Positions 1 through 64,000 of a DNA stretch of 64,000 bases are shown here, piece by piece. This stretch comes from Parasphingorhabdus halotolerans (GTDB lineage: Bacteria; Pseudomonadota; Alphaproteobacteria; Sphingomonadales; Sphingomonadaceae). The notes beneath the pieces are model-generated. The model was not told the DNA's origin, did no database searches, and saw only the letters and a list, made by a program, of their open reading frames with translations. The stretch covers positions 2,914,001 through 2,978,000 of the forward strand of contig NZ_CP051217.1 of assembly GCF_012516475.1 (NCBI RefSeq). Reading direction: 5' to 3'. How positions within the stretch are numbered: position 1 is the first letter of the stretch; each line of letters opens with the position of its first letter. The translations under genes were made by a program, and so were the position numbers.

Positions 1-1361
1 ACCAGACCGGCCATGTCAACATCATGTTTGGCCAAATAATCGCGTTGCCATTGCGCGCCGTTTTGTTTGCTGGCTGCTCGTTCGGCGATGATTCCCAGAT
101 AGGTTTCGATATCAGCATCTGCCAGACCCAGTTGCTGTAGACCTGTTTCCGCCATTGGCACGAAAGTGTCGCAGATCATGCGATCCAGCGCCAGATCATC
201 AACATGATCCCATCGTATTTTGGCATTCAGGCCATGCCGCGCCGCTGCATAGAAATTGTCGCGCGCGGTGAAAAACTGCGTCCGTTTGTGCGGCGGGTTT
301 TCGTGGGTAGCGAGATAGGTGACCAGCCCGAAAGAGAAGGCAGCATTGGCCATTGCATCGGCGATGGTAGGGCCAGCTGATACCGCGCGCTGTTCCATGC
401 GAAAATGCGGTGTGCCGTCATCATCCCACCCGACCAGCGGTCGGTTCCAGCGCCAGATGGTACCGTTCTGCAGTCGCAAATGATCAAGCTTTTCATCTCC
501 GCGATCAGAAACTTGCGGCAACAAAACCGGATAGCGTTGGCGGTTTGCAACGAATACTTCGCACAGTGATTCTTCGATAAAGCGGACACCAAAGGTCGCT
601 CGCTCGGCATAGTCCCAATCCCCGACCGAGACAGCTTGTTCGAATAAGGGAATCCGGGTTTCGTCCCACAAATCCTTGCCAAATAGATACGGCGAATTGG
701 CCCCTACGGCAACCAACGGCACCGAGGCCAGTTTGGATGCATTATAATAGTGCGCGCCCTGATCCGGTGGAATTTTGAGGTGGATTTGGAACGATGTTGT
801 CGCCGCTTCGAGCATGACATCATGATGCACCGTGTCGAGTTTGTCTTTGCCCGAGATGTTCAATCCGATCGGCTTCCCATGTCGCATTTTGAAAACCTGC
901 TTGTTCACGGCACGGTACCGTTTTCCCTTCGACATGTTTTCAACACAGAGATCGCTGTCACGGAGTGTCGGCAATATTCCAATATTTGCGAGATGAAGCC
1001 CCATGGATTGCGCGACATCCGACGCATTGCTCCATTGGTTCGCCAGATTATCATGAAGATGGGATATAGCATTGCCCGTCAGTATGGCCGGGTCGCCGTT
1101 CAGTTCGATATTGAAAAGCGACAATTCACGGACGACCAGTTCGCTATTGATCGCTTCGATAAGCTCGTCGTTTTTTGCTGCCGGACGCATATTCTCGTCC
1201 ACAATCCAGGCTTCCAGTTCAAATCCACCTGTCGCGGGACCGCTGGATAACAAACCCTCAGCCTCCCACTTTTGCACCAGATCGGTCTCACGATGCAGGC
1301 ATTCGACAAATGCGCCGTAATCGGCATCGCAGAAAGTGATCGTGTCCAGTTCTTGCCCCAT
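1..1361 (-). CDS. Glutamate-cysteine ligase (GCS2-like) family protein, C-terminus cut by window edge
   Basis: An open frame runs leftward from an ATG at 1361 without a stop to the first base, giving at least 453 residues. The start has a GGAG-type ribosome site just upstream. The visible protein has the character of the GCS2/YbdK carboxylate-amine ligase family: an early GGFELEAWIVDE segment (acidic metal/ATP-binding strand), a GLNISGKDKLDTVHHDVMLE stretch and a NSPYLFGKDLWDETR segment typical of these enzymes. Members join glutamate to cysteine or another amine using ATP; the exact substrate cannot be told here. It lies 65 bp downstream of the nar-linked prolyl isomerase on the same strand, so it may be read through from the nar operon, but the gap also allows its own promoter. 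Family assignment is by recognition; the edge truncation is from the window, not the genome. Confidence 0.75.
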   Translation of the reverse strand, partial: MGQELDTITFCDADYGAFVECLHRETDLVQKWEAEGLLSSGPATGGFELEAWIVDENMRPAAKNDELIEAINSELVVRELSLFNIELNGDPAILTGNAISHLHDNLANQWSNASDVAQSMGLHLANIGILPTLRDSDLCVENMSKGKRYRAVNKQVFKMRHGKPIGLNISGKDKLDTVHHDVMLEAATTSFQIHLKIPPDQGAHYYNASKLASVPLVAVGANSPYLFGKDLWDETRIPLFEQAVSVGDWDYAERATFGVRFIEESLCEVFVANRQRYPVLLPQVSDRGDEKLDHLRLQNGTIWRWNRPLVGWDDDGTPHFRMEQRAVSAGPTIADAMANAAFSFGLVTYLATHENPPHKRTQFFTARDNFYAAARHGLNAKIRWDHVDDLALDRMICDTFVPMAETGLQQLGLADADIETYLGIIAERAASKQNGAQWQRDYLAKHDVDMAGL

Positions 1362-1425
1362 GCCCTCTCCTCAAGGAAATGCGTTTCGGGTAATATGGCC
1401 ACAGAAACAGCCGCTTAGCAAAGTG

Positions 1426-2238
1426 TCACTGGACCAACAGACCTTCGCTCCCTTCTATATCCAGTCCGCAAATCTCTGCCCTGCCAACAAGGATTCTTAG
1501 ATATTGCGCGACGGCGCGGCGCCAAGTGGATTCTTCCAGATAATCCGCGATTTTGCTTTGCACGGCCTCGAACGGCAGCGTCTCTCCATCCAGTTTTCGT
1601 CCTGCTTTAATGACGTGAACGCCGAAACGGGTTTTTACCGGAACCGGGCACATTTGCCCTGCTTCCAGATTGAACAGGAATGTTTCAAACTCATCAACGG
1701 TTTGGCCCGGTCCGATTTGACCTAGATTGCCGCCCTGTTTGGCCGAGGAACAAGCGGACAACGTTTCGGCCAGTGCTTCAAAACGCTCTGGATGTTCTTT
1801 TAATTCTGCAATTGTATCCACCGCATTGAGTTCTGCCTTGGTATAACGCTTCTTGTCGTCCTGAGGGGCGGCGAACAGGATGTGCGATGCTTCGACCAGA
1901 TCAGGGCTGCTGAACTGAGTAATATTCTGCTCATAGTAACGGCGACAGGTTGCTTCATCGGCGGTCGGTATTTCGACTTCCTGTTCAAGCAACGCTTCGA
2001 TCCTGGCGTCATCGGGCAGCAATTTGCGGCCATTTTCATCGTCAATCAGTGGTGGCTCTATCGACAGGCGATCCGCCTCGGCCAATAGCAGCGTCTTGAT
2101 CGCTAACGCACGCGCTGCTTCTGACCAGGCTTCCTCGGGATTTTTTGCAGGATGATTTTGGGCTTCTGCTGCAATAGCGTCGGGCGGAATTTCTGTGCCG
2201 TTCACTGCAAGTGCGGGTGCTTCTGCTGTCTGTGTCAT
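1426..2238 (-). CDS. Peptidylprolyl isomerase, PpiC/parvulin type, last gene of nar operon
   Basis: A 270-residue protein with a parvulin rotamase domain at about residues 130-235: EASHILFA opens it, GGNLGQIGPGQ is the central loop, and a FGVHVIKAG strand closes it. The N-terminal part is helical, like the NifM/SurA helper region. No signal peptide is visible, so it should act in the cytoplasm or at the inner membrane face. Its start overlaps the narI stop by 4 bases (ATGA), which indicates translational coupling. A parvulin at the end of narGHJI is seen in several proteobacteria and is presumed to help fold or mature the membrane-bound nitrate reductase; that role is inference from position. 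Confidence 0.85.
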   Translation of the reverse strand: MTQTAEAPALAVNGTEIPPDAIAAEAQNHPAKNPEEAWSEAARALAIKTLLLAEADRLSIEPPLIDDENGRKLLPDDARIEALLEQEVEIPTADEATCRRYYEQNITQFSSPDLVEASHILFAAPQDDKKRYTKAELNAVDTIAELKEHPERFEALAETLSACSSAKQGGNLGQIGPGQTVDEFETFLFNLEAGQMCPVPVKTRFGVHVIKAGRKLDGETLPFEAVQSKIADYLEESTWRRAVAQYLRILVGRAEICGLDIEGSEGLLVQ

Positions 2239-2945
2239 AGTCTCGCCTTTTTGCTGCGCGTGATCTGATAGCCCGACCGCCAGACATAACGCACTGGCGC
2301 GGACAGCATGTGCACCAGCCGCGTGAATGGAAAGAGCAGGAAGATCGTCAGTCCCAGAAAAATATGTACCCGGAAAACCCAGTGCGAACCATCAAGGAAC
2401 AGCGAGGCTGTCGGGTTGAAGGTGAAGATGCCATTGGCCCACGCCATAAAGCGCACCATCTGTTCCCCGTCCATATGTCCAAGCGATATCGGCACTGTCG
2501 CTAGCCCCAACGCAAGCTGCAACCATAAAAGGAAAAGAATGCCGGTGTCGGCAAAGGGTGAATTGGCACGGATACGCGCATCGAACAGGCGACGATGAAG
2601 CAGCATCGATGCGCCGACAAAAGCGATGGCTCCCGCAATTCCGCCGCCGAAGACGGCCAGCGCCTGCTTCCATTCATGCTTCACTGCAAGTGAATCGAAT
2701 ATCCAGATTGGCACTAGTAGGCCAACAATGTGGCCAAATAGCACGAATAGTACCCCCGCGTGAAACAGCACAGATCCCCACATCAGCTGCTTGCGACGAA
2801 GGAGCTGGCTTGAACCCGCGCGCCAGCTATAGGGCTCGCGATCATATCGGATAATGGAACCGATCACGAGCACGGCCAGCGCAATATAGGGATAGATGCC
2901 AAAAAGCAGGTGGTTCAGATAATCATCCATTATCGGGCCCTCCAT
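2235..2945 (-). CDS. narI: Respiratory nitrate reductase gamma subunit (cytochrome b) NarI
   Basis: The 236-residue protein has five hydrophobic segments. Histidines sit where NarI binds its two b hemes: LFHAGVLFVLFGH in the second segment and SHWVFRVH plus a later His in the last one. It anchors NarGH to the inner membrane and passes electrons from quinol to NarH. The start at 2945 overlaps narJ by 23 bases; a second ATG at 2930 (MDDYLNHLLFG) fits the shorter N-terminus of the well-studied NarI and may be the true start. The 4-base overlap with the following prolyl isomerase gene supports one transcript. Confidence 0.95.
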   Translation of the reverse strand: MEGPIMDDYLNHLLFGIYPYIALAVLVIGSIIRYDREPYSWRAGSSQLLRRKQLMWGSVLFHAGVLFVLFGHIVGLLVPIWIFDSLAVKHEWKQALAVFGGGIAGAIAFVGASMLLHRRLFDARIRANSPFADTGILFLLWLQLALGLATVPISLGHMDGEQMVRFMAWANGIFTFNPTASLFLDGSHWVFRVHIFLGLTIFLLFPFTRLVHMLSAPVRYVWRSGYQITRSKKARL

Positions 2946-3639
2946 TTGTCATCGCCTGATGCGGCGTTTCGTCCAGCATTTTGCCGAGCATATCGGATAC
3001 TTTCGGGCAGCCATCTTCGGGCGAGCCGGGACCAAAGGTCACTTGCTCCGCCTCCCAGGCTTCATCCAGTGCTTCCAGGTCATCCGGATCATCATCCGGT
3101 TCATTGCGTAGCGCCTCAATCACTTCTGCATCGGCTGGGCCGGACAGCTGACCAAGCGCCCCCAGGACAGCGGCATAGCAACTGTCACGCTTGGCCAGCC
3201 TCTCTCCAACGGCGGCAATTACATGCGCGGGCTCGGAGAGTAACTCCAGCGCCTCGGCAGGTGGCAATATCGAGAGAAATTCGAGAAAGAGCGGGAGAAA
3301 ATCGGGTAATTCGGTGGAATCGATCAATAAGCCTTTTTCTTCATACATGGATTTGAGATCAACCATCGCCTGTCCGCGATCACGGCTCTCACCGTGAACA
3401 TGCTCGAACAGATGCAGCGACAGCGACCGTGTGCGGTCAAACAGCAGCACATAGCGTTCTTGAAGATCAAGCAGGTCGCGTTCGCGATATTCGGCGATGA
3501 TAGGGTTGAGCCGTTTGACAAAAGCCGCTGGAAGCATGCCTTCCTCCTTCAGCAGCGGCAAAAAATCATCCACCGCCTCCTGGATTTCCGCTGTCGGATA
3601 GGTCAGCAGAGCAGCAAGTATCTTGAATGTTTTGGTCAT
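2923..3639 (-). CDS. narJ: Nitrate reductase molybdenum cofactor assembly chaperone NarJ
   Basis: A 238-residue, mainly helical, acidic protein of the NarJ/TorD chaperone family. It starts with the typical MTKTFKILAALLTYPTAE segment and contains the LLDLQERYVLLFDRTRSLSLHLFEHVHGESRDRG signature area near residues 55-90. NarJ binds apo-NarG, allows insertion of the Mo-bisMGD cofactor and holds back membrane docking until NarGH is mature. It overlaps narH by 4 bases and narI by 23, so the three are translated as a coupled series. The C-terminal tail after about residue 190 is acidic and loosely conserved, as usual in the family. Confidence 0.95.
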   Translation of the reverse strand: MTKTFKILAALLTYPTAEIQEAVDDFLPLLKEEGMLPAAFVKRLNPIIAEYRERDLLDLQERYVLLFDRTRSLSLHLFEHVHGESRDRGQAMVDLKSMYEEKGLLIDSTELPDFLPLFLEFLSILPPAEALELLSEPAHVIAAVGERLAKRDSCYAAVLGALGQLSGPADAEVIEALRNEPDDDPDDLEALDEAWEAEQVTFGPGSPEDGCPKVSDMLGKMLDETPHQAMTNGGPDNG

Positions 3640-5180
3640 GTCACATTACCTCCGCCAAAAACTTCAGATGGTGTCTGGATTTTCTGGCGCTTCGACGAAC
3701 CGAACAAGTTGGTCTCCGTCGAACCACCAGAGCAACCATTACCAAACGAGAAGCCGCATTCTCCGCGTTCGTCAAAGGCGTCTTCCGCGTCTTCACGGTG
3801 GCTGGTAGGAATGACGAAGCGATCCTCATAATTGGCAATCGCCATGATGTGATACATTTCGTCGATTTGTGCGGGTGTTAAACCAACCCGTTCGGCAACA
3901 TCGGTAGCAATCACGCCATCAATCGTCTTGGCACGCATATAGCTGCGCATCGCCATCATCCGTTCGAGGCAAAGCGCAATCGGTTCGTCCTTGCCTGCGG
4001 TGAGCAAGTTGGACAGATAGCGCAAAGGAATACGCAGGCTGCGAACATCGGGCATGCCGTCGATAATATCGAGCTGCCCGGCACTGGCTGCTGCGTTAAT
4101 CGGTGACAATGGCGGCACGTACCAGACCATTGGCAAGGTGCGATATTCAGGGTGGAGCGGAAAGGCGACTTTCCATTCCATCGCCATTTTATATACCGGC
4201 GATTTACGCGCCGATTCCAGCCAGGCCTCGGGCACACCGTCTTTCCGCGCCTGTTCGATGACTTCCGGGTCATTGGGATCGAGGAAAATATCAAGCTGCG
4301 CCTGATAGAGATCCTGCTCATCCTCAACCGACGCCGCTTCTTCTATACGGTCGGCATCATAGAGCATCACACCCAAATAACGAATACGCCCAACGCAGGT
4401 TTCTGAACAGACGGTCGGCTGGCCTGCCTCGATACGCGGATAGCAGAAGGTGCATTTCTCCGACTTGCCGCTGTTCCAGTTAAAGTAGATTTTCTTATAG
4501 GGACAACCGGAGACACACATGCGCCAGCCGCGACATTTTTCCTGATCGATCAGGACAATGCCGTCTTCCTCGCGCTTGTAGATAGACCCGGACGGGCAAG
4601 CCGCGACGCAGGTTGGATTGAGGCAATGTTCGCACAGGCGCGGCAGGTACATCATGAATGTATTTTCAAACTCGCCGTACATTTCTTTCTGGATGCCTTC
4701 GAAATTTGCATCCTTGGCGCGTTTTGAAAATTCCCCACCGAGAATTTCTTCCCAGTTCGGACCCCATTCGATTTTCTCCAGCCGCTCGCCCGAAACCAGA
4801 GATCGCGGACGCGCGGTTGGCATTGCCTTCATTTCGGGCGATTTTTGCAGGTGCTCATAGTCGAACGTGAACGGCTCATAATAATCGTCAATTTCGGGCA
4901 TGTCGGGATTGGCGAAGATTTTCGCAAGCAGCCGCCATTTTCCGCCCATTTTGGGGCGAATTCGGCCATTGCGTTGCCGCTCCCAGCCTCCATTCCATTG
5001 CTTCTGGTTCTCCCAATCCTTCGGATACCCGATGCCCGGCTTGGTCTCGACATTGTTAAACCAAGCATATTCCATGCCCTCGCGGCTGGTCCATACATTC
5101 TTGCAGGTGACCGAACAGGTATGACAGCCAATACATTTATCAAGATTCAGGACCTTGCCTATTTGTGCGCAGACTTTCAT
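3636..5180 (-). CDS. narH: Respiratory nitrate reductase beta subunit (iron-sulfur) NarH
   Basis: A 514-residue electron-transfer subunit. Four cysteine groups are visible: CIGCHTCSVTC near residue 16, CEHCLNPTCVAAC near 184, CRGWRMCVSGC near 217, and CTFC followed by CSETC near 244-263. The Trp in CRGWRMC replaces a cysteine, which is the family hallmark that makes this a 3Fe-4S cluster. NarH relays electrons from the NarI hemes to NarG. The gene overlaps narG by 4 bases and narJ by 4. Length and domain order are normal. The C-terminal tail carries an extra short Cys/Gly/Ser-rich piece (GFSFGNGCSGGS), which is variable in the family. Confidence 0.97.
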   Translation of the reverse strand: MKVCAQIGKVLNLDKCIGCHTCSVTCKNVWTSREGMEYAWFNNVETKPGIGYPKDWENQKQWNGGWERQRNGRIRPKMGGKWRLLAKIFANPDMPEIDDYYEPFTFDYEHLQKSPEMKAMPTARPRSLVSGERLEKIEWGPNWEEILGGEFSKRAKDANFEGIQKEMYGEFENTFMMYLPRLCEHCLNPTCVAACPSGSIYKREEDGIVLIDQEKCRGWRMCVSGCPYKKIYFNWNSGKSEKCTFCYPRIEAGQPTVCSETCVGRIRYLGVMLYDADRIEEAASVEDEQDLYQAQLDIFLDPNDPEVIEQARKDGVPEAWLESARKSPVYKMAMEWKVAFPLHPEYRTLPMVWYVPPLSPINAAASAGQLDIIDGMPDVRSLRIPLRYLSNLLTAGKDEPIALCLERMMAMRSYMRAKTIDGVIATDVAERVGLTPAQIDEMYHIMAIANYEDRFVIPTSHREDAEDAFDERGECGFSFGNGCSGGSTETNLFGSSKRQKIQTPSEVFGGGNVT

Positions 5181-8100
5181 TCTGCTGCCTCCAATTTTTC
5201 ACCGGGAATTTCTCCCGGCTGCAGCCGGTCTTTTTCACCATCGAGCCAGTCGACTTCGGTCATCTTGCGAACAATCACGAATTCATCGCGGTTGGAACCG
5301 ACGGTGCCGTAATAGTTGAAACCATAGCTGAGCTGCGCATAGCCGCCGATCATGTGGGTCGGCTTGAGTACAGCGCGTGTAACGCTGTTATGAATGCCGC
5401 CGCGCTGTCCGGTGATCTGTGATCCCGGCACGTTCACGATTTTCTCCTGCGCGTGATACATGAAGAGCGTGCCCTCTTTCATCCGCTGCGAGACCACCAC
5501 GCGGGCGACAAGTGCACCGTTGGAGTTGAACGCTTCAACCCAGTCATTATCGACCAGTCCGGCTTTCTCGGCATCAATTTCCGACATCCACACAATCGGG
5601 CCGCCGCGTGACAGGGTCAGCATCAGCAGATTGTCGGTATAGGTCGAGTGAATCCCCCATTTCTGGTGCGGCGTGATGAAGTTGAGCACAACATGCTTTT
5701 GTCCATCGGCCCGGTCGAGCATTGGCTTGACCGCCTTGGTATCAATCGGTGGACGATAGACACAGAAGCCTTCGCCAAAGGCGCGCATCCATGAGTGGTC
5801 CTGATACAATTGCTGCCGCCCAGTGAGCGTCCGCCAAGGGATCAATTCGTGGACGTTTGTATAGCCTGCATTGTAGCAAACTTCTTCGCTCTCGATGCCC
5901 GACCAGGTCGGTGACGAGATAATCTTGCGCGGTTGTGCGACCACATCGCGATAGCGGATTTTCTCATCTTCTTTTGGCCTTGCCAAATGCGCATGTTCGC
6001 GGCCGGTAAATTCTTCCAGCGCCTCCCATGCCTTGACCGCTACCTCGCCATTGGTTTCGGGTGCGAGCATCAGGATGACCTCGGTGGCGTCGATGTCCGT
6101 ATCGATCTTGGCCATGCCCTTGGTGACACCCTCGTCGGTGACGACACCGTTCAGGTCTCTCAAATGCTGAACCTCATGCGCGGTTTGCCAGGCAATGCCC
6201 TTACCGCCGTTACCGGCTTTATCCATTAGCGGTCCAAGCGCGGTGAATTGCTTGTAAAGATTGGCATAATCGCGCTTTACAACGCTGATTTGCGGCATGG
6301 TTACACCGGGGACCGGATCAATCTCGCCTTTCGTCCAGTCCTTCACATCAAACGGCTGCGCGATTTCACCCGGCGTATCGTGGAGGATCGGTGTCAGCAC
6401 CACATCCTCTTCCTCGCCCAGAACTTCAGGTGCGATTTCGGAGAATTTCTTGGCTATCGCCTTGTAGATTTCCCAGTCGGATTTGGATTCCCATACCGGA
6501 TCAACAGCTGCTGAAAGTGGATGGATAAATGGGTGCATGTCGGAGGTATTGAGGTCATTTTTCTCATACCAGGTCGCGGTCGGTAGAACGATGTCTGAAT
6601 AGACACAGGTAGTGGACATGCGGAAATCGAGCGTGACAACAAGATCAAGTTTACCCTTGGGTGCATCATCATGCCATTTCACATCTTCAGGCTTCACATG
6701 ACCCATCTCGCCAAGGTCCTTGCCTTGAACTCCATGTTCAGTGCCAAGCAGATGCTTGAGGAAATATTCATGCCCCTTACCCGAAGAACCTAAAATATTG
6801 GAGCGCCAGACAAACATGTTGCGCGGCCAGTTGGCCGGATCATCGGGATCGTGACAGCTCAGCTCCAGATCGCCTGATTTCAGCCCATCAACGATATAAT
6901 CTTTCGGTTCCTTGCCGGCCTTGCGCGCCGCCTTGGCAACCTCGAGCGGGTTTGTTTTGAGCTGCGGTGCCGAGGGCAACCAGCCCATACGTTCAGCGCG
7001 GACATTAAAGTCGATCAGCGACCCGCTCATTTCTCCTTCCGGCGCGGTTGGCGAAATTATCTCATCCACTTCAAGCGTCTCGTAACGCCACTGATCGCTA
7101 TGCGCGTAGAAGAAGCTGGTCGAGTTCATCTGGCGCGGCGGACGGTTCCAGTCCAGCGCAAAGGCCAGCGGTTGCCAGCCGGTTTGCGGACGCAGTTTTT
7201 CCTGTCCGACATAGTGCGACCAGCCGCCGCCCGATTGACCAACACAACCGCACATCACGAGGAGATTGATGATCCCGCGATAGGTCATGTCCATGTGGTA
7301 CCAATGGTTGATTCCGGCACCGAGGATGACCATCGACTTGCCCTTGGTCCTCTCGGCATTAGTTGCAAATTCGCGTGCAACCGTCACAATGGTCTCGGCA
7401 GGAACGCCGGTAATTTTCTCCGCCCAAGCCGGGGTATACGGTTCGTTCTCGTTGAAATCCTTGGCGATATTTTCGCCGCCCAAACCGCGATCCAGACCAT
7501 AGTTGGCCATGAATAGGTCATACACCGAGGCAACCAATGCTTCGCCTTTGGCTAGCTTGACTCGCTTCACCGGAACCCGCCTCATCAACTTATCCGGATG
7601 GTCTGTTCCTTTGAAATAGTCATGATCACGATTGCCGAAATATGGGAAGGCTACATCAACAACCGTGTCATGATCACCATCAAGAATATTAGTCAGCTTG
7701 AGCCTTGTATCATTGCCGCCGCTTTCTTTCTCTTCCAGGTTCCATTTACCCTTTTCGCCCCAGCGCGAACCAACCGTGCCATTGGGGACAACGATCTTTT
7801 TGCTCAGTTCGTCATAAGCAACGGTTTTCCAGTCGGCATTTTCCTTCTCGCCCAGTGCATCTTTAAATTCTGACGCACGTAGCAGACGTTCGGGGATGAA
7901 GCTCCCATCTTGTTCAACCAGCCGGACCAGCATCGGCATATCAGAGTATCTACGGGCATAGTCTTCAAAATATTCCGCCTGCCGGTCAAGATGATATTCG
8001 CGCAAGATAACATGACCCATGGCCATCGCCAGCGCGGAATCAGTGCCCTGTTTGGGATGCAGCCACATATCCGAAAATTTCGCGGCTTCGGAATAATCGG

Positions 8101-8944
8101 GTGACACCACCACCGATTTTGCACCCTTGTACCGGGCCTCGGTATAGAAATGCGCATCGGGCGTCCGGGTCTGCGGGACGTTCGAACCCCAGAGCATCAG
8201 GAATCCGGCATTATACCAGTCCGCACTTTCGGGCACATCGGTCTGCTCGCCCCATGTCTGCGGGGAGGCAGGCGGCAAATCGCAATACCAGTCGTAGAAG
8301 GACATACAGGTGCCGCCGAGCAGCGACATATAGCGCGATCCGGCTGCATAAGAGACCATCGACATCGCTGGAATTGGTGAGAAACCAATTACCCGGTCCG
8401 GGCCATATTTCTTAGCGGTGTAAGCATTGGCGGCGGCGATGACTTTCGTCACTTCATCCCATTTGGCGCGTATGAAACCGCCATGACCGCGTACTTTGGT
8501 GTAGCTATCGCGCTTGGCTTTATTCTCGACAATCGAAGTCCAGGCCGCGACCGGTTCCATTGTCTTACGCGCTTCTTGCCACAACCGCATTAAACGGGAA
8601 CGTATCAGCGGATATTTCACCCGGTTGGCGGAATAAATATACCAGCTATAGCTCGCCCCGCGCGAACAGCCGCGTGGTTCGTGATTGGGCAAATCAGGCC
8701 TAGTGCGCGGATAATCAGTCTGCTGCGTTTCCCAAGTGACAATGCCGCCCTTCACATAAACTTTCCAAGAGCAACTACCCGTGCAGTTCACCCCGTGGGT
8801 CGAGCGGACAATCTTGTCATGCTGCCAGCGTTTCCGGTAGCCATCCTCCCAGCGTCGATCCTCGCTCGTGGTGACGCCATGACCGTTGGCATAAGGGGCC
8901 GTGGCCTTGCTGAAGAAATTCAATCGGTCGAGAAGGTGGCTCAT
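5177..8944 (-). CDS. narG: Respiratory nitrate reductase alpha subunit (Mo-bisMGD, catalytic) NarG
   Basis: The 1255-residue catalytic subunit reduces nitrate to nitrite on the cytoplasmic side. Near residues 49-57 it has the HxxxCxxxC pattern (HGVNCTGSC), with a further Cys about 35 residues later (EPRGCSRGASYSW), which together ligate the FS0 4Fe-4S cluster with a histidine. The segment WGSNVPQTRTPDAHF near 220 contains the conserved Asp that ligates molybdenum in this family. The N-terminus lacks a twin-arginine signal, as expected for the membrane-bound, cytoplasm-facing Nar enzyme. It begins 15 bp after narK and overlaps narH by 4 bases. Full length, no breaks seen. Confidence 0.98.
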   Translation of the reverse strand: MSHLLDRLNFFSKATAPYANGHGVTTSEDRRWEDGYRKRWQHDKIVRSTHGVNCTGSCSWKVYVKGGIVTWETQQTDYPRTRPDLPNHEPRGCSRGASYSWYIYSANRVKYPLIRSRLMRLWQEARKTMEPVAAWTSIVENKAKRDSYTKVRGHGGFIRAKWDEVTKVIAAANAYTAKKYGPDRVIGFSPIPAMSMVSYAAGSRYMSLLGGTCMSFYDWYCDLPPASPQTWGEQTDVPESADWYNAGFLMLWGSNVPQTRTPDAHFYTEARYKGAKSVVVSPDYSEAAKFSDMWLHPKQGTDSALAMAMGHVILREYHLDRQAEYFEDYARRYSDMPMLVRLVEQDGSFIPERLLRASEFKDALGEKENADWKTVAYDELSKKIVVPNGTVGSRWGEKGKWNLEEKESGGNDTRLKLTNILDGDHDTVVDVAFPYFGNRDHDYFKGTDHPDKLMRRVPVKRVKLAKGEALVASVYDLFMANYGLDRGLGGENIAKDFNENEPYTPAWAEKITGVPAETIVTVAREFATNAERTKGKSMVILGAGINHWYHMDMTYRGIINLLVMCGCVGQSGGGWSHYVGQEKLRPQTGWQPLAFALDWNRPPRQMNSTSFFYAHSDQWRYETLEVDEIISPTAPEGEMSGSLIDFNVRAERMGWLPSAPQLKTNPLEVAKAARKAGKEPKDYIVDGLKSGDLELSCHDPDDPANWPRNMFVWRSNILGSSGKGHEYFLKHLLGTEHGVQGKDLGEMGHVKPEDVKWHDDAPKGKLDLVVTLDFRMSTTCVYSDIVLPTATWYEKNDLNTSDMHPFIHPLSAAVDPVWESKSDWEIYKAIAKKFSEIAPEVLGEEEDVVLTPILHDTPGEIAQPFDVKDWTKGEIDPVPGVTMPQISVVKRDYANLYKQFTALGPLMDKAGNGGKGIAWQTAHEVQHLRDLNGVVTDEGVTKGMAKIDTDIDATEVILMLAPETNGEVAVKAWEALEEFTGREHAHLARPKEDEKIRYRDVVAQPRKIISSPTWSGIESEEVCYNAGYTNVHELIPWRTLTGRQQLYQDHSWMRAFGEGFCVYRPPIDTKAVKPMLDRADGQKHVVLNFITPHQKWGIHSTYTDNLLMLTLSRGGPIVWMSEIDAEKAGLVDNDWVEAFNSNGALVARVVVSQRMKEGTLFMYHAQEKIVNVPGSQITGQRGGIHNSVTRAVLKPTHMIGGYAQLSYGFNYYGTVGSNRDEFVIVRKMTEVDWLDGEKDRLQPGEIPGEKLEAAE

Positions 8945-8959
8945 TTTTCAGGTCCTCAT

Positions 8960-11704
8960 TCAGGCGGTGGCGGGGATTGGAACGGCGGCTTCTTTGCCCC
9001 GTTCGATATCGTGGAGCAGGCTTCCTCGTCGGGTGTAGTAATTCCAGGTGACCAAGGCGCAGGCGACGTAGAAGATCAGGAATCCCCACAAGGCCGCATT
9101 GGGTGTACCGGTCATCGAAATCGAGCTGCCATAGGCTTTCGGAATGAAGAACGCCCCGTAAGCGGCAATGGCAGAGGTGAAGCCGATAATTGCTGCGGAC
9201 TCCTTCTCTGCGTTGCGCAATTGTTCGTTGGCGGGCAGGTCGGGCATCAGCCGGCCCACTTCCTTGCGCATGATGATCGGGATCATCTGGAAGGTCGACG
9301 CATTGCCGATGCCGGTTGCAAAGAACAGCAGCATGAACATCGCGAAGAAGCCCCAGAATGCACCTTCCTGATCCTTGATACCAAGGAAGTAGAGCACACC
9401 CGCCACCGCCGCGATCATCAAGAGGAACGTCCAGAAGGTAACGCGTCCGCCGCCCCATTTGTCCGAGATCCAGCCTGTGGCAGCACGGGAAACCGCACCC
9501 ACCAAGGGCCCCAGGAACACATATTTCAACGAGTCCACATCAGGGAAGGCAATCTTGCTGAGCAGCGGGAAGCCAGCCGAATAGCCGATAAATGATCCAA
9601 AAGTCCCCGTGTACAGGAAGCACATGATCCAGTTATGCTTGCGCTGAAAAATCACCGCCTGTTCGGAGAAGCTCGCCTTGGCAGAGGCAATATCGTTCAT
9701 ACCGAACCATGCCAGCGCAGAACTGATCAGGATGAAGGGTATCCAGATGAAACCGGCATTTTGCATCCACATCTGGCTGCCATCTTCAAGTGTTTGCGGT
9801 TCGCCGCCGATAGCGCCAAAGACGCCGGCAGTGATGACGATGGGTACGAGGAACTGCATAACCGAGACACCGGCATTGCCGAGCCCTGCGTTAAGTGCCA
9901 GCGCATTGCCCTTCTGCCGTTTCGGGAAAAAGAAGCTGATATTCGCCATCGAAGAGGCAAAATTGCCGCCGCCAAAGCCGCACAGCAATGCCAGCGTCAA
10001 GAAGATAAAATATGGCGTCTCCGGATTTTGCACCGCATAGCCGATACCAAATGCCGGTATCATTAGTGACAGGGTGGTCAGGGTCGTCCAAAGCCGTCCG
10101 CCGAAAATGGGCACCATGAAACTGTAAAATATTCGCAACGTCGCGCCGGATAGGCCCGGTAAGGCGGCCAGCCAGAATAGCTGGTCCGTGGTATAGTTGA
10201 AACCAATGGACGGCAGCTTGGCAACAACCACCGACCAGACCAGCCAGACCGAGAAGGCGAGTAGCAGACACGGAATCGAAATCCACAAATTTCGTTGGGC
10301 AATTTTGGCGCCCTTGTCCGCCCAGAATTCCTCATCCTCGGGCTCCCATTCCTCCAGTAGTTTGGACTGCGCATGGGTTTTTCTGTGAACAGCCGCGTCC
10401 TGGACATTTTCCATTTCGGGGAATTCGGGCAGTTCGGACAATTGCTTGCCAACCGCACGCTGTTCCATCTGACGAACCGAGAAATGCATCCAGGCGAGTG
10501 CGACGCCTACCAGCGCGAACAGCAGCATGTAGCAGCTGGTCCAGATACCGGTAAGATCATTCATCGCGCCAAACGCGATCGGTAGGACAAAACCGCCAAG
10601 CCCGCCAATCATGCCAACCAGACCACCAACGCTACCGACATTCTCAGGATAATAGACCGGGATATGCTTGTAGACTGCGGCCTTGCCGAGCGACATGAAG
10701 AAGCCGAGGATGAAGATCGCCACGACGAAAGGAACCAGACCCATTTCGGTCGAGAAGGCGATTGGTCCCTCAATCCCGTGGATGATGTAGTCCGTCTTTG
10801 GATAGGAAAGCATGAACAGGCAGATCAGCGATACGCCGAACGTTGCATACATGACCTTGCGCGCACCATAGCGGTCAGACAGATGTCCGCCATAGGCGCG
10901 GAACAAGCTGGCGGGGATCGAATAGGCCGCTGCGAGCAGACCCGCGGTCTTGATGTCAAGACCATATACATTGATGAGGTAGTTTGGCAGCCACAGTGCC
11001 AGTGCCACGAAGGCGCCGAAGACAAAGAAATAGTATAGCGCAAATCGCCAGACCTGCTGGTTCTTGAGCGGCTCCAGTTGCATCAATGCGGAACGGGGCT
11101 TCTCTCCACTTTCCCGGCGGGACCTGATGTCCGGATCATCCTCAGTGGCAAACCAGAACACAATCGCAGTTATCGCGAGGACAGCAGCCCAAAGCTGAGC
11201 GACACTCGTCCAGCCATAGGCGACAAGCACCATCGGGGCCAAAAGCTTGGTGACTGCCGCACCGACATTGCCAGCACCAAATATACCCAACGCCGTACCC
11301 TGCCTTTTCTGCTCATACCACTTGGAAACATAGGCAATGCCGACCGCGAAACTGCCGCCTGCCAGGCCAACGCCGAGCGCGGCGATGAGCATAACGATAT
11401 AGCTATCAGCCCATGAGAGCAGGAACGTCGCCAGCGCTGCCGCGAGCATGGTCAGTGAAAATACCAGCCGTCCGCCATATTGGTCTGTCCAGATGCCAAG
11501 GAATATCCGCGACAGCGATCCGGTCAGGATCGGCGTGCCCACGAGCAAACCAAATTGTGTATCGCTAAGCCCGAGATCCTCCTTGATCTGAATGCCAATA
11601 ATTGAGAAAATCGTCCAGACCGCGAAGCATATGGTGAAAGCAAAGGTACTCATCCCCAGGGCTTTGTGCTGTTGGCCCGGTTTTACCTGCGAATTATCCT
11701 GCAT
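8960..11704 (-). CDS. narK: Fused nitrate/nitrite transporter (NarK1-NarK2 type)
   Basis: A 914-residue protein made of two complete major-facilitator NarK domains joined head to tail. Domain one spans about residues 15-435 and has the nitrate signature GGSFAVGIAYVSKWY. A charged cytoplasmic linker (about 435-500) follows. Domain two spans about 500-905 and repeats the signature in the form GGGNFASSMANISFFFP. In characterised fused NarK proteins the first half behaves as a nitrate/proton symporter and the second as a nitrate/nitrite exchanger; that split is carried over here from family knowledge. The start at 11704 has GGGGAAGA upstream. The gene lies 15 bp before narG and is preceded by an FNR-type box, so it heads the nar transcript. 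Confidence 0.95.
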   Translation of the reverse strand: MQDNSQVKPGQQHKALGMSTFAFTICFAVWTIFSIIGIQIKEDLGLSDTQFGLLVGTPILTGSLSRIFLGIWTDQYGGRLVFSLTMLAAALATFLLSWADSYIVMLIAALGVGLAGGSFAVGIAYVSKWYEQKRQGTALGIFGAGNVGAAVTKLLAPMVLVAYGWTSVAQLWAAVLAITAIVFWFATEDDPDIRSRRESGEKPRSALMQLEPLKNQQVWRFALYYFFVFGAFVALALWLPNYLINVYGLDIKTAGLLAAAYSIPASLFRAYGGHLSDRYGARKVMYATFGVSLICLFMLSYPKTDYIIHGIEGPIAFSTEMGLVPFVVAIFILGFFMSLGKAAVYKHIPVYYPENVGSVGGLVGMIGGLGGFVLPIAFGAMNDLTGIWTSCYMLLFALVGVALAWMHFSVRQMEQRAVGKQLSELPEFPEMENVQDAAVHRKTHAQSKLLEEWEPEDEEFWADKGAKIAQRNLWISIPCLLLAFSVWLVWSVVVAKLPSIGFNYTTDQLFWLAALPGLSGATLRIFYSFMVPIFGGRLWTTLTTLSLMIPAFGIGYAVQNPETPYFIFLTLALLCGFGGGNFASSMANISFFFPKRQKGNALALNAGLGNAGVSVMQFLVPIVITAGVFGAIGGEPQTLEDGSQMWMQNAGFIWIPFILISSALAWFGMNDIASAKASFSEQAVIFQRKHNWIMCFLYTGTFGSFIGYSAGFPLLSKIAFPDVDSLKYVFLGPLVGAVSRAATGWISDKWGGGRVTFWTFLLMIAAVAGVLYFLGIKDQEGAFWGFFAMFMLLFFATGIGNASTFQMIPIIMRKEVGRLMPDLPANEQLRNAEKESAAIIGFTSAIAAYGAFFIPKAYGSSISMTGTPNAALWGFLIFYVACALVTWNYYTRRGSLLHDIERGKEAAVPIPATA

Positions 11705-11780
11705 GATGTCTTCCCCGTGATCGCGAGTATTAAACCTGCGATTTTGAGATTCTGTTTGTCAGGCCGGGTGGCCTGCAACA

Positions 11781-11794
11781 TTGATCGAGATCAA
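11781..11794 (-). promoter_or_regulatory. FNR/Anr-type operator upstream of narK-narGHJI
   Basis: The perfect palindrome TTGATCGAGATCAA matches the consensus TTGAT-N4-ATCAA bound by FNR, Anr, FnrL and Dnr regulators. Its centre is 83-84 bp upstream of the narK start. A weak -10-like CAGAAT on the minus strand at 11755-11750 is at about the distance expected for class II activation. The site predicts induction under low oxygen or nitric oxide. The regulator gene itself is not in the window. Confidence 0.8.
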
Positions 11795-11825
11795 AAGCTA
11801 AAATTAATTGCAGTTGTGACCGGAT

Positions 11826-13016
11826 TTATCGGCGGGGCGCAAACAGCATTGGCCCGTAAAGCGCGGCGAACAGAAGGAACCCTGCGGCCCAGATGAATCC
11901 TGCAATGGACATGCCCAGTGCATAGCTGACCCCCGTAAACGGCAGTGATACCCGAAGAAGTGCGCCGACAAAGATAAGCAGATAGATCAGCACAGTTCCC
12001 GCGCCAGCGCGCAGTTCCCGCCCGCAATGCCCCAGGCTCGCCCTTGTCATTATCGCCATCGTTAGCTGTCCGATTGCACCGGTGGTTAGCGCGTGTAGAG
12101 CGTGGGCGGATGTAAGAAGGTCAGGCCGCAATATCGCCAGTCCCATCAATCCAAGTGCAACCGGAATCCAGAAATAGGCAATGTGCAGAATCAGCACCAA
12201 CGGGTCTTTGCCGCATTGCCAGCCGCGCCATCGGATCAATCGGATAGTATGGACCACAGCTGCAATCAAGAAACCGACACCGACCGCCTTCGCATCAGGA
12301 TCGATAATCCAACTCAGTAAGGCAATAACGGCGAACAGCAAGGCGACTTTGTCATAGAGACCGAACGGCGCTGGCATCACCGCCATCCGCTGTTTCTTCA
12401 TCCAGTTGGTTGTGAAAGATGGAATGACCCGCCCGCCGATCAGCATCATCAAAGTCGTTACCAATGCTAGCGCCATTCTCAGGCCGAACTGATAGGGGAA
12501 ACCGAGCGCATCTCCGGCGTGATCGAGCACATTGCTAACCGCCAGCAGCCCGACTAGCAAACAGACGGGAAGATTACGCCAGTTTTTGCCCGCGAGAACT
12601 TCGCACCATGCCAGCCCGGCCACTACGATCAGGAACAGGCAGTCGATGGTTGAGGTCAACAGGCCGTTTCCACCTACAAACATCGCGACACGGCCAGCCA
12701 GCCAAAGCAGGAACAGCAGAACCAAAGGCATACCCATGACCGGCAATCGCCCGGTCCAGTTGGGAATCGCAGTCATTACAAAACCCGCGATCACCGCCGC
12801 GACATAGCCGAAAACCATTTCATGGCCGTGCCAGCCTAGCGCATTGCCCTCGGGTCCAATGGCATAGCCATGGGAGAAAGCCGCCATCCATAAGGGGATG
12901 ACCAGCCCGGCAAAAAGCGCAGCGGAGAAAAAGAACGGACGGAATCCATGGCTGAAGAAGGCCGGGCCGTTATAGGCACGACGCTTCTCGCCGGCAGTTT
13001 GTTCGGAACTGGCCAT
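11826..13016 (-). CDS. NnrS family heme-copper membrane protein
   Basis: A 396-residue polytopic protein with about twelve hydrophobic segments and the NnrS hallmarks: an N-terminal FFSHGFRPFFFSAALFAG segment, then WHGHEMVFGYVAAVIAGF with its paired histidines, and further conserved histidines late in the chain (HALHALTTGAIGQLTM). NnrS proteins bind heme and copper and help cells withstand nitric oxide; they are usually co-regulated with denitrification genes. The start overlaps the stop of the upstream porin gene (TAATG), so the two are translated together. The FNR-type box ahead of the porin should control both. Confidence 0.88.
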   Translation of the reverse strand: MASSEQTAGEKRRAYNGPAFFSHGFRPFFFSAALFAGLVIPLWMAAFSHGYAIGPEGNALGWHGHEMVFGYVAAVIAGFVMTAIPNWTGRLPVMGMPLVLLFLLWLAGRVAMFVGGNGLLTSTIDCLFLIVVAGLAWCEVLAGKNWRNLPVCLLVGLLAVSNVLDHAGDALGFPYQFGLRMALALVTTLMMLIGGRVIPSFTTNWMKKQRMAVMPAPFGLYDKVALLFAVIALLSWIIDPDAKAVGVGFLIAAVVHTIRLIRWRGWQCGKDPLVLILHIAYFWIPVALGLMGLAILRPDLLTSAHALHALTTGAIGQLTMAIMTRASLGHCGRELRAGAGTVLIYLLIFVGALLRVSLPFTGVSYALGMSIAGFIWAAGFLLFAALYGPMLFAPRR

Positions 13017-14251
13017 TAGAATTTCAACTGCGTGGTAAACCAGAATTTCTGAGTGTCGGTTGCAAAACCGTCGCTGTCATAATCAGCATATTTGAGTGAC
13101 ACAGAAACATGTTTTCCAAAGCTGCGCGCGATCAGAAAATTCCATTCCTGCCCATAGTCCAGATTACCGCTTGTGGATTTATAGTCATGATAGACCGCCC
13201 GGAATGTGGTCTCTTTTAGCCATTTCGGTCCGTTCGGTTTGACGACAACGTCCCCATAAATATCGCGCAGACCATTGGCGGGGGTATTCAGGAACTTGTC
13301 AGCCCAGCCGTTGAAGGCGTGAAGCGTTGCGAGCGGTGTTCGCAGCGCGGTTGTGCCGTCGCCTTCCAGCCGCTCCAGTCCGATTTTGACCGTCACCGGC
13401 CCGGTCGCGATACCCGGCTCCAGCAGCAAGTAATCATGCCGGAAATTGGCCGGATTAGGGCCGTAGTCGGACTGCTGCGCGTATTCCGCAGTATAGAGTA
13501 ATTTCGCGCCACCCAGATCCTGTTTGCCCGCCAGCCGCACGCCATAAGTTTGCGAGGAAGCGCCCGGCGCATTCGGGATATCCAGCAGATAGGCATAGGC
13601 CGTGATACTGCCAATGACCGGCGCATCATAGCTTGCTTGGATCAGATGAATATCGTTGTTCCGGAACGTACCGATTGGCGAGTCCGGTCCGAAAATCCGG
13701 TTAACCCGCCAGCTATAACCATAGGTTGCTGAAAACCCCTTCGCAGGCGAGACCGTCACCAATGCCGCGTCCATCGTCTGGTCATTTTGGCGCCATCCAA
13801 CAGAACCAATCCATCTCTGGTTGTCGAGATTGACCGTTTGCCGACCCAATTTGATATCGGCAACACCCTCATGCCGCCACCGCACATAAGCTTGGTTGAG
13901 CACAACATCTTCGGGATCAGCAACCACCGGAAACTGGGTTTTTCCGTTCAGCGTATCGTTGAATTTCTCAGCCCCGACATTGGCAATCGCCTCGCCCTCC
14001 ACCTTGAAACTGAATCCCTGCCATTCGCCTGACTCAATGCCCGCCTTCACGCGCAGCGTAGATGCAGTGGCATCGCGCGGCAGGCCGTCTTGATCGACCG
14101 TTTCCAGCCGGTAACGCAATTCGATATAGGGCTTTATGGCTTCATCCGCTTCTCCCTTAGCACCCGCAGAACCCGCGACCGCGGGTGACCCGAACAAAAG
14201 TGGCAATATCACGAAATAGGAGAGAACAAGGCGACTTGAAATTCGAACCAT
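13016..14251 (-). CDS. Alginate-export-type outer membrane porin
   Basis: A 411-residue protein with a cleavable signal peptide (about residues 1-27, ending near GSPAVAG). A long run of amphipathic beta strands follows, rich in Tyr, Trp and Asp, and ends in an aromatic residue (TTQLKF), as outer membrane barrels do. The order of segments, for example YIELRYRLETVDQDG, VKLGRQTVNLDNQRW and GQEWNFLIARSF, is that of the alginate_exp family. In denitrifiers such barrels often accompany nitrate genes and probably let nitrate or nitrite cross the outer membrane; that substrate is inference from position and the FNR box. A GGAG ribosome site precedes the ATG at 14251. Confidence 0.82.
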   Translation of the reverse strand: MVRISSRLVLSYFVILPLLFGSPAVAGSAGAKGEADEAIKPYIELRYRLETVDQDGLPRDATASTLRVKAGIESGEWQGFSFKVEGEAIANVGAEKFNDTLNGKTQFPVVADPEDVVLNQAYVRWRHEGVADIKLGRQTVNLDNQRWIGSVGWRQNDQTMDAALVTVSPAKGFSATYGYSWRVNRIFGPDSPIGTFRNNDIHLIQASYDAPVIGSITAYAYLLDIPNAPGASSQTYGVRLAGKQDLGGAKLLYTAEYAQQSDYGPNPANFRHDYLLLEPGIATGPVTVKIGLERLEGDGTTALRTPLATLHAFNGWADKFLNTPANGLRDIYGDVVVKPNGPKWLKETTFRAVYHDYKSTSGNLDYGQEWNFLIARSFGKHVSVSLKYADYDSDGFATDTQKFWFTTQLKF

Positions 14252-14307
14252 TTTATCGCTCCAATTGATATAGTAGGAGCTCTTAGCGGCAGACGCCGCA
14301 TTACGAA

Positions 14308-14321
14308 TTGATTTGGATCAA
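14308..14321 (-). promoter_or_regulatory. FNR/Anr-type operator upstream of porin-NnrS unit
   Basis: The perfect 14-bp palindrome TTGATTTGGATCAA matches TTGAT-N4-ATCAA. Its centre is about 63 bp upstream of the porin start. A possible -10 (TACTAT, minus strand, 14275-14270) lies between. Together with the same motif at 11781 it marks a shared anaerobic regulon. Confidence 0.78.
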
Positions 14322-14560
14322 CAGGCAATTTGGGTTTGGGAACTGAAACCTCAGAAACCAGTGATTCGGACCAACTGCTTGAAGGAATTCGGCTGCCCAT
14401 CGCTCTGATTTATCGAGCATGGCTGGAATGCGATAACGAACTTTTTCCGCAATTGCGGAAGCTACCACTAAGGGTCGGAAGTCAAATGTTGACCAAATTT
14501 GATTTGTATTTGAAGAAATTCTGAATCGGATTAGTCATTCAAAAACACATCCCCTTGCAT

Positions 14561-14777
14561 GACATAAACCGCCCCTGTCCGGATGGTGCAAGGACATGCA
14601 ACCCGCGCATTTCAGGGCCGTGTTGTCATCCTGCGGATGCCTGCCCGCGCCACCCCTTCATGCGGGGTTTCCCTCATTGTCATTCGGTGCAGTCCAGACC
14701 CCAACCGGACCTTTCGGGGCTTAGTCAAAGGGATGGTCCCTTGGGCGAACAAAACAGCTTCGAAAAGGAATCTTCAC
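14561..14777 (+). ncRNA. Candidate structured 5' leader of ssb, copy 1
   Basis: This 217-nt stretch ends at the ssb start. Short hairpins are visible: TGTCC/GGACA (14576-14596), CATCC-TGC-GGATG (14627-14639), ACCCC/GGGGT (14652-14668) and AAGGGA-TGG-TCCCTT (14728-14742). In the second copy the last loop changes to TAG while the stem is kept. The copies differ by a one-base indel near 14611, which shifts any reading frame, so conservation as protein is ruled out. It does not match a riboswitch or leader class I can name. Role is inference: a cis-acting RNA or DNA-binding region controlling ssb. Confidence 0.5.
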
Positions 14778-15122
14778 ATGAAAAACACAGTCACACTCGT
14801 CGGCTTCGTCGGAAACGATCCAGAGGTTCGCGAAACCAAGTCAGACGCAACAATCACCAACATCTCTTTAGCAACAACGCGCAGTTTCAAAGACAGTAAA
14901 GGCGAACGCCAGCAGGAAACCGAATGGCACCGCATTACCTGCTTTAATGGTATCGGCAAATGTGTTGCCGAACATGTCACCAAAGGTGCCATGATAATGG
15001 TTACAGGACGTATCCATTACACCAAGTGGACAGATCAAAATGACATCACTCGCTACGGCTGCGAAATCATTGCCGAACAGGTCGATTTTCTTTCCAAGGC
15101 GAAAGCCAAATCCACTGACTAA
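14778..15122 (+). CDS. ssb: Single-stranded DNA-binding protein, short form, copy 1
   Basis: The 114-residue protein is a single OB-fold of the SSB family: MKNTVTLVGFVGNDPEVRE opens it and a RQQETEWHRITCFNGIGKCVAEHVTKGAMIMVTGRI core follows. The usual long flexible tail with an acidic tip (DDDIPF) is missing, so it probably cannot recruit partners as the housekeeping SSB does. The start at 14778 has AAGGA upstream and is shared with the second copy; a longer in-frame ATG inside the leader is rejected because the frame is not conserved. About 10 percent of residues differ from the copy at 27991. Plasmids, phages and integrative elements often carry such accessory SSBs. Confidence 0.9.
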   Translation: MKNTVTLVGFVGNDPEVRETKSDATITNISLATTRSFKDSKGERQQETEWHRITCFNGIGKCVAEHVTKGAMIMVTGRIHYTKWTDQNDITRYGCEIIAEQVDFLSKAKAKSTD

Positions 15123-15148
15123 TCGCAACCAACATTGCAACTTTCCAA

Positions 15149-15182
15149 GGCCCGGTAGCGGATGCTACCGGGCCTTTCTTTT
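15149..15182 (+). terminator. Rho-independent terminator after ssb copy 1
   Basis: An 11-bp perfect stem GGCCCGGTAGC / GCTACCGGGCC with loop GGAT is followed by TTTCTTTT. The same terminator follows the second ssb copy. Confidence 0.9.
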
Positions 15183-15485
15183 GTTCGATTAGTCAAAACG
15201 AAAAGCGGTCGTTTCGGAAATACGAAACGGCATTTCCCTCACTGGTAATCCACCCTCAAACCGCACCGCAGTTTGCATGAACAAGATGGCTATTTGTTAC
15301 CAGAACGCCTTTTGATGAGAACAAACCTCTTTCAATAAACTCTATCCATCAGACGCCGGATCGGCTATGAAGTCCGCCGGTAACGGGGAGAAATGAGTTC
15401 TTTTCGTCTTCCAGATCACCAAGATCAAAACATGTCCGAATAGGGAACAACAAAGTGCACACCGTACGCAATCTAGATTGCATGA
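15183..15485 (+). other. Gene-free gap between ssb copy 1 and the recombinase pair
   Basis: No credible gene is seen. The gap holds a perfect 7-bp inverted repeat CGTTTCG / CGAAACG at 15210-15229 and then AT-richer DNA leading to the first recombinase. An attachment or recombinase binding site would be expected here, but no clear core repeat can be shown. Confidence 0.4.
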
Positions 15486-16727
15486 ATGAATGGAAAACGG
15501 CATAAAACTCGCAAACATGATTCCTCAAATGACCAGCAGTTAGCTGGGTCAAAATTACAGGGGGTCTCCCGTCGCAGAAAGACCATACGCCTAAAGCTGG
15601 ACGGTAATGTCGCAAGGCGCACTTCGCTCAAGGTTGGCGTGACATGGGATATTGAACTTCCCGGATTTGGATTGCGCAAGCGGTCAAACGGAAAAGTTAC
15701 ATGGGTCGTCAAATATAGGTATCGCGGACAGCAGCGGATGAAAACGTTGGGCGCGGCAAGGGCGGTGCCAGCTCATATTGCAAGAGCCGAAGCAAGGAAG
15801 CTGATTGCGGAGGCTGCGCTTGTTGGGCTGCCCACAAAACCAAAGCAAAAATATGTTCCCAGATTTGATGAGTATGTTCACGAGTTCTGGCGCGACTATG
15901 CGCAGCACTGGAAGCCAACAACGCAAAAGGCCTGTCAGGGATATATTGCGCGGGAGTTAGTGCCGGTATTTGGAAAGATGCAGATTGACCAGATCGAACG
16001 CGTAGATATTAACCGATGGCGCGATGCGCTGTCCAAGCGGACCGGTGTTTTCAATCGTACCATCCCACTAATGTCTGTAATGATGCGCTATGCCGAGCAA
16101 TTGGGTCACCGGCCCAAGGGAACAAATCCCTGTCGCGGCGTATCCCGCTACAAGCGCGACCTTCCGGAACGCTATCTGTCGCCAATTGAATATAAGCGCT
16201 TGGGCAGGGTATTGGCAGATTCTGAACTTCCCAACCCGGATGTTGTTCCGGCAATCCTTATGCTTCTTTATACCGGAGCCAGAGCCTCCGAAATCGAAAC
16301 GCTGCGCTGGCGCTATATTCAAATACCGCGCCTCGTGCTGCCCGATAGCAAAACCGGTCCCAAGACCATCTATTTGAACAGACAAGCCGTTGATGTGCTG
16401 AATGCGCTTGAACAGGGCAAGCCGGATGATTTTGTCTTTCAGGCAACAAGGTCAGGCGACCCAATCAACCTAAGCCAGTACTGGCATAAAATAAGAAAGC
16501 GCGCCGCGCTTCCCGATGTGAGACTTCACGATTTGCGCCACAGCTTTGCTTCGACTGCCATTGCAGATGGCATTCCGCTGGCTATCATCGGAAAATTACT
16601 CGGCCATGCTCTTCCGGAATCTACAGCGCGCTATGCGCATCTGGCAGATGATGTGATCTGTGAATCTGCCGAACGTGTCTGTTCCGGCCTCGCGTCTCAG
16701 ATGGGGATTTCTCATGACCAGCTATGA
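15486..16727 (+). CDS. Tyrosine recombinase/integrase, first of an overlapping pair
   Basis: A 413-residue phage-type integrase. An arm-binding N-terminal region (to about residue 110) with basic start leads to a core-binding helical domain and a catalytic domain from about residue 215. The catalytic set is visible: Arg in TGARASEIETLRW, HDLRH (His and second Arg), LLGHALPE and the nucleophile Tyr in STARYAHL. It reads into the next recombinase, with which it overlaps by 14 bases. An ATG four bases upstream is out of frame. The pair lies directly after ssb copy 1 on the same strand. Confidence 0.9.
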   Translation: MNGKRHKTRKHDSSNDQQLAGSKLQGVSRRRKTIRLKLDGNVARRTSLKVGVTWDIELPGFGLRKRSNGKVTWVVKYRYRGQQRMKTLGAARAVPAHIARAEARKLIAEAALVGLPTKPKQKYVPRFDEYVHEFWRDYAQHWKPTTQKACQGYIARELVPVFGKMQIDQIERVDINRWRDALSKRTGVFNRTIPLMSVMMRYAEQLGHRPKGTNPCRGVSRYKRDLPERYLSPIEYKRLGRVLADSELPNPDVVPAILMLLYTGARASEIETLRWRYIQIPRLVLPDSKTGPKTIYLNRQAVDVLNALEQGKPDDFVFQATRSGDPINLSQYWHKIRKRAALPDVRLHDLRHSFASTAIADGIPLAIIGKLLGHALPESTARYAHLADDVICESAERVCSGLASQMGISHDQL

Positions 16728-17889
16728 TCTGAAACGCGTCATTGGCGAAGAGCTTGCCCGCGTTGAAAACCGGTTTGATAAATTCGGCAAACCGGAGCGC
16801 AAAACAGTCTTTGACAAAGTCGTTCCTGGCTTTGGTGTGCGCAAACATGCGTCAGGCAGAAAGGTCTATATCTTGCAAATGCGCATAAGCGGACGGCAGC
16901 GCACGGTCACGATTGCCAATGCTGCGGTGATCAGTGAAACGGTGGCAAAGGACGTCGCACGGCGTCTTATCTTGCGCATTGAGCTTGGAATGAACCCAGC
17001 GGATGAAAAGAAGCGCTCTCATGACATGCCCAGCTATCAGCAGTTTCTGGAATATTATTGGGAAACTTCATCGCCCAATTGGAAGCCATCGACACGAAAG
17101 ACTCAGAGTTTCTATCGCGGCAAGCATTTGAACAAGGCCTTCGAAAGCAAATTTCTTGATGAGATTGAACCTGCCGATGCCATCCGTTGGCACGCGCAGC
17201 TATCCCGCGCAGCAGGGCCGGGCGCGGCCAACCGCGCCAGTGAAATTTTGCGCGCCATGTTCAACAAAGCCGAGCAGTGGGGATATCTTCCGGAAAACAG
17301 CAATCCGTTTAATGCGATCAGACGCAATCGGGGACGCAAGATCGAGCGCTTCCTGACGCCCGAAGAAGCGGCACGATTGGGAAAGGCGCTTATCGAAGCC
17401 CGCAAAGACGAGCCGATGATCGCGACGATCATCATGTTGTTGGCTCTGACTGGTTGCAGGCGAGGGGAGATCGTCAATCTCAAATGGTCGGAGGTGCATG
17501 GACGCCGCCTGAAGCTGAAGGACAGTAAGACTGGGCCGCGTATCGTCTGGCTTGGGAAAGATGCGCAGGCGCTTATTGCAAGCATCCCGCGCCAGAAAGG
17601 TGAGGCGCGGGTGTTTCCTATGGAACAGAAAAGGCCCGGTGGCGCGGTCGGGTGTTTTTGGGCGAATTTCAGAGAGGAAATTGGCCTAAAGGATGTGCGG
17701 CTTCATGATTTACGACATAACTATGCCAGTTTTGCTGCGCGGGGATCAGAGACGCTGCCGATGATTGGAAAGTTGTTGGGGCATGCAGCGATCAATTCTA
17801 CACAACGCTACGCTCATCTTGATGATGCTACGTTGCTGGAAGCGAGTAATCGAATAGGGGATGTAGTGGGAAACAACCTATTCCATTAG
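16714..17889 (+). CDS. Tyrosine recombinase/integrase, second of the pair
   Basis: A 391-residue recombinase from the ATG at 16714, which has GGGGAT just upstream; the open frame extends further back but lies inside the first gene. The catalytic residues are in TGCRRGEIVNLKW, HDLRHNYAS, LLGHAAIN and STQRYAHL. It resembles its neighbour in domain order and motifs, so the two look like an old tandem duplication that has diverged. The 14-base overlap implies coupled translation, and the two proteins may act as a hetero-complex; that is inference. No third recombinase follows, so this is not the three-gene RIT arrangement. Confidence 0.9.
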   Translation: MTSYDLKRVIGEELARVENRFDKFGKPERKTVFDKVVPGFGVRKHASGRKVYILQMRISGRQRTVTIANAAVISETVAKDVARRLILRIELGMNPADEKKRSHDMPSYQQFLEYYWETSSPNWKPSTRKTQSFYRGKHLNKAFESKFLDEIEPADAIRWHAQLSRAAGPGAANRASEILRAMFNKAEQWGYLPENSNPFNAIRRNRGRKIERFLTPEEAARLGKALIEARKDEPMIATIIMLLALTGCRRGEIVNLKWSEVHGRRLKLKDSKTGPRIVWLGKDAQALIASIPRQKGEARVFPMEQKRPGGAVGCFWANFREEIGLKDVRLHDLRHNYASFAARGSETLPMIGKLLGHAAINSTQRYAHLDDATLLEASNRIGDVVGNNLFH

Positions 17890-18093
17890 CGAACCAATCG
17901 AATATCCGCTTTACGCCCAAATCTCGGACCAAGAGCGTCACCCAAGCTTACCTCCATAGCTCACATTTTTCCGTTCCCTTATTGTTCCCATAGCGCTAGG
18001 ATCAAAATTACCCAAATTAAGATTTAGAAATCCAACCTAATTGGCAGCGATTGCTTTGAGCAGGTTTCAGAATACAACTTCGGTGATAGCAGG

Positions 18094-18810
18094 ATGAGCA
18101 ACCTATATATTTCTAGACACGAAATGAGCGCGATCAAAGCGCTTGACCTTCAAAAGATTGACCAATGTATTCGTGAAGCATTGGACCGGGCATCTTCAGG
18201 TGGACTATACGATTTGGGTCTTTTGAGCTGTGGCCCGTACATTACAAGGCAACTTCGGAAATTCGAACGAGATTTAGAAAATTTTGCCAAAGCTAAGGCT
18301 GCCAAAAAGCGCTCTGAGACTCACACCCAAGCGTGGAGTTCTGGTCATGACCTAACATCCGCCGTGCGCGAAATGAGGCGGCGCTTAGAGGATCAAGAAA
18401 AAGAGACACAATTGATTTTACTCGATGATGCGATCATTCCACCGCACTCCTTCTCAGATAAGGTTGACGTGCGGGTCAATTATCAGTGTCGCCGCACGAT
18501 TCAAGATCCTTGGTTCTATGGTTCCATTCAATTCTTCCACAATGTTGACATGCGACCCGACTACACCCGCCCACAACCTAAGCGAAAGCCCAGCGCTGCC
18601 AAAGTCGAGCGCGAACGCCAAGAAAAGTTGTATGGTCATTGGGAAACGCTCCGAATGCAAGCCCTGCACGCAGTTAGAGAGTTTCTCAAATCTGAGGGTG
18701 ATCCGGCCAGGATGCCAGAAACGTTCGAGGCCAAGCCAAGCTCCCACGATCGCTATTTAAACAACTTTAGCTGCAATTTTTGGTTAGATCAGGAAACAAA
18801 GAACAATTGA
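18094..18810 (+). CDS. Hypothetical protein, charged helical, first gene of a three-gene unit
   Basis: A 238-residue protein that I do not recognise. Residues 15-125 are rich in Lys, Arg, Glu and Leu and look helical or coiled-coil (FERDLENFAKAKAAKKR; VREMRRRLEDQEKE). The middle has aromatic strands (DPWFYGSIQFFHNVD), followed by a basic hinge (PQPKRKPSAAKVERER) and another helix. There is no signal peptide or membrane segment. AGCAGG lies directly before the ATG. The codon and base use is more AT-rich than in neighbouring core genes, which suggests transfer. It is followed after 19 bp by the DUF4238 gene, so the two are probably co-transcribed. Confidence 0.7.
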   Translation: MSNLYISRHEMSAIKALDLQKIDQCIREALDRASSGGLYDLGLLSCGPYITRQLRKFERDLENFAKAKAAKKRSETHTQAWSSGHDLTSAVREMRRRLEDQEKETQLILLDDAIIPPHSFSDKVDVRVNYQCRRTIQDPWFYGSIQFFHNVDMRPDYTRPQPKRKPSAAKVERERQEKLYGHWETLRMQALHAVREFLKSEGDPARMPETFEAKPSSHDRYLNNFSCNFWLDQETKNN

Positions 18811-18829
18811 AAAGAAAATAGGTATCTCG

Positions 18830-19864
18830 GTGACCGCTCAGCATCAGCATTATGTGCCCAAACTCTTACTGAGAGGTTTCCTAAGCAAGGATCGAAAGAG
18901 GGCCGCCAAAGAGCAAGTTCACGTACTCGATCTTAATGAACAAAGATCGTTTCCTACTTCCATCGACAACATCATGGGGGAACGCCGCTTCAATGATTTT
19001 TGGGTTGATGAAGATATATTGGCCACAATCGAGCCATGGACGAGTCAAATAGAGGCACAACTAGCACCTATTGTCGAACGAATTAGGATAGAGAAAACGC
19101 TGGAGCGGACTCAAGAAGAAATTGGAAGCTTAGCCTCTTTGATCGCTTTCCAATTCATCAGAACGAAAGGCATGCGATTGATGCCCGAACGGCTGGATCA
19201 GCAAATGCGAAGCCACGTGAGACGAATGGGCTTCGATCCTGCGAAAGTGGACGGGTTGATGAATCTGGATGAGGAAGGTTTGAAGACTGAACACGTTCGG
19301 CACCAGATTCAGCACCTCGGAAAGTACGCCGAGATCATTGCTGAAAAAGAGTTCTTTCTGATGGCAGCGCCCGAAGGTCGATCTTTCTATATCGGAGACC
19401 ACCCAGTTGTGCTTCACAATGACGAACCTAGGACTGTGTATAGAGGCCATCTTGGTATTGGGGCGGCTTACATTCAAATTTATCTTCCAATATCCTCCGA
19501 TGTCCTTTTATGCGCCTACGACAAGGCTGTTCTGGGTCAGATGATGAAAACATCGGACGAGTCCTTCAATAAAGAGGTAGCGAGCTACGCGCTTGGAAAA
19601 CTAAGGGCGGGAGAAATCACAGCCGAACAAATGAAGAGCGCTTTGGAGCTGCGTCGCGATCTTGACCCGGTTAATGCTATGATCAGACGTATCAGGGCAG
19701 GCCAGTCCATTGCGGTCGATCCCGAGCAGGTTCAGTGCTACAATTCGATGCAAGCCTTTTTTGCGCATCGGTTTGTGATTGATCCTGACGATGATTTCAG
19801 CGTTGCCAAGGAGATGATCGAAGAGCGCGAGGCAGCTGCTCATCGTGAGCGAGATGTAGGATGA
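18830..19864 (+). CDS. DUF4238 domain protein
   Basis: A 344-residue protein starting with GTG at 18830. It opens with QHQHYVPKLLLRGFLS, the N-terminal signature of DUF4238, and keeps the later family blocks: SLIAFQFIRTKGMR near residue 105, EFFLMAAPEGRSFYIGDHPVVLHND near 180-205, and the YLPISSDVLLCAY strand near 220. The function of DUF4238 is not established; the conserved His, Asp and Tyr residues are compatible with an enzyme. The last bases overlap the next gene (ATGA), so translation is coupled. It sits in a mobile region next to recombinases, a setting where such genes often serve defence, but nothing in the sequence proves that. Confidence 0.8.
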   Translation: MTAQHQHYVPKLLLRGFLSKDRKRAAKEQVHVLDLNEQRSFPTSIDNIMGERRFNDFWVDEDILATIEPWTSQIEAQLAPIVERIRIEKTLERTQEEIGSLASLIAFQFIRTKGMRLMPERLDQQMRSHVRRMGFDPAKVDGLMNLDEEGLKTEHVRHQIQHLGKYAEIIAEKEFFLMAAPEGRSFYIGDHPVVLHNDEPRTVYRGHLGIGAAYIQIYLPISSDVLLCAYDKAVLGQMMKTSDESFNKEVASYALGKLRAGEITAEQMKSALELRRDLDPVNAMIRRIRAGQSIAVDPEQVQCYNSMQAFFAHRFVIDPDDDFSVAKEMIEEREAAAHRERDVG

Positions 19865-21054
19865 AAATCCGCTATGTATTCCCCCTCGACCGGGCCATCA
19901 GCGTCGAGGATCATTGGCCGGTACCTCTGCTCGGCGGGGAATGCCAGTTGGTGGAAGAAAACAACCTTGTTACCGCGATTGAGTTTACCAAAAGCGGGAT
20001 GGATGCCAGCATGGCGTTTTCCGTCATCGACACACCGGATCAGAAATCGAAGGCCACAATTACTGGTAATGATATTTTCGTTCCCGTCGTTCGGGACCAT
20101 ATCAAACGGGCCTTTTCCTATCTCCAGTGCTTTTTCGATACGTCGATCAGTATCGACGCTGTGACGATTTATCATGAAGCAGAGACCCCCGAGGAAGAGG
20201 AGCAGATCGTTTTGCCATCGTTCCAGATAGGCAAGAAGGAGCGCAAGCCGCTCCCTTTGACATATGATCTGTTCACGCGCGCCCTGATGGCCGCCGAAGA
20301 CAGCGAAGGTCCGGACTTCATATCTTCTCTGGTGTCGATGGCGCGTGAGGCGTTCGCCGCCAAGCGCTATATTGATTCCTATCGTTTTGCATTCCTGCTG
20401 ATCGAGGCGCTGTATGGCGGAGGTAAGTTCAAAACGAAGCAACTGAAAGAATCCTTCAGCCAGTCGGCAGCCCTTTGCGGTGCGATCGATCATGCCCTGT
20501 CGAAATGGAAAACCGATCTTATAAAACATCCTTCGGATACGCTGACTTTAATCAATGACGGTCCGAGCAGAGAGCAAGTCATCGATCACCTGATCTCGAC
20601 GCGCGGGCACTATTTTCACGGCAATCTGAACAAGAAGGGTGCCTGGGACCAATCCAAGCAGGACGAGGCCGAAGCACTGTCATGGCTCGGGATAGGCGTT
20701 GTCCAGAAGATTGCCAGCGATGCTGCTTCGCCAATGTTCGATGAGGAATATGCGAAGCGGCATCAGCAGCAGGCCAATGAAATGGGAGCGAGTGTTAAAA
20801 TGCTAGTAGAATACAAGTTCAGAGTTCCGGAGGACGATTTGCTGCGAAAGCAAAGCCTCGACATCCAGATGCCCGGTACGAAACCAACCACGTTGATGGC
20901 GATGGAGGCCGCTCGGCAGTCAGTCGAGTATTTTCGCAATAATCTGCCAGCGGGCCGTCTTCACAGCGTTCGCGCCACAAACAAGGCGGACAAGGAACAA
21001 CTCTTCGAGATGCGCTTCTTTACCGAAGAAGACGGTACGGAAGTAAATGATTGA
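19861..21054 (+). CDS. Unknown protein with HEPN-like C-terminal region (RX4H motif)
   Basis: A 397-residue protein of unknown family, soluble, with no signal peptide. Residues 1-120 look like a beta-rich domain. From about 155 to 290 helices resemble a HEPN fold: an AKRYIDSYRFAFLLIEALYG helix and, about 60 residues on, STRGHYFHGN, where R248 and H253 give the RX4H pattern of HEPN ribonucleases. HEPN proteins with this motif commonly cut RNA in toxin-antitoxin and antiphage systems. Motif and fold are read by eye, so the assignment is tentative. It overlaps the DUF4238 gene by 4 bases. A toxin or effector partnered by the two upstream proteins is a reasonable inference. Confidence 0.7.
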   Translation: MKIRYVFPLDRAISVEDHWPVPLLGGECQLVEENNLVTAIEFTKSGMDASMAFSVIDTPDQKSKATITGNDIFVPVVRDHIKRAFSYLQCFFDTSISIDAVTIYHEAETPEEEEQIVLPSFQIGKKERKPLPLTYDLFTRALMAAEDSEGPDFISSLVSMAREAFAAKRYIDSYRFAFLLIEALYGGGKFKTKQLKESFSQSAALCGAIDHALSKWKTDLIKHPSDTLTLINDGPSREQVIDHLISTRGHYFHGNLNKKGAWDQSKQDEAEALSWLGIGVVQKIASDAASPMFDEEYAKRHQQQANEMGASVKMLVEYKFRVPEDDLLRKQSLDIQMPGTKPTTLMAMEAARQSVEYFRNNLPAGRLHSVRATNKADKEQLFEMRFFTEEDGTEVND

Positions 21055-21388
21055 AAAATATAGTTAATTCGTAGCGATGGGTTTTGAGTACATATCAGGT
21101 ATGGGATCGTAAACGGTCATAGATGGTTGCGAACCGAAACGTCCGCAGCAGACAGTTTTCGAATGTCAGCTGTTTGGGTTCGCGACCCCAAAGCAGATAT
21201 TCCGCATTCGGCCTAGGAGCGTCCGTCTTCAATGCGCCCCAACGTCGGACGTTCCGACGGATTCCGCTTTATCCCGAAAGCAGACATTAAACCAACCTCT
21301 TATTCGCTCTGTCGATCATATGCGCTCGTCATCGGATTGCTGGAATTGTCAAACGAAAATGAGAACTCAACTACGATGTCTAAGTTGA
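21055..21388 (+). other. Gene-free gap between the HEPN-like unit and the RND operon
   Basis: No gene seen. It contains two near-identical 12-mers AAAGCAGAYATT at 21190-21201 and 21277-21288 and a 7-bp inverted repeat CGTCGGA / TCCGACG at 21243-21259. It is likely decayed intergenic DNA where the plus-strand unit and the minus-strand RND operon converge. No clear terminator was found. Confidence 0.35.
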
Positions 21389-24300
21389 TTAAGCGCGGCG
21401 TTCTTTCCAAAATTCTCCTGATAGCTTTGCGCGAACTAGGGTTTTTAGCCGAGCATAATCATCGGGCAAGGCATAAGCAGCAGGCACGACCAACAGCGTT
21501 AAAAAAGTCGATGTCGCTAATCCGCCCATAATGATGAAGCCCATCGCATTACGCCATTCAGCGCCATCAGACTGAGCAAAAGCAACCGGCATCATACCAA
21601 AAATTGCCGCCAAAGCCGTCATTAACACTGGCCTGAGCCGTTCGGGAGCGGCCTTTTGCATAGCATCTGCCGCGCTCATACCATTCCTTCGATAATCATT
21701 TGCAAGGTCTACCAGAAGAATCCCGTTTTTCATCACAATTCCCATAAGCGCAATCAGACCAATCTGGGCGAACATGCTCAATTCCTGATTGGAAAGCCAA
21801 AGCGCAATAAACGCTCCGGAAAACGAAAGGGGGCTGTAAGCATTATCAGGACAGGCTGTCCGAAACTGTCAAATTGGCTGGCAAGGACAATGTAAAGGGC
21901 GATAAATGCGAGCGCGAATGCGAGCAATATAGCAGAAGTCGTGTCTGCCAATCTCCGCGCCATACCCTCCATTTTGGTCGACATTCCTTCAGGTGGGGGA
22001 TGACTAGCCAAAATTTTGTCAACCTGAGCAACAGCGACACTTAATGCTACGCCGGGCGGTGTGTTTGCCATGATTGTGATTTGCCTGGCTCGGTCTACGC
22101 GATCAATCTGAGATGGGCTGTCCGCAACCTCAATATCTGCAACTGCAGCCAAGTCTATTAAACTCCCGCTCCCTGATCGGACGGGGAGCCGGGCAACGTC
22201 ATTCAAAGTTTGCCGTTTATCTTCATCGACTCGAACTCTAACATCATAGCGCCTACCTTCTGCTTCAAATGTTCCCGCGTCTCTCCCGCCGATTAAAGTC
22301 TGCGATGCTGCAGCGACGTCCCGCGCCGTTACCCCTAAATCTGCTGCCCGATTTCGGTCTAACCTAATCTGCAATTCCGGTCTGCCGCCTTCATAAGTAG
22401 AGGCAACATCCACCAATTCCGGCGAAGCGCGCATTTTTGCCGCCAAGATGCCGGCATATTCATTAATGGTTGTAAGATCAGAACCCGAAATAATCAGCTC
22501 TATCTGAGCCGATCCCACACCGGCACCGGAAACCCACGGCACTTCTACAGCGGATATATCCTTGGCTTCTGGTAGCGTCTTTGCAAGGATCTCACGGGCT
22601 TGGTCCATGATCGCACCCTGTTTGACCGATCGACCTTGTTTAGGTGTGAGATCAACATAAAAATCGAGCAGATTGGTTTTCTGATTTGTTCCTGCTCCAG
22701 CGGTAACAAACACATATTCTACATCTTCAATTTTGCGCAATGCCTGGTCGGCAAGCAACGATGCCTCTTTAGCAGTTTCAATCCCCGTTCCCAAAGGTAG
22801 TTCAACACTTGCGAGGAACTCTGACCTATCTGTGAGTGGCATGAATGTGGCAGGAACCATACCTGCAAAAAGACCTCCGATCAAAAGGCTTATGATTGCT
22901 CCCAAAAAAACGAGATATCGTCTTCTGATCGACCAACCTACAAGCTTTTCATAACGCTTCCGCATATTCTCGTGGAAGATCTCAATTTGTCCTAACCAGC
23001 CTGTTTTTTCTTTTTCCGATTTGAGGAAGCGCGAGGCAAGCATAGGAGACAAGGTCAGCGCAACCAGTAATGACACGCTAACCGAAAATACAATCGCTAA
23101 ACCATATTGAAGAAAGAAGCGTCCTACTAATCCGTCCATAAAGGCGATGGGCACAAAAACAGCCAATGTGGCGAATGTCCCGGCAAGCACCGCCAAAGCG
23201 ACGCGTTTGGTTGCTTTTGGTGCCGCCTCCATTGGATCAGCGCCTTCATCGACATCACTTTGCACAGCTTCAACAACCACGATAGCATCATCAACAAGCA
23301 ATCCAATCGCAACCGTCAACGCCAATAATGTCATGAAATTAAGTGTAAAATCGAAGGCCGCAAAGGCAGCAAACGTAGCAATAACTGACGTTGGGATGGC
23401 TAACATAACAATGAACGTTGCCCGCCAGCTAAGCAGAAAAAAGAATGTGACAATAACAACCAATATTACAGCGATCATCAAATCAAAGAGAACATCACCA
23501 ATAGCCGATTCGATAAATCTTGCGGTTTCTCTCGTGACAACAATTTCAACGCCGCTCGGCAATCGATCTTTGATCTGCTCAATTTCCGCTTTAATTGCCT
23601 TGCTCATTTCTACGGTATTGCTTCCAGATTGCTTGCGAACCTCAAGCACAACTCCGGGGCGACCATTTAATTGAGCATAGCTAGTTTCATCCTCTACAGA
23701 ATCTTCGACGCGGCCAATATCGCGGATGCGGGTGACCTGTCCGTTGGGTCTATATTCCACCGCGAGATCGCCAAATTCCGAGGCTGTATTGGCTTCCGCC
23801 AATGTTCTGGTTCCATATTGCTTGGTGCGACCGTCAATCTCAAGGCGGCCGCCCGGCAATTCGGCATTTTCGCTTCTCAATGCCGTGATAACATTGTCCG
23901 TGCTGACATTGCTTGCACGCATCTTTGCGGGATCAAGCCAGACCCGCATTTCTCTCTCTCGCCCGCCTACAATTGAAATGGAGCCTACACCGCGAATGCG
24001 TTGCAACCTTTCTTTGACAACCTCATCGGCAAAGACTGTGAGTTCTCGAACGGGCGCATCTCCTGCTATCAGCAGCGACAATATTGGTGCCGCATCGGGA
24101 TCAAGCTTTTCGACAACTGGCGCGTCAGAATCTTCTGGTAGATTACTCAATATGCTGGCCACCCGATCCCGCACATCTTGAGCTTTCACGTCGGCATCTT
24201 CCGATAACTCAAACTCTAAAACGACCTGGCTGACGCCTTCCGCGCTGACTGAACGCATTTGCCGAATTCCAGAAACGCTATTGACCTCTTCCTCGATAAT

Positions 24301-24495
24301 GTCGGTTATTTCAGTTTCAACCGTATCTGGAGAAGCACCGGGCAAAGTCGTGATCACCGAAACATAAGGAAATTCGATTTTGGGGAACAGATCAACACCT
24401 AATCTCCCAAAACTCAACAGGCCCAGAACGACAAGCGAAGCAATTACCATTGTCGCGAAAACTGGACGCCGGATCGAGACATCGGAAATCCACAT
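21389..24495 (-). pseudogene. RND efflux pump inner membrane transporter, frameshifted near the C-terminus
   Basis: Two frames together encode one HAE1-type RND transporter of about 1035 residues. The first 905-residue frame has the N-terminal TM1, periplasmic domains and TM2-TM9 areas, including the proton-relay region LTVAIGLLVDDAIVVVEAVQ. It runs off in a wrong frame after IMLTAP and stops. The missing end, SMFAQIGLIALMGIVMKNGILLVDLAN to the terminus, continues in the next frame from 21781. One extra C in the run at 21829-21833 (five G on the plus strand) would restore the frame. It is a real pseudogene or a sequencing deletion. As read, the pump lacks its last transmembrane segments and would not work. 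It is the last gene of the operon. Confidence 0.85.
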
Positions 24496-24499
24496 CAGC

Positions 24500-25618
24500 T
24501 TAGCTTGCAGACTTTCTTTGCTTGCGCTCTACTTTTTGTCCGTCCCGCAAAGTAGATGGTGGGTTTTTGATAATTTTGTCGCCGCTCTGGACGCCCTGGG
24601 TGATCTTTACCCGTTCAAAATCTATGCTTTCGATCCCTATATCCCGTCGACGTGCAATGCCTTTCTCAAACAAGAATATATATGCAGCAGCGCTGTCGCC
24701 TTTAACTGTTGATCTAGGCAGAATAATCACGTCTTCTGGAGGCGTTTCGATTAGTGCGCGCGCTCCAAGTCCGCTACTGATCCGATAGTCAGGATTTCTT
24801 ATTGGCAACCGCAATTCGACTGTCCGGGATTCTGGATTAACTCGATCATTTATGATGAAAACATAGCTTTCGAAGGGCTCATCAAAGCCATCAATGTAAA
24901 CCTTTGCACTTTGATTGAGCTTAAGATCATCAACGCGGGCCTGCGGAGCACTGACGATTGCCGCAACTATTCCCAACTCCTGTAATTGCAATGCTGAGGA
25001 TTGTTCGCCCATTGAAAAACGGTTGTTGAGATAGGACCCCTCGTCGACCATTCTAGCAGTCACAACGCCGTTATATGGGGCACGTGCAATAGTGTCGCGA
25101 AGGGCTTGTTTAGCGGTGGCCAGTACGGATTGTGATTGAGATACTTGTGCTCTGGCGACGGCTAAGTCCGTTTCGACCTGTTCGACTTGCGCTTTTGACA
25201 CGAAGCCTCTCGGGGCAAGCGCAATTACGCGGTCATATTGGCGCTGGGCCTGTATAGCCTGTGCTTCCGTTAAACGCAGCGCTGCGGATGCTTCTGCAAC
25301 ACGTCTTTTATAATCTGCTTGCCTGATCTGAAAAAGCGCTTGTCCCTTCTTAACTCTATCCCCAACCGTCACAAACATGGTCTCAAGTGGCCCCTCGACG
25401 AGAGCGCCAATTGCGCTGCTTTGCTTGGCCGCAATCGTGCCAAAAACCTCAACGGGATCGGCTAAAGGTTCGGATTTCGCTGTCAGAATGTCGACTTCGA
25501 GTACAGCATTTTGCTGGATGGCATCATTGCTTGCATCGCCGCTATCGTCATTCGAGCAGCCGGATAGGAAGGTTATTATAGCTAAAGAAAACAGCAATAT
25601 GATATTTTTGATAATCAT
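24500..25618 (-). CDS. RND efflux periplasmic adaptor (membrane fusion) lipoprotein
   Basis: A 372-residue HlyD/AcrA-type adaptor. A lipoprotein signal ends in a lipobox (TFLSGC), so Cys21 should be lipidated and anchor it to the inner membrane facing the periplasm. A barrel-lipoyl-hairpin order is visible: lipoyl half GPLETMFVTVGDRVKKGQAL near 90-110, a hairpin of Ala/Gln-rich helices at about 110-170 (ASAALRLTEAQAIQAQRQYDR), the second lipoyl half RAPYNGVVTARMVDEGSYL near 193-215, then the beta-barrel. It links the RND pump to an outer membrane channel, for which no gene lies nearby. It lies 4 bp before the pump gene and abuts the thioesterase gene. Confidence 0.92.
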   Translation of the reverse strand: MIIKNIILLFSLAIITFLSGCSNDDSGDASNDAIQQNAVLEVDILTAKSEPLADPVEVFGTIAAKQSSAIGALVEGPLETMFVTVGDRVKKGQALFQIRQADYKRRVAEASAALRLTEAQAIQAQRQYDRVIALAPRGFVSKAQVEQVETDLAVARAQVSQSQSVLATAKQALRDTIARAPYNGVVTARMVDEGSYLNNRFSMGEQSSALQLQELGIVAAIVSAPQARVDDLKLNQSAKVYIDGFDEPFESYVFIINDRVNPESRTVELRLPIRNPDYRISSGLGARALIETPPEDVIILPRSTVKGDSAAAYIFLFEKGIARRRDIGIESIDFERVKITQGVQSGDKIIKNPPSTLRDGQKVERKQRKSAS

Positions 25619-26020
25619 TTACGCGCTCAAATATGCCCCGCGCCCGCTCGCAACCAATCGGCCATCGGCATCCAATATGTGTGTTTCTGCCGTACTTATC
25701 GTTTTCCCCAGCTTGATAACTTGTCCAGTTGCACGAAGCGGGCCTTTGGTAGCCGGGCGATGATAATCTACCCTCAAATCTGCGGTTGCTTTGGCAAGGC
25801 CGCCCACAGCGATAATCGTATAAAGCCCGGTTAAATCGATCAGAGATGCCAATATACCGCCGTGTGCGGCTCCTATCGCGGGATTAGATACAAGCTCGTC
25901 CCGCCACGGCATTTCCAGTTCCAAGTGATCGTCGCTTTGCTGAACAATTTTCAAACCTAACCAGCGATGGAAAGGAGCAATCAGCAATAAATCAGCAAGA
26001 CTACCGGGATCAAATGTCAT
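25619..26020 (-). CDS. PaaI-type hotdog thioesterase
   Basis: A 133-residue single hotdog domain. The family pattern is present: FHRWLGLKIVQQ, MPWRDELVSNP and then GAAHGGILASLIDLTG, where the HGG turn and following Asp form the active region of PaaI-like acyl-CoA thioesterases. It should hydrolyse an acyl- or aryl-CoA; the substrate is unknown. It sits between the alpha/beta hydrolase (4-base overlap) and the adaptor gene (directly abutting), so it belongs to the efflux operon. The combination suggests the operon handles an aromatic or acylated compound by cleavage plus export. Confidence 0.85.
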   Translation of the reverse strand: MTFDPGSLADLLLIAPFHRWLGLKIVQQSDDHLELEMPWRDELVSNPAIGAAHGGILASLIDLTGLYTIIAVGGLAKATADLRVDYHRPATKGPLRATGQVIKLGKTISTAETHILDADGRLVASGRGAYLSA

Positions 26021-26907
26021 GTTGTGGCACCGCTCTTATGGGTAGAATTCAAGAAGGAGACGATCGCCGAGCAAAATGCGTCGTTGCGGTCACCGACGAC
26101 CATGTGACTAGCATCTGCAATGTCGGTAAAAATCGCTTCGGGAACCAAGGCCTGGAAATGAGCTACAGCCTCTTCCGAGACCATATCGCTGGAACCTCCG
26201 CGTATGAGATGAACAGGGAGTTTCAGCTTCGCAGCGGCGGCACTTAGTCTGGCAAACCCATTGTCCTCTGCATCGCTGGCGTTGTCACGCGTCCGCGTCA
26301 CATGATGAATAAAATTGGGATCCCAATGCCAATAATATCGCCCATCGTCTCGTTTACGTAAATATCGATCAAGCCCACCAGTATCTTTGCGCTTCTCTCG
26401 GTGTGGCATGTACTCCGCGATAATTTTGGCTGCTTCTTCCGGAGAAGAGAATCCATCCTTCATATGAGCCTGCATGAACCCAACAACTCTTGATACCCCG
26501 ACAGCTTCCATCTTCGGCGCAATATCAACCAGTGTTAGCGACGTAAAACTTGCTGGGGCCAACTCCCCAGCAGCGATCATTCCCGCTATTCCACCCAGCG
26601 ATGCTCCTACCAACGCTGGAGGACTATCGAGTTGGGAAGAAACGGCGATTAGATCAAGAGCAAAATCGCACATATCATATGCGCCATCTGATGCCCATTC
26701 GCTGTCCCCATGACCGCGCATATCGATGGCTGTGGCGCGGTAACCGGCCTCTGCCAGTTCACCAAGCACTTTCGTCCACGCGTGGCGGGTTTGGCCGCCA
26801 CCATGTGCGAGCATGACCGGAAATCCGTTTTTCGGCCCAGACCGGCTTGCCGAAATCTGCAAGCCGTTATGGCCTGCTAAAGAGATATCTTCACGATTCA
26901 TTCTCAT
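26017..26907 (-). CDS. Alpha/beta hydrolase, first gene of the RND operon
   Basis: A 296-residue alpha/beta-hydrolase fold protein. The oxyanion strand is followed by HGGGQTRHAW near residue 35. The nucleophile elbow is GASLGG (Ser about 103), and a late DASHMVVGDRND provides the catalytic His. There is no signal peptide, so it is cytoplasmic. It resembles esterases or C-C bond hydrolases of aromatic pathways, but the substrate cannot be named. It is transcribed away from the marR gene, with 70 bp between them, and its stop overlaps the thioesterase start. Confidence 0.85.
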   Translation of the reverse strand: MRMNREDISLAGHNGLQISASRSGPKNGFPVMLAHGGGQTRHAWTKVLGELAEAGYRATAIDMRGHGDSEWASDGAYDMCDFALDLIAVSSQLDSPPALVGASLGGIAGMIAAGELAPASFTSLTLVDIAPKMEAVGVSRVVGFMQAHMKDGFSSPEEAAKIIAEYMPHREKRKDTGGLDRYLRKRDDGRYYWHWDPNFIHHVTRTRDNASDAEDNGFARLSAAAAKLKLPVHLIRGGSSDMVSEEAVAHFQALVPEAIFTDIADASHMVVGDRNDAFCSAIVSFLNSTHKSGATT

Positions 26908-26977
26908 TTTATAGGCTGTAAAAAGATAAACAGTAAAGAGCTTTATATTATATTGAATTTACGGTATAGCCGTTATC
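26908..26977. promoter_or_regulatory. Divergent promoter region between hydrolase operon and marR, with possible operator
   Basis: This AT-rich 70-bp gap must hold both promoters. A short palindrome ACGG-TATAG-CCGT lies at 26961-26973, directly ahead of the marR start, and no Shine-Dalgarno is visible there. MarR proteins usually bind such palindromes and repress both sides. The operator call is tentative. Confidence 0.4.
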
Positions 26978-27460
26978 ATGACAACCGAAACAGCTACAAT
27001 GAGTTCCGACGCGCAAGATGGCTTCCTCAATGAGGCCGATGAATTTGCGTTTTTGCTTGAGGAAGTGCCGCGAGTTCTGCGCAAGGCATTCGATGCATCG
27101 ATTGTCCAGTTTGGCTTGTCCCGCACGCAGTGGAGAACATTGGCATATCTGATCAAGACCGAGGGAATGACGCAAACCGAGTTGGCAAACTGCCTTGAAT
27201 TGGAGAGAGCTACGATCGGATTGGCAATTGATCATCTTGAAAAGCTAGAGTTTGTCGAACGTCTGCCCGCAGAAGGTGACCGGCGTGTCTGGCGGATATT
27301 TCTGCGTCCAAAGGCAGTCAGTATTATTCCGGAACTTCGGAGAGAAGCTAACGCCGTTTATGAGATAATGTTAAAGGATGTTTCTGACGCAGATGTGGCA
27401 ATCATCAGAACCGCGATGGAAAAAATGGTTGGCAATCTAAGGGGCAGTTGCGCGCTTTAG
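26978..27460 (+). CDS. MarR family transcriptional regulator (efflux operon)
   Basis: A 160-residue winged-helix regulator. The recognition region SRTQWRTLAYLIKTEGMTQTELANCLELERATIGLAIDHLEKLEFVERLPAEGDRRVWRIFL matches MarR in order: helix, recognition helix, then the wing with the conserved DRR. It is divergent from the hydrolase-thioesterase-RND operon and should control it, releasing DNA on binding a small phenolic or lipophilic ligand. A strong terminator follows at 27524. Confidence 0.9.
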   Translation: MTTETATMSSDAQDGFLNEADEFAFLLEEVPRVLRKAFDASIVQFGLSRTQWRTLAYLIKTEGMTQTELANCLELERATIGLAIDHLEKLEFVERLPAEGDRRVWRIFLRPKAVSIIPELRREANAVYEIMLKDVSDADVAIIRTAMEKMVGNLRGSCAL

Positions 27461-27523
27461 ACCGCGAAAATCCAAATGAACCTGGTACTTCCTCCCGTTG
27501 AATCAGGATCAGTTGGATTAGCT

Positions 27524-27558
27524 GGAGCGAGTGGCTGGGGCCACTCGCTCCTTTCTTT
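27524..27558 (+). terminator. Rho-independent terminator after marR
   Basis: An 11-bp stem GGAGCGAGTGG / CCACTCGCTCC with loop CTGGGG is followed by TTTCTTT. It ends the marR transcript. The 188 bp after it, up to the repeat at 27747, show nothing I can interpret. Confidence 0.9.
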
Positions 27559-27774
27559 ATGCAAATGTCGGCAGTTGGTGCAATCGGCGTCTTGTTTTAT
27601 TTGCGGGCTAGTGCCTGCTTTTGCGCCCAAAACGGGCAGAACCAGACTGGCTGCAAACGGCCCACAAGACGACATCGTGCCCTCCCAAGTGAAGCGGCAT
27701 TCATTCGCCCTATTTTGGACGCCTCAATCCTTTTCACCAGTTTTTGTCATCCAAAAAACACATCCCCATATCTG

Positions 27775-27990
27775 ACATAAACCGCCCCTGTCCGGATGGT
27801 GCCTGGACCTGCAACCCGCGCATCTTCAGGGCCGTGTTGTCATCCTGCGGATGCCTGCCCGCACCACCCCTTCATGCGGGGTTTCCCTCATTATCATTCG
27901 GTGCAGTCCAGACCCCAACCGGACCTTTCGGGGCTTAGTCAAAGGGATAGTCCCTTGGACGAACAAATAGCTTCGAAAGGTACTTCAATC
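27775..27990 (+). ncRNA. Candidate structured 5' leader of ssb, copy 2
   Basis: This 216-nt stretch pairs with the leader at 14561. The hairpins CATCC/GGATG, ACCCC/GGGGT and AAGGGA-TAG-TCCCTT (27942-27956) are kept, and loop bases differ from copy 1. An extra C in GCATCTTCAG moves the reading frame relative to copy 1. About eight differences are seen in the central 180 nt, fewer than in the gene that follows. Confidence 0.5.
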
Positions 27991-28335
27991 ATGAAAAACA
28001 CAGTTACACTCGTCGGCTTCGTAGGAAACGATCCGGAGGTTCGCGAAACCAGGTCAGATGCAACGATTACCAACATCTCACTCGCCACAACTCGGTCCTA
28101 CAAAGACAGTGAAGGAGAACGCCAGCAAGAAACCGAATGGCACCGGATCACCTGCTTCAATGGTATCGGCAAATGCGTTGCAGACCATGTCACCAAAGGA
28201 GCCATGATAATGGTCACAGGACGTCTACATTATACCAAGTGGACAGACGATAAAAACGTCACTCGTTACGGCTGCGAAATCATCGCTGAGCAAGTTGATT
28301 TTCTCTCCAAGGCGAAAGTCAAATCTGCTGATTAA
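27991..28335 (+). CDS. ssb: Single-stranded DNA-binding protein, short form, copy 2
   Basis: A 114-residue OB-fold SSB, about 90 percent identical to the copy at 14778. Differences are mostly conservative (Lys/Arg, Phe/Tyr, Glu/Asp, Ile/Val) and most DNA changes are silent, which points to purifying selection on both copies rather than one being dead. It too ends soon after the OB-fold, without the acidic tail. The ATG at 27991 is chosen because it aligns with the other copy and with SSB N-termini; the longer open frame through the leader is chance. Same terminator as copy 1. Confidence 0.9.
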   Translation: MKNTVTLVGFVGNDPEVRETRSDATITNISLATTRSYKDSEGERQQETEWHRITCFNGIGKCVADHVTKGAMIMVTGRLHYTKWTDDKNVTRYGCEIIAEQVDFLSKAKVKSAD

Positions 28336-28361
28336 TCGATACAAACATTCCAACTTTCCCA

Positions 28362-28396
28362 GGCTCGGTAGCATTCGCTACCGGGCCTTTTTCTTT
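28362..28396 (+). terminator. Rho-independent terminator after ssb copy 2
   Basis: Stem GGCTCGGTAGC / GCTACCGGGCC with loop ATTC and one G-T pair, followed by TTTTTCTTT. It is the counterpart of the terminator at 15149. Confidence 0.9.
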
Positions 28397-28397
28397 G

Positions 28398-29062
28398 CTC
28401 CAATTATAACGTCTATTTGGCGATAAATTATATCGCCAGTTTGTACCTTCAATGCCATTGCAAACGCACCAACAGTCTCTCCAATCCAGCAGAAAATTGA
28501 TAAAAACCGCTCGGCAGTTTTCGTCTTTTGCATGCTATTTGGTTGCCAAACGGCCTTTTTTGGGCCTCTTCTCTTCCCGTCCCAAATACACCCATCCTGT
28601 ACTTTTGAAGGAAAGTTGTTTTAAATCAGCTATTTAGCGGTCGAGAAATTGGACTGGATCGGGCCTGCCGAGCTGGGAACTTGACAGCACACCCTACGCA
28701 GCGGACTGCGGTAAAATACCTATTTGATATCAATTATTTATATTCCAAAATCGGCGTTGGCTTTAAGTAATTTGATGGTGATTTAGAGCGCGAATATACA
28801 ATTCATCCGTAAATCAAACCGCGATAACATATTGAATAATAGTGATTAAAGATAGGATATTCGTGATTTGCCCATAATTTAGGTTTATCGCGAAATTTCT
28901 GATGGTAAATCACTCGCAAATCAAGGGAAATGGGCGGGCCTCGGAGCGGTAATGTATGCGTCAGCACGTTACCAATTGCGATTTAATGCAAGGCAATTGG
29001 TGACCGAAGAATAATTCCAAGGCGAGCTTACAGTCTGGTGGTTGGTAGGCGTTATGGGAGCG
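28398..29062. other. AT-rich gene-free stretch beside the island integrase, with inverted repeats
   Basis: No credible gene in 665 bp. It contains three clear inverted repeats: TGGCGATA / TATCGCCA (28418-28438, loop AATTA), GTGATTTGCC / GGTAAATCAC (28863-28872 and 28904-28913, one mismatch) and ACCAATTGC / GCAATTGGT (28971-28979 and 28993-29001). The part from 28700 to 28920 is markedly AT-rich and repeats short AAATCA/TGATTT words. This fits arm-type binding sites for the adjacent integrase or a small origin, but neither can be proven. Confidence 0.45.
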
Positions 29063-30313
29063 TTATGACCCGCTTTGGCCGAATTTAGGCCTCAGGATAG
29101 TGGCACCGCTTTTGAGCTGATCGAGATAGTCGGACCAATGCTGCATCATGCGCACGCGCTCATCCCAATATTGACCGCGTGCATAGGCGCGGCGCACGCC
29201 ATTATTGTCGGCATGAGCGAGCTGGCGTTCGATGGCATCGGCGTTCCAGATGCCCATTTCGTTGAGCAAGGTAGCGGCCATGGCGCGGAAGCCGTGCGCC
29301 GTCATTTCATTTTGCCCATAGCCCAAGCGGCGCAGAGCGGCATTGAGCGTATTGTCCGACATCGGGCGGTCATTTGATCGCAGCGATGGAAACAGGAACG
29401 GGCTGAGTGAGGCATCATGTTCGACCTTGCGAAGGATCGCCAGAGCCTGATCCGACAAGGGCACGGCATGGGGCCGCCGCATCTTCATCTTATAGTCGGG
29501 GATGGTCCACACGCGCTTATCCAAGTCAAATTCGCGCCATTCCGCATTGCGAAGCTCGCCGGGGCGGACGAAGATATGGGGCAGCAATTGCAGCGCAATT
29601 TTGGTCAGGTAATTGCCATCATAGCCGTCAATAGTCCGCAGCAATGCGCCTGCTTCCGTCGGCGTTATGATCGCGGCGCGGTGGGTGACCTTTGGCGTTA
29701 TGAGCGCACCGCGCAAGTCGGTGCAGATATCGCGGTCGGCGCGCGCAGTCGCGATGGCATAGCGAAACACTTGGCTGCAGCTGCTGCGCACCCGTTTTGC
29801 CGTTTCATAATGTTTGCGTGCTTCAATCTTGCGCAGCACTAGCAGCATTTCGTGCGGCGTGATCTGCGTGATGGGCCGTTTGCCAAGCGTGGGGAAGGCG
29901 AAGGAAACTAACCAGCGATTTTTCTTGAGCGTTGCCGGTGCCTTTTGCTCAGCTTCCAGCTTGGCGAGCCATTCTTCGGCGACGGTTTGAAATGTATTGG
30001 CTGAGGCAACGGAGGCAGCGATCTTATCGAGCATGGCTTGTTCCATTGGATCGATACCGTCGGCCAGAAGCCGCCGCGCATCGATGAGCCGTTCGCGTGC
30101 TTCCGCAAGCGTAAGTTCAGGCCAGCGGCCGAATGATAATGTCCGCTGTTGATTGTTAAAGCGGTAATTCATGCGCCAGTAACGGACACCGCTCGGCTTG
30201 ATTAGAAGGTAAAGCCCATCTCGGTCGCTGATCTTGTAAGGCTTGTCCTTTGGCTTGGCGCGTTTCACCCAAGCTGCCGTTAATCCAGTTTTTCTGAAAC
30301 CACTTTCTGACAT
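29063..30313 (-). CDS. P4-type site-specific integrase (tyrosine recombinase, DUF4102 N-terminus)
   Basis: A 416-residue integrase. The N-terminal DUF4102 arm-binding domain is clear (SDRDGLYLLIKPSGVRYWRMNYRF, then RTLSFGRWPELTLAEAR). The SAM-like core-binding region follows, then the catalytic domain with RPGELRNAEW, HGFRAMAATLLNE, LAHADNNGVRRAYAR (Tyr nucleophile). This family inserts islands into the 3' ends of tRNA genes, and here the gene begins 167 bp from the 3' end of tRNA-Glu. It therefore marks the right edge of an integrated element that extends leftward. Confidence 0.93.
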   Translation of the reverse strand: MSESGFRKTGLTAAWVKRAKPKDKPYKISDRDGLYLLIKPSGVRYWRMNYRFNNQQRTLSFGRWPELTLAEARERLIDARRLLADGIDPMEQAMLDKIAASVASANTFQTVAEEWLAKLEAEQKAPATLKKNRWLVSFAFPTLGKRPITQITPHEMLLVLRKIEARKHYETAKRVRSSCSQVFRYAIATARADRDICTDLRGALITPKVTHRAAIITPTEAGALLRTIDGYDGNYLTKIALQLLPHIFVRPGELRNAEWREFDLDKRVWTIPDYKMKMRRPHAVPLSDQALAILRKVEHDASLSPFLFPSLRSNDRPMSDNTLNAALRRLGYGQNEMTAHGFRAMAATLLNEMGIWNADAIERQLAHADNNGVRRAYARGQYWDERVRMMQHWSDYLDQLKSGATILRPKFGQSGS

Positions 30314-30479
30314 GATGGACCTCCATTGGCATAGGTAAGCCAGAGGTCCATCAATCGTACCATAAATGTTCCGAAATTGGGCGAGATATCTCTGAACTTT
30401 TCGAGACGATCATAGCAGATAATCCGCATAAAATACAGTAAGTTGAGGAGAGTTTGCGGGACGTTCCGAGACGTCAAGA

Positions 30480-30554
30480 TGGTGACCCCTACGGGAATCG
30501 AACCCGTGTTTCAGCCGTGAAAGGGCCGCGTCCTAACCGCTAGACGAAGGGGCC
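30480..30554 (-). tRNA. tRNA-Glu (UUC)
   Basis: Read on the minus strand, a full cloverleaf is seen: acceptor GGCCCCT / AGGGGTC, D-arm with TAGCGGTTAGGA, anticodon stem-loop with CCTTTCACG giving anticodon UUC, and T-arm GGTTCGATTCC. Discriminator A and CCA are encoded. It is intact. Its 3' end faces the P4-type integrase, so it is the likely insertion site of the island. Confidence 0.97.
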
Positions 30555-30666
30555 GTACCAGTGCTTTGCAGCGTGCCTGATTGGCGAAGCCCGGCAATTA
30601 GGGATGTCCGGGGCTTTGGTCAACCCCTTATTGGCGGTTATTGCTGGCTGTTTGGGTGGCGGTTTA

Positions 30667-32433
30667 TCATTCTGCCCACGCCGCGTCTTCGAGATGGATT
30701 TCAGCGGCAGGCCGGCTGCCCCAATCGTCAATTTTTGCCCGGCCGGCGATCCACAGCTTTTTGCCTCTTGGCGCGCTGAGCAGGGCTTGGCCGAGATCGG
30801 TTTCTGCCGCTCGAAAGGCGATGGTTTTGATGGATCCGCCATCATCGCCCGAGACGATCATCCGCACATGGTCTTTGCCGACGATATCGCATTTGATGAT
30901 CCGCACTGGTCCGGTGGCGATACGCGGGGCAGGCCAACCCATGCCATAGGGTCCAGCGCCGTCCATCGCCTCGATAATCAGCGGGTTGACGCCTTTTGGG
31001 GAGAGGACAGCATCCAGCAGCAAGGCTTTCCCGCTTTGTGCTTTCCCGACGGTTTCGGATAATCGTTCGTTGAGAAACTCGGCAAAGGAGTCGATCTTTG
31101 ATGTTTCGATAGTGATGCCCGCCGCCATAGCATGGCCGCCGCCTGCCACCAACAATCCGCTATCTTTGGCGGCGATTATTGCCGCGCCCAAGTCCACACC
31201 GGAGATGGAGCGACCGGAGCCTTTGCCAATACCCTCTTCGTCTTCCGCAATGACGATTGCGGGGCGATTTAGCTTTTCTTTGATGCGGCTCGCGACAATG
31301 CCGATGACGCCGGGGTGCCAGCCTTTTGACGAGATCACTGCAACCGCCTGATTTTGCTGTCCGGCGCACATTGCTTCGGCTTCTTCGAGCACATAGGCTT
31401 CGATGGCACGGCGCTCCTCGTTAAGATGGCTAAGCTGGGCTGCGATATCCTGGGCTTCGTCTGGATCTTGCGTTATCAAAAGGCGGACGCCAAGATCGGA
31501 TTTGCCAACGCGGCCGCCAGCGTTAATGCGTGGACCAAGCGCAAATCCGAGGTCTGAGCAGATCGGCGCGCGTTTGAGGCGGCTAACGTCGATCAACGCC
31601 GCCAAGCCGATGTTCTGCCGACCAGCCAGAACCTTCAGGCCCTGCGCCACAAAGGCCCGGTTCAGGCCACGTAACTGTGCGACGTCAGCCACGGTCCCCA
31701 GTGCGACGATATCAAGAAGCTCCAGCAATTTGGGTTCGCTGCGGTTCTCAAAATAGCCGCGTCCTCGCAATGTTCTGACAATTGCGGCACCGAGGAGAAA
31801 TGCCATACCAACAGCGGCTAAATGGCCGTGCTCGGCACCTGCATCGCTCTCATCCAGTCGGTTGGGGTTTACCAATGCCATCGCCTTGGGAAGCTCGGCT
31901 GCACATTTGTGATGGTCGACCACAATGACTTCAACGCCCGCCTTGTTTGCCATATCGAGCGCATCATAGGCCATCGCGCCACAATCCACGGTGACCACCA
32001 ATTCAGAACCCTGTTCGCCCAGCTTGACCAGTGCTTCACCGGAAGGGCCATAGCCTTCCATCAGCCGGTCGGGGATATAATAGCCAGCTTCCAGGCCAAG
32101 ATCGCGGAGCAGGCGAATGAGCAATGCCGCGCTGGTTGCACCATCGACATCATAGTCGCCGAAGACAGTTATTTTTTGTTGTTTCGCGATGGCATCGGAT
32201 ATGCGCTCTGCCGCTTTATCCATATCCTGAAACACGGAAGGGTCCGGCATGAAACCTCGTATGGTCGGATCGCGATTGATCTCCAGCGTCTCGCGTGTCG
32301 CGCCGCGTGCCAGCAGAAGCTGCGTAACCAGATCATCCGGTTGGAAACCGGGATCGCGCGCGTCGGCGCTGGTGCTTCGCCATTGCCATGAATGGCCAGA
32401 GAGGGATTGTGTGACGTTGAGGACAGCGTTCAT
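30667..32433 (-). CDS. recJ: Single-stranded-DNA-specific exonuclease RecJ
   Basis: A 588-residue DHH-family 5'-3' exonuclease used in recombination and mismatch repair. Motif I is in FGDYDVDGATSAALLIRLL, motif III is VDHHKC (the DHH), and later metal-binding segments include SEGLVVVGGGHAMAAG-like GLLVAGGGHAMAAG with the DHHA1 domain. The C-terminal OB domain, near HVRMIVSGDDGG, is also present. The chosen ATG at 32433 gives MNAVLNVTQSL, typical for sphingomonad RecJ; the frame stays open to a TTG at 32469 with another ATG at 32460, so the start is not certain. Confidence 0.95.
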   Translation of the reverse strand: MNAVLNVTQSLSGHSWQWRSTSADARDPGFQPDDLVTQLLLARGATRETLEINRDPTIRGFMPDPSVFQDMDKAAERISDAIAKQQKITVFGDYDVDGATSAALLIRLLRDLGLEAGYYIPDRLMEGYGPSGEALVKLGEQGSELVVTVDCGAMAYDALDMANKAGVEVIVVDHHKCAAELPKAMALVNPNRLDESDAGAEHGHLAAVGMAFLLGAAIVRTLRGRGYFENRSEPKLLELLDIVALGTVADVAQLRGLNRAFVAQGLKVLAGRQNIGLAALIDVSRLKRAPICSDLGFALGPRINAGGRVGKSDLGVRLLITQDPDEAQDIAAQLSHLNEERRAIEAYVLEEAEAMCAGQQNQAVAVISSKGWHPGVIGIVASRIKEKLNRPAIVIAEDEEGIGKGSGRSISGVDLGAAIIAAKDSGLLVAGGGHAMAAGITIETSKIDSFAEFLNERLSETVGKAQSGKALLLDAVLSPKGVNPLIIEAMDGAGPYGMGWPAPRIATGPVRIIKCDIVGKDHVRMIVSGDDGGSIKTIAFRAAETDLGQALLSAPRGKKLWIAGRAKIDDWGSRPAAEIHLEDAAWAE

Positions 32434-32498
32434 GTTGCAAGCTATGCGCGAAGCAAGCATCGCTGACAATTGCTTTGAGAGTTGTTAGGGAGGGGGCA

Positions 32499-32990
32499 AT
32501 GAAAAAACTGTTGATAGTTTATTATAGCTATACCGGTGGCACCCGGCAAATGGCAGAAGCGTGTTTTGATGCGGCTCGCGGGGAGGATAATTGCGAACCC
32601 AAAATGTTGCAGGCCGAAGATTGTCTGCCAGACGATATTCTCGCTGCCGATGGCTATATTTTTGCCACGCCGGAAAATCTGGCGGCGATTGCGGGCGTGA
32701 TGAAGGCTTTTTTTGATCGTTGTTATTATCCGCTTTTGGGTAGGATTGAAGGACGGCCGTATGCAGCCATGATATGTGCCGGTTCGGATGGCGAAAATGC
32801 GAAGCGCCAACTGGAGAGGATTGCCACCGGCTGGCGTCTCAAAAAGGTCATTGATACGCTGGTGATTTGTACGCATGCGCAGACCAGCGAGGAAATCTTG
32901 GCAGACAAGTCAATTGACGAATCGGATTTGTCGTCGTGTCGTAAGTTAGGTGCAACCTTGGCGGCGGGTTTGGCGATGGGAGTGTTTTAA
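32499..32990 (+). CDS. Flavodoxin-like / NAD(P)H-dependent oxidoreductase family protein
   Basis: A 163-residue flavodoxin-fold protein. The FMN phosphate loop is visible at the start (YYSYTGGTRQMAEA), an ATPENLAAIAGVMKAFFDRCYY segment forms the second flavin loop area, and ICAGSDGENA the third. It probably carries FMN and moves electrons; the partner is unknown. The ATG at 32499 has a strong GGGAGGGGG ribosome site. It is divergent from recJ and its end overlaps the broken uracil-DNA glycosylase gene by a few bases on the other strand. Confidence 0.82.
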   Translation: MKKLLIVYYSYTGGTRQMAEACFDAARGEDNCEPKMLQAEDCLPDDILAADGYIFATPENLAAIAGVMKAFFDRCYYPLLGRIEGRPYAAMICAGSDGENAKRQLERIATGWRLKKVIDTLVICTHAQTSEEILADKSIDESDLSSCRKLGATLAAGLAMGVF

Positions 32991-33573
32991 ACCAAGTCTA
33001 ACACGTACTTCTGCAGAACCGGTACGACATCGTCTTCAAACCATGGATTGGCTTTGAACCAGCGGATATTGCGCGGGCTAGGGTGGGGAAGGGGAAGGGC
33101 TGACGGCCAGAATTCTTGCCATCTTTCGACAGTAGCGGTTAGCGTTTTGGATTTTGCATCACCAATATGCCATTCCAGCGCATATTGACCAAGAATGAGC
33201 GTCAACTCGATATTGGGCAGCGCATCCAGCAGCGGTCTACGCCACTGCGGCGCGCATTCGGGCGGGGTGGAAGATCACCGTCTTTGCCGGAACCGGGGTA
33301 GCAGAACCCCATTGGGACAATCGCGAAAATGTCCTGATCGTAAAACTGTTTTTCGCTCACGCCCAACCATTGGCGGAGCCGCTTTCCGCTCGCATCGTCA
33401 AAAGGCCGGCCTTTGTCATGGGTTTTTTTGCCTGGCGCTTGCCCGGCGATTAATATTCTGGATTTGTTGCTGGCCTGCAACAACGGCTTTGGACCAAGCG
33501 GGAGATCATTGCAGATTGTGCAAGCGCGGACATTTGCCATTAAAATTTCAAAGTCTGTCGTAGCCGCTCCCAT
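32987..33573 (-). pseudogene. Uracil-DNA glycosylase family protein, frameshifted
   Basis: Two frames make one uracil-DNA glycosylase superfamily protein of about 195 residues. The front frame has ACTICNDLPLGPKPLL, motif GQAPGKKTHDKGRPFDDASG (catalytic water-binding loop) and WLGV, and goes out of frame at DGDLPPRP. The back frame supplies LILGQYALEW and the second catalytic motif LPHPSPRN. One G restored in the minus-strand sequence CCCGAATGCG, near 33258-33262, gives the expected PECAPQWRRPLLDALPNIE link. As it stands the protein lacks motif two and would be inactive. A one-base deletion error is equally possible. Confidence 0.85.
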
Positions 33574-33585
33574 GAGGTTCGGTGC

Positions 33586-34839
33586 CTAATTGCGATCCCT
33601 GCGGCAGACAATGCTATCATCTGGGCGCTTATCTTTCGGTACAGGACTTAAGGCAAAAACATGTGATAAGCGTGTTTCCTCGCGCCCCGTCGTGCGATTG
33701 CGTTCGCCATTGATGATGGCCATAAAGTCAGTGCAAGCCGCCGCGCTGGTCAGATAATCACTATGACCAGTGCGTCCACGGCTGACTTCGGTTGTATCAA
33801 TAATTGTCAGCCCACTTTTTTCAGGGGGCGTGTCATATTTGGTTTTCGATGCGTAGCACCGCTCCGGCAGTCCTTTTTCCTTAAGCGCCGCCGCTTCGAA
33901 CGGATCGAAGCAATCGGGTCTGCCCAGCCGGGGGTAGCCATGTATATTATAGGAAGCGCCCAATGCCCGGTCTTTAGCTGAAGCATAAACGGTGATCCGG
34001 CGATCATTATTCACGCGACGCGTTGTCAGCACTGTCTCGGCAATATCACGTTCAAAATCCTGACGATCGACATCTGGAGAGGCGAGAATGATATTCGAAA
34101 TATTGCTCGAATCTTCGCTGCTGCTGTTGCGGTCGACAAATTCAACTGCGGGAATTACAAGACGCGCGCCCAAGGAATGGGCGACCAATATTATCTCTTT
34201 GGTCCAGGGTTGTTGGGCTAGCCTCGTTAGAAAACCGCGAAACTGGCGCTCGTTATAATACATGTTGGTTTCGTCTGTCGCATATTTCAACAGTGCGCCT
34301 TGCGAAGGCCAGCTATAGTGCACCATCGGGATATCGAGGCCGGAAAGTCTGGAAATTTGAGCGCTATCGCGAGCGCTGGTGAAAAATGTTTCCTTGAAGC
34401 CATGGACATAGAGCAATATCCGGCCATCATGTTGCTGTGCCTCTCGGGACAGATCATCCCACCATTGCTGGTTGTTACTCAGCGAAAACGGGATCGCTGT
34501 TACATTTTTGGTTTTACCTTTCGCGCTGGTAACTGCCATTTCCTGGGGAGCGGCAAATCGGCCATATCGAATAATATCGCTGCGATGATTGAGCAGGGTA
34601 ACGCGCTCCGTTCGGCAATCGGGGAGGCGGCTAGTCACGACAAAATAGGGTTGGTCAATAAAAGTGCCATCGGATTTCGCCTCTGGTTGGCACCGGGCGT
34701 TGTCAATATAGTCGATGTGCCGAACATCGCCGTACTCGACCGGCGTTATGCAACCAGAGGCGAAGAAGGGAAGCGCCAGCCAAATAAATACTCGCGCCCT
34801 CAGCACGCGCTTTACCATATCTGACAGGCGCGAGCCCAT
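33586..34839 (-). CDS. Alpha/beta hydrolase lipoprotein, DUF900 family
   Basis: A 417-residue protein. An N-terminal signal with lipobox FFASGC (Cys at about residue 29) marks it as a lipoprotein. The DUF900 domain covers about residues 125-320: RILLYVHGFKETFFTSARDSAQI, then the nucleophile elbow VAHSLGARLV (Ser about 209), a later Asp (ILASPDVDRQDF) and a C-terminal His (GHSDYL). It is presumably an esterase or lipase-like enzyme of the envelope; the substrate is unknown. The ATG at 34839 overlaps the glpX stop (TAATG), implying coupling; an ATG seven residues later (34818) would also leave a complete signal. Confidence 0.8.
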   Translation of the reverse strand: MGSRLSDMVKRVLRARVFIWLALPFFASGCITPVEYGDVRHIDYIDNARCQPEAKSDGTFIDQPYFVVTSRLPDCRTERVTLLNHRSDIIRYGRFAAPQEMAVTSAKGKTKNVTAIPFSLSNNQQWWDDLSREAQQHDGRILLYVHGFKETFFTSARDSAQISRLSGLDIPMVHYSWPSQGALLKYATDETNMYYNERQFRGFLTRLAQQPWTKEIILVAHSLGARLVIPAVEFVDRNSSSEDSSNISNIILASPDVDRQDFERDIAETVLTTRRVNNDRRITVYASAKDRALGASYNIHGYPRLGRPDCFDPFEAAALKEKGLPERCYASKTKYDTPPEKSGLTIIDTTEVSRGRTGHSDYLTSAAACTDFMAIINGERNRTTGREETRLSHVFALSPVPKDKRPDDSIVCRRDRN

Positions 34840-35810
34840 TAGTTTTTACCGTGTTCGCTCTTTACCCAGCGAACAGTGCCGGATGACGCCCGCATCACCA
34901 CGCTTTCGGTGGTCATTTTGCCGCTGCGCAATTTCTTGACGCCTGCCAGTAAAGAACCATGGGTGACGCCAGTCGCGGCAAAAATCACATCGCCTTTAGC
35001 GAGTTCTGTCAGGTCATAAATCTTGTCTAGATCGTCAATACCCCATTTATAGGCGCGTTGACGCTCGTCGTCATTGCGGAACAGGAGCCGCCCTTTAAAC
35101 TGGCCGCCAACGCAGCGCAAAGCTGCTGCTGCCAAAACACCTTCTGGTGCCCCGCCGGACCCCATGTACATATCAACAGTAGTGTCTTCGTCTGTTGTGG
35201 CAATTACGCCGGCAACATCGCCGTCTGGAATAAGCATGATGCCACAGCCAATTGAGCGCAGTTCAGCGATGATTTTCTCGTGACGTGGGCGGTCGAGCAC
35301 ACAAACGATAATGTCAGCCGGCGCAACGCCTTTTTCCTTCGCAACAGCAGTGACATTCTCGGTCACGGATTTATCAAGATCGATAATACCTTCAGAATAG
35401 CCGGGGCCAACTGCCAGCTTTTCCATGTAGACATCCGGGGCGTTCAGCAGGTTGCCTTTTTCCGCAATAGCCAGCACGGCCAATGCATTTGCTCCAGCTT
35501 TTGCAGTGATTGTCGTGCCTTCCAATGGATCAAGCGCAATATCGATCTGCGGCCCGCCATCTTGTTCGGAACCGACTTTCTCACCAATGAACAACATCGG
35601 TGCTTCATCGCGTTCGCCTTCACCAATGACTACGGTGCCATCAATCGGAAGGGCATTGAGCGCCTCCCGCATAGCTTCCACAGCGGCGGCATCTGCCGCT
35701 TTTTCGTCACCCCGTCCAATGAGATTGGCAGCAGAAATCGCCGCCGCCTCGGTTACACGAACCATCTCCATTACGAGAATACGATCTAAAATATCACTTG
35801 ATTGCGGCAT
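34839..35810 (-). CDS. glpX: Class II fructose-1,6-bisphosphatase GlpX
   Basis: A 323-residue GlpX-type phosphatase that removes the 1-phosphate of fructose-1,6-bisphosphate in gluconeogenesis. Li-sensitive phosphatase motifs are visible: GEGERDEAPMLFIGE (metal-binding Glu residues) near 60-75, IDALDPLEGTT (IALDPLEGTT in this protein) near 90, and the GSGGAPEGVLAAAAL loop near 190-205. Length is normal for the class. It is divergent from the secreted hypothetical gene at 35874 and coupled to the downstream lipoprotein hydrolase. In sphingomonads glpX usually lies between hom and recJ, as here. Confidence 0.96.
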   Translation of the reverse strand: MPQSSDILDRILVMEMVRVTEAAAISAANLIGRGDEKAADAAAVEAMREALNALPIDGTVVIGEGERDEAPMLFIGEKVGSEQDGGPQIDIALDPLEGTTITAKAGANALAVLAIAEKGNLLNAPDVYMEKLAVGPGYSEGIIDLDKSVTENVTAVAKEKGVAPADIIVCVLDRPRHEKIIAELRSIGCGIMLIPDGDVAGVIATTDEDTTVDMYMGSGGAPEGVLAAAALRCVGGQFKGRLLFRNDDERQRAYKWGIDDLDKIYDLTELAKGDVIFAATGVTHGSLLAGVKKLRSGKMTTESVVMRASSGTVRWVKSEHGKN

Positions 35811-35873
35811 GTTTATCCTTAATCCTTTTTGTCAAAGCCGATTTTCAGAACTCGATAGGGGAGCGTCATTACA

Positions 35874-36380
35874 ATGTCGAGAAGGCTTATATCGCTAATC
35901 TCAATGGCAGCTTTCTTTTTAACACCGGGGAATGCGAGTGCCGAACTGTCTTCTGATCCGCTATCGAATGTCATATATTTGAGTGCAGAGCAGATGATCG
36001 TAAACGCCAATAAACTGGTTGCGGTTGACGCAGACGGATGTTTGAAAAATGATCGGGCTGACGAAATTATCGTCTGCGGAGCCTTTGATGCCAATCGCCG
36101 TCATCGTCTGCCATTTCCTGAACTGATTGAACGCGGACAGCGGATCAGCGAGCCTATACCACAGGGAGACGCGCAATATGTGAACACAGGCCGCTGCTAC
36201 ATAGATGCTTCTGAACGCAAATGTTTCAAAGGTTTGCATATTGTGTCAGTCGGTTTTGGCGGAGCCGGTGGCGGTGTTAGCGGACCAGCGGGTCGCTTAT
36301 GGAAAGTGATTGATCCCGGTGTGCCGGACGAAGACTATGTAAAGCGGGCACAAATCAGCAAGGTCAAATCAACGGAATAG
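35874..36380 (+). CDS. Secreted conserved hypothetical protein
   Basis: A 168-residue protein with a signal peptide cleaved near GNASA (about residue 23). The mature part has four cysteines (GCLKND, IVCGAF, GRCYIDA, KCFKG) that could make two disulfides, then a glycine-rich turn (GFGGAGGGVSGPAG). I do not recognise a characterised family. It should be periplasmic or membrane-associated. It is divergent from glpX (63 bp gap) and convergent with hom, whose stop lies 4 bp beyond. Confidence 0.75.
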   Translation: MSRRLISLISMAAFFLTPGNASAELSSDPLSNVIYLSAEQMIVNANKLVAVDADGCLKNDRADEIIVCGAFDANRRHRLPFPELIERGQRISEPIPQGDAQYVNTGRCYIDASERKCFKGLHIVSVGFGGAGGGVSGPAGRLWKVIDPGVPDEDYVKRAQISKVKSTE

Positions 36381-36383
36381 AAC

Positions 36384-37685
36384 CTAATCCTCATCGCTAA
36401 GCAGGTGCATAACAACCGGCGCACCCTGCAAACTGGTGGAGCTGGATAGATTTGCAAGGCTGTTGGTGACGTCTCGTTCGAGACTGTCATGTGTAACCAT
36501 AGAGATCAACACCGAACCCTCGGCGGTTTTCTCGGTCTGAATCAGACTTTCTATCGAAACACTGGCATCGCGCATGGCTGCAGTGATTTCAGCCAATACA
36601 CCCGGTTTGTCAGCCACAATGAAACGGATATAGGTTTTGCCGGTGCGATTACCGCTTTCTGCGCGTTCGATTTTTTCCATCTTACTCGCGGGTACGGCAA
36701 AAACTGTCCCGTTTTCGCCGCGTGCGATATCGATCAGGTCAGCGACTACCGATGACGCTGTCGGCCCATCGCCCGCGCCTGCGCCCTGGAACATTAGCCG
36801 ACCGGAGAAATTGCCTTCTGCGACGACCGCGTTCGTCGAGCCATCGATATGGGCCAGAGGATGGCTTTCTGGTACCAGATAAGGATTGACCCTCTGGAAC
36901 AGCTTGTCGTCATCAATTCGCGCCATGCCGAGTAAACGAATCCGGTAGCCCAGTGCCTTGGCCTGGCCGATATCCGCCGCCATTATGCTTCTTATACCGG
37001 CGGTTTCAACGCCTTCGAAGTCAATCGCTTTACCAAAGGAAAGCGCCGCCAATATAGCCAGTTTGTGAGCTGCATCGACGCCTTCAATATCAAAACCGGG
37101 GTCAGCTTCCGCGTAACCCAAATCCTGAGCGTCTTTTAATACCGTGTCGAAATCGCGACCATGTTTTTCCATCGTTGTAAGAATATAATTACAAGTGCCG
37201 TTGAGTATACCGTAAACGCGCTCAATCCTGTTGGCCGAGGCCCCTTCACGCAGACCTTTGATGACCGGAACACCACCCGCAACAGCCGCTTCATATTTCA
37301 GAGAAACACCATGGTCTTCTGCCAGTCGCGCCAGTTCCATACCGTGATGGGCAATCATCGCCTTATTGGCAGTGATGAATGATTTTCTGGCATTGAGGCT
37401 GTTCTTTGCCAGTTCCAGAGCAGTTCCGTCGGACCCGCCGATCAACTCAACCACACAATCAACGTCTGGATTGGTCGCCAGTGCGCCAAGATCGTCTATC
37501 CACTGATACTTACCAAGATTGACACCGCGATCGCGGCCTTTGTCGCGGGCTGATACCGCCACTATCTCGACCGAACGGCCGGCTCTTTGCGCGATCATTG
37601 CGCCATTTTCATTAATGAGCTTGATTACGCCAGTGCCTACTGTGCCCAAGCCTACCAATGCGATTTGAAGAGGGTTGGTCGTCAT
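36384..37685 (-). CDS. hom: Homoserine dehydrogenase
   Basis: A 433-residue enzyme that reduces aspartate semialdehyde to homoserine with NAD(P)H, feeding threonine and methionine. The N-terminal Rossmann motif is VGLGTVGTGVI. The catalytic domain has NKAMIAHHG and YEAAVAGGVPVI, followed by GILNGTCNYILT, all family signatures, and the GYAEADPGFDIEGVDAAHKLAILA segment with the catalytic Asp and Lys. A C-terminal ACT domain (about 350-430, FIVADKPGVLAEITAAM) should give feedback control. No fused aspartokinase. Complete. Confidence 0.97.
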   Translation of the reverse strand: MTTNPLQIALVGLGTVGTGVIKLINENGAMIAQRAGRSVEIVAVSARDKGRDRGVNLGKYQWIDDLGALATNPDVDCVVELIGGSDGTALELAKNSLNARKSFITANKAMIAHHGMELARLAEDHGVSLKYEAAVAGGVPVIKGLREGASANRIERVYGILNGTCNYILTTMEKHGRDFDTVLKDAQDLGYAEADPGFDIEGVDAAHKLAILAALSFGKAIDFEGVETAGIRSIMAADIGQAKALGYRIRLLGMARIDDDKLFQRVNPYLVPESHPLAHIDGSTNAVVAEGNFSGRLMFQGAGAGDGPTASSVVADLIDIARGENGTVFAVPASKMEKIERAESGNRTGKTYIRFIVADKPGVLAEITAAMRDASVSIESLIQTEKTAEGSVLISMVTHDSLERDVTNSLANLSSSTSLQGAPVVMHLLSDED

Positions 37686-37867
37686 TTTGAAAGCCTTGTT
37701 TGGTTAATATCGCCCGGAGTACAGCGAAGTCAGAACAATGACTGGATTTTTCAGATCCAATTCTCAGGATGCCATAGCGTGGCTGTCAGCTTTTTCCAGC
37801 CCGAGTTTATCGTTCGGGTGATCATGCCTTCGCTTTGCGGACAATATGTTAGTTATCAGATCGCAGA

Positions 37868-38716
37868 TCAGCGATCATCAGCGCGGCGAGCGCGCGGGCA
37901 ATTACCCAAATCCTGAATGACCATGCGATAATCCAGACGCGCCTGATTTGCGTTCGAAGGCGATACACCCTCCAACGCTTCAAAGGGCAGGTCTCTGGGA
38001 AGGAAGCAAGCGAGACGATACCAGAGGAGACTATTGCGCACAGGGGCTTTTGCGGCTTCATCAACAATCTCGCCTAACGATACTGCCCAGCGTTTCTTTT
38101 GCCCATCTCGACTCAATATCGTTATTGAAACGGGCTGCCCATTCTCAGTTTTCAAAAATATCTGCGTTTCGCCCTCGCCGATTATCGTTCCCGGCACGTG
38201 GAAAGCGCTGACAATCCCGTTTATAGTCGGTGGGGCATCTTGCCTCACTATCTCTCGCACCAGCGCACGTACACGGGCATCACGGTCCGGAGTCCATAAA
38301 ATTTGGGCGTCGCGCGCTACAAGCTGTATATTTCCGGCACTGCCTGTGCCATTTTGGGCAAAGATAATGAATGTCTGCCGTTTGATTTTGGGTGCGCGTC
38401 CACGACTATCGAGAGGCAAGTCAATTACGTAGCGAATCACATCGGGTATACCGCCGCGGCCCCGAATCAAAGCATCTGTAGAGGCCTCGACGTAATATCT
38501 CTCAGTGCCAATAGGCGCATTTGGCGCTCGTTCAGGCGAAACCTTAACAGCTTTTTTTACTGTGGCTTGAACAATCACCGGTGCGTTCGCGCTTAGGTCT
38601 GCAAGGTCTGCGTATTGCAGTTGATCAGGAACCCCGCCGGTTTGAGAATATACCGGATAATTGCACGTTAGCGCTAATATGAGACCGCTGACAATGACCC
38701 TAAAATGTTGCAACAT
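37868..38716 (-). CDS. Secreted hypothetical protein
   Basis: A 282-residue protein from the ATG at 38716, chosen because it places a standard signal peptide (MLQHFRVIVSGLILALTCN, cleaved near VYSQ) at the very start; the frame stays open 16 codons further up. The mature region holds a beta-rich repeat of strands (LSANAPVIVQATVKKAVKV, YYVEASTDALIRGRGG, RQTFIIFAQNG) and a C-terminal helical part with two cysteines. No characterised family recognised. It stands alone between hom and tonB. Confidence 0.72.
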   Translation of the reverse strand: MLQHFRVIVSGLILALTCNYPVYSQTGGVPDQLQYADLADLSANAPVIVQATVKKAVKVSPERAPNAPIGTERYYVEASTDALIRGRGGIPDVIRYVIDLPLDSRGRAPKIKRQTFIIFAQNGTGSAGNIQLVARDAQILWTPDRDARVRALVREIVRQDAPPTINGIVSAFHVPGTIIGEGETQIFLKTENGQPVSITILSRDGQKKRWAVSLGEIVDEAAKAPVRNSLLWYRLACFLPRDLPFEALEGVSPSNANQARLDYRMVIQDLGNCPRARRADDR

Positions 38717-38882
38717 TATTTCACCAAACTCTCTTTTGTGATGATTATTCCTAGCCGCGATCATGCCAATTTTACAGCTTAATCAGCGCTGAACTAACAA
38801 AGCGATTGCCTGTCCCCAACTCCCGCGTTAAAACCTTTAGCAAGGCAGCTTTCATTGAACGAAAAGTTGCCATGGGGAAACT

Positions 38883-38948
38883 AGGGGTCGCAGTGGTATT
38901 TCTACCACTTGTCCTTTGATGGAAACCTTTTGAGGCGACCTGACCCCT
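38883..38948 (+). promoter_or_regulatory. Possible structured leader or operator ahead of tonB
   Basis: AGGGGT-CGC at 38883-38891 can pair with GCG at 38935 and ACCCCT at 38943-38948, enclosing a perfect inner hairpin AGTGGTA-TTTC-TACCACT at 38892-38909. It lies 28 bp before the tonB start. It could be an mRNA leader or a regulator site. Iron control is plausible for a TonB block, but no Fur box is clear. Confidence 0.4.
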
Positions 38949-38975
38949 GGGGTAGAAAAGGAGTTATATATCTGA

Positions 38976-39641
38976 ATGGCTTATGCTGACCAACAGATGA
39001 GTTCTAGCAAGATCGTATCAATCGCTCTTGTTGTCATAATTCACGTGTTGCTTGGATATGCTCTGGTTACCGGCCTTGCTTATAACGCAGTGGTTAAGGT
39101 GGCATCGGAGCTCGATATGATCGATATCCAGGAAGAGGAACCGCCGGAAGAACCGGAGGAACCACCTCCACCTCCACCGGATAAACCGATTGAGCCACCG
39201 CCTGTGGTATCGCCGCCGCCAATCGTGGCGCCAGTGGTTGCGCCAAGGCCGGTGATACGCACGGTACCGACGGCACCGCCGCCGCCACGACCTGTAGCAG
39301 CGCCTCCGCCTCCGCCACCTCCGCCTCCGCCTCCGCCGCCGCCACAGCGTGCGAATCCGGAACCACGTGGCAATCCTGGGAACTGGGCGAACGCCAACGA
39401 CTATCCATCACGTGCATTGCGTGAGGAACGTGAAGGTACCACACGGTTTACCCTAACAGTTGGTGCCGATGGACGGGTCGCGAGCTGTCAGGTAACGGGT
39501 TCTAGTGGTCATAGTGACCTCGACGATGCTGCATGTAAGAACTTGCAACGCCGTGGTCGGTTTAGTCCGAGGCTAGATTCTAATGGCAACCCGACGACCG
39601 GAACTTGGTCCAGCGCAGTTCGTTGGCAGATACCAAAATAG
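38976..39641 (+). CDS. tonB: Energy transducer TonB
   Basis: A 221-residue TonB protein. An inner membrane helix lies at about residues 13-35. A proline-rich spacer at about 50-128 has Glu-Pro and then an uninterrupted run of 14 prolines. A C-terminal TonB domain follows (TRFTLTVGADGRVASCQVTGSSG to SAVRWQIPK). Two cysteines in the C-terminal domain may pair. TonB carries proton-motive energy from ExbB-ExbD to outer membrane receptors. AGGAG lies 12 bp ahead of the ATG. It heads a tonB-exbB-exbD-exbD operon typical of sphingomonads and xanthomonads. Confidence 0.94.
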   Translation: MAYADQQMSSSKIVSIALVVIIHVLLGYALVTGLAYNAVVKVASELDMIDIQEEEPPEEPEEPPPPPPDKPIEPPPVVSPPPIVAPVVAPRPVIRTVPTAPPPPRPVAAPPPPPPPPPPPPPPQRANPEPRGNPGNWANANDYPSRALREEREGTTRFTLTVGADGRVASCQVTGSSGHSDLDDAACKNLQRRGRFSPRLDSNGNPTTGTWSSAVRWQIPK

Positions 39642-39730
39642 TGCACTTTAGATGTGAGGGGCGGCAATTCCGCCAGCCTCTCACAAATCAAATTTTTTAG
39701 AATAATATTTATCCTGAGGGGAATGTTAAA

Positions 39731-40498
39731 ATGTTGATTGAAATATTAGCCGCTGCCGGAGAAGGCGCACCGCAAAACGCTTTCGGTCTGATGGAAGCAC
39801 TGGAACAGGGCGGCGCGATTGCGTGGGCCACTTTCCTTATCCTTGTCGCAATGTCGATTTCGTCTTTCTATATCTTATTCTCGAAACTGTTCGAACAAAA
39901 CAAGGTTATGAAACAAGGGAATGCAATGCGCGCGACATTTTGGCGCGCCGGTAGCCTTAAAGAGGGCGCTGCCAAGCTCGAAAAAAATAGCGCTTATCGC
40001 CAAATTGTCGATGACGGTATCCGTGCTGAAGAAGATCACGCTCGTCTGACAGATCCTGTTGAAGCCCATGACTGGTTGCACGGATCGCTGGCGCGTTCCG
40101 AAGGCTTGATCAATTCCAAGTTGGCTTCCGGCCTGCCTTGGCTGGCAACGGTTGGCGCTACCTCACCGTTTATCGGTTTGTTCGGTACGGTTATCGGTAT
40201 CTATCGCGCACTGATTAAAATCGGTATCGCTGGCCAGGCATCGATTGATGCTGTTGCCGGTCCGGTGGGTGAAGCACTGATCATGACCGCACTTGGTCTG
40301 GCTGTGGCTGTTCCTGCCGTGCTTGCCTATAACTGGCTGCAGGGTCGCAACAAGAGAATCGCCGAAGACCTCAGCGCGTTTTCCAATGATGTTCTTGGAT
40401 ACATCTCTTCCGATGGCGGCGTGAAACCAGTTGTTGCTACTGCTGCGGTCAAGTCCGCTGCCCCTGCTAAACCAGCAGCACCAGCAGCGAAGAAATAA
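39731..40498 (+). CDS. exbB: MotA/TolQ/ExbB proton channel protein
   Basis: A 255-residue ExbB-type protein. It has an N-terminal membrane helix near 30-50 (AWATFLILVAMSISSFYILF), a long cytoplasmic region with the conserved ARSEG segment, and the two channel helices at about 137-160 (LATVGATSPFIGLFGTVIGIYRA) and 175-200 (AGPVGEALIMTALGLAVAVPAVLAYN). The C-terminus ends in an Ala/Pro/Lys tail (SAAPAKPAAPAAKK), common in this subgroup. It forms the pentameric proton channel with ExbD and energises TonB. It starts 89 bp after tonB. Confidence 0.93.
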   Translation: MLIEILAAAGEGAPQNAFGLMEALEQGGAIAWATFLILVAMSISSFYILFSKLFEQNKVMKQGNAMRATFWRAGSLKEGAAKLEKNSAYRQIVDDGIRAEEDHARLTDPVEAHDWLHGSLARSEGLINSKLASGLPWLATVGATSPFIGLFGTVIGIYRALIKIGIAGQASIDAVAGPVGEALIMTALGLAVAVPAVLAYNWLQGRNKRIAEDLSAFSNDVLGYISSDGGVKPVVATAAVKSAAPAKPAAPAAKK

Positions 40499-40603
40499 GG
40501 TGCGGACCGGGCCTTCCCTATTTGGGAAGCGCTCGGTCGGTACTAGCGGGAATGGTAATTTGCCCTTCCCGAACATGAAGTAAAGAACCGAGAGGATGAA
40601 TTC

Positions 40604-41122
40604 ATGGCAATGAATGTTGGAGATACGGGAGGAAAACCGGTATCAGACATTAATACAACGCCTTTGGTGGACGTCATGCTGGTTTTGCTGATCATCTTTC
40701 TGATCGCGGTTCCAGTGGTTATTCAGACGGTGGAGTTGGAACTTCCTGTGCTGCCGTTCGAAGTGACCACAACCAAGCGAGAAAATGTTCTGCTGGCTGT
40801 TACAACCACAGATTCTGCTGGTCGTGATCCCGGTGATCCGGAATATGCAGGTGCAAATCCTGGCGGAAATTGCCGGGTATACTGGAACACTACGCCGGTG
40901 GATTCGACGGAGCTCGTCACACGGGCGGTCAAGCAACTTGAAGATCAGATCGAAGCCTTTGGCGGTGTGGAAAATATGAAGCCCGAAGATATGCCAGAAG
41001 TGCATATCCGCGGTGATATTAACACACCCTATAAATGCATTGGCGGCGCCATCTATACGATGCAACGCGCTGGCTTTGCTAAGGTAGGCTTCTTGTCCAC
41101 TCCGATCGTTGTTGACAAATAG
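40604..41122 (+). CDS. exbD: Biopolymer transport protein ExbD, first copy
   Basis: A 172-residue ExbD. The single membrane helix has the essential Asp in NTTPLVDVMLVLLIIFLI (Asp at about residue 25). The periplasmic domain follows, longer than usual because of an inserted loop near 70-95 (TDSAGRDPGDPEYAGANPGGNCRVY). It ends with the usual VHIRGDINTPYKCIGGAIYTMQRAGFAKVGF. Together with ExbB it harvests proton-motive force. It is followed after 39 bp by a second, shorter ExbD; the two may form a hetero-dimer inside the ExbB ring. Confidence 0.92.
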   Translation: MAMNVGDTGGKPVSDINTTPLVDVMLVLLIIFLIAVPVVIQTVELELPVLPFEVTTTKRENVLLAVTTTDSAGRDPGDPEYAGANPGGNCRVYWNTTPVDSTELVTRAVKQLEDQIEAFGGVENMKPEDMPEVHIRGDINTPYKCIGGAIYTMQRAGFAKVGFLSTPIVVDK

Positions 41123-41161
41123 CGGTTGATTTTAGTTTTACGTATTTAAGGAGACGCAACA

Positions 41162-41614
41162 ATGGCAATGAGTGGAGGTTCGGATGATGGCGAACCCATG
41201 ATGGAAATGAACACGACGCCGCTAATCGACGTCCTACTTGTTCTTCTCATCATGTTCATCATCACAATTCCTGTTCAGACCCACGCGGTCAAGATCGATT
41301 TACCGGTTGCAGACGATACGCCGCCACCGGAAGATTTTATCGATCCGGTAAAGAACCGGCTTGGCGTTACGGCAACAAATCAGATCATCTGGAACGATAG
41401 CCCTGTGACGCTAAATCAGGTGAAGCAATTTCTGGCGCAGACCAAATCAATGGTCCCTGAGCCAGAGCTTCAGTTCCAGCCTGACCCGTTGAGCGCTTAT
41501 CTGACGGTTGATCGCACGTTGGCGGTGATTAAAGATAGCGGCGTTACCAAATTTGGTTTCGTTGGAAATGAGCAATACGGAAGCTTTAATAAGGCTAGTA
41601 GAATGCCGAATTAG
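41162..41614 (+). CDS. exbD: Biopolymer transport protein ExbD, second copy
   Basis: A 150-residue ExbD paralogue. The membrane segment MEMNTTPLIDVLLVLLIMFIITIPV contains the proton-carrying Asp. The periplasmic part is shorter than in the first copy and ends with LTVDRTLAVIKDSGVTKFGFVGNEQY. The tandem of two exbD genes is a recurrent plan in sphingomonads and xanthomonads, where one copy can be needed only for some substrates. A GGAG ribosome site precedes the ATG. A terminator follows at 41638. Confidence 0.92.
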   Translation: MAMSGGSDDGEPMMEMNTTPLIDVLLVLLIMFIITIPVQTHAVKIDLPVADDTPPPEDFIDPVKNRLGVTATNQIIWNDSPVTLNQVKQFLAQTKSMVPEPELQFQPDPLSAYLTVDRTLAVIKDSGVTKFGFVGNEQYGSFNKASRMPN

Positions 41615-41637
41615 ATTCGAAAAATTCGAGTTTTTGA

Positions 41638-41669
41638 GGGCGGCGAGAGCGATCTTGCCGCCCTTTTTT
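41638..41669 (+). terminator. Rho-independent terminator after the tonB-exbBDD operon
   Basis: Stem GGGCGGC / GCCGCCC with a 12-base loop, followed by six T. It marks the end of the TonB operon. The next 215 bp up to the converging ABC transporter gene hold nothing I recognise. Confidence 0.88.
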
Positions 41670-41885
41670 GCGCGTATTTCATTGGTTGATATAGTGCTTA
41701 TCAGTTTTCCCCCTGCCCATAAATAGTGACACTGGGACAGTTGGCAGTTGGCCGAAAAAGCCGGCAGACAGTCCTGATATCAAAGCTCAATGAAATCAGA
41801 AAAGGTCAAGAATGGCGCTTAGTGAGACGTCACCAGCGGCCTGCCTTGATAGTCAGAACGACGCATGACTCCGCTGTCAGGGGAA

Positions 41886-43736
41886 TTAGTTGATCGCAGC
41901 GGCCTTGCTGGCAATAGAGGCAGTGGATATTTCACCAGTGCTAAATTGTAAATCAGCTAGTCGCGCATATAAGCCGTTTTTGGCCATCAGGCTGTCATGA
42001 GCGCCCTGTTCCACAATTTGTCCGCCATCCATTACGATGATGCGATCAGCTGACCGAACGGTGGCGAGCCGATGCGCAATAACGATAGTGGTGCGGTCCT
42101 GCATCAGCTTTTCCAGGGCGTCCTGAACCAGTTTCTCGCTTTCTGCATCAAGCGCCGATGTCGCCTCATCAAGCAGCAAAATGGGTGTGTTGCGCAAAAG
42201 AGCACGGGCGATTGCAATGCGTTGTCGCTGACCACCCGATAGCCGTGTACCCGCTTCACCCATAAAAGTATCTAACCCGTCAGGGAGATCACGCAAAAAG
42301 TCTTCGGCGTTGGCGGCGCGAGCTGCGGTCCAAATCTCGTCATCGGTCGCATTCCAGTTGCCATAACGCAAATTGTCCCGGGCACTGGCCGCGAACAACA
42401 CTGTCTCCTGAGGAACCAGCGCCATGCGTCCGCGAATATCTGCCGGGTCAGCTGATGGCAAAGTCACACCATCAATTCGAACGGTGCCACTTTGTGGATC
42501 ATAGAAGCGTTGAGCCAGTTGAAACAGCGTGGATTTGCCCGCACCAGAAGGACCGACGACCGCTACGGTCTCGCCTGGTGTGACCTTCAGAGTGAAGCCA
42601 TTGAGCGCCGCCGTATCTGGCCGGGTGGGATAGGCAAAGGTCACATTATCGAAAGAAATCTGGCCTCGCGGTGGCTCAGGCAAGGCAATGGGCGATTTGG
42701 GTGCCGCAATACCAGGTTCTTCGGAAAGTAGCTCCGCCAGCCTTCCAGCAGCGCCAGCGCCGCGAAGGAGATCGCCATAAACTTCCGTTAATGCGCCAAA
42801 GGCTCCTGCGACGAGGCCTCCGGTTAGAACGAAGGCTGCGATTGTGCCGCCCGATATACTGCCTTCTGCGACGCCAACAGCTCCCCGCCACATCAACATT
42901 GTGATTCCCGAGAAAACCATAGCGATAACGACCGCTGTCAAAGCGGCGCGCAGCCTTATCCTGCGTTTCGCAGTATCGAAGGTTGCCTCTACAGCTCCAC
43001 CAAAGCGCTTATGTTCACGTTGTTCCTGGCCAAATGCCTGCACAATCTTCATCGCGCCCAGAGTCTCCGCCACCATTGCGCCGACGTCCGCCACTCGATC
43101 CTGGCTAAAGCGCGAAACATTTGTCAATTTGCGACCGATAAAAACTATCGGCAGAATTACGATGGGAATGCCGATGAGCAAACCCGCGGTGAGCATGGGT
43201 GCTAGAGTAAAGAGATAAATGATCCCACCAATGCCGATAACAATATTGCGCAACGCCACTGATACCGTGGTGCCGACAATCTGCTCGATCACAGCAGTGT
43301 CCGAGGTCATCCGTGAAGCAATTTCCGATGGTCGGTTCTCTTCAAAAAAACCGGGCGCAAGCCGCAATAAATTGCGTTGAACTGCCAGGCGTATGTCCGC
43401 AACCACACGCTCACCTAGCCAGCTAACGAAGTAAAATCGGAAAGCGGTGGCAATCGCGAGCACACCGACGACTAGCAACAATCCCTGAAAATAAGGAGCA
43501 ACGTCACCATTCCCGGCTGCAAAGCCTTTGTCGATTATCGTCTTGAAGCCCGCCGGTATTGCGAGGGTTGCCATGGCGGCAACGAAAAGAGAGATGGCGG
43601 CTAGCACAATTTGTTTGGGATAACGAACCGCTTGATCCCATATCATCCGCAAATTGCCGATTTTCTTGATGGAGCCTGTCTCAGATTCGGTATTCTCGGC
43701 TGACCCCGCCGAGCGGTTATCGGAATTATCACTCAT
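41886..43736 (-). CDS. ABC transporter, fused membrane and ATPase domains (MsbA/ABCB type exporter)
   Basis: A 616-residue half-transporter. Six membrane helices cover about residues 35-330 (ABC_membrane). The nucleotide-binding domain from about 365 has Walker A GPSGAGKSTL, a Q-loop at VPQETVLF, the signature LSGGQRQRIAIARALL, Walker B ILLLDEATSALD and the switch His in IAHRLATV. It should work as a homodimer exporting a lipid or lipophilic compound. It belongs to the group close to lipid A/multidrug exporters; the substrate is not shown. It stands alone, convergent with the TonB operon. Confidence 0.93.
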   Translation of the reverse strand: MSDNSDNRSAGSAENTESETGSIKKIGNLRMIWDQAVRYPKQIVLAAISLFVAAMATLAIPAGFKTIIDKGFAAGNGDVAPYFQGLLLVVGVLAIATAFRFYFVSWLGERVVADIRLAVQRNLLRLAPGFFEENRPSEIASRMTSDTAVIEQIVGTTVSVALRNIVIGIGGIIYLFTLAPMLTAGLLIGIPIVILPIVFIGRKLTNVSRFSQDRVADVGAMVAETLGAMKIVQAFGQEQREHKRFGGAVEATFDTAKRRIRLRAALTAVVIAMVFSGITMLMWRGAVGVAEGSISGGTIAAFVLTGGLVAGAFGALTEVYGDLLRGAGAAGRLAELLSEEPGIAAPKSPIALPEPPRGQISFDNVTFAYPTRPDTAALNGFTLKVTPGETVAVVGPSGAGKSTLFQLAQRFYDPQSGTVRIDGVTLPSADPADIRGRMALVPQETVLFAASARDNLRYGNWNATDDEIWTAARAANAEDFLRDLPDGLDTFMGEAGTRLSGGQRQRIAIARALLRNTPILLLDEATSALDAESEKLVQDALEKLMQDRTTIVIAHRLATVRSADRIIVMDGGQIVEQGAHDSLMAKNGLYARLADLQFSTGEISTASIASKAAAIN

Positions 43737-44015
43737 TAAAAAAGCCTAGCAGTGGTTGGCCATGCTCACAATCTTTTGGACAAAGACCGAAGGAAAATCT
43801 GGCGGTTATTTTCGACTATATGGGTACGACACCAGTCTCGTCCAAGCCCATCGAGTGGATATTCAACGGGGCAGCTTGCAGATCATCTCGCGCAAAAAGC
43901 CAATAAACCCATGATGGTAGCAAAAGCGGAGCTGACTGACTAAAGAAGCCGTCTGAGAAAAGTTTTCTGTTACAAGCGATTCGCGACCAGTGGTGAGCTC
44001 CAAGGATATGATATT

Positions 44016-44563
44016 GTGAACCAGATTGCATCAAAAGGGCAATTACGCATGTCGCTATTGCGCTGGGTTTTGTTTGTTGTCCCGCTAATCGTTCTACTTG
44101 GATTTCTTTCGGGTCAGGTTGCCGGTTCAGGCGAAGAAAACCGCTGGTTTGGTGCTTTAACCAAGCCGGACGCTCAGCCCCCGGTTGGGCTTTCGGTGCT
44201 GCATGGACAGTACTTTACATCATGATGGGCACGGCCTTTGCCATGATATTGCATGCTCGAGGCGCGCCGTTGCGCGGGGTGGCGATCGTGTTGTTTTTGT
44301 CGCAGTTTGCGCTCAATCTTTTCTGGTCGCCGTTATTTTTCGGGATGCACCAAGTGTCCGCCGCATTCTGGTTGCTTGTTATGATTTTTCTGACGGCGCT
44401 GGCGACAACGCTGGTTTTCGGACGCATTCGCAAAGCTGCAGCTTGGCTTTTAGTACCGTATCTGGCGTGGCTTTGTTTTGCCGGTATACTCAACAAACAA
44501 ATTGATTGGCTAAACCCGAATGCCGAAACACTTGTTGTTCCGGCTGCAAGGACCCAGATATAG
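44016..44563 (+). pseudogene. Tryptophan-rich sensory protein TspO/MBR, frameshifted
   Basis: Two overlapping frames give one TspO of about 180 residues. The first frame has helix one and the signature ENRWFGALTKPDAQPP, then drifts. The second begins at MMGTAFAMILHARG and has the remaining helices with LNLFWSPLFFGMHQ and YLAWLCFAGILNKQIDWLNP. Adding one G after the C-run at 44178-44184 restores the normal PPGWAFGAAWTVLYIMMG link. TspO binds porphyrins and cholesterol-like ligands in the outer or inner membrane. Start could be GTG 44016 (AAGGA upstream) or ATG 44049. It is a pseudogene or a base lost in sequencing. Confidence 0.85.
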
Positions 44564-44623
44564 CAATAGATTGTAGTTTCTGCCCGAGCCATCATTGGGT
44601 CAGGCAATTCAGGAGTTGATAAT

Positions 44624-44968
44624 ATGCAAAGTCAGAACCGATTTTTTGATGACCTCTCCAAAGTCCTAAACGGTATCGCGGGCACGGTTGCCGGTGTGGG
44701 CCGTGAAGCCGAAGCTGGCGCGCGGGAGCGGGCGAAGGAATTTTTTGGCGGCATGGACTTTGTTTCCCGTGAAGAATTTGAAGCGGTCAAGGAAATGGCG
44801 GCCAAGGCGCGCGCTGAAGCGGACGCGCTGAAAAAGCGCGTTGATGCGCTAGAGAAAGCGGTTAAACCAGCAGCAAAATCGACTACCACTCGAAAAGCTC
44901 CAACCAAAAAAGCGCCTGCCAAAGGAGCGCCTCAAAAGGTCGCACCGCGAAAATCGGCTAGCCAATAG
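44624..44968 (+). CDS. ubiK: Accessory factor UbiK (BMFP domain)
   Basis: A 114-residue protein. The N-terminal amphipathic helix (QNRFFDDLSKVLNGIAGTVAGVG) and the coiled coil at about 45-82 (VSREEFEAVKEMAAKARAEADALKKRVDALEKAV) are the UbiK/BMFP pattern. UbiK trimers assist the ubiquinone biosynthesis complex and bind lipids. The tail is a Lys/Ala/Pro stretch with repeats of KKAPAK type, longer than in the best-studied member. It lies in the conserved tspO-ubiK-ybjN-proC run. Confidence 0.88.
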   Translation: MQSQNRFFDDLSKVLNGIAGTVAGVGREAEAGARERAKEFFGGMDFVSREEFEAVKEMAAKARAEADALKKRVDALEKAVKPAAKSTTTRKAPTKKAPAKGAPQKVAPRKSASQ

Positions 44969-45097
44969 CGCCATTTGACGACGCCGCATTATCCACAGTC
45001 TTCCCACAAACAATATCGTGACGTGGCATGCATCACCTTGCCCAAATTGGACCGCTGCTCCAGATGAGCATTGTGCTTCACATGTTTTGGAAACCCG

Positions 45098-45604
45098 ATG
45101 CTTGACGATCAATGGTCAGAACTTGACCAGGAGGAAGCCCCTCCTGTCGATATGCTTGCTGCCTTTTTTGAAGCGCGCGGATGGTCAGTTGATCATGTCA
45201 GTGACGAGGAAATTTCGGTCGAAATAAAGGGCAACTGGACCAGCTATCAATTGCGCGCAATCTGGCGTGATGAAGACCATGTTTTGCAAATTTTGTTGCT
45301 GCCGGAAATCCGTGTGCCGGAAGAGAAGAAGCTTGCTATTTATGAGACGCTTGGTCTTATCAACGAGCAACTCTGGCTCGGTCATTTTGACCTCTGGTCA
45401 ACCAATAGCATTTTGCTATTCCGTCATGCGACGATGCTTGGTGGAAGCGGGATGCTGGGGCTTGATCAGGCACAATCGATCGTTGATATGGCGATTGACG
45501 AGTGGGAGCGCTTCTATCCGGTTTTCCAGTTTGTGCTGTGGAGCGACAAGAGTCCGCAAGACGCGATCAAACATGCCATGGTGGATACTCAAGGTGAAGC
45601 CTAG
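45098..45604 (+). CDS. YbjN domain-containing protein (sensory transduction regulator-like)
   Basis: A 168-residue soluble protein of the YbjN family, related to type III secretion chaperone folds. Segments in order: VDMLAAFFEARGWSVDHVSDEEISVEIKG, YQLRAIWRDEDHVLQILLLPEIRVP, and YETLGLINEQLWLGHFDLWS. The ATG at 45098 is preferred over an upstream TTG. Its molecular role is not settled in any bacterium. It ends 15 bp before proC, which suggests co-transcription. Confidence 0.85.
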   Translation: MLDDQWSELDQEEAPPVDMLAAFFEARGWSVDHVSDEEISVEIKGNWTSYQLRAIWRDEDHVLQILLLPEIRVPEEKKLAIYETLGLINEQLWLGHFDLWSTNSILLFRHATMLGGSGMLGLDQAQSIVDMAIDEWERFYPVFQFVLWSDKSPQDAIKHAMVDTQGEA

Positions 45605-45619
45605 CGAGCGAGCAGCCTG

Positions 45620-46426
45620 ATGCAATGGCCAGCCAATATCTGGATGATCGGTTGCGGCAATATGGGTGGAGCGATTTTGCAAGCTTGGCTCGACAATGGA
45701 TTGTCTCCCGAAAATGTGACTATTGTCAAACCATCCCAATCCGAATTGCCAGGGGGCAAAATTTCGCAACCAGATTATCCTGCAGATGGCCCACCCGATC
45801 TTGTGCTGCTGGCAATGAAACCGCATCAGCTTGGAGAGGTTACCGAGGAACTCGCCCCGTTGCTGGGCTCCAAAACCAACGTGATTTCAATACTCGCCGG
45901 AACCGAACTAGATGTTTTACACGGCGCTTTGCCGGCTGCGGGTGCGATTGTTCGATTGATGCCAAATATGGCAGTGACGGTTGGCAAGTCTCCGATGATC
46001 ATGATCGGCAAGGATATTGGCTCGGATTTGCATGATCAGATGGACGCTCTGTTCAGTCCGCTGGGTCCGCCAGAATGGCTAGAGAATGAAGAGCAGATGC
46101 ATATCGCGACCGCGCTAGCGGGTTCTGGGCCGGCATTTCTGTTCCGGTTTATAGATGCGCTGACAGTCTCAGCACACGAACTGGGCATGGACAAGGAACA
46201 GGCAGGACGTTTGGCGTTGAAAATGGTCGAGGGTGCAGCGATGCTCACGGCCAGCTCAGAGCATGATCCTGGTACGCTCGCTAATCAGGTGGCAAGCCCC
46301 AACGGTGTGACCCGTAAGGGGCTGGATGTCCTTGATGCCGGTGGTCGCCTCAATGCGTTGCTAAAAGATGTTCTGAAGGCGGCGATGCAGCGTAATAAGG
46401 AAATGGCAAAAGAAGCCAAAAAATAA
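45620..46426 (+). CDS. proC: Pyrroline-5-carboxylate reductase
   Basis: A 268-residue enzyme that makes proline from pyrroline-5-carboxylate with NAD(P)H. The Rossmann motif is IGCGNMGGAI, next LLAMKPHQLGEV, then the RLMPNMAVTVGKSP segment. The family signature near the end reads SEHDPGTLANQVASPNGVTRKGLDVLD, the P5CR pattern. Complete and normal in length. Directly downstream of the YbjN gene and convergent with a MarR gene only 4 bp away. Confidence 0.96.
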   Translation: MQWPANIWMIGCGNMGGAILQAWLDNGLSPENVTIVKPSQSELPGGKISQPDYPADGPPDLVLLAMKPHQLGEVTEELAPLLGSKTNVISILAGTELDVLHGALPAAGAIVRLMPNMAVTVGKSPMIMIGKDIGSDLHDQMDALFSPLGPPEWLENEEQMHIATALAGSGPAFLFRFIDALTVSAHELGMDKEQAGRLALKMVEGAAMLTASSEHDPGTLANQVASPNGVTRKGLDVLDAGGRLNALLKDVLKAAMQRNKEMAKEAKK

Positions 46427-46430
46427 CTGA

Positions 46431-46943
46431 CTAAGCTTTTGCACTGCGTAAATCGAAAACCATTTGCCGATCCTCTTCTGGGATAAGCCCTTCTAGCACT
46501 TTCCAGAAACCGGTAACAGATTCTTGACCGGCAGCGACATAAGCGGCGGACAGTCTTTCCCGCAATTGCCCAAAAAGTTCCGTCTCGAGAGCTGCTCCCG
46601 CTTCCGTCAAACGGAGTAATTTCTGACGTCTATCGATAAGCCCCGGTTTCGTTATCACAAAGCCGCGTGCGTGCAACTCCTTGAGTACTCGGCCTAGTGA
46701 CTGCTTGGTAATAGCCAGAAGCTGAAGCAATTCGCCCACAGTTAGTTCCGGTTGGCGGGCGATGAAATATAATGCCCGGTGATGGGCGCGCCCCAGCCCC
46801 TGTTTTCCAAGTTCCTGGTCAATGGAATTGGTTAGCCTTGTGTATCCGAAATAGAGCAGTTCAACCCCGCGACGAATCTCGTCTTCACGAAGGAAAAGTG
46901 GCGATGCGCCGGTGGAAATAGATTGTCGATATACGTCAGTCAT
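46431..46943 (-). CDS. MarR family transcriptional regulator
   Basis: A 170-residue regulator from the ATG at 46943 (MTDVYRQSISTG); the frame is open 26 codons further up but that part is unlike the family. The winged helix is clear: HHRALYFIARQPELTVGELLQLLAITKQSLGRVLKELHARGFV, followed by the DRRQKLLRLTEAG wing with the conserved DRR. In alphaproteobacteria a close type lies beside ilvE, as here, 102 bp away on the opposite strand, so it may regulate the aminotransferase gene. The target is not proven. Confidence 0.88.
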   Translation of the reverse strand: MTDVYRQSISTGASPLFLREDEIRRGVELLYFGYTRLTNSIDQELGKQGLGRAHHRALYFIARQPELTVGELLQLLAITKQSLGRVLKELHARGFVITKPGLIDRRQKLLRLTEAGAALETELFGQLRERLSAAYVAAGQESVTGFWKVLEGLIPEEDRQMVFDLRSAKA

Positions 46944-47045
46944 GTTGACGTATCTTGACAGGCTGTTTAGGTGATTGCAAGATAATCTGATCAGGCTTCC
47001 ATCTGTTCCATCGCGGAACAATTAACGGCGAACAAGGTGCATCTT

Positions 47046-48143
47046 ATGGCAAACGCAAAGGCGCTCGAATTTACGATTGAACGCAATAGCGCGCCGGTCG
47101 AAGCAAATGAGCGCGCAAAGTTGCTCGAAAACCCCGGATTCGGTAATTTGTTTACAGATCATATGGTGGTAATTCGATGGTCCGAGAATTTGGGTTGGCA
47201 TGATGCGAACATAAAAAAGCGCGGTCCGATACAAATGAATCCTGCTTCCTCGGTGCTTCATTATGCACAGGAGATTTTTGAAGGTATGAAGGCCTACCGG
47301 CTTGCAGATGGCAGCACAGCGCTGTTTCGTCCGGAAGAAAATGCCAAACGTTTCCAAGCCTCTGCCCGGCGTATGGCGATGCCGGAACTGCCGGTTGAAG
47401 TCTTTTTGCAGTCCGTTGAAAAATTGGTTGAAATTGATAGAGATTGGTTTCCTTCGGTTGATGGAGGATCGCTTTATTTGCGCCCTTTCATGTTCGCTAG
47501 CGAAGTGTTTCTTGGCGTACGTCCCGCCAAGGAATATCTTTATATGGTGATCGCTTCACCTGCCGGTGAATATTTCAAGAGCGGCGCAACGGCCGTGACG
47601 ATCTGGGTATCGGAAGACTATAGTCGCGCGGCTCCCGGTGGAACAGGTGCAGCGAAATGCGGTGGCAACTATGCTGCCAGCCTTGTCGCTCAGGCCGAGG
47701 CAATCGAGCAGCATTGTGACCAAGTCGTCTTTCTGGATGCCGCCGAACGCCGTTGGGTAGAAGAACTGGGCGGAATGAACTTATTTTTCGTGATGGATGA
47801 CGGAAAACTTATAACGCCGCCATTGTCCGGGACCATATTGCCAGGGATAACGCGCGAATCGATCATCGTTCTGGCACGGGAAGAAGGGCTTGAGGTTTCT
47901 GAAGAGCCATATTCTATTGAGCAATGGCGTGGCGACGCGACAAGCGGGAAATTGGTCGAAACCTTTGCTTGCGGAACAGCCGCGGTCGTCACATCCGTCG
48001 GTATGGTAAAGTCTCGGCATGGAGAATTTACCATCGGTAGCGGCGGACCCGGGCAGCTAACCGAAAAACTGAAATCGCGATTGGTGGATATCCAGCGGGG
48101 TCTGTCGGAAGACCGGCACGACTGGGTAAAAAGACTGTTTTAG
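47046..48143 (+). CDS. ilvE: Branched-chain amino acid aminotransferase (class IV, PLP)
   Basis: A 365-residue fold-type IV aminotransferase that interconverts leucine, isoleucine and valine with their keto acids. It is of the longer eukaryote-like type: ALEFTIERNSAPVEANERAKLLENPGFG at the start, LHYAQEIFEGMKAYR near 75, the PLP lysine in GGTGAAKCGGNYAAS near 210, and ELGGMNLFFVMDDG near 240. The ATG at 47046 is three codons after a GTG and has AAGG upstream, so it is preferred. Divergent from the MarR gene. Confidence 0.95.
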   Translation: MANAKALEFTIERNSAPVEANERAKLLENPGFGNLFTDHMVVIRWSENLGWHDANIKKRGPIQMNPASSVLHYAQEIFEGMKAYRLADGSTALFRPEENAKRFQASARRMAMPELPVEVFLQSVEKLVEIDRDWFPSVDGGSLYLRPFMFASEVFLGVRPAKEYLYMVIASPAGEYFKSGATAVTIWVSEDYSRAAPGGTGAAKCGGNYAASLVAQAEAIEQHCDQVVFLDAAERRWVEELGGMNLFFVMDDGKLITPPLSGTILPGITRESIIVLAREEGLEVSEEPYSIEQWRGDATSGKLVETFACGTAAVVTSVGMVKSRHGEFTIGSGGPGQLTEKLKSRLVDIQRGLSEDRHDWVKRLF

Positions 48144-48236
48144 CAAGAACCGCGAACTGGCCCTTGCTCCTTTGGATCAAACTGGATAATAGGCCCGTTC
48201 ACCAGCGGTGGTGTTGACCATACCAACTGCTTATAT

Positions 48237-48311
48237 TGGGGTGTCGCCAAGTGGTAAGGCACCGGCTTTTGATGCCGGCATTCGCAGGTTCGATCCCTGC
48301 CACCCCAACCA
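48237..48311 (+). tRNA. tRNA-Gln (UUG)
   Basis: A full cloverleaf: acceptor TGGGGTG / CACCCCA with the U1-A72 pair common in tRNA-Gln, D-arm CGCCAAGTGGTAAGGC, anticodon loop CTTTTGA giving UUG, T-arm GGTTCGATCC, and encoded CCA. No integrase stands next to it, and it appears undisturbed. Confidence 0.97.
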
Positions 48312-48370
48312 ATTCTCATATTTGATAGCTAATGCATTGCTTTGTAATGCGACCAAGCAGCGCAAGGAAA

Positions 48371-48394
48371 AGCCGGCGGGTTTCCCCGCCGGCT
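48371..48394. terminator. Strong hairpin downstream of tRNA-Gln
   Basis: A perfect 10-bp stem AGCCGGCGGG / CCCGCCGGCT with loop TTTC. On the plus strand no U-run follows, while on the minus strand it is followed by TTTCCTT. It probably ends or processes the tRNA transcript. From 48395 to 48605 the DNA is AT-rich and should contain the promoter of the response regulator gene. Confidence 0.6.
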
Positions 48395-48605
48395 CCTGCG
48401 ACCCTGATTGGAGGTGCGTGACGAATTCAAATATTGGTTAGCAGCATTCTTGTCAGTAAGTTGTAAATCGTTGTAACGAGAGGCGGGTATTGCTGGTAAA
48501 TCAAACAAAACTAAGGGTAAATAGAATTGTATTTTTAAAGGGGGGCCATTGGATGTGAATTTCTGTGTTGTGTAATGTGCAGCAATTCGTGCCAGGAGAG
48601 ACAAT

Positions 48606-49301
48606 ATGCGAATCGCAATCGCCGATGACGACAAAGAAATCGTAGAATTTCTGACCAATATTGCCGAGGAGCAGGGCCACGTTGTTGTGGGTCATTCTGA
48701 CGGGAACGGATTGACCAATTCGCTACTGAGAGACACTTTTGACTTGGTTATTCTCGATTGGAATATGCCAGGCAAAACCGGCATGCAAATTCTGGAGTGG
48801 ATGGAGAATTCAGTCGATGATCGTCCACCGGTGATCATGATGACCAGCCGGACAGCGAAGCAGGATATCAGCGATGCGCTGAACGCCGGGGCTGATGATT
48901 ATATCACCAAACCCGAGGATCCGGCAGTAATTGCCGCCCGGATTAATGCTATATTGCGCCGCAATAGTGGCAGTTCTGCAATGGAAACCACCGCACAATA
49001 TGGTGACTATATCCTCGATCGGATTGAACAGAAAGTGCAGCACAAGGGGAAAGAAATATCCCTGACTGCCAAGGAATTTGAGCTAACCGATATCATGTTC
49101 CGTAACCGTGACCGCACCTTGTCGCGGCGCTATATCATGGAAACGGTCTGGCGTACCAACGCACATCTCGCAACTCGGACATTGGATATGCATGTCTCGC
49201 GGGTTCGATCCAAATTATCTCTGACGCCGGAGAATGGATTTCGTATTTTTACTGTATTCGGCTATGGCTACCGTCTGGAGACGCTCGGCAACGGGGGATA
49301 A
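48606..49301 (+). CDS. OmpR-type response regulator
   Basis: A 231-residue regulator. The receiver domain has acidic residues D7-D9, phospho-acceptor Asp in LVILDWNMPG (D51), a Thr/Ser in MMTSR and Lys in DYITKPED. The C-terminal winged-helix DNA-binding domain (about 130-228) has ISLTAKEFELTDIMFRNRDRTLSRRYIMETVW and HVSRVRSKL. It is followed after 2 bp by a LysM-FecR gene and then a CHASE2 histidine kinase, so kinase and regulator likely form a pair. Confidence 0.93.
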   Translation: MRIAIADDDKEIVEFLTNIAEEQGHVVVGHSDGNGLTNSLLRDTFDLVILDWNMPGKTGMQILEWMENSVDDRPPVIMMTSRTAKQDISDALNAGADDYITKPEDPAVIAARINAILRRNSGSSAMETTAQYGDYILDRIEQKVQHKGKEISLTAKEFELTDIMFRNRDRTLSRRYIMETVWRTNAHLATRTLDMHVSRVRSKLSLTPENGFRIFTVFGYGYRLETLGNGG

Positions 49302-49303
49302 AG

Positions 49304-50662
49304 ATGACAAACGGACGTATGGATTTGCTAGAGTTTCGATTCTGGTCGCTGCTTGCCGTTACTCCTATGGCCGTTTTCCCGCAAGCCGCGCATGCGCAGG
49401 GAGCCCAATCCGGCGCTCAACAAGATCTTGAACGTGTCACCTATATTGTAAAACGCGGCGATACGTTGATTGGTCTTGCCAAAAAATATTTTCGCAAGCC
49501 TTCAGATTATCGCGTGGTGCAACGGATCAACCGGATCAAAAACCCCCGCCTGATTTCGGTCGGTAAACGACTGTCAGTGCCCTTCCGGATATTGAAATAT
49601 CGCCCTAGCACCGCCAGCATTGCTGCTTTTAAAGGCAATGTTTCGCTAGCAGGTAACGGTCAAACAGCGGATGTCTCAAAAGGAATGGCGCTTGCTGAAG
49701 GCCAACGCATTTCAACAGCAGCATCCAGTTTTGTAACGCTAAGACTGGAAGACGGCTCGCGCATTTCGATGCCGTCGAATAGCCGCGTTCTTGTAGAACG
49801 GCTGCGCTATATTTCCCTGACCGATAGCATCGATTATGAATTCTCGGTTGAGAACGGCCGGATACGCTCAAAAATCGTACCATTCAGCAAGAAGGCTGAT
49901 CGATATCGGGTGCGAACACCCGTAGCGGTATCGGCTGTTCGCGGAACAGATTATCGCACACGAGTTGATGAAAATACCGGGACCGTGTTTTCGGAGACGG
50001 TCGAGGGATTGGTTGACGTTTCTTTGGGAGTAAACTCAGGCGGCAAATCCGTATCCATACCCGAAGGCACCGGAGCGGCTGCGACAGTCACAGGTTCGTT
50101 GGACAAGGCTGACCTTTTATCGCCTCCCACTTTGGTTGAACCCGGCAAAGTTCAGTCCGAACAACAGGTTTCGTTCGCTGTAACTCCAAGAACAGATGCG
50201 GCAGGAAGCCGGATATTGGTTTCGACCGATGCAGGTTTTGTAGATATTGTCGCGGAACAACAATCAGAAAGCGCGATAGTCAGTTTGCCCAGCCTGCCCG
50301 ACGGAAGATATTTTGCCAAAGCAACTTCGATTTCAAACGATGGTTTCGAAGGCATGCCCGCAGCCTATAGTTTCAAGCGCCAATTGAGCACTTTAAGCGG
50401 CAGCGCCGGAGCAGGTGATTTTGGATATCGTTTTAAATGGGACGGCGAAGGAAGCGGTAAACGATTTTATCGGTTTCAAATTGTCAAAGACAGCAAATCC
50501 GCTGTGCCGATGGTGGATGAAGCCGGTTTGATTGATCAATCTTTGACATTGTCCGACTTGCCGGATGGCGAATATTACTGGCGGATTGGCGTGACCCAGA
50601 TCTCAGACGGCGAAGCATCGGAGAAATGGACCGATTTTGAGAAATTGACGGTGGCAGACTAA
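49304..50662 (+). CDS. Secreted LysM and FecR domain protein
   Basis: A 452-residue exported protein. A signal peptide is cleaved near AAHAQG (about residue 32). A LysM domain at about 45-92 (YIVKRGDTLIGLAKKYFRKPSDYRVVQRINRI) should hold it to peptidoglycan. A FecR domain at about 110-240 (ISTAASSFVTLRLEDGSRISMPSNS; VRTPVAVSAVRGTDYRT) follows. The last 170 residues contain two Ig-like or fibronectin-like strand sets (VSFAVTPRTDAAGSRILVS; GEYYWRIGV). It sits between response regulator and kinase genes and may sense envelope state and report to the CHASE2 kinase; that is inference. Confidence 0.88.
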   Translation: MTNGRMDLLEFRFWSLLAVTPMAVFPQAAHAQGAQSGAQQDLERVTYIVKRGDTLIGLAKKYFRKPSDYRVVQRINRIKNPRLISVGKRLSVPFRILKYRPSTASIAAFKGNVSLAGNGQTADVSKGMALAEGQRISTAASSFVTLRLEDGSRISMPSNSRVLVERLRYISLTDSIDYEFSVENGRIRSKIVPFSKKADRYRVRTPVAVSAVRGTDYRTRVDENTGTVFSETVEGLVDVSLGVNSGGKSVSIPEGTGAAATVTGSLDKADLLSPPTLVEPGKVQSEQQVSFAVTPRTDAAGSRILVSTDAGFVDIVAEQQSESAIVSLPSLPDGRYFAKATSISNDGFEGMPAAYSFKRQLSTLSGSAGAGDFGYRFKWDGEGSGKRFYRFQIVKDSKSAVPMVDEAGLIDQSLTLSDLPDGEYYWRIGVTQISDGEASEKWTDFEKLTVAD

Positions 50663-50713
50663 GCCCCTAGTCGGCTGGTCTTGTTGTTTTAATCCACGGA
50701 GATCTGACAGCCC

Positions 50714-52990
50714 ATGAAACTGCGCCGGCGCCTGGGGATCGAGTGGGCATCGGTCGCGCTTTTTGCATCGTTAATGATATCAGCGCTGGTTTATTGGGCA
50801 CCGCTCTCGGGTTTTGATAATCTGTTCTATGACCGGTTATCTGATCTTGATCGTCCGAAGGCCGCCGAAGATATTCTGATTATCGCAGTCGATGAAGATA
50901 GCTTGGCCAGTTTTGGAAAATGGCCCTGGAAGCGAGATGTTCATGCAAGTTTCTTTGAACAAATGGCAATAGCAAATCCCAAAGTGATCGCCTTTGACAT
51001 ATTGCTGAGCGAAGCTGGAGATGAGATTGAAGACCAGCAATTGGCATCCGCAATGGGCAAGAATGACAACCTGTTTCTACCCGTCCATTTTGTTTTTCCC
51101 GGTAGCGATGGCGCTGCATTCGATACCAAGCAGCCAATCAATATTTTCAAAGAGTCGTCAAGCGGTCTTGGTCATGTGAATTTGGCGTTTGATCGTGATG
51201 GTGTGGTGCGAAGGTTTCAGCCATGTTTTGAAAGCCGGGTCACGAAAACAATATGGCCGCACCTGATGGAGCAAGTTTATCGCCGAATAAACGGCAACCG
51301 TTCTCAAGCTTACCAGAGCATTGAAAACTGCGATGAAGCGTTATTGGTTCCGTTTGCCAGACGGGGAAGCTTTGCAACCATATCCTATACAGCTATTGCC
51401 AAGGGAGAGGTTCCTGCCGGATTTTTGAACGACAAAATTATTTTGATCGGCGCAACAGCCAATGGACTGGGAGACCAGTATCCTGTGCCACTCGGAGATG
51501 GCGGAACTATGGCCGGTGTTGAAATCATGGCCAATATGCTGAGCGGGCTACGCACCGATAATTTTATCAAACCATTGCCATTTTGGCAGCAGTTGGTAAT
51601 TTCGCTTTTGCCGCTCTGGATATTACTCATCGGTTTCTGGCGCTGGCGACCGCGATCCTCGCTGTTTGTTTCTCTTGGCCTTTATCTCGCCGTTCTAAGC
51701 ACAAGCGCAATGTTGCTCACCTTGAATATCTGGTTCGCACCGTCCGCTGCATTGGCAGGCTTGGCGTTGATCTATCCGGTGTGGGGATGGCGGCGACTGC
51801 AAGCCACAAGTGAGTTTATGGATGAGGAGTTGCAGACCTTCAGGAGCAGTAATATTGACATTCCAGTCGGAGTAAGCGCTGCTGGCCCGGTTGATGTAGT
51901 CACTGGTCAAGCTGAAGAATTGACACATGCTATTGCCCATATGCGCGACCTTCGGCGGTTTATTTCTGATGCGCTCAGCAATCTGCCAGACCCTATGTTC
52001 ATTACGGATCTGGAAGGTAAGGTTATATTTGCCAACAAGCTTGCGCAAACGGGACTTGAGGATGGTGCGCAGGACATGGCTCTGGACGCCATGCTTGACC
52101 GGTTTGTCGCTTTGGAAGATTTGGCCGATGTGAAAGATTATCTGACGTTGCAGATACAACCCACAGAGCATGACTATGTCGATTTTACCTCGCGCAATGA
52201 CGAGGTCTTCGCGATGCGCCGCGCTCCGGTTGTCTCGGATGAGGGGGAATTGCGAGGCTATATTCACTATCTGGCAGATATCACTGAAGTGGCAAATGCA
52301 TCGCAAGAACGCGAAGAGGTGCTGGAGCTGCTCTCTCACGATATGCGTGCGCCGCAAGCGGCCATATTGGCGCTGTTAAATGACCAGCAGCCAACAGATA
52401 CGCATCGTCGCATTGAGGGGCATGCTAGGCGCACTCTGGCACTGGCGGACAATTTTGTCGGCCTTGCGCGCATCAAGGCCAGTGAATTTGATGGTGAAGA
52501 CCTTCTTCTATCAGAACTGGTGATTGAGGCGAACGATAGCTTGTGGCCGCTTGCCAATGCGCGCGGGATAAAGTGCGCAGTTGACGATCAATCCGATGGA
52601 GCGTTCATTGTCGGCGAACCGTCGAGCCTGCACCGGTCATTTGTCAATTTGATCGACAATGCTATTAAATATAGTCCGGATGGAACGACGATCGACATCC
52701 AGCTCAGAAATATCAGCATTGATAAACAGTCTTTTGTTTCGGTGTCGATTGCTGATCAGGGGGAGGGAATCGCCGAGGAGCTTTTGGGACATTTGTTTGA
52801 GCGCTTCACTACCGACGACCAGGGTGCAAAAGGAGCGGTAAAAGGCTCTGGGCTGGGATTGAATTTCGTTGAAACGGTTATTCAACGGCATGGTGGCAGT
52901 ATCAGAGCTGAAAATATTCGCGATGGCGGCGCACGTTTTACAATATTATTGCCGGTTGCTCCGGACTTGGAAACCGATGGTGAGAATTAG
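50714..52990 (+). CDS. CHASE2-PAS sensor histidine kinase
   Basis: A 758-residue membrane kinase. Domains: a membrane helix at about 13-32; a periplasmic CHASE2 domain at about 35-285 (YDRLSDLDRPKAAEDILIIAVDEDSLASFGKWPWKR; HVNLAFDRDGVVRRF); three membrane helices at about 290-355; a PAS domain at about 415-530 (LPDPMFITDLEGKVIFANKLA). The kinase core has the phosphorylated His in ELLSHDMRAPQ, N-box NLIDNAIKYSPDG, G1 ADQGEGIAEE and G2 GSGLGLNFV. CHASE2 senses an unknown extracytoplasmic signal. It is last in the trio with the OmpR-type regulator and LysM-FecR protein. Confidence 0.92.
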   Translation: MKLRRRLGIEWASVALFASLMISALVYWAPLSGFDNLFYDRLSDLDRPKAAEDILIIAVDEDSLASFGKWPWKRDVHASFFEQMAIANPKVIAFDILLSEAGDEIEDQQLASAMGKNDNLFLPVHFVFPGSDGAAFDTKQPINIFKESSSGLGHVNLAFDRDGVVRRFQPCFESRVTKTIWPHLMEQVYRRINGNRSQAYQSIENCDEALLVPFARRGSFATISYTAIAKGEVPAGFLNDKIILIGATANGLGDQYPVPLGDGGTMAGVEIMANMLSGLRTDNFIKPLPFWQQLVISLLPLWILLIGFWRWRPRSSLFVSLGLYLAVLSTSAMLLTLNIWFAPSAALAGLALIYPVWGWRRLQATSEFMDEELQTFRSSNIDIPVGVSAAGPVDVVTGQAEELTHAIAHMRDLRRFISDALSNLPDPMFITDLEGKVIFANKLAQTGLEDGAQDMALDAMLDRFVALEDLADVKDYLTLQIQPTEHDYVDFTSRNDEVFAMRRAPVVSDEGELRGYIHYLADITEVANASQEREEVLELLSHDMRAPQAAILALLNDQQPTDTHRRIEGHARRTLALADNFVGLARIKASEFDGEDLLLSELVIEANDSLWPLANARGIKCAVDDQSDGAFIVGEPSSLHRSFVNLIDNAIKYSPDGTTIDIQLRNISIDKQSFVSVSIADQGEGIAEELLGHLFERFTTDDQGAKGAVKGSGLGLNFVETVIQRHGGSIRAENIRDGGARFTILLPVAPDLETDGEN

Positions 52991-52992
52991 TT

Positions 52993-53541
52993 TTATTCAA
53001 CACCAGTTCGAGAGCGCGTTGAGCTTTTAGGCTCCAAGCCATTGTTTGCACCTAGGTCTGAAAGCGCGGCATCGACCAAATGGGGCAGAGACGTGTCCAT
53101 TGTACCCTTGCAGTGATATTCGGCGGCTTTTCCGGAATAGAAAATGCTCCCATCTATCTGGTTGAATATGTCCACGGAGAAACGATGCTCCTGATCCAGA
53201 CAAGATTGCAATGGTTTGTTTTTTTTCGGGCCGACCAGTGTTTTTCCCGGTTGTTCGCCTGTTGATATCGCGATTGATGCAGGCCGGTCAGCCAGCGCTA
53301 TCTGGACTAATAGTGACGCAACCTTGGCTTCGCTATAACCTTCATTCAATAGTTTTTGGCTAACCAGTGATTTTGCCAAACTGTAGGTTTGATTATTCTG
53401 TTCCAGGTTCTCAGAGAACATAAACTGTTTCGGCACAGACCCCGACGCCGAAGCCCGGGTTTCGATACGCGTTTCTATAGGCCCAGCACAGGCAGATAAA
53501 GTTACCAGACAAAGCGGCAAGAAAAAGGAAAGACGGGTCAT
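52993..53541 (-). CDS. Putative lipoprotein, unknown function
   Basis: A 182-residue protein with a lipoprotein signal (lipobox LSAC, Cys at about residue 18). The mature part starts with a Thr/Arg/Ser stretch, then a FSENLEQNNQTYSLAKSLVSQKLLNEGYSE region that resembles DUF4136-like envelope lipoproteins, and has two cysteines later. No family can be named with confidence. It converges with the CHASE2 kinase gene (2 bp apart). Confidence 0.7.
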   Translation of the reverse strand: MTRLSFFLPLCLVTLSACAGPIETRIETRASASGSVPKQFMFSENLEQNNQTYSLAKSLVSQKLLNEGYSEAKVASLLVQIALADRPASIAISTGEQPGKTLVGPKKNKPLQSCLDQEHRFSVDIFNQIDGSIFYSGKAAEYHCKGTMDTSLPHLVDAALSDLGANNGLEPKSSTRSRTGVE

Positions 53542-53614
53542 AGTGCTCCCGGGCTAAACCAAAGTTGTCGCTATAATAGAATGGCGGCGACCGAAAGTCA
53601 CGAATTTTGGAAAT

Positions 53615-53848
53615 TCAACGCGTCAACACAAAATATATTACATAAAGCCAAGACAAAAAGCCGTGAATGATAGCCCAGACAACAGATTGATGGCTGGTGA
53701 AACTGATCACTATTGCCAGCGCGCTGCCAAAGCCAACGCCATTGCGGACGATTTCTTTGCGAACATAAGTAGCGCCTCGGTTCATCGGCGATTCTCCCGG
53801 TGCATAATCTTCTGTGCGCATCCGTTCTGGCTTGATCCTGTTGGGCAT
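53615..53848 (-). CDS. Small membrane protein, downstream of DAHP synthase
   Basis: A 77-residue protein with an N-terminal basic soluble part (MPNRIKPERMRTEDYAPGE) and one or two hydrophobic segments (NGVGFGSALAIVISFTSHQSVVWAIIHGFLSWLYVIYFVL). It starts 3 bp after the DAHP synthase stop on the same strand, so it is translated from the same message. No characterised family is recognised; similar small proteins are common in this position in sphingomonads, to my impression, but that needs a search. Confidence 0.7.
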   Translation of the reverse strand: MPNRIKPERMRTEDYAPGESPMNRGATYVRKEIVRNGVGFGSALAIVISFTSHQSVVWAIIHGFLSWLYVIYFVLTR

Positions 53849-53851
53849 CGG

Positions 53852-55225
53852 TTACGCTGCCTCGCGGGCCCGCTCCGCCAGCTCCTGATTGAGCATTTCT
53901 GCAAGCAGGAAAGCGAGCTCCAGAGATTGGGCTGCATTTAAGCGTGGATCACAATGCGTATGATAACGGTCGCCCAGAGCAGCGTCAGTAATAGCCACCG
54001 CGCCGCCAGTGCATTCCGTTACATTTTGTCCGGTCATCTCGCAATGAATACCGCCCGCAAATGTCCCTTCCGCACGGTGCACTGCAAAGAAGCCCCGAAC
54101 TTCAGCGAGAATACGATCGAACGGACGTGTTTTATAACCGCTCTCCGCTTTGATCACATTGCCGTGCATCGGATCACAGGACCAGACTACAGGATGGCCT
54201 TCTGCCTTCACCGCACGCACGAGTGGCGTGAGACCAGTCTCAACTTTGTCATGGCCAAACCGCGAGATAAGTGTGATCCGCCCGGCTTCGCGGGCCGGAT
54301 TAAGTGTATCAAGCATTTGAAGAAGGTCATCGGCCTTGAGCGAAGGACCGCACTTCATGCCGATCGGATTACCAATGCCGCGCAGAAACTCGACGTGAGC
54401 AGAGCCTTCAAAACGTGTGCGATCGCCAATCCAGAGGAAGTGCGCGCTGGTGTCATACCAGTCACCGGTCAAGCTATCTTGGCGCGTGAGGGCTTCTTCG
54501 TAGGGAAGCAGCAAGGCTTCGTGGCTGGTGTAGAACGATGTTGCCTTCAATTGTGGCACGGTATCAGGATTTATCCCGCAGGCTTCCATAAACGAAAGGG
54601 CCTCACCAATCCGGTCCGCCATCTCTTCAAATTTCTTCGCCCATGGGCTGCGGCTCATGAAATCGTGCGTCCAGCCATGCACCTGTTTGAGATTGGCGTA
54701 GCCACCGGTCGAAAACGCGCGGAGCAGATTCAATGTAGCCGCCGCTTGGTTATAGGCGCGGACCATGCGTTCAGGATCGGGCTCTCGGCGATCAGCGTCA
54801 AATTCGATGCCGTTGATAATATCGCCCCGATAGCTTGGCATTTCTAAGCCATCCTGCACTTCGGTTGGTGCGGAGCGCGGTTTGGCAAATTGCCCCGCCA
54901 TGCGGCCCAATTTGACCACCGGCATCTTCGAGGCGTAGGTCAGCACGACCGCCATCTGCAAAATCACGCGAAAAGTATCGCGGATATTATTGGGATGAAA
55001 CTCGGCAAAACTCTCGGCGCAATCGCCGCCCTGCAGCAGAAAACCTTTGCCCTCTGCAACTTCGGCAAGTTCTTTTTTCAGACTGCGCGCTTCACCGGCA
55101 AATACCAGCGGAGGATAAGTACCCAGCAGGCTTTCAGTTTCCGCAAGCTTCGAGGCATCACGATATTCGGGCATTTGTAGCCCTTCAAAATTTCTCCAGC
55201 CGTTTGGCCTCCAGTTCGTCGCCAT
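53852..55225 (-). CDS. aroG: Class II 3-deoxy-7-phosphoheptulonate synthase
   Basis: A 457-residue plant-type DAHP synthase that joins phosphoenolpyruvate and erythrose 4-phosphate, the first step to aromatic amino acids. Class II motifs: MPEYRD and [16 protein letters not shown] at the start, [13 protein letters not shown] near 75, [11 protein letters not shown] near 115, CGPSLK near 295, [31 protein letters not shown] near 335 and [18 protein letters not shown] near 390. The ATG at 55225 ([12 protein letters not shown]) fits the family better than one five codons upstream. It is not related to the E. coli AroF/G/H class. Confidence 0.95.
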
Positions 55226-55346
55226 GAAAGCGCACTCCATTTATTTCACCTAAAATCGGGTGCCTTTAGGCGCGATTCAAGAGCTAAAGCAAGCAAAAGC
55301 GCGGGATGGTTGCGTTCGAAACTAGCTAATCACAATAATCGCAAGC

Positions 55347-56513
55347 TTAGCTTCCCGGCCGTTTTTTCCAGGTTCCTGCATCGCGATACTCTGGTTTAAT
55401 CTGGCTAACGTCCGGAAGTTTTTGCCCGGCGTAAGCTTTGTCGCCACCTCTGGCCTGGGCTTCTTTACTGTAGCTCGGTGTCTGGTAGTTCTTGGGAGCG
55501 CCAACATTCAAGTTAGGTAATGGGAGCGAATGGCGACGTGCGTTGTCTGCTGCAAGAGCCGACGCCTTTTCAGACTGTGCCGCCTCTGTCTGGGCTTTTT
55601 TCAGACCTGCTTCATAGGCTTTTTCAAGCGAAATTGGATCAAGTACCGATGCTGGCTCGGGGCTGTATTTCTGCGGTTTTGGTGCTGGAAGCGGTTCACC
55701 ACCGCGATATCGTTGGCTGAATGCGCTCGCTTTGCCAGCACTACCCTTCCAACTATAAAACCGGTGCGCGCCGATAGTTCCCAGAAATCGCAAGCTGGGA
55801 GCCCAATAGGGATAAACATAGGTTGCGTGATAGTGCGTAGCGGTGCCAACGGGCGAGGCCATTTTACCGGATAGTGCGTAAGCCGCAACCTTGCGCGCAC
55901 GATTCCATCCAAATTTCGATGGTTTGCGGCGCAGTGAACCATCGCAAGTGTAAGAAAACTGGCAACCGGTGCGGCGTTCGCTACCTTGATAGATAACGCC
56001 GCAGACGGTACCGGGGTAGCTCGGGTGGCGCGCGCGGTTCAGAATGACTTGAGCGACCCCGCGTTGCCCGGCATCGGGTTCCATCGCAGCTTCATAATAG
56101 ATTGCTTGTGTTAAACACTGAAGCGCACGGCTGTTGTCGGTCAGCGATGCGTTGAACGATATGGGTCTGATCAGATTGTTGGCCACTGATTGATCTTGGT
56201 TTGCGGTCAAGCCATTTGCAGATGCAATGCCAAGAGCGTCTGTCGGTATGCCATCATCAGGATTGCTCGAGGGATCAAGGCCAAGTGCACCATAGTTCTG
56301 CGGGATCGCATAACCGGGATCAATGAAGTAAAATGCGGAGCCAGCGAAATTCTCTTCTGCTCGTTCAACCGATTCCAGATTGGGATCGCTGGGATTGAAC
56401 TGACGGGCGTCGACGCTGGCTTGCGGCAAAGTGGCCGGAACCATGATCAGGCTGAAGAGTAGCAAACCCAATAAAATACGCTCGCGGACATTTAAAACCA
56501 GCCATTTTGGCAT
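55347..56513 (-). CDS. Cell wall hydrolase, SleB type
   Basis: A 388-residue protein from the ATG at 56513, which gives an immediate membrane or signal segment (ERILLGLLLFSLIMVPATLP). The Hydrolase_2/SleB domain spans about residues 110-220: LTQAIYYEAAMEPDAGQRGVAQVILNRARHPSYPGTVCGVIYQGSERRTGCQFSYTCDG, with the catalytic Glu in YYEAA. The C-terminal third is Ala/Lys/Pro-rich. It should cut peptidoglycan in the periplasm. The frame stays open upstream to 56771 (86 more residues), but that part shows no signal peptide or known domain and is doubtful. Confidence 0.85.
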   Translation of the reverse strand: MPKWLVLNVRERILLGLLLFSLIMVPATLPQASVDARQFNPSDPNLESVERAEENFAGSAFYFIDPGYAIPQNYGALGLDPSSNPDDGIPTDALGIASANGLTANQDQSVANNLIRPISFNASLTDNSRALQCLTQAIYYEAAMEPDAGQRGVAQVILNRARHPSYPGTVCGVIYQGSERRTGCQFSYTCDGSLRRKPSKFGWNRARKVAAYALSGKMASPVGTATHYHATYVYPYWAPSLRFLGTIGAHRFYSWKGSAGKASAFSQRYRGGEPLPAPKPQKYSPEPASVLDPISLEKAYEAGLKKAQTEAAQSEKASALAADNARRHSLPLPNLNVGAPKNYQTPSYSKEAQARGGDKAYAGQKLPDVSQIKPEYRDAGTWKKRPGS

Positions 56514-56946
56514 AACCAGTTTCCAGTTTTTGAAAACAGGTGGATTCTTTATTTGTGGAGCAAGTGTCGTTAGGCTGTCGGCGGCAAAAGCTGGAGCCTT
56601 TGTTATTTGCTCCTGTGTTATTTGCTCCTGCTGTGCAGGCAGCGCAGGCTCTGGATGCGAGAACACGTAGCCCGCCGGTCCGGCGAGAGCCGGAGCAGAA
56701 CCACCCAAAGGGGGACATAGGGAGGAGGAACGCGCACCGAAATTTTCTAACACCACCAAGTAGACGCCCAACCGGGCAGGAAGCGCTGTTTATAGCCGTT
56801 TTGTGTTAATTGTATTTATGTAGAAAACACGCTGTATCAATTTGAGACGGGGCACCGTTAGTGGTTAAATGGTTAACGCAGCTTTTCTGCGGAAAATAGC
56901 AGCACGATATAATTTGTGTAATAAAAGCAATATGCTGACGGGGTAA

Positions 56947-58398
56947 TCAAAAAGGTGTGATTACCGGTTTTTCAGCGTTTGGATCGTGATGTTCAACCTC
57001 TTGACGGGTCACCAGATTGCGCGCGACGACATAACCAATGATCCCGAACAAAATTCCACCTATGCCCGGACCGATCACTACGCCGTCCAACCCGTATAGC
57101 TTGTCGCCAAGCCAGAGAAATGGGATTAATCCGATTGTGTTGCGTGCCCAGTTCATCATCATTGACCAGCGCGGCCGCTCGAGATTATTGCAAGCGGCAT
57201 TGGCGATAAACAACATCCCGTTGAAGAAGAAAAGTGGTGTCAGAACGACCGCAAATAGCCAGAATAAATGCCGCCCTTGCGCTTCGAGATTGAAGAGGTC
57301 GCTGATCGGGTCGTTGAACAGATAAAGCACGGGCCAGATTAGCAACGTATAACCAAGCGCGAAACCCATGGCTTGCTTTATCGTCAGGCGTATCCGGTCA
57401 AATTGCAGCGCGCCGAAGTTTTGTCCGATAATCGGACCAATGGCGCCGGACAGGGAAAACAAAAGGCAGAATGCAACCGGGACAATCCTCCCCATTACGG
57501 CAAATGCCGCGACTACTTCATCGGAATATCCCGCGATATAGCGATATGAGATGAACCCGCCGACGGGTGTCGCCACATTGGTCAAAATAGCCGGCAGCAG
57601 TATCGCGAATATGGGCTTAATATCCTCATTAAACCAGTCGCTACGAAATTTTTCAAACCCGCCATATTGTTTGAAGATCGGAAAAATCGCGACGACCGCA
57701 GAAACCATGGCCGCGCAGCTTGTGGCCATGGCCGCGCCGTTCACGCCAAGATCGAGCCCAAAGATGAAGATGGGATCGAGAACTGCGTTCGTAATTCCCA
57801 TGCTTAGCGTCACATTCATTGCCCGTGCTGCTGCGCCATGTGCACGCAGAAACCCTGAGCAAACCATCGCAGCCACGCTAAAAGGCATGAATGGCGAAAC
57901 AATCCGGATATAGCCGATGGCTGCGTCCTTCGCGGTTCCGGAAGCCCCAGCGAGGTCCAGAATTTGCGGGGCAAAAACAAAGAAAATCGTGGCGAGCGGA
58001 ATGATCAGCATCATGCTCAAAACCAGGATATTGGTGAGATACCGTCGGGCATAACCTGCTTCACCGCGGCCAATTCGCCGGGAGGCGAGGGCGCTGGTGG
58101 CGATCATCAGTCCGATATTAAATGCGGTACCAAAAAACAGGATCGTAGCAGCAAATCCCATTGCTGCCGTGAGAGCACTATCGTCCAGTTGCGCAATGTA
58201 GAGCAGATCAACGAAGTCGACGATGAACATTGTCAGCAGGCCTACACTTGCTGTCAGCGTCATCACGGTGATGTGCCGCATCGGGCTGCCAGTAAGAAAT
58301 ATAGCGGGCTGGGTGGCGATGGTTTTGATCCTGTTGCCTGAATTTTGGCCGGAACTGGCAATTTGTAAAGAGCCGATCGCCCTATAGCGTTTTGCCAT
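56947..58398 (-). CDS. MATE family efflux transporter
   Basis: A 483-residue transporter with twelve hydrophobic segments arranged as two similar bundles of six, as in MATE proteins. Markers: VDLLYIAQLDDSALTAAMGFAATI, GFLRAHGAAARAMNVTLSMGITNAVLDPIFIFGLDLGVNGAAMAT, and in the second half LSGAIGPIIGQNFGALQFDRIR. It exports cationic or neutral drugs in exchange for Na+ or H+. The first 35 residues before the first helix are unusually long and polar, so a later ATG (about residue 40) could be the true start. Divergent from the DUF2891 gene. Confidence 0.92.
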   Translation of the reverse strand: MAKRYRAIGSLQIASSGQNSGNRIKTIATQPAIFLTGSPMRHITVMTLTASVGLLTMFIVDFVDLLYIAQLDDSALTAAMGFAATILFFGTAFNIGLMIATSALASRRIGRGEAGYARRYLTNILVLSMMLIIPLATIFFVFAPQILDLAGASGTAKDAAIGYIRIVSPFMPFSVAAMVCSGFLRAHGAAARAMNVTLSMGITNAVLDPIFIFGLDLGVNGAAMATSCAAMVSAVVAIFPIFKQYGGFEKFRSDWFNEDIKPIFAILLPAILTNVATPVGGFISYRYIAGYSDEVVAAFAVMGRIVPVAFCLLFSLSGAIGPIIGQNFGALQFDRIRLTIKQAMGFALGYTLLIWPVLYLFNDPISDLFNLEAQGRHLFWLFAVVLTPLFFFNGMLFIANAACNNLERPRWSMMMNWARNTIGLIPFLWLGDKLYGLDGVVIGPGIGGILFGIIGYVVARNLVTRQEVEHHDPNAEKPVITPF

Positions 58399-58450
58399 TA
58401 GGTCAATTCCTCTCTATTGTGAAAAAGGAATCAAAAAATGGAAATTGAAA

Positions 58451-59686
58451 ATGCGCTTCAGCCTGTTGATCATCATCTCTGCAACATTGGCGGGCTGTTC
58501 GATCAAAACCGACGAGGAAGACAAAAATGAGGAAACACGGGGCTATTTCGAGAGGAAGAATGTAGCCCCAGATCCGGCCGATAACGCCCGTTTACCGCGC
58601 AAAGTGGAGCATACGTTTGCCAGGATCGCGCTGGATTGCATAAACAAGCAATATCCTAATAAAATCAGCCATGTTTTGACAAGCCGGAACGATGTTGCGG
58701 AACCATCCAAATTGACGCCGGTATTCTATGGCTGTTTTGACTGGCATAGCGCGGTGCATGGCCATTGGCTGCTAACCCGGCTGTGGGGTCAAAATAGCGT
58801 TGCAGACATGGATTCCGAGATAGAAGCAGCGCTGGATGCGAACTTCACCGCAGACAAAATAAAGGGTGAAGTAGCATATTTCAGCAATGAAGACCGTAAG
58901 GCATTCGAGCGCCCCTATGGGATCGCGTGGTTTTTGCAATTGACTGCAGAACTGAAAGAGATTTCCGTTGGGGAAACGGAGAAGGCCGAGAAAGCGCAGC
59001 TTTGGCTGGGCAGGCTTAGGCCTCTGGAGACCATTATCACTGATCGGATTAATGATTGGGTTCCGAAGCTAGCATATCCGATCCGGTTGGGTACCCACAA
59101 TCAGTCTGCGTTTGCCTTTGGCCTTTTCCTCGACTGGGCCCGAATAAGCGGCAATGTCGGGATGGAAAAACTCATCGTCGATAAATCGCTCGCGTTTCAT
59201 CGCGCGGATAAAAACTGTCCTTTGTCCTATGAGCCGTCGGGCGAGGATTTCCTTTCTCCCTGTCTGATGGAAGCCGATTTAATGCGACGGATTATGCCGC
59301 AACAGGAATTTGCGGCATGGCTTACAACGTTCCTGCCCAACATTCCAAAAGACGGGTCGGGCGACTGGTTGGCCATCGGGGTTGTTAATGATCCCACCGA
59401 TGGAAAGCTTGTGCATCTCGACGGCGTCAATCTTTCCCGCGCCTGGGCGCTGCAGGGTATTGCTTCGGCTTTGCCACAGGACGATCCCCGTGTCGGGGCG
59501 CTGATTGCGTCGGCCAACCTGCACGGCAATGCCGGAGAAAAATCCGTCAGTACGCCGCATTATTCTGGTAGCCACTGGCTTGCCAGTTTTGCGACCTATT
59601 TACGGACGCAGCGCGGGATCTCCAGTCAAAATACGCAGGTCGCACCGGCGCCGGTGCCCACTAGACCCTCTGCTGATAGTGAATAA
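58451..59686 (+). CDS. DUF2891 family lipoprotein
   Basis: A 411-residue protein with a lipoprotein signal (lipobox TLAGC, Cys at about residue 16). The rest matches DUF2891: FYGCFDWHSAVHGHWLLTRLW, then ERPYGIAWFLQLTAEL, GTHNQSAFAFGLFLDWAR and the late SGSHWLASFATYL. The family looks like an alpha-alpha barrel with conserved Trp, His and Asp, reminiscent of glycan-acting enzymes, but its activity is not established. The ATG two codons after a TTG is chosen. It ends 5 bp before the LytS-type kinase gene. Confidence 0.85.
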   Translation: MRFSLLIIISATLAGCSIKTDEEDKNEETRGYFERKNVAPDPADNARLPRKVEHTFARIALDCINKQYPNKISHVLTSRNDVAEPSKLTPVFYGCFDWHSAVHGHWLLTRLWGQNSVADMDSEIEAALDANFTADKIKGEVAYFSNEDRKAFERPYGIAWFLQLTAELKEISVGETEKAEKAQLWLGRLRPLETIITDRINDWVPKLAYPIRLGTHNQSAFAFGLFLDWARISGNVGMEKLIVDKSLAFHRADKNCPLSYEPSGEDFLSPCLMEADLMRRIMPQQEFAAWLTTFLPNIPKDGSGDWLAIGVVNDPTDGKLVHLDGVNLSRAWALQGIASALPQDDPRVGALIASANLHGNAGEKSVSTPHYSGSHWLASFATYLRTQRGISSQNTQVAPAPVPTRPSADSE

Positions 59687-59691
59687 AGTTG

Positions 59692-60846
59692 ATGATAGAC
59701 TCCTTGTCCTTGCGTCAAACACCTAACGAAGCACCGCCTAGAACGCACTTTTTTTCAAAACTCTTTCCGCTTCATTCGGACATCGCGATAAAAACTATCG
59801 CATTTGTCTGGAGCATTCACCTTATTTACGCCGTCGCCCGTATGGTGATTTCCGGTGCACCGGTTGCATGCATAAATTTTGGACAACAATCGATAGTCAC
59901 CGGCCTTTCGTTGATTCTGACCTGGTGCCTCTATCGTGTCCTTATTCTGACAGACAAGGGAGACAACGCCGCTTCGGTTCCGCTGCTTACTATCCCGCCG
60001 CTGTTATTGGCCATTATCGTTACTTATGTGGAATGGAATATTGTCCCACAGGTGACCATTCTCCAGACTGCGCCGAGCATCATTCCCGAGAACAGCGTAA
60101 ATGGTCTGCCATATTTTGACGCTGTTTTTGTTCGCTATTTGCTATTTGCTGGCTGGGGAATCTTGTTTTGGTCGGTTGTCCGCAATCGATCGATGAAACA
60201 GACTATGGGCAATAATCGGCGTCTGGAAAAAGTGACGCGAGAAAGCGAGATTAAAGCCTTGCGTTTCCAACTGAACCCGCATTTTGTGTTTAACGCGCTA
60301 AACTCGGTTAGCAGTCTGATTGTTGAGAATAAAAACCCGCAAGCCGAGAAGCTGGTGGACGGGTTGGCTGATTATATGCGCGACGTGCTGACATTGGGTG
60401 ATGGGCAATTTGTTACTATAGAACAAGAAATTGCTCAACAAATACGTTATCTTGAGATTGAAAAAGTGCGTTTTCCTAACCGCTTGCATTTTGAAGCGAC
60501 GGTCAGTGAAGTTGTCCGCGAGTGGACAATCCCGGCGCTAATTATCCAGCCGCTGATCGAGAATGCAATAAAATATGGCGTGGCAAAGTCGACCAGTCCG
60601 GTCAGTATCCTGATTGATGCAAGACTGGTAGACGGAAGGTTGAACTTAAGCGTATCAAATAACGGACGGATGATAATCGGTGCAAATGCTGATAGCGGCA
60701 CAGGCACCGGTCTGATCAACGTGCGCGAGCGACTGGCGGCGATTTATGGTTCGACCGCTGCTTTGATAACTGGCAACAGCCGTGCCAATATGATTACGGC
60801 ATCTATTGTAATTCCCGGCGAATCTCAGATTCTGCAAGATGCGTAG
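59692..60846 (+). CDS. LytS-type sensor histidine kinase
   Basis: A 384-residue kinase with four or so hydrophobic segments in residues 30-165, no large periplasmic domain, then the His_kinase domain. The phosphorylated His lies in LRFQLNPHFVFNALNSVSSLI (about residue 198). The ATPase part has ALIIQPLIENAIKYGV and GTGTGLINVRERL. It pairs with the LytTR regulator 2 bp downstream. The start at 59692 lies one codon after a TTG. Confidence 0.9.
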   Translation: MIDSLSLRQTPNEAPPRTHFFSKLFPLHSDIAIKTIAFVWSIHLIYAVARMVISGAPVACINFGQQSIVTGLSLILTWCLYRVLILTDKGDNAASVPLLTIPPLLLAIIVTYVEWNIVPQVTILQTAPSIIPENSVNGLPYFDAVFVRYLLFAGWGILFWSVVRNRSMKQTMGNNRRLEKVTRESEIKALRFQLNPHFVFNALNSVSSLIVENKNPQAEKLVDGLADYMRDVLTLGDGQFVTIEQEIAQQIRYLEIEKVRFPNRLHFEATVSEVVREWTIPALIIQPLIENAIKYGVAKSTSPVSILIDARLVDGRLNLSVSNNGRMIIGANADSGTGTGLINVRERLAAIYGSTAALITGNSRANMITASIVIPGESQILQDA

Positions 60847-60848
60847 CG

Positions 60849-61571
60849 ATGCCAGTAAACGGTAATCTCAATATTCTAATCGTAGATGATGAACCATTGG
60901 CATGCCGGCGATTGCAGGTTTTATGCCATCGCATTGAAAGTATCGCCCACGTTGCCGTCGCAGCCAGCGGAACGGCAGCCTTGCAACATATCAATGATAA
61001 TTTACCGGACATCGTGCTGCTGGATATTGATATGCCAGATATTTCGGGTGTAGAGATCGCAGATCATTGCCAACAGATGGAAAGCGCGCCGAAGGTCATT
61101 TTTACCACTGCACATAGCAGATATGCTGTGCAGGCTTTTCGGCTGGAAGCGGTTGATTATCTGTTGAAACCGGTAAAAGAAGTCCTGTTGATAGAGGCTT
61201 TGGCGAGAGCCGGCGAAAAATTGCAGCGCGAAAATAGAAAAGCCGCACCTGACCATAGCTTATGGGTTCGGGACGGTGAGACTTCTCTGCAGATTAGATC
61301 CGCTGATATTGAACGGATAGAAGCAGAACGCGACTATATGCGTCTTTGCCTGCCTGGTTGTAGCTATCTCATCCATGAATCGATGTATTCCCTGATCAAG
61401 AAACTGCCGCCGGACATGTTTGTTCGCGTGCATCGGTCAGCCATGGTGCGCCGCGACATGATCGGTGAAATCCGCAGGAAAGGTCGCCGTCAATACGCCA
61501 TACTCATTGACGGAAACCAGGTGCCTATCGGTCCGCGCTATGCCGATGCTGTGGTCACCGTCGCAAGATGA
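60849..61571 (+). CDS. LytTR-type response regulator
   Basis: A 240-residue regulator. Receiver domain: acidic pocket IVDDEP, phospho-acceptor Asp in IVLLDIDMPD (D59), FTTAHS and a Lys in DYLLKPVKE. The LytTR DNA-binding domain covers about 140-238 (DIERIEAERDYMRLCLPG; MFVRVHRSAMVRRDMI; NQVPIGPRYADAV). With the upstream kinase it forms a LytS/LytR-like pair. Target genes are unknown; the DUF2891 gene just ahead may be one. Confidence 0.92.
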   Translation: MPVNGNLNILIVDDEPLACRRLQVLCHRIESIAHVAVAASGTAALQHINDNLPDIVLLDIDMPDISGVEIADHCQQMESAPKVIFTTAHSRYAVQAFRLEAVDYLLKPVKEVLLIEALARAGEKLQRENRKAAPDHSLWVRDGETSLQIRSADIERIEAERDYMRLCLPGCSYLIHESMYSLIKKLPPDMFVRVHRSAMVRRDMIGEIRRKGRRQYAILIDGNQVPIGPRYADAVVTVAR

Positions 61572-61581
61572 GTGCATTTAC

Positions 61582-62622
61582 CTACTCTGGTGGCGTGGGC
61601 TTTTCTGACACTGTTACGGAATAACGCGGCGCCGGTGCTGGCTGCAAATAGCCGCCGACATCGACAAAAGTCTCGCGCTCCACATTATGCGGATGTTGTT
61701 TCGCTTCTGCCAGCGAAAGCACAGGCGCAAAGCAGATATCCGTACCTTCCATCAAAGCGCACCACTCATCGCGAGTTTTGGTTTTAAACAAGGCAGTCAG
61801 CTTTTCCTTCAGCGGAGCCCACATTTTCGGGTTCATTTGCGCGTCGAAGTCAGGGTCGTCCTGCAAGCCAGCCACTTTGCGTAACTGGGCATAAAATTGT
61901 GGCTCGATGGAACCAATGGATACATATTTGCCATCATCGGTTTCATAGCTATCATAAAAATGCGCGCCCGTATCCAGCAGGTTTACACCGCGCTCATCCT
62001 GCCACTGACCTATATTGTGAAAATCGAAAATCATCGCCATCAAAGCCGCAGATCCATCGGTCATTGCGCAATCGACAACCTGGCCAGTGCCGCCGGTTTT
62101 GGCGTGTAACAGCGCAGACACCATGCCAAAGGCGAGCATCATGCCACCACCGCCGAAATCACCGATCATGTTTATCGGCGGCGTCGGCTTTTCACCTTTT
62201 CGACCAAATGCGTGTAGCGCGCCGGAAACCGAGATATAGTTGATGTCATGACCCGCAGCATGCGCCAAAGATCCATATTGTCCCCAACCTGTCATACGAC
62301 CGTAAACGAGAGCAGGATTGTCCGCTAACAACACGTCGGGGCCAAGCCCGAGCCGCTCCATGACACCGGGGCGGAAGCCTTCGATCAGGCCATCGGCCTT
62401 CGCAACGATATCCCGTGCTTTTTGAATACCATCTGGTGATTTGAGATCTATTTCCACCATCTTGCGCGATCGAGACAGTGCTAATCGTCCGTCCGGCGCC
62501 CCACCGGGACGGTGCAAAACAGTCACATGCGCGCCTTGATCGGCCAGCATCATACCGCAGAAAGGCCCTGGGCCAATTCCGGCAAATTCGACGATGTTAA
62601 TTCCAGCAAGTGGTCCAGGCAT
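61582..62622 (-). CDS. CaiB/BaiF family CoA-transferase (alpha-methylacyl-CoA racemase-like)
   Basis: A 346-residue class III CoA-transferase family protein. The start MPGPLAGINIVEFAGIGPGPFCGMMLADQGAHV and the blocks RSRKMVEIDLKSPDGI, GRMTGWGQYGSLAHAAGHDINYI and VDCAMTDGSAALM agree best with alpha-methylacyl-CoA racemase, which interconverts the R and S forms of 2-methyl-branched acyl-CoAs for beta-oxidation. The catalytic His/Asp region is intact by eye. It is convergent with the LytTR regulator gene (10 bp between stops). Confidence 0.9.
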   Translation of the reverse strand: MPGPLAGINIVEFAGIGPGPFCGMMLADQGAHVTVLHRPGGAPDGRLALSRSRKMVEIDLKSPDGIQKARDIVAKADGLIEGFRPGVMERLGLGPDVLLADNPALVYGRMTGWGQYGSLAHAAGHDINYISVSGALHAFGRKGEKPTPPINMIGDFGGGGMMLAFGMVSALLHAKTGGTGQVVDCAMTDGSAALMAMIFDFHNIGQWQDERGVNLLDTGAHFYDSYETDDGKYVSIGSIEPQFYAQLRKVAGLQDDPDFDAQMNPKMWAPLKEKLTALFKTKTRDEWCALMEGTDICFAPVLSLAEAKQHPHNVERETFVDVGGYLQPAPAPRYSVTVSEKPTPPE

Positions 62623-62721
62623 AGCGGGCTCCGTATTAATCAGTTGATTAAACGGTCCTATGCAGGGGGCGATCGGTAATCAACCCTGTATCTTACTAGT
62701 AATGAAGACGGGCGACTTTGA

Positions 62722-63132
62722 CTAGCGAGGACCCTGTCCGTGTTTCAGCGGCGTTCTTTTCGCGGCATGCTGTTTTAAATATCGCGGCAATTCGAGTTTG
62801 GATTGACCGACTGGTTTGCGTGCCAGTTTCGGATCAATGGCATAGTCAAACGCTACACCAAAACGGCCTTGCGCCACCCAGGCGACATATCCTGAAACTT
62901 GGCCGATGTTGCGCAGTTCCAATTCTACCTTGTCGCCGCGTTTTGCTCTGACGGGTGCTTCAGCCATCAAACCACCCGCGGAAAGATTGCGGATACGGAC
63001 TTCGCCGCAGTCATCGCCGTCTACAAACTTAAGGTTAGCCTTCAGGAAAAGGCTATCACGATCAAGCTCGCGTTTCGCCTGTCCACTGGTTTGGCTGTTT
63101 GGCCCCAGATTTTCGTCAAATGGCTCTCTCAT
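62722..63132 (-). CDS. PilZ domain protein
   Basis: A 136-residue protein with one PilZ domain. The c-di-GMP-binding residues are visible: RELDR (RxxxR) followed about 25 residues later by NLSAGG (D/NxSxxG). The protein has little else, so it may act as a small c-di-GMP receptor that binds a partner. The ATG at 63132 has a GGGA ribosome site at proper spacing; an ATG two codons earlier is possible. No neighbouring gene points to a process. Confidence 0.85.
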   Translation of the reverse strand: MREPFDENLGPNSQTSGQAKRELDRDSLFLKANLKFVDGDDCGEVRIRNLSAGGLMAEAPVRAKRGDKVELELRNIGQVSGYVAWVAQGRFGVAFDYAIDPKLARKPVGQSKLELPRYLKQHAAKRTPLKHGQGPR

Positions 63133-63350
63133 GTGCATCCCGCGTTTCAAATTGCAAAATATTTTGCTTCGAAAGAGAGAATAGGACCAAAAGGATGGAA
63201 ATTTGGTTAATTTAATATGCTATTGGGCTGATTGTAAATGGACGTATCATTTATTTGATAGCCGAATGGCACAATGAATGTGGCTGACGCACCGTGATCT
63301 AGCTGCCAGGGGCCAATTTTCTAGCTGACCTTTTTCTCGCAGCAATTGCG

Positions 63351-63842
63351 TTACTGGTCGCGAGAGATTTTCTCGTTCCGTTCGTGTGCTTCCTGTGCTT
63401 CAACTGTCATTGTGGCAATGGGTCGGGCTTTGAGGCGTTCCAGAGAAATTGGTTCTCCGGTCACTTGGCAATAGCCATATTCACCCTCCTCTATCCGGCG
63501 CAACGCCGAATCAATTTTAGACGTCAGCTTGCGCTGGCGATCTCGGGTCCTCAGTTCCAGTCCCCAATCGGTTTCGCTGGATGCGCGATCATTTAGATCG
63601 GCCTCCTGGATTGGGCCATCTTGCAAATGAGCGAGCGTCTCTTTCGATTCTTCAACAATTGATTTCTTCCACTGTTGAAGCGCGTTTTTGAAATAAGCCT
63701 GTTGATATTCATTCATGAACTCTTCGTCTTCGCTCGGTTCATAGCCCGCTGGAAGATCAATATTATGTGCAGAGCCCTTATCGGACCGGGATTTGTTCGC
63801 TGAATTTTGCTTTGCTGACGATGCCAATTTACTCTCCATCAT
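63351..63842 (-). CDS. DksA/TraR family protein with degenerate zinc finger
   Basis: A 163-residue DksA-type RNA polymerase-binding protein. A coiled coil at about 50-115 (FKNALQQWKKSIVEESKETLAHL) leads to the finger region GYCQVTGEPISLERLKARPIATMTVEAQEAHE. Only the first of the four zinc-binding cysteines of classical DksA remains; the others are Thr, Thr and Ala. This loss is normal for many alphaproteobacterial DksA proteins. It should act with ppGpp on promoters. The first 40 residues are a Ser/Lys-rich extension. The last 158 bp of the window after it hold no gene I can see. Confidence 0.9.
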   Translation of the reverse strand: MMESKLASSAKQNSANKSRSDKGSAHNIDLPAGYEPSEDEEFMNEYQQAYFKNALQQWKKSIVEESKETLAHLQDGPIQEADLNDRASSETDWGLELRTRDRQRKLTSKIDSALRRIEEGEYGYCQVTGEPISLERLKARPIATMTVEAQEAHERNEKISRDQ

Positions 63843-64000
63843 CTGAGCCCATCTGTTAAACCGAATATCGAAATATCGGCGGTAATGGCGCGCCTATAAC
63901 CATGGCTTGAATGCGAGACAAGGCGCAAAATGATGCCAGCACGAGAAACTTTTCAGTGGTTTGGCCGGGCGCTGGAATAGCATGCGCTAGAGAGTGAATT

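Follow-up and report, generated by a model that had tools for sequence, protein, structure and literature searches.

The two ssb genes of the window (the whole 64,000-nt stretch of Parasphingorhabdus halotolerans DNA analysed here) are each preceded by a copy of a structured element, and we think it probable that this element represents a new sequence family of Frpo-like single-stranded-DNA promoters, situated in the leading regions of conjugative or integrative elements. Computation establishes the family, its linkage to particular genes, the covariation of its helices and the strand that folds, and in a subset of loci also the leading-region position and the orientation of a nic-like site.

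The leader pair and its family

Element copy 1 (14546-14746) and element copy 2 (27760-27960, core 27812-27960) lie on the minus strand and score 151.4 bits (match 14599-14746) and 151.3 bits, respectively, with a covariance model; the 5' arm of copy 1 comes from comparative pairing. Behind them stand ssb copy 1 (14778-15122, plus strand; PF00436, 2e-30) and ssb copy 2 (27991-28335, plus strand; PF00436, 3.2e-30), each encoding 114 aa, and the genome holds four element copies. The leaders at 14561-14777 and 27775-27990 differ by 16 mismatches and 3 gaps over 218 aligned columns. Their central part (14571-14745) shows 7 mismatches and 2 gaps in 176 columns, which bears out the roughly eight differing sites counted in the initial annotation, and the ssb coding parts are unlike at 48 of 345 bases (13.9%), in line with its figure of about 14 percent. 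At the codon level, 43 of 115 differ, 32 synonymously and 11 not. The 300 bases 5' of the leaders do not align between the copies (102 matches in 372 columns), and therefore the conserved block begins at about 14541-14546, earlier than first placed. It is also longer than it first appeared, as it includes a 5' arm (14547-14564) that forms pairs with 14724-14735.

The initial annotation had described a leader more conserved than the gene behind it. This is true of the window pair but is not a rule of the family: of the 10 comparisons made with copy 1, one of them against window copy 2, the core had the higher identity in 6 and ssb in 3, and the two were equal in 1. The excess conservation of the window pair may therefore partly reflect recent exchange; gene conversion between the two copies is possible, yet it cannot account for the whole family. 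The one-base indel that shifts the reading frames between the copies, first taken as a reason against protein coding, is present, and a second indel brings the frame back, so that both copies have an in-frame ORF of 179 aa. The leader portions of this ORF translate differently, and a protein-coding leader was rejected on the frame-shifting indel together with the unlike leader peptides. Stems that are kept while their loops vary were also rightly noticed, as both AAGGGA-TGG-TCCCTT (the terminal hairpin of copy 1, 14728-14742) and AAGGGA-TAG-TCCCTT are present.

A search of the window against 4227 Rfam families gave no match to the leader, only two tRNAs reaching the gathering score, which agrees with the first impression that no named leader class fits. 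BLAST revealed three homologues on plasmids of Novosphingobium and Sphingobium, all typed conjugative and one of them MOBP, and within the window's family (Sphingomonadaceae, judged by the plasmid hosts) it matched 49 of 397 genomes. With the covariance model R1, the element is seen in 123 of these 397 genomes. A class sample contains the element in 4 of 385 genomes, two of them outside the family (G556 and G723), and an order sample, whose share beyond the family is not stated, in 96 of 396, all of the same family. R1 was built with CAAC/GTTG as the outer helix, a pairing later superseded by AACCCG//CGGGTT (helix P2); its structure is therefore partly wrong, and the model probably recognises the element largely through its sequence.

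A model search of 58 + 72 sources gave 159 hits, among the matches listed. Three places were counted twice (L003/L114, L004/L115 and L025/L067), which leaves 156 places, and the 159 hits represent 128 distinct cores, or 144 distinct sequences with 250-nt flanks. Helices were counted in 123 copies; five of the distinct cores lacked an anchor and were omitted (L004, L007, L090 and the first element each of L091 and L094). Strand folding was compared in 46 representatives of less than 88% identity.

Helices and the strand that folds

The pairings read from the 123 anchored copies comprise the closing helix P0, the helices P1 and P2 (AACCCG..//..CGGGTT), the hairpin P3, an optional P5 and the terminal hairpin. 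P0, formed in copy 1 by the 5' arm and its distant partner given above, is a long-range closing helix with a bulge, and its arms pair in the 123 copies. The 5' arm of P1 (14592-14598), whose placement in copy 1 was read from the sequence, pairs with 14690-14695, and the 5' arm of P2 (AACCCGCGCAT, 14600-14610) pairs with ATGCGGGGTT (14660-14669) and reaches up to 18 paired columns in relatives. Comparison of own with swapped arms among relatives of at most 70% identity gave 9.38 versus 5.63 for P2, 10.82 versus 7.52 for P0 and 5.83 versus 4.05 for P1. The 5' side of the terminal hairpin, which has 98.6% of its cells paired with compensatory changes, overlaps the 3' arm of P0, so the two pairings exclude each other. 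In L094, L095, L096 and L097, P3 has grown into a long branched hairpin and the rest of the element is retained; the model hits there are 185-187 nt long, compared to about 150 nt usually.

We also examined P2, P3 and the terminal hairpin in an alignment of 23 rows (A2). The results show that 81.1% of the cells are paired, compared to 70.2% in shuffles, and that 46 cells are changed on both sides against 18.4 in shuffles, a count reached by none of 500 shuffles. Pairing falls to 28-50% when the partner is shifted by one to three columns, and the further pair types in A2 show no excess over shuffles (15 versus 16.8). Relatedness is only partly removed by these controls and by the arm swaps. The initial annotation had proposed a covariance-model search across relatives and had named homologues lacking compensatory changes, or a known Rfam family, as findings against it; the search brought out covarying stems upstream of ssb or another gene, and neither of the adverse findings emerged. 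CGCACC//GGTGC is a further candidate helix; it would be pseudoknotted with P2 and is too invariant to judge. The 5' arm of P0 (e.g. 14554-14559) carries a bulge of about 5 nt, T-rich in many copies, which breaks the closing helix even though the pairs on either side of it change; it could serve as an opening point.

In 45 of the 46 representatives, DNA parameters give a lower z to the strand complementary to ssb, that is, the template strand (mean -3.64, versus -2.56 for the sense strand), and consensus folding likewise favours this strand. The sense strand is not the better folder even under RNA parameters, where the antisense strand is lower in 36 of 46. The bias is absent from the control DNA, with 25/46 for downstream coding DNA and 16/46 for upstream DNA; a tRNA strand control was set aside, as it comprised only 3 tRNAs. 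When the P3 loop is replaced by a self-complementary one, the template strand is still better in 43 of 46. The same strand bias holds for Frpo, in four stretches out of four that represent three elements (F Frpo1, L173 and two lengths of F Frpo2). The window copy taken alone is unremarkable (z -0.89 for the template strand and -0.20 for the sense strand), and its structure is visible only in comparison.

The P3 loop is three bases long in 102 of the 123 copies. Among the distinct P3 hairpins, TNC is the sense-strand loop in 27, so that the template strand reads GNA there; the mirror type does not occur, and 12 hairpins have other triloops. In copy 1, the P3 hairpin CATCC-TGC-GGATG (14627-14639, minus strand) presents the GNA-type loop GCA on the minus strand. 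A portion of PMC4686876 describes GNA and GNNA loops on G-C stems as unusually stable DNA hairpins. An excess of A-C over G-T mismatches in the stems had looked decisive as strand evidence; it failed the arm-swap control and was discarded because swapped arms show the excess too. The preference for the template strand does not extend to the terminal hairpin, which leans to sense G-T pairs (9:8 to 31:13); some of the element may thus function as RNA. For the window copies, we place the functional fold on the minus strand, which is the ssb template strand and the predicted transferred strand.

Downstream genes and nic-like sites

All of the 159 hits examined, among the matches listed, have one of two genes downstream, ssb in 129 and a YAcAr/SLOG gene in 30, with a median distance from the core to the start codon of 22 nt and 48 nt, respectively. 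The second gene served by the element encodes a YAcAr/SLOG-domain protein of about 317 aa (L086:5918-6871 and L074:8737-9684), a candidate anti-defence factor. An ssb without the element is found at L110:2917, about 5.8 kb from an ssb that has one, so not every accessory ssb carries it.

The 58 longer stretches show a recurrent gene order on one strand: a ParB-like gene, ArdC, the element with YAcAr, and the element with ssb, joined by TrwB and TrwC in a subset. This setting of ParB, ArdC, YAcAr, ssb and relaxase is a conjugative leading region. Of the 58 stretches, 20 contain both ssb and a TrwC/MobF relaxase, the latter always downstream on the ssb strand, and L178, the continuation of L177, has the relaxase and no ssb. 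Queries with TrwC and MobF found no such relaxase in 37 of the 58 stretches; these include most of those with a third ssb type (L074 to L083, for instance), and some of that type have another ParB match on the downstream side. By analogy, the 37 stretches, most of the third-ssb-type ones among them, would also hold a leading-region position. In L074 (4788-6716), a group II intron reverse transcriptase lies between ardC and the first element.

A motif reminiscent of a nic site, GCACACCnnACGC, is found in the interval that separates ssb from the transfer or integrase genes, mostly with GGGAAC or similar before it and an inverted repeat after it. Exact motifs number 19, in 18 of the 58 stretches, against a chance expectation of 0.48 under uniform composition; two of them are in the window, and all are downstream of ssb on its strand. 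Some stretches are closely related (e.g. L086 and L088), so these sites are not all independent. The exact motif is missing from 40 of the 58 stretches, including most with the third ssb type. A relaxed search with one or two mismatches, which is unspecific, also placed the motif after the other two copies of the window's own genome and on the three plasmids. Applied to 19 ssb genes, it gave matches after most and nothing convincing after L074, L081, L105, L107 and L109. Since its reverse-strand control also returned a site with one mismatch (in L007), the counts are limited to exact sites. F carries GCACCACACCCCACGC, which we take to be its nic region, in the same orientation relative to the F ssb, and CACACCCCACGC is common to L094, L096, L097 and the F site. 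From its position, orientation and likeness to F, we therefore infer that the site is an oriT; the strand complementary to ssb, the template strand, would then be the transferred one, and the element would be part of the leading region.

Both window copies fit this layout. Copy 1 is followed by ssb, a terminator-like hairpin (15147-15176, plus strand), the putative oriT (15443-15484; GGGAAC, then GCACACCGTACGC at 15457-15469 and an inverted repeat; minus would be the nicked strand) and two tyrosine recombinases matching PF00589, intA (15486-16727) and intB (16660-17889), both on the plus strand. Behind copy 2 come ssb, a terminator-like hairpin (28361-28388, plus strand), the putative oriT (28675-28715, minus strand; GGGAAC, then GCACACCCTACGC at 28687-28699 and an inverted repeat) and the tyrosine recombinase intC (29063-30313, minus strand; PF00589) beside a tRNA gene (30483-30554, minus strand). 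Another terminator-like hairpin lies upstream of copy 2 (27524-27551). The arrangement of ssb, oriT-like site and two tandem tyrosine recombinases with no relaxase between them (window 15443-17889) recurs in L176, L179 and L185, as if ssb, oriT and integrases travelled together as a mobilisable island. No relaxase was found in the window by a scan of 29 proteins and a homology search, and thus the window loci look like small integrated islands, at most mobilised in trans, or remnants. A search for attachment repeats of the tRNA gene within the window gave no 18-mer repeat. The sole TrwC match of the genome (G000:C1:440550-441353, in a 960-aa open frame) adjoins the fourth element copy, near L115; no convincing match to the coupling protein TrwB was found in the genome, and this locus is perhaps a mobilisable, not self-transmissible, element. 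Directly to the left of copy 1 (1426-13016) lie respiratory nitrate reductase genes, together with genes for an NnrS protein and for an MFS transporter of 914 aa that has three matched stretches.

Comparison with Frpo and alternative readings

The single-stranded promoter work on Frpo is reportedly that of Masai and Arai in 1997. Like the Frpo/ssi sequences of F and ColIb-P9, the element lies in the leading region before ssb and a second gene, with the genes pointing to oriT, and occurs as two copies a few kb apart; like Frpo (F Frpo1, F Frpo2 and L173), it has a transferred strand that folds better than its complement. Two defining traits of Frpo can be followed through the family. A leading-region position with the transferred strand as template is seen wherever it could be judged (relaxase in 20/58, nic-like motif in 18/58, the oriT being putative), and a stable, conserved fold of the transferred strand is seen in 45/46, together with the controls and the covariation. 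The available part of PMC9849209 states that Frpo1 and Frpo2 are required for early expression of the F leading genes, and that of PMC11541004 that gene families enriched in leading regions share an orientation in which the transferred strand is the template. The element differs from Frpo in having no sequence match to it (searching 20 kb of the F leading region with R1 gave 0 hits at E<=10, in this one direction), in being GC-rich without the A/T-rich stretch of F, and in having no recognised -35/-10 boxes. It also differs from Frpo/ssi in its occurrence in Alphaproteobacteria and in its neighbours, which are YAcAr/SLOG and ArdC, not psiB. No consensus promoter was found in either window leader region, and -35/-10 boxes are not enriched in the 46 elements (mean percentile 0.43 versus shuffles; 1/46 with at least 9 of 12 matches). 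The linear sigma-70 scan behind these figures also fails on Frpo, so the lack of boxes neither helps nor hurts.

We propose that, during conjugation, the ssb template strand would enter the recipient early and single-stranded, and that the element of about 200 nt would fold on this strand through P0, P1, P2, P3 with its GNA loop and sometimes P5. The folded element would act as an Frpo-like single-stranded-DNA promoter at which RNA polymerase initiates. SSB would be made before the complementary strand exists, and the YAcAr/SLOG protein likewise from the second copy. Expression in the recipient would be early and transient, and protective genes would probably be on at once. A bolder form of this proposal, which we offer tentatively and regard as rather doubtful, is that the elements form an independent class of ssDNA regulators, in which the fold and the nearly invariant CCGTGTTG / CTGCCCGCACCACC, not -35/-10 boxes, drive first-minute expression in the recipient across the family, also on small relaxase-less islands with an oriT such as the two in the window.

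The main rival, which we judge unlikely, is a single-strand initiation site (ssi, or priming origin), where the folded transferred strand would recruit primase, primosome or RNA polymerase and ssb would be expressed from the new duplex. The same strand and leading-region evidence speaks for this, and the original Frpo paper, going by its title as given in PMC11541004, assigns Frpo both transcription and primer synthesis. However, a pure priming site needs neither a position just before a start codon, as found in 159/159 hits among the matches listed, nor repetition ahead of a second gene.

The initial annotation had suggested a cis-regulatory RNA, perhaps binding SSB, or a DNA site; a structured cis element it is, and the DNA site is the better description. 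We consider improbable a leader RNA on the sense strand through which translation or attenuation of ssb would be controlled, e.g. by SSB binding. The element does lie close to the start codon, with a terminal hairpin near it that contains sense G-T pairs, and there is also folding on the sense strand (mean z -2.6). Like the cis-regulatory leaders of Rfam, it is structured, conserved and upstream of a gene, but it matches none of their families. The RNA reading is not favoured because the opposite strand folds better (45/46) and carries the GNA loops, because the element also precedes the YAcAr/SLOG gene, and because the opposite strand is the transferred one wherever a relaxase or nic-like motif is seen.

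A duplex operator of a leading-region regulon, bound by a plasmid repressor, has little to recommend it in our estimate. The CUP elements of the IncN plasmid pKM101 are likewise conserved and repeated before several leading-region genes, and are described in part of PMC6289460 as binding sites of the repressor ArdK, but the ArdK consensus given there is 13 nt, whereas the element here is a covarying, strand-biased single-strand fold of about 200 nt. An antisense non-coding RNA folding as seen is scarcely credible: RNA parameters also favour the antisense strand (36/46), but DNA parameters are more consistent (45/46), the loop type is known from DNA, and antisense promoters are not enriched (mean percentile 0.39).

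To our knowledge, the tested single-stranded promoters known so far are all enterobacterial. Two surveys, as far as the accessible portions of the articles describe them, used BLAST with five known Frpo/ssi sequences plus promoter-consensus candidates (PMC11541004) and with the same five plus 13 putative sequences (PMC12826799), and both would probably miss the Sphingomonadaceae family. No description of such an element from Sphingomonadaceae came up in the literature searched, subscription papers and supplements (including the candidate lists of PMC11541004) aside. Covariation combined with strand asymmetry across many genomes is evidence for a functional ssDNA fold, and this combination could reveal such elements elsewhere. 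The approach could also mark leading-region genes as early-expressed and point to anti-defence candidates such as the YAcAr/SLOG protein, and how RNA polymerase or primase reads folded ssDNA becomes testable.
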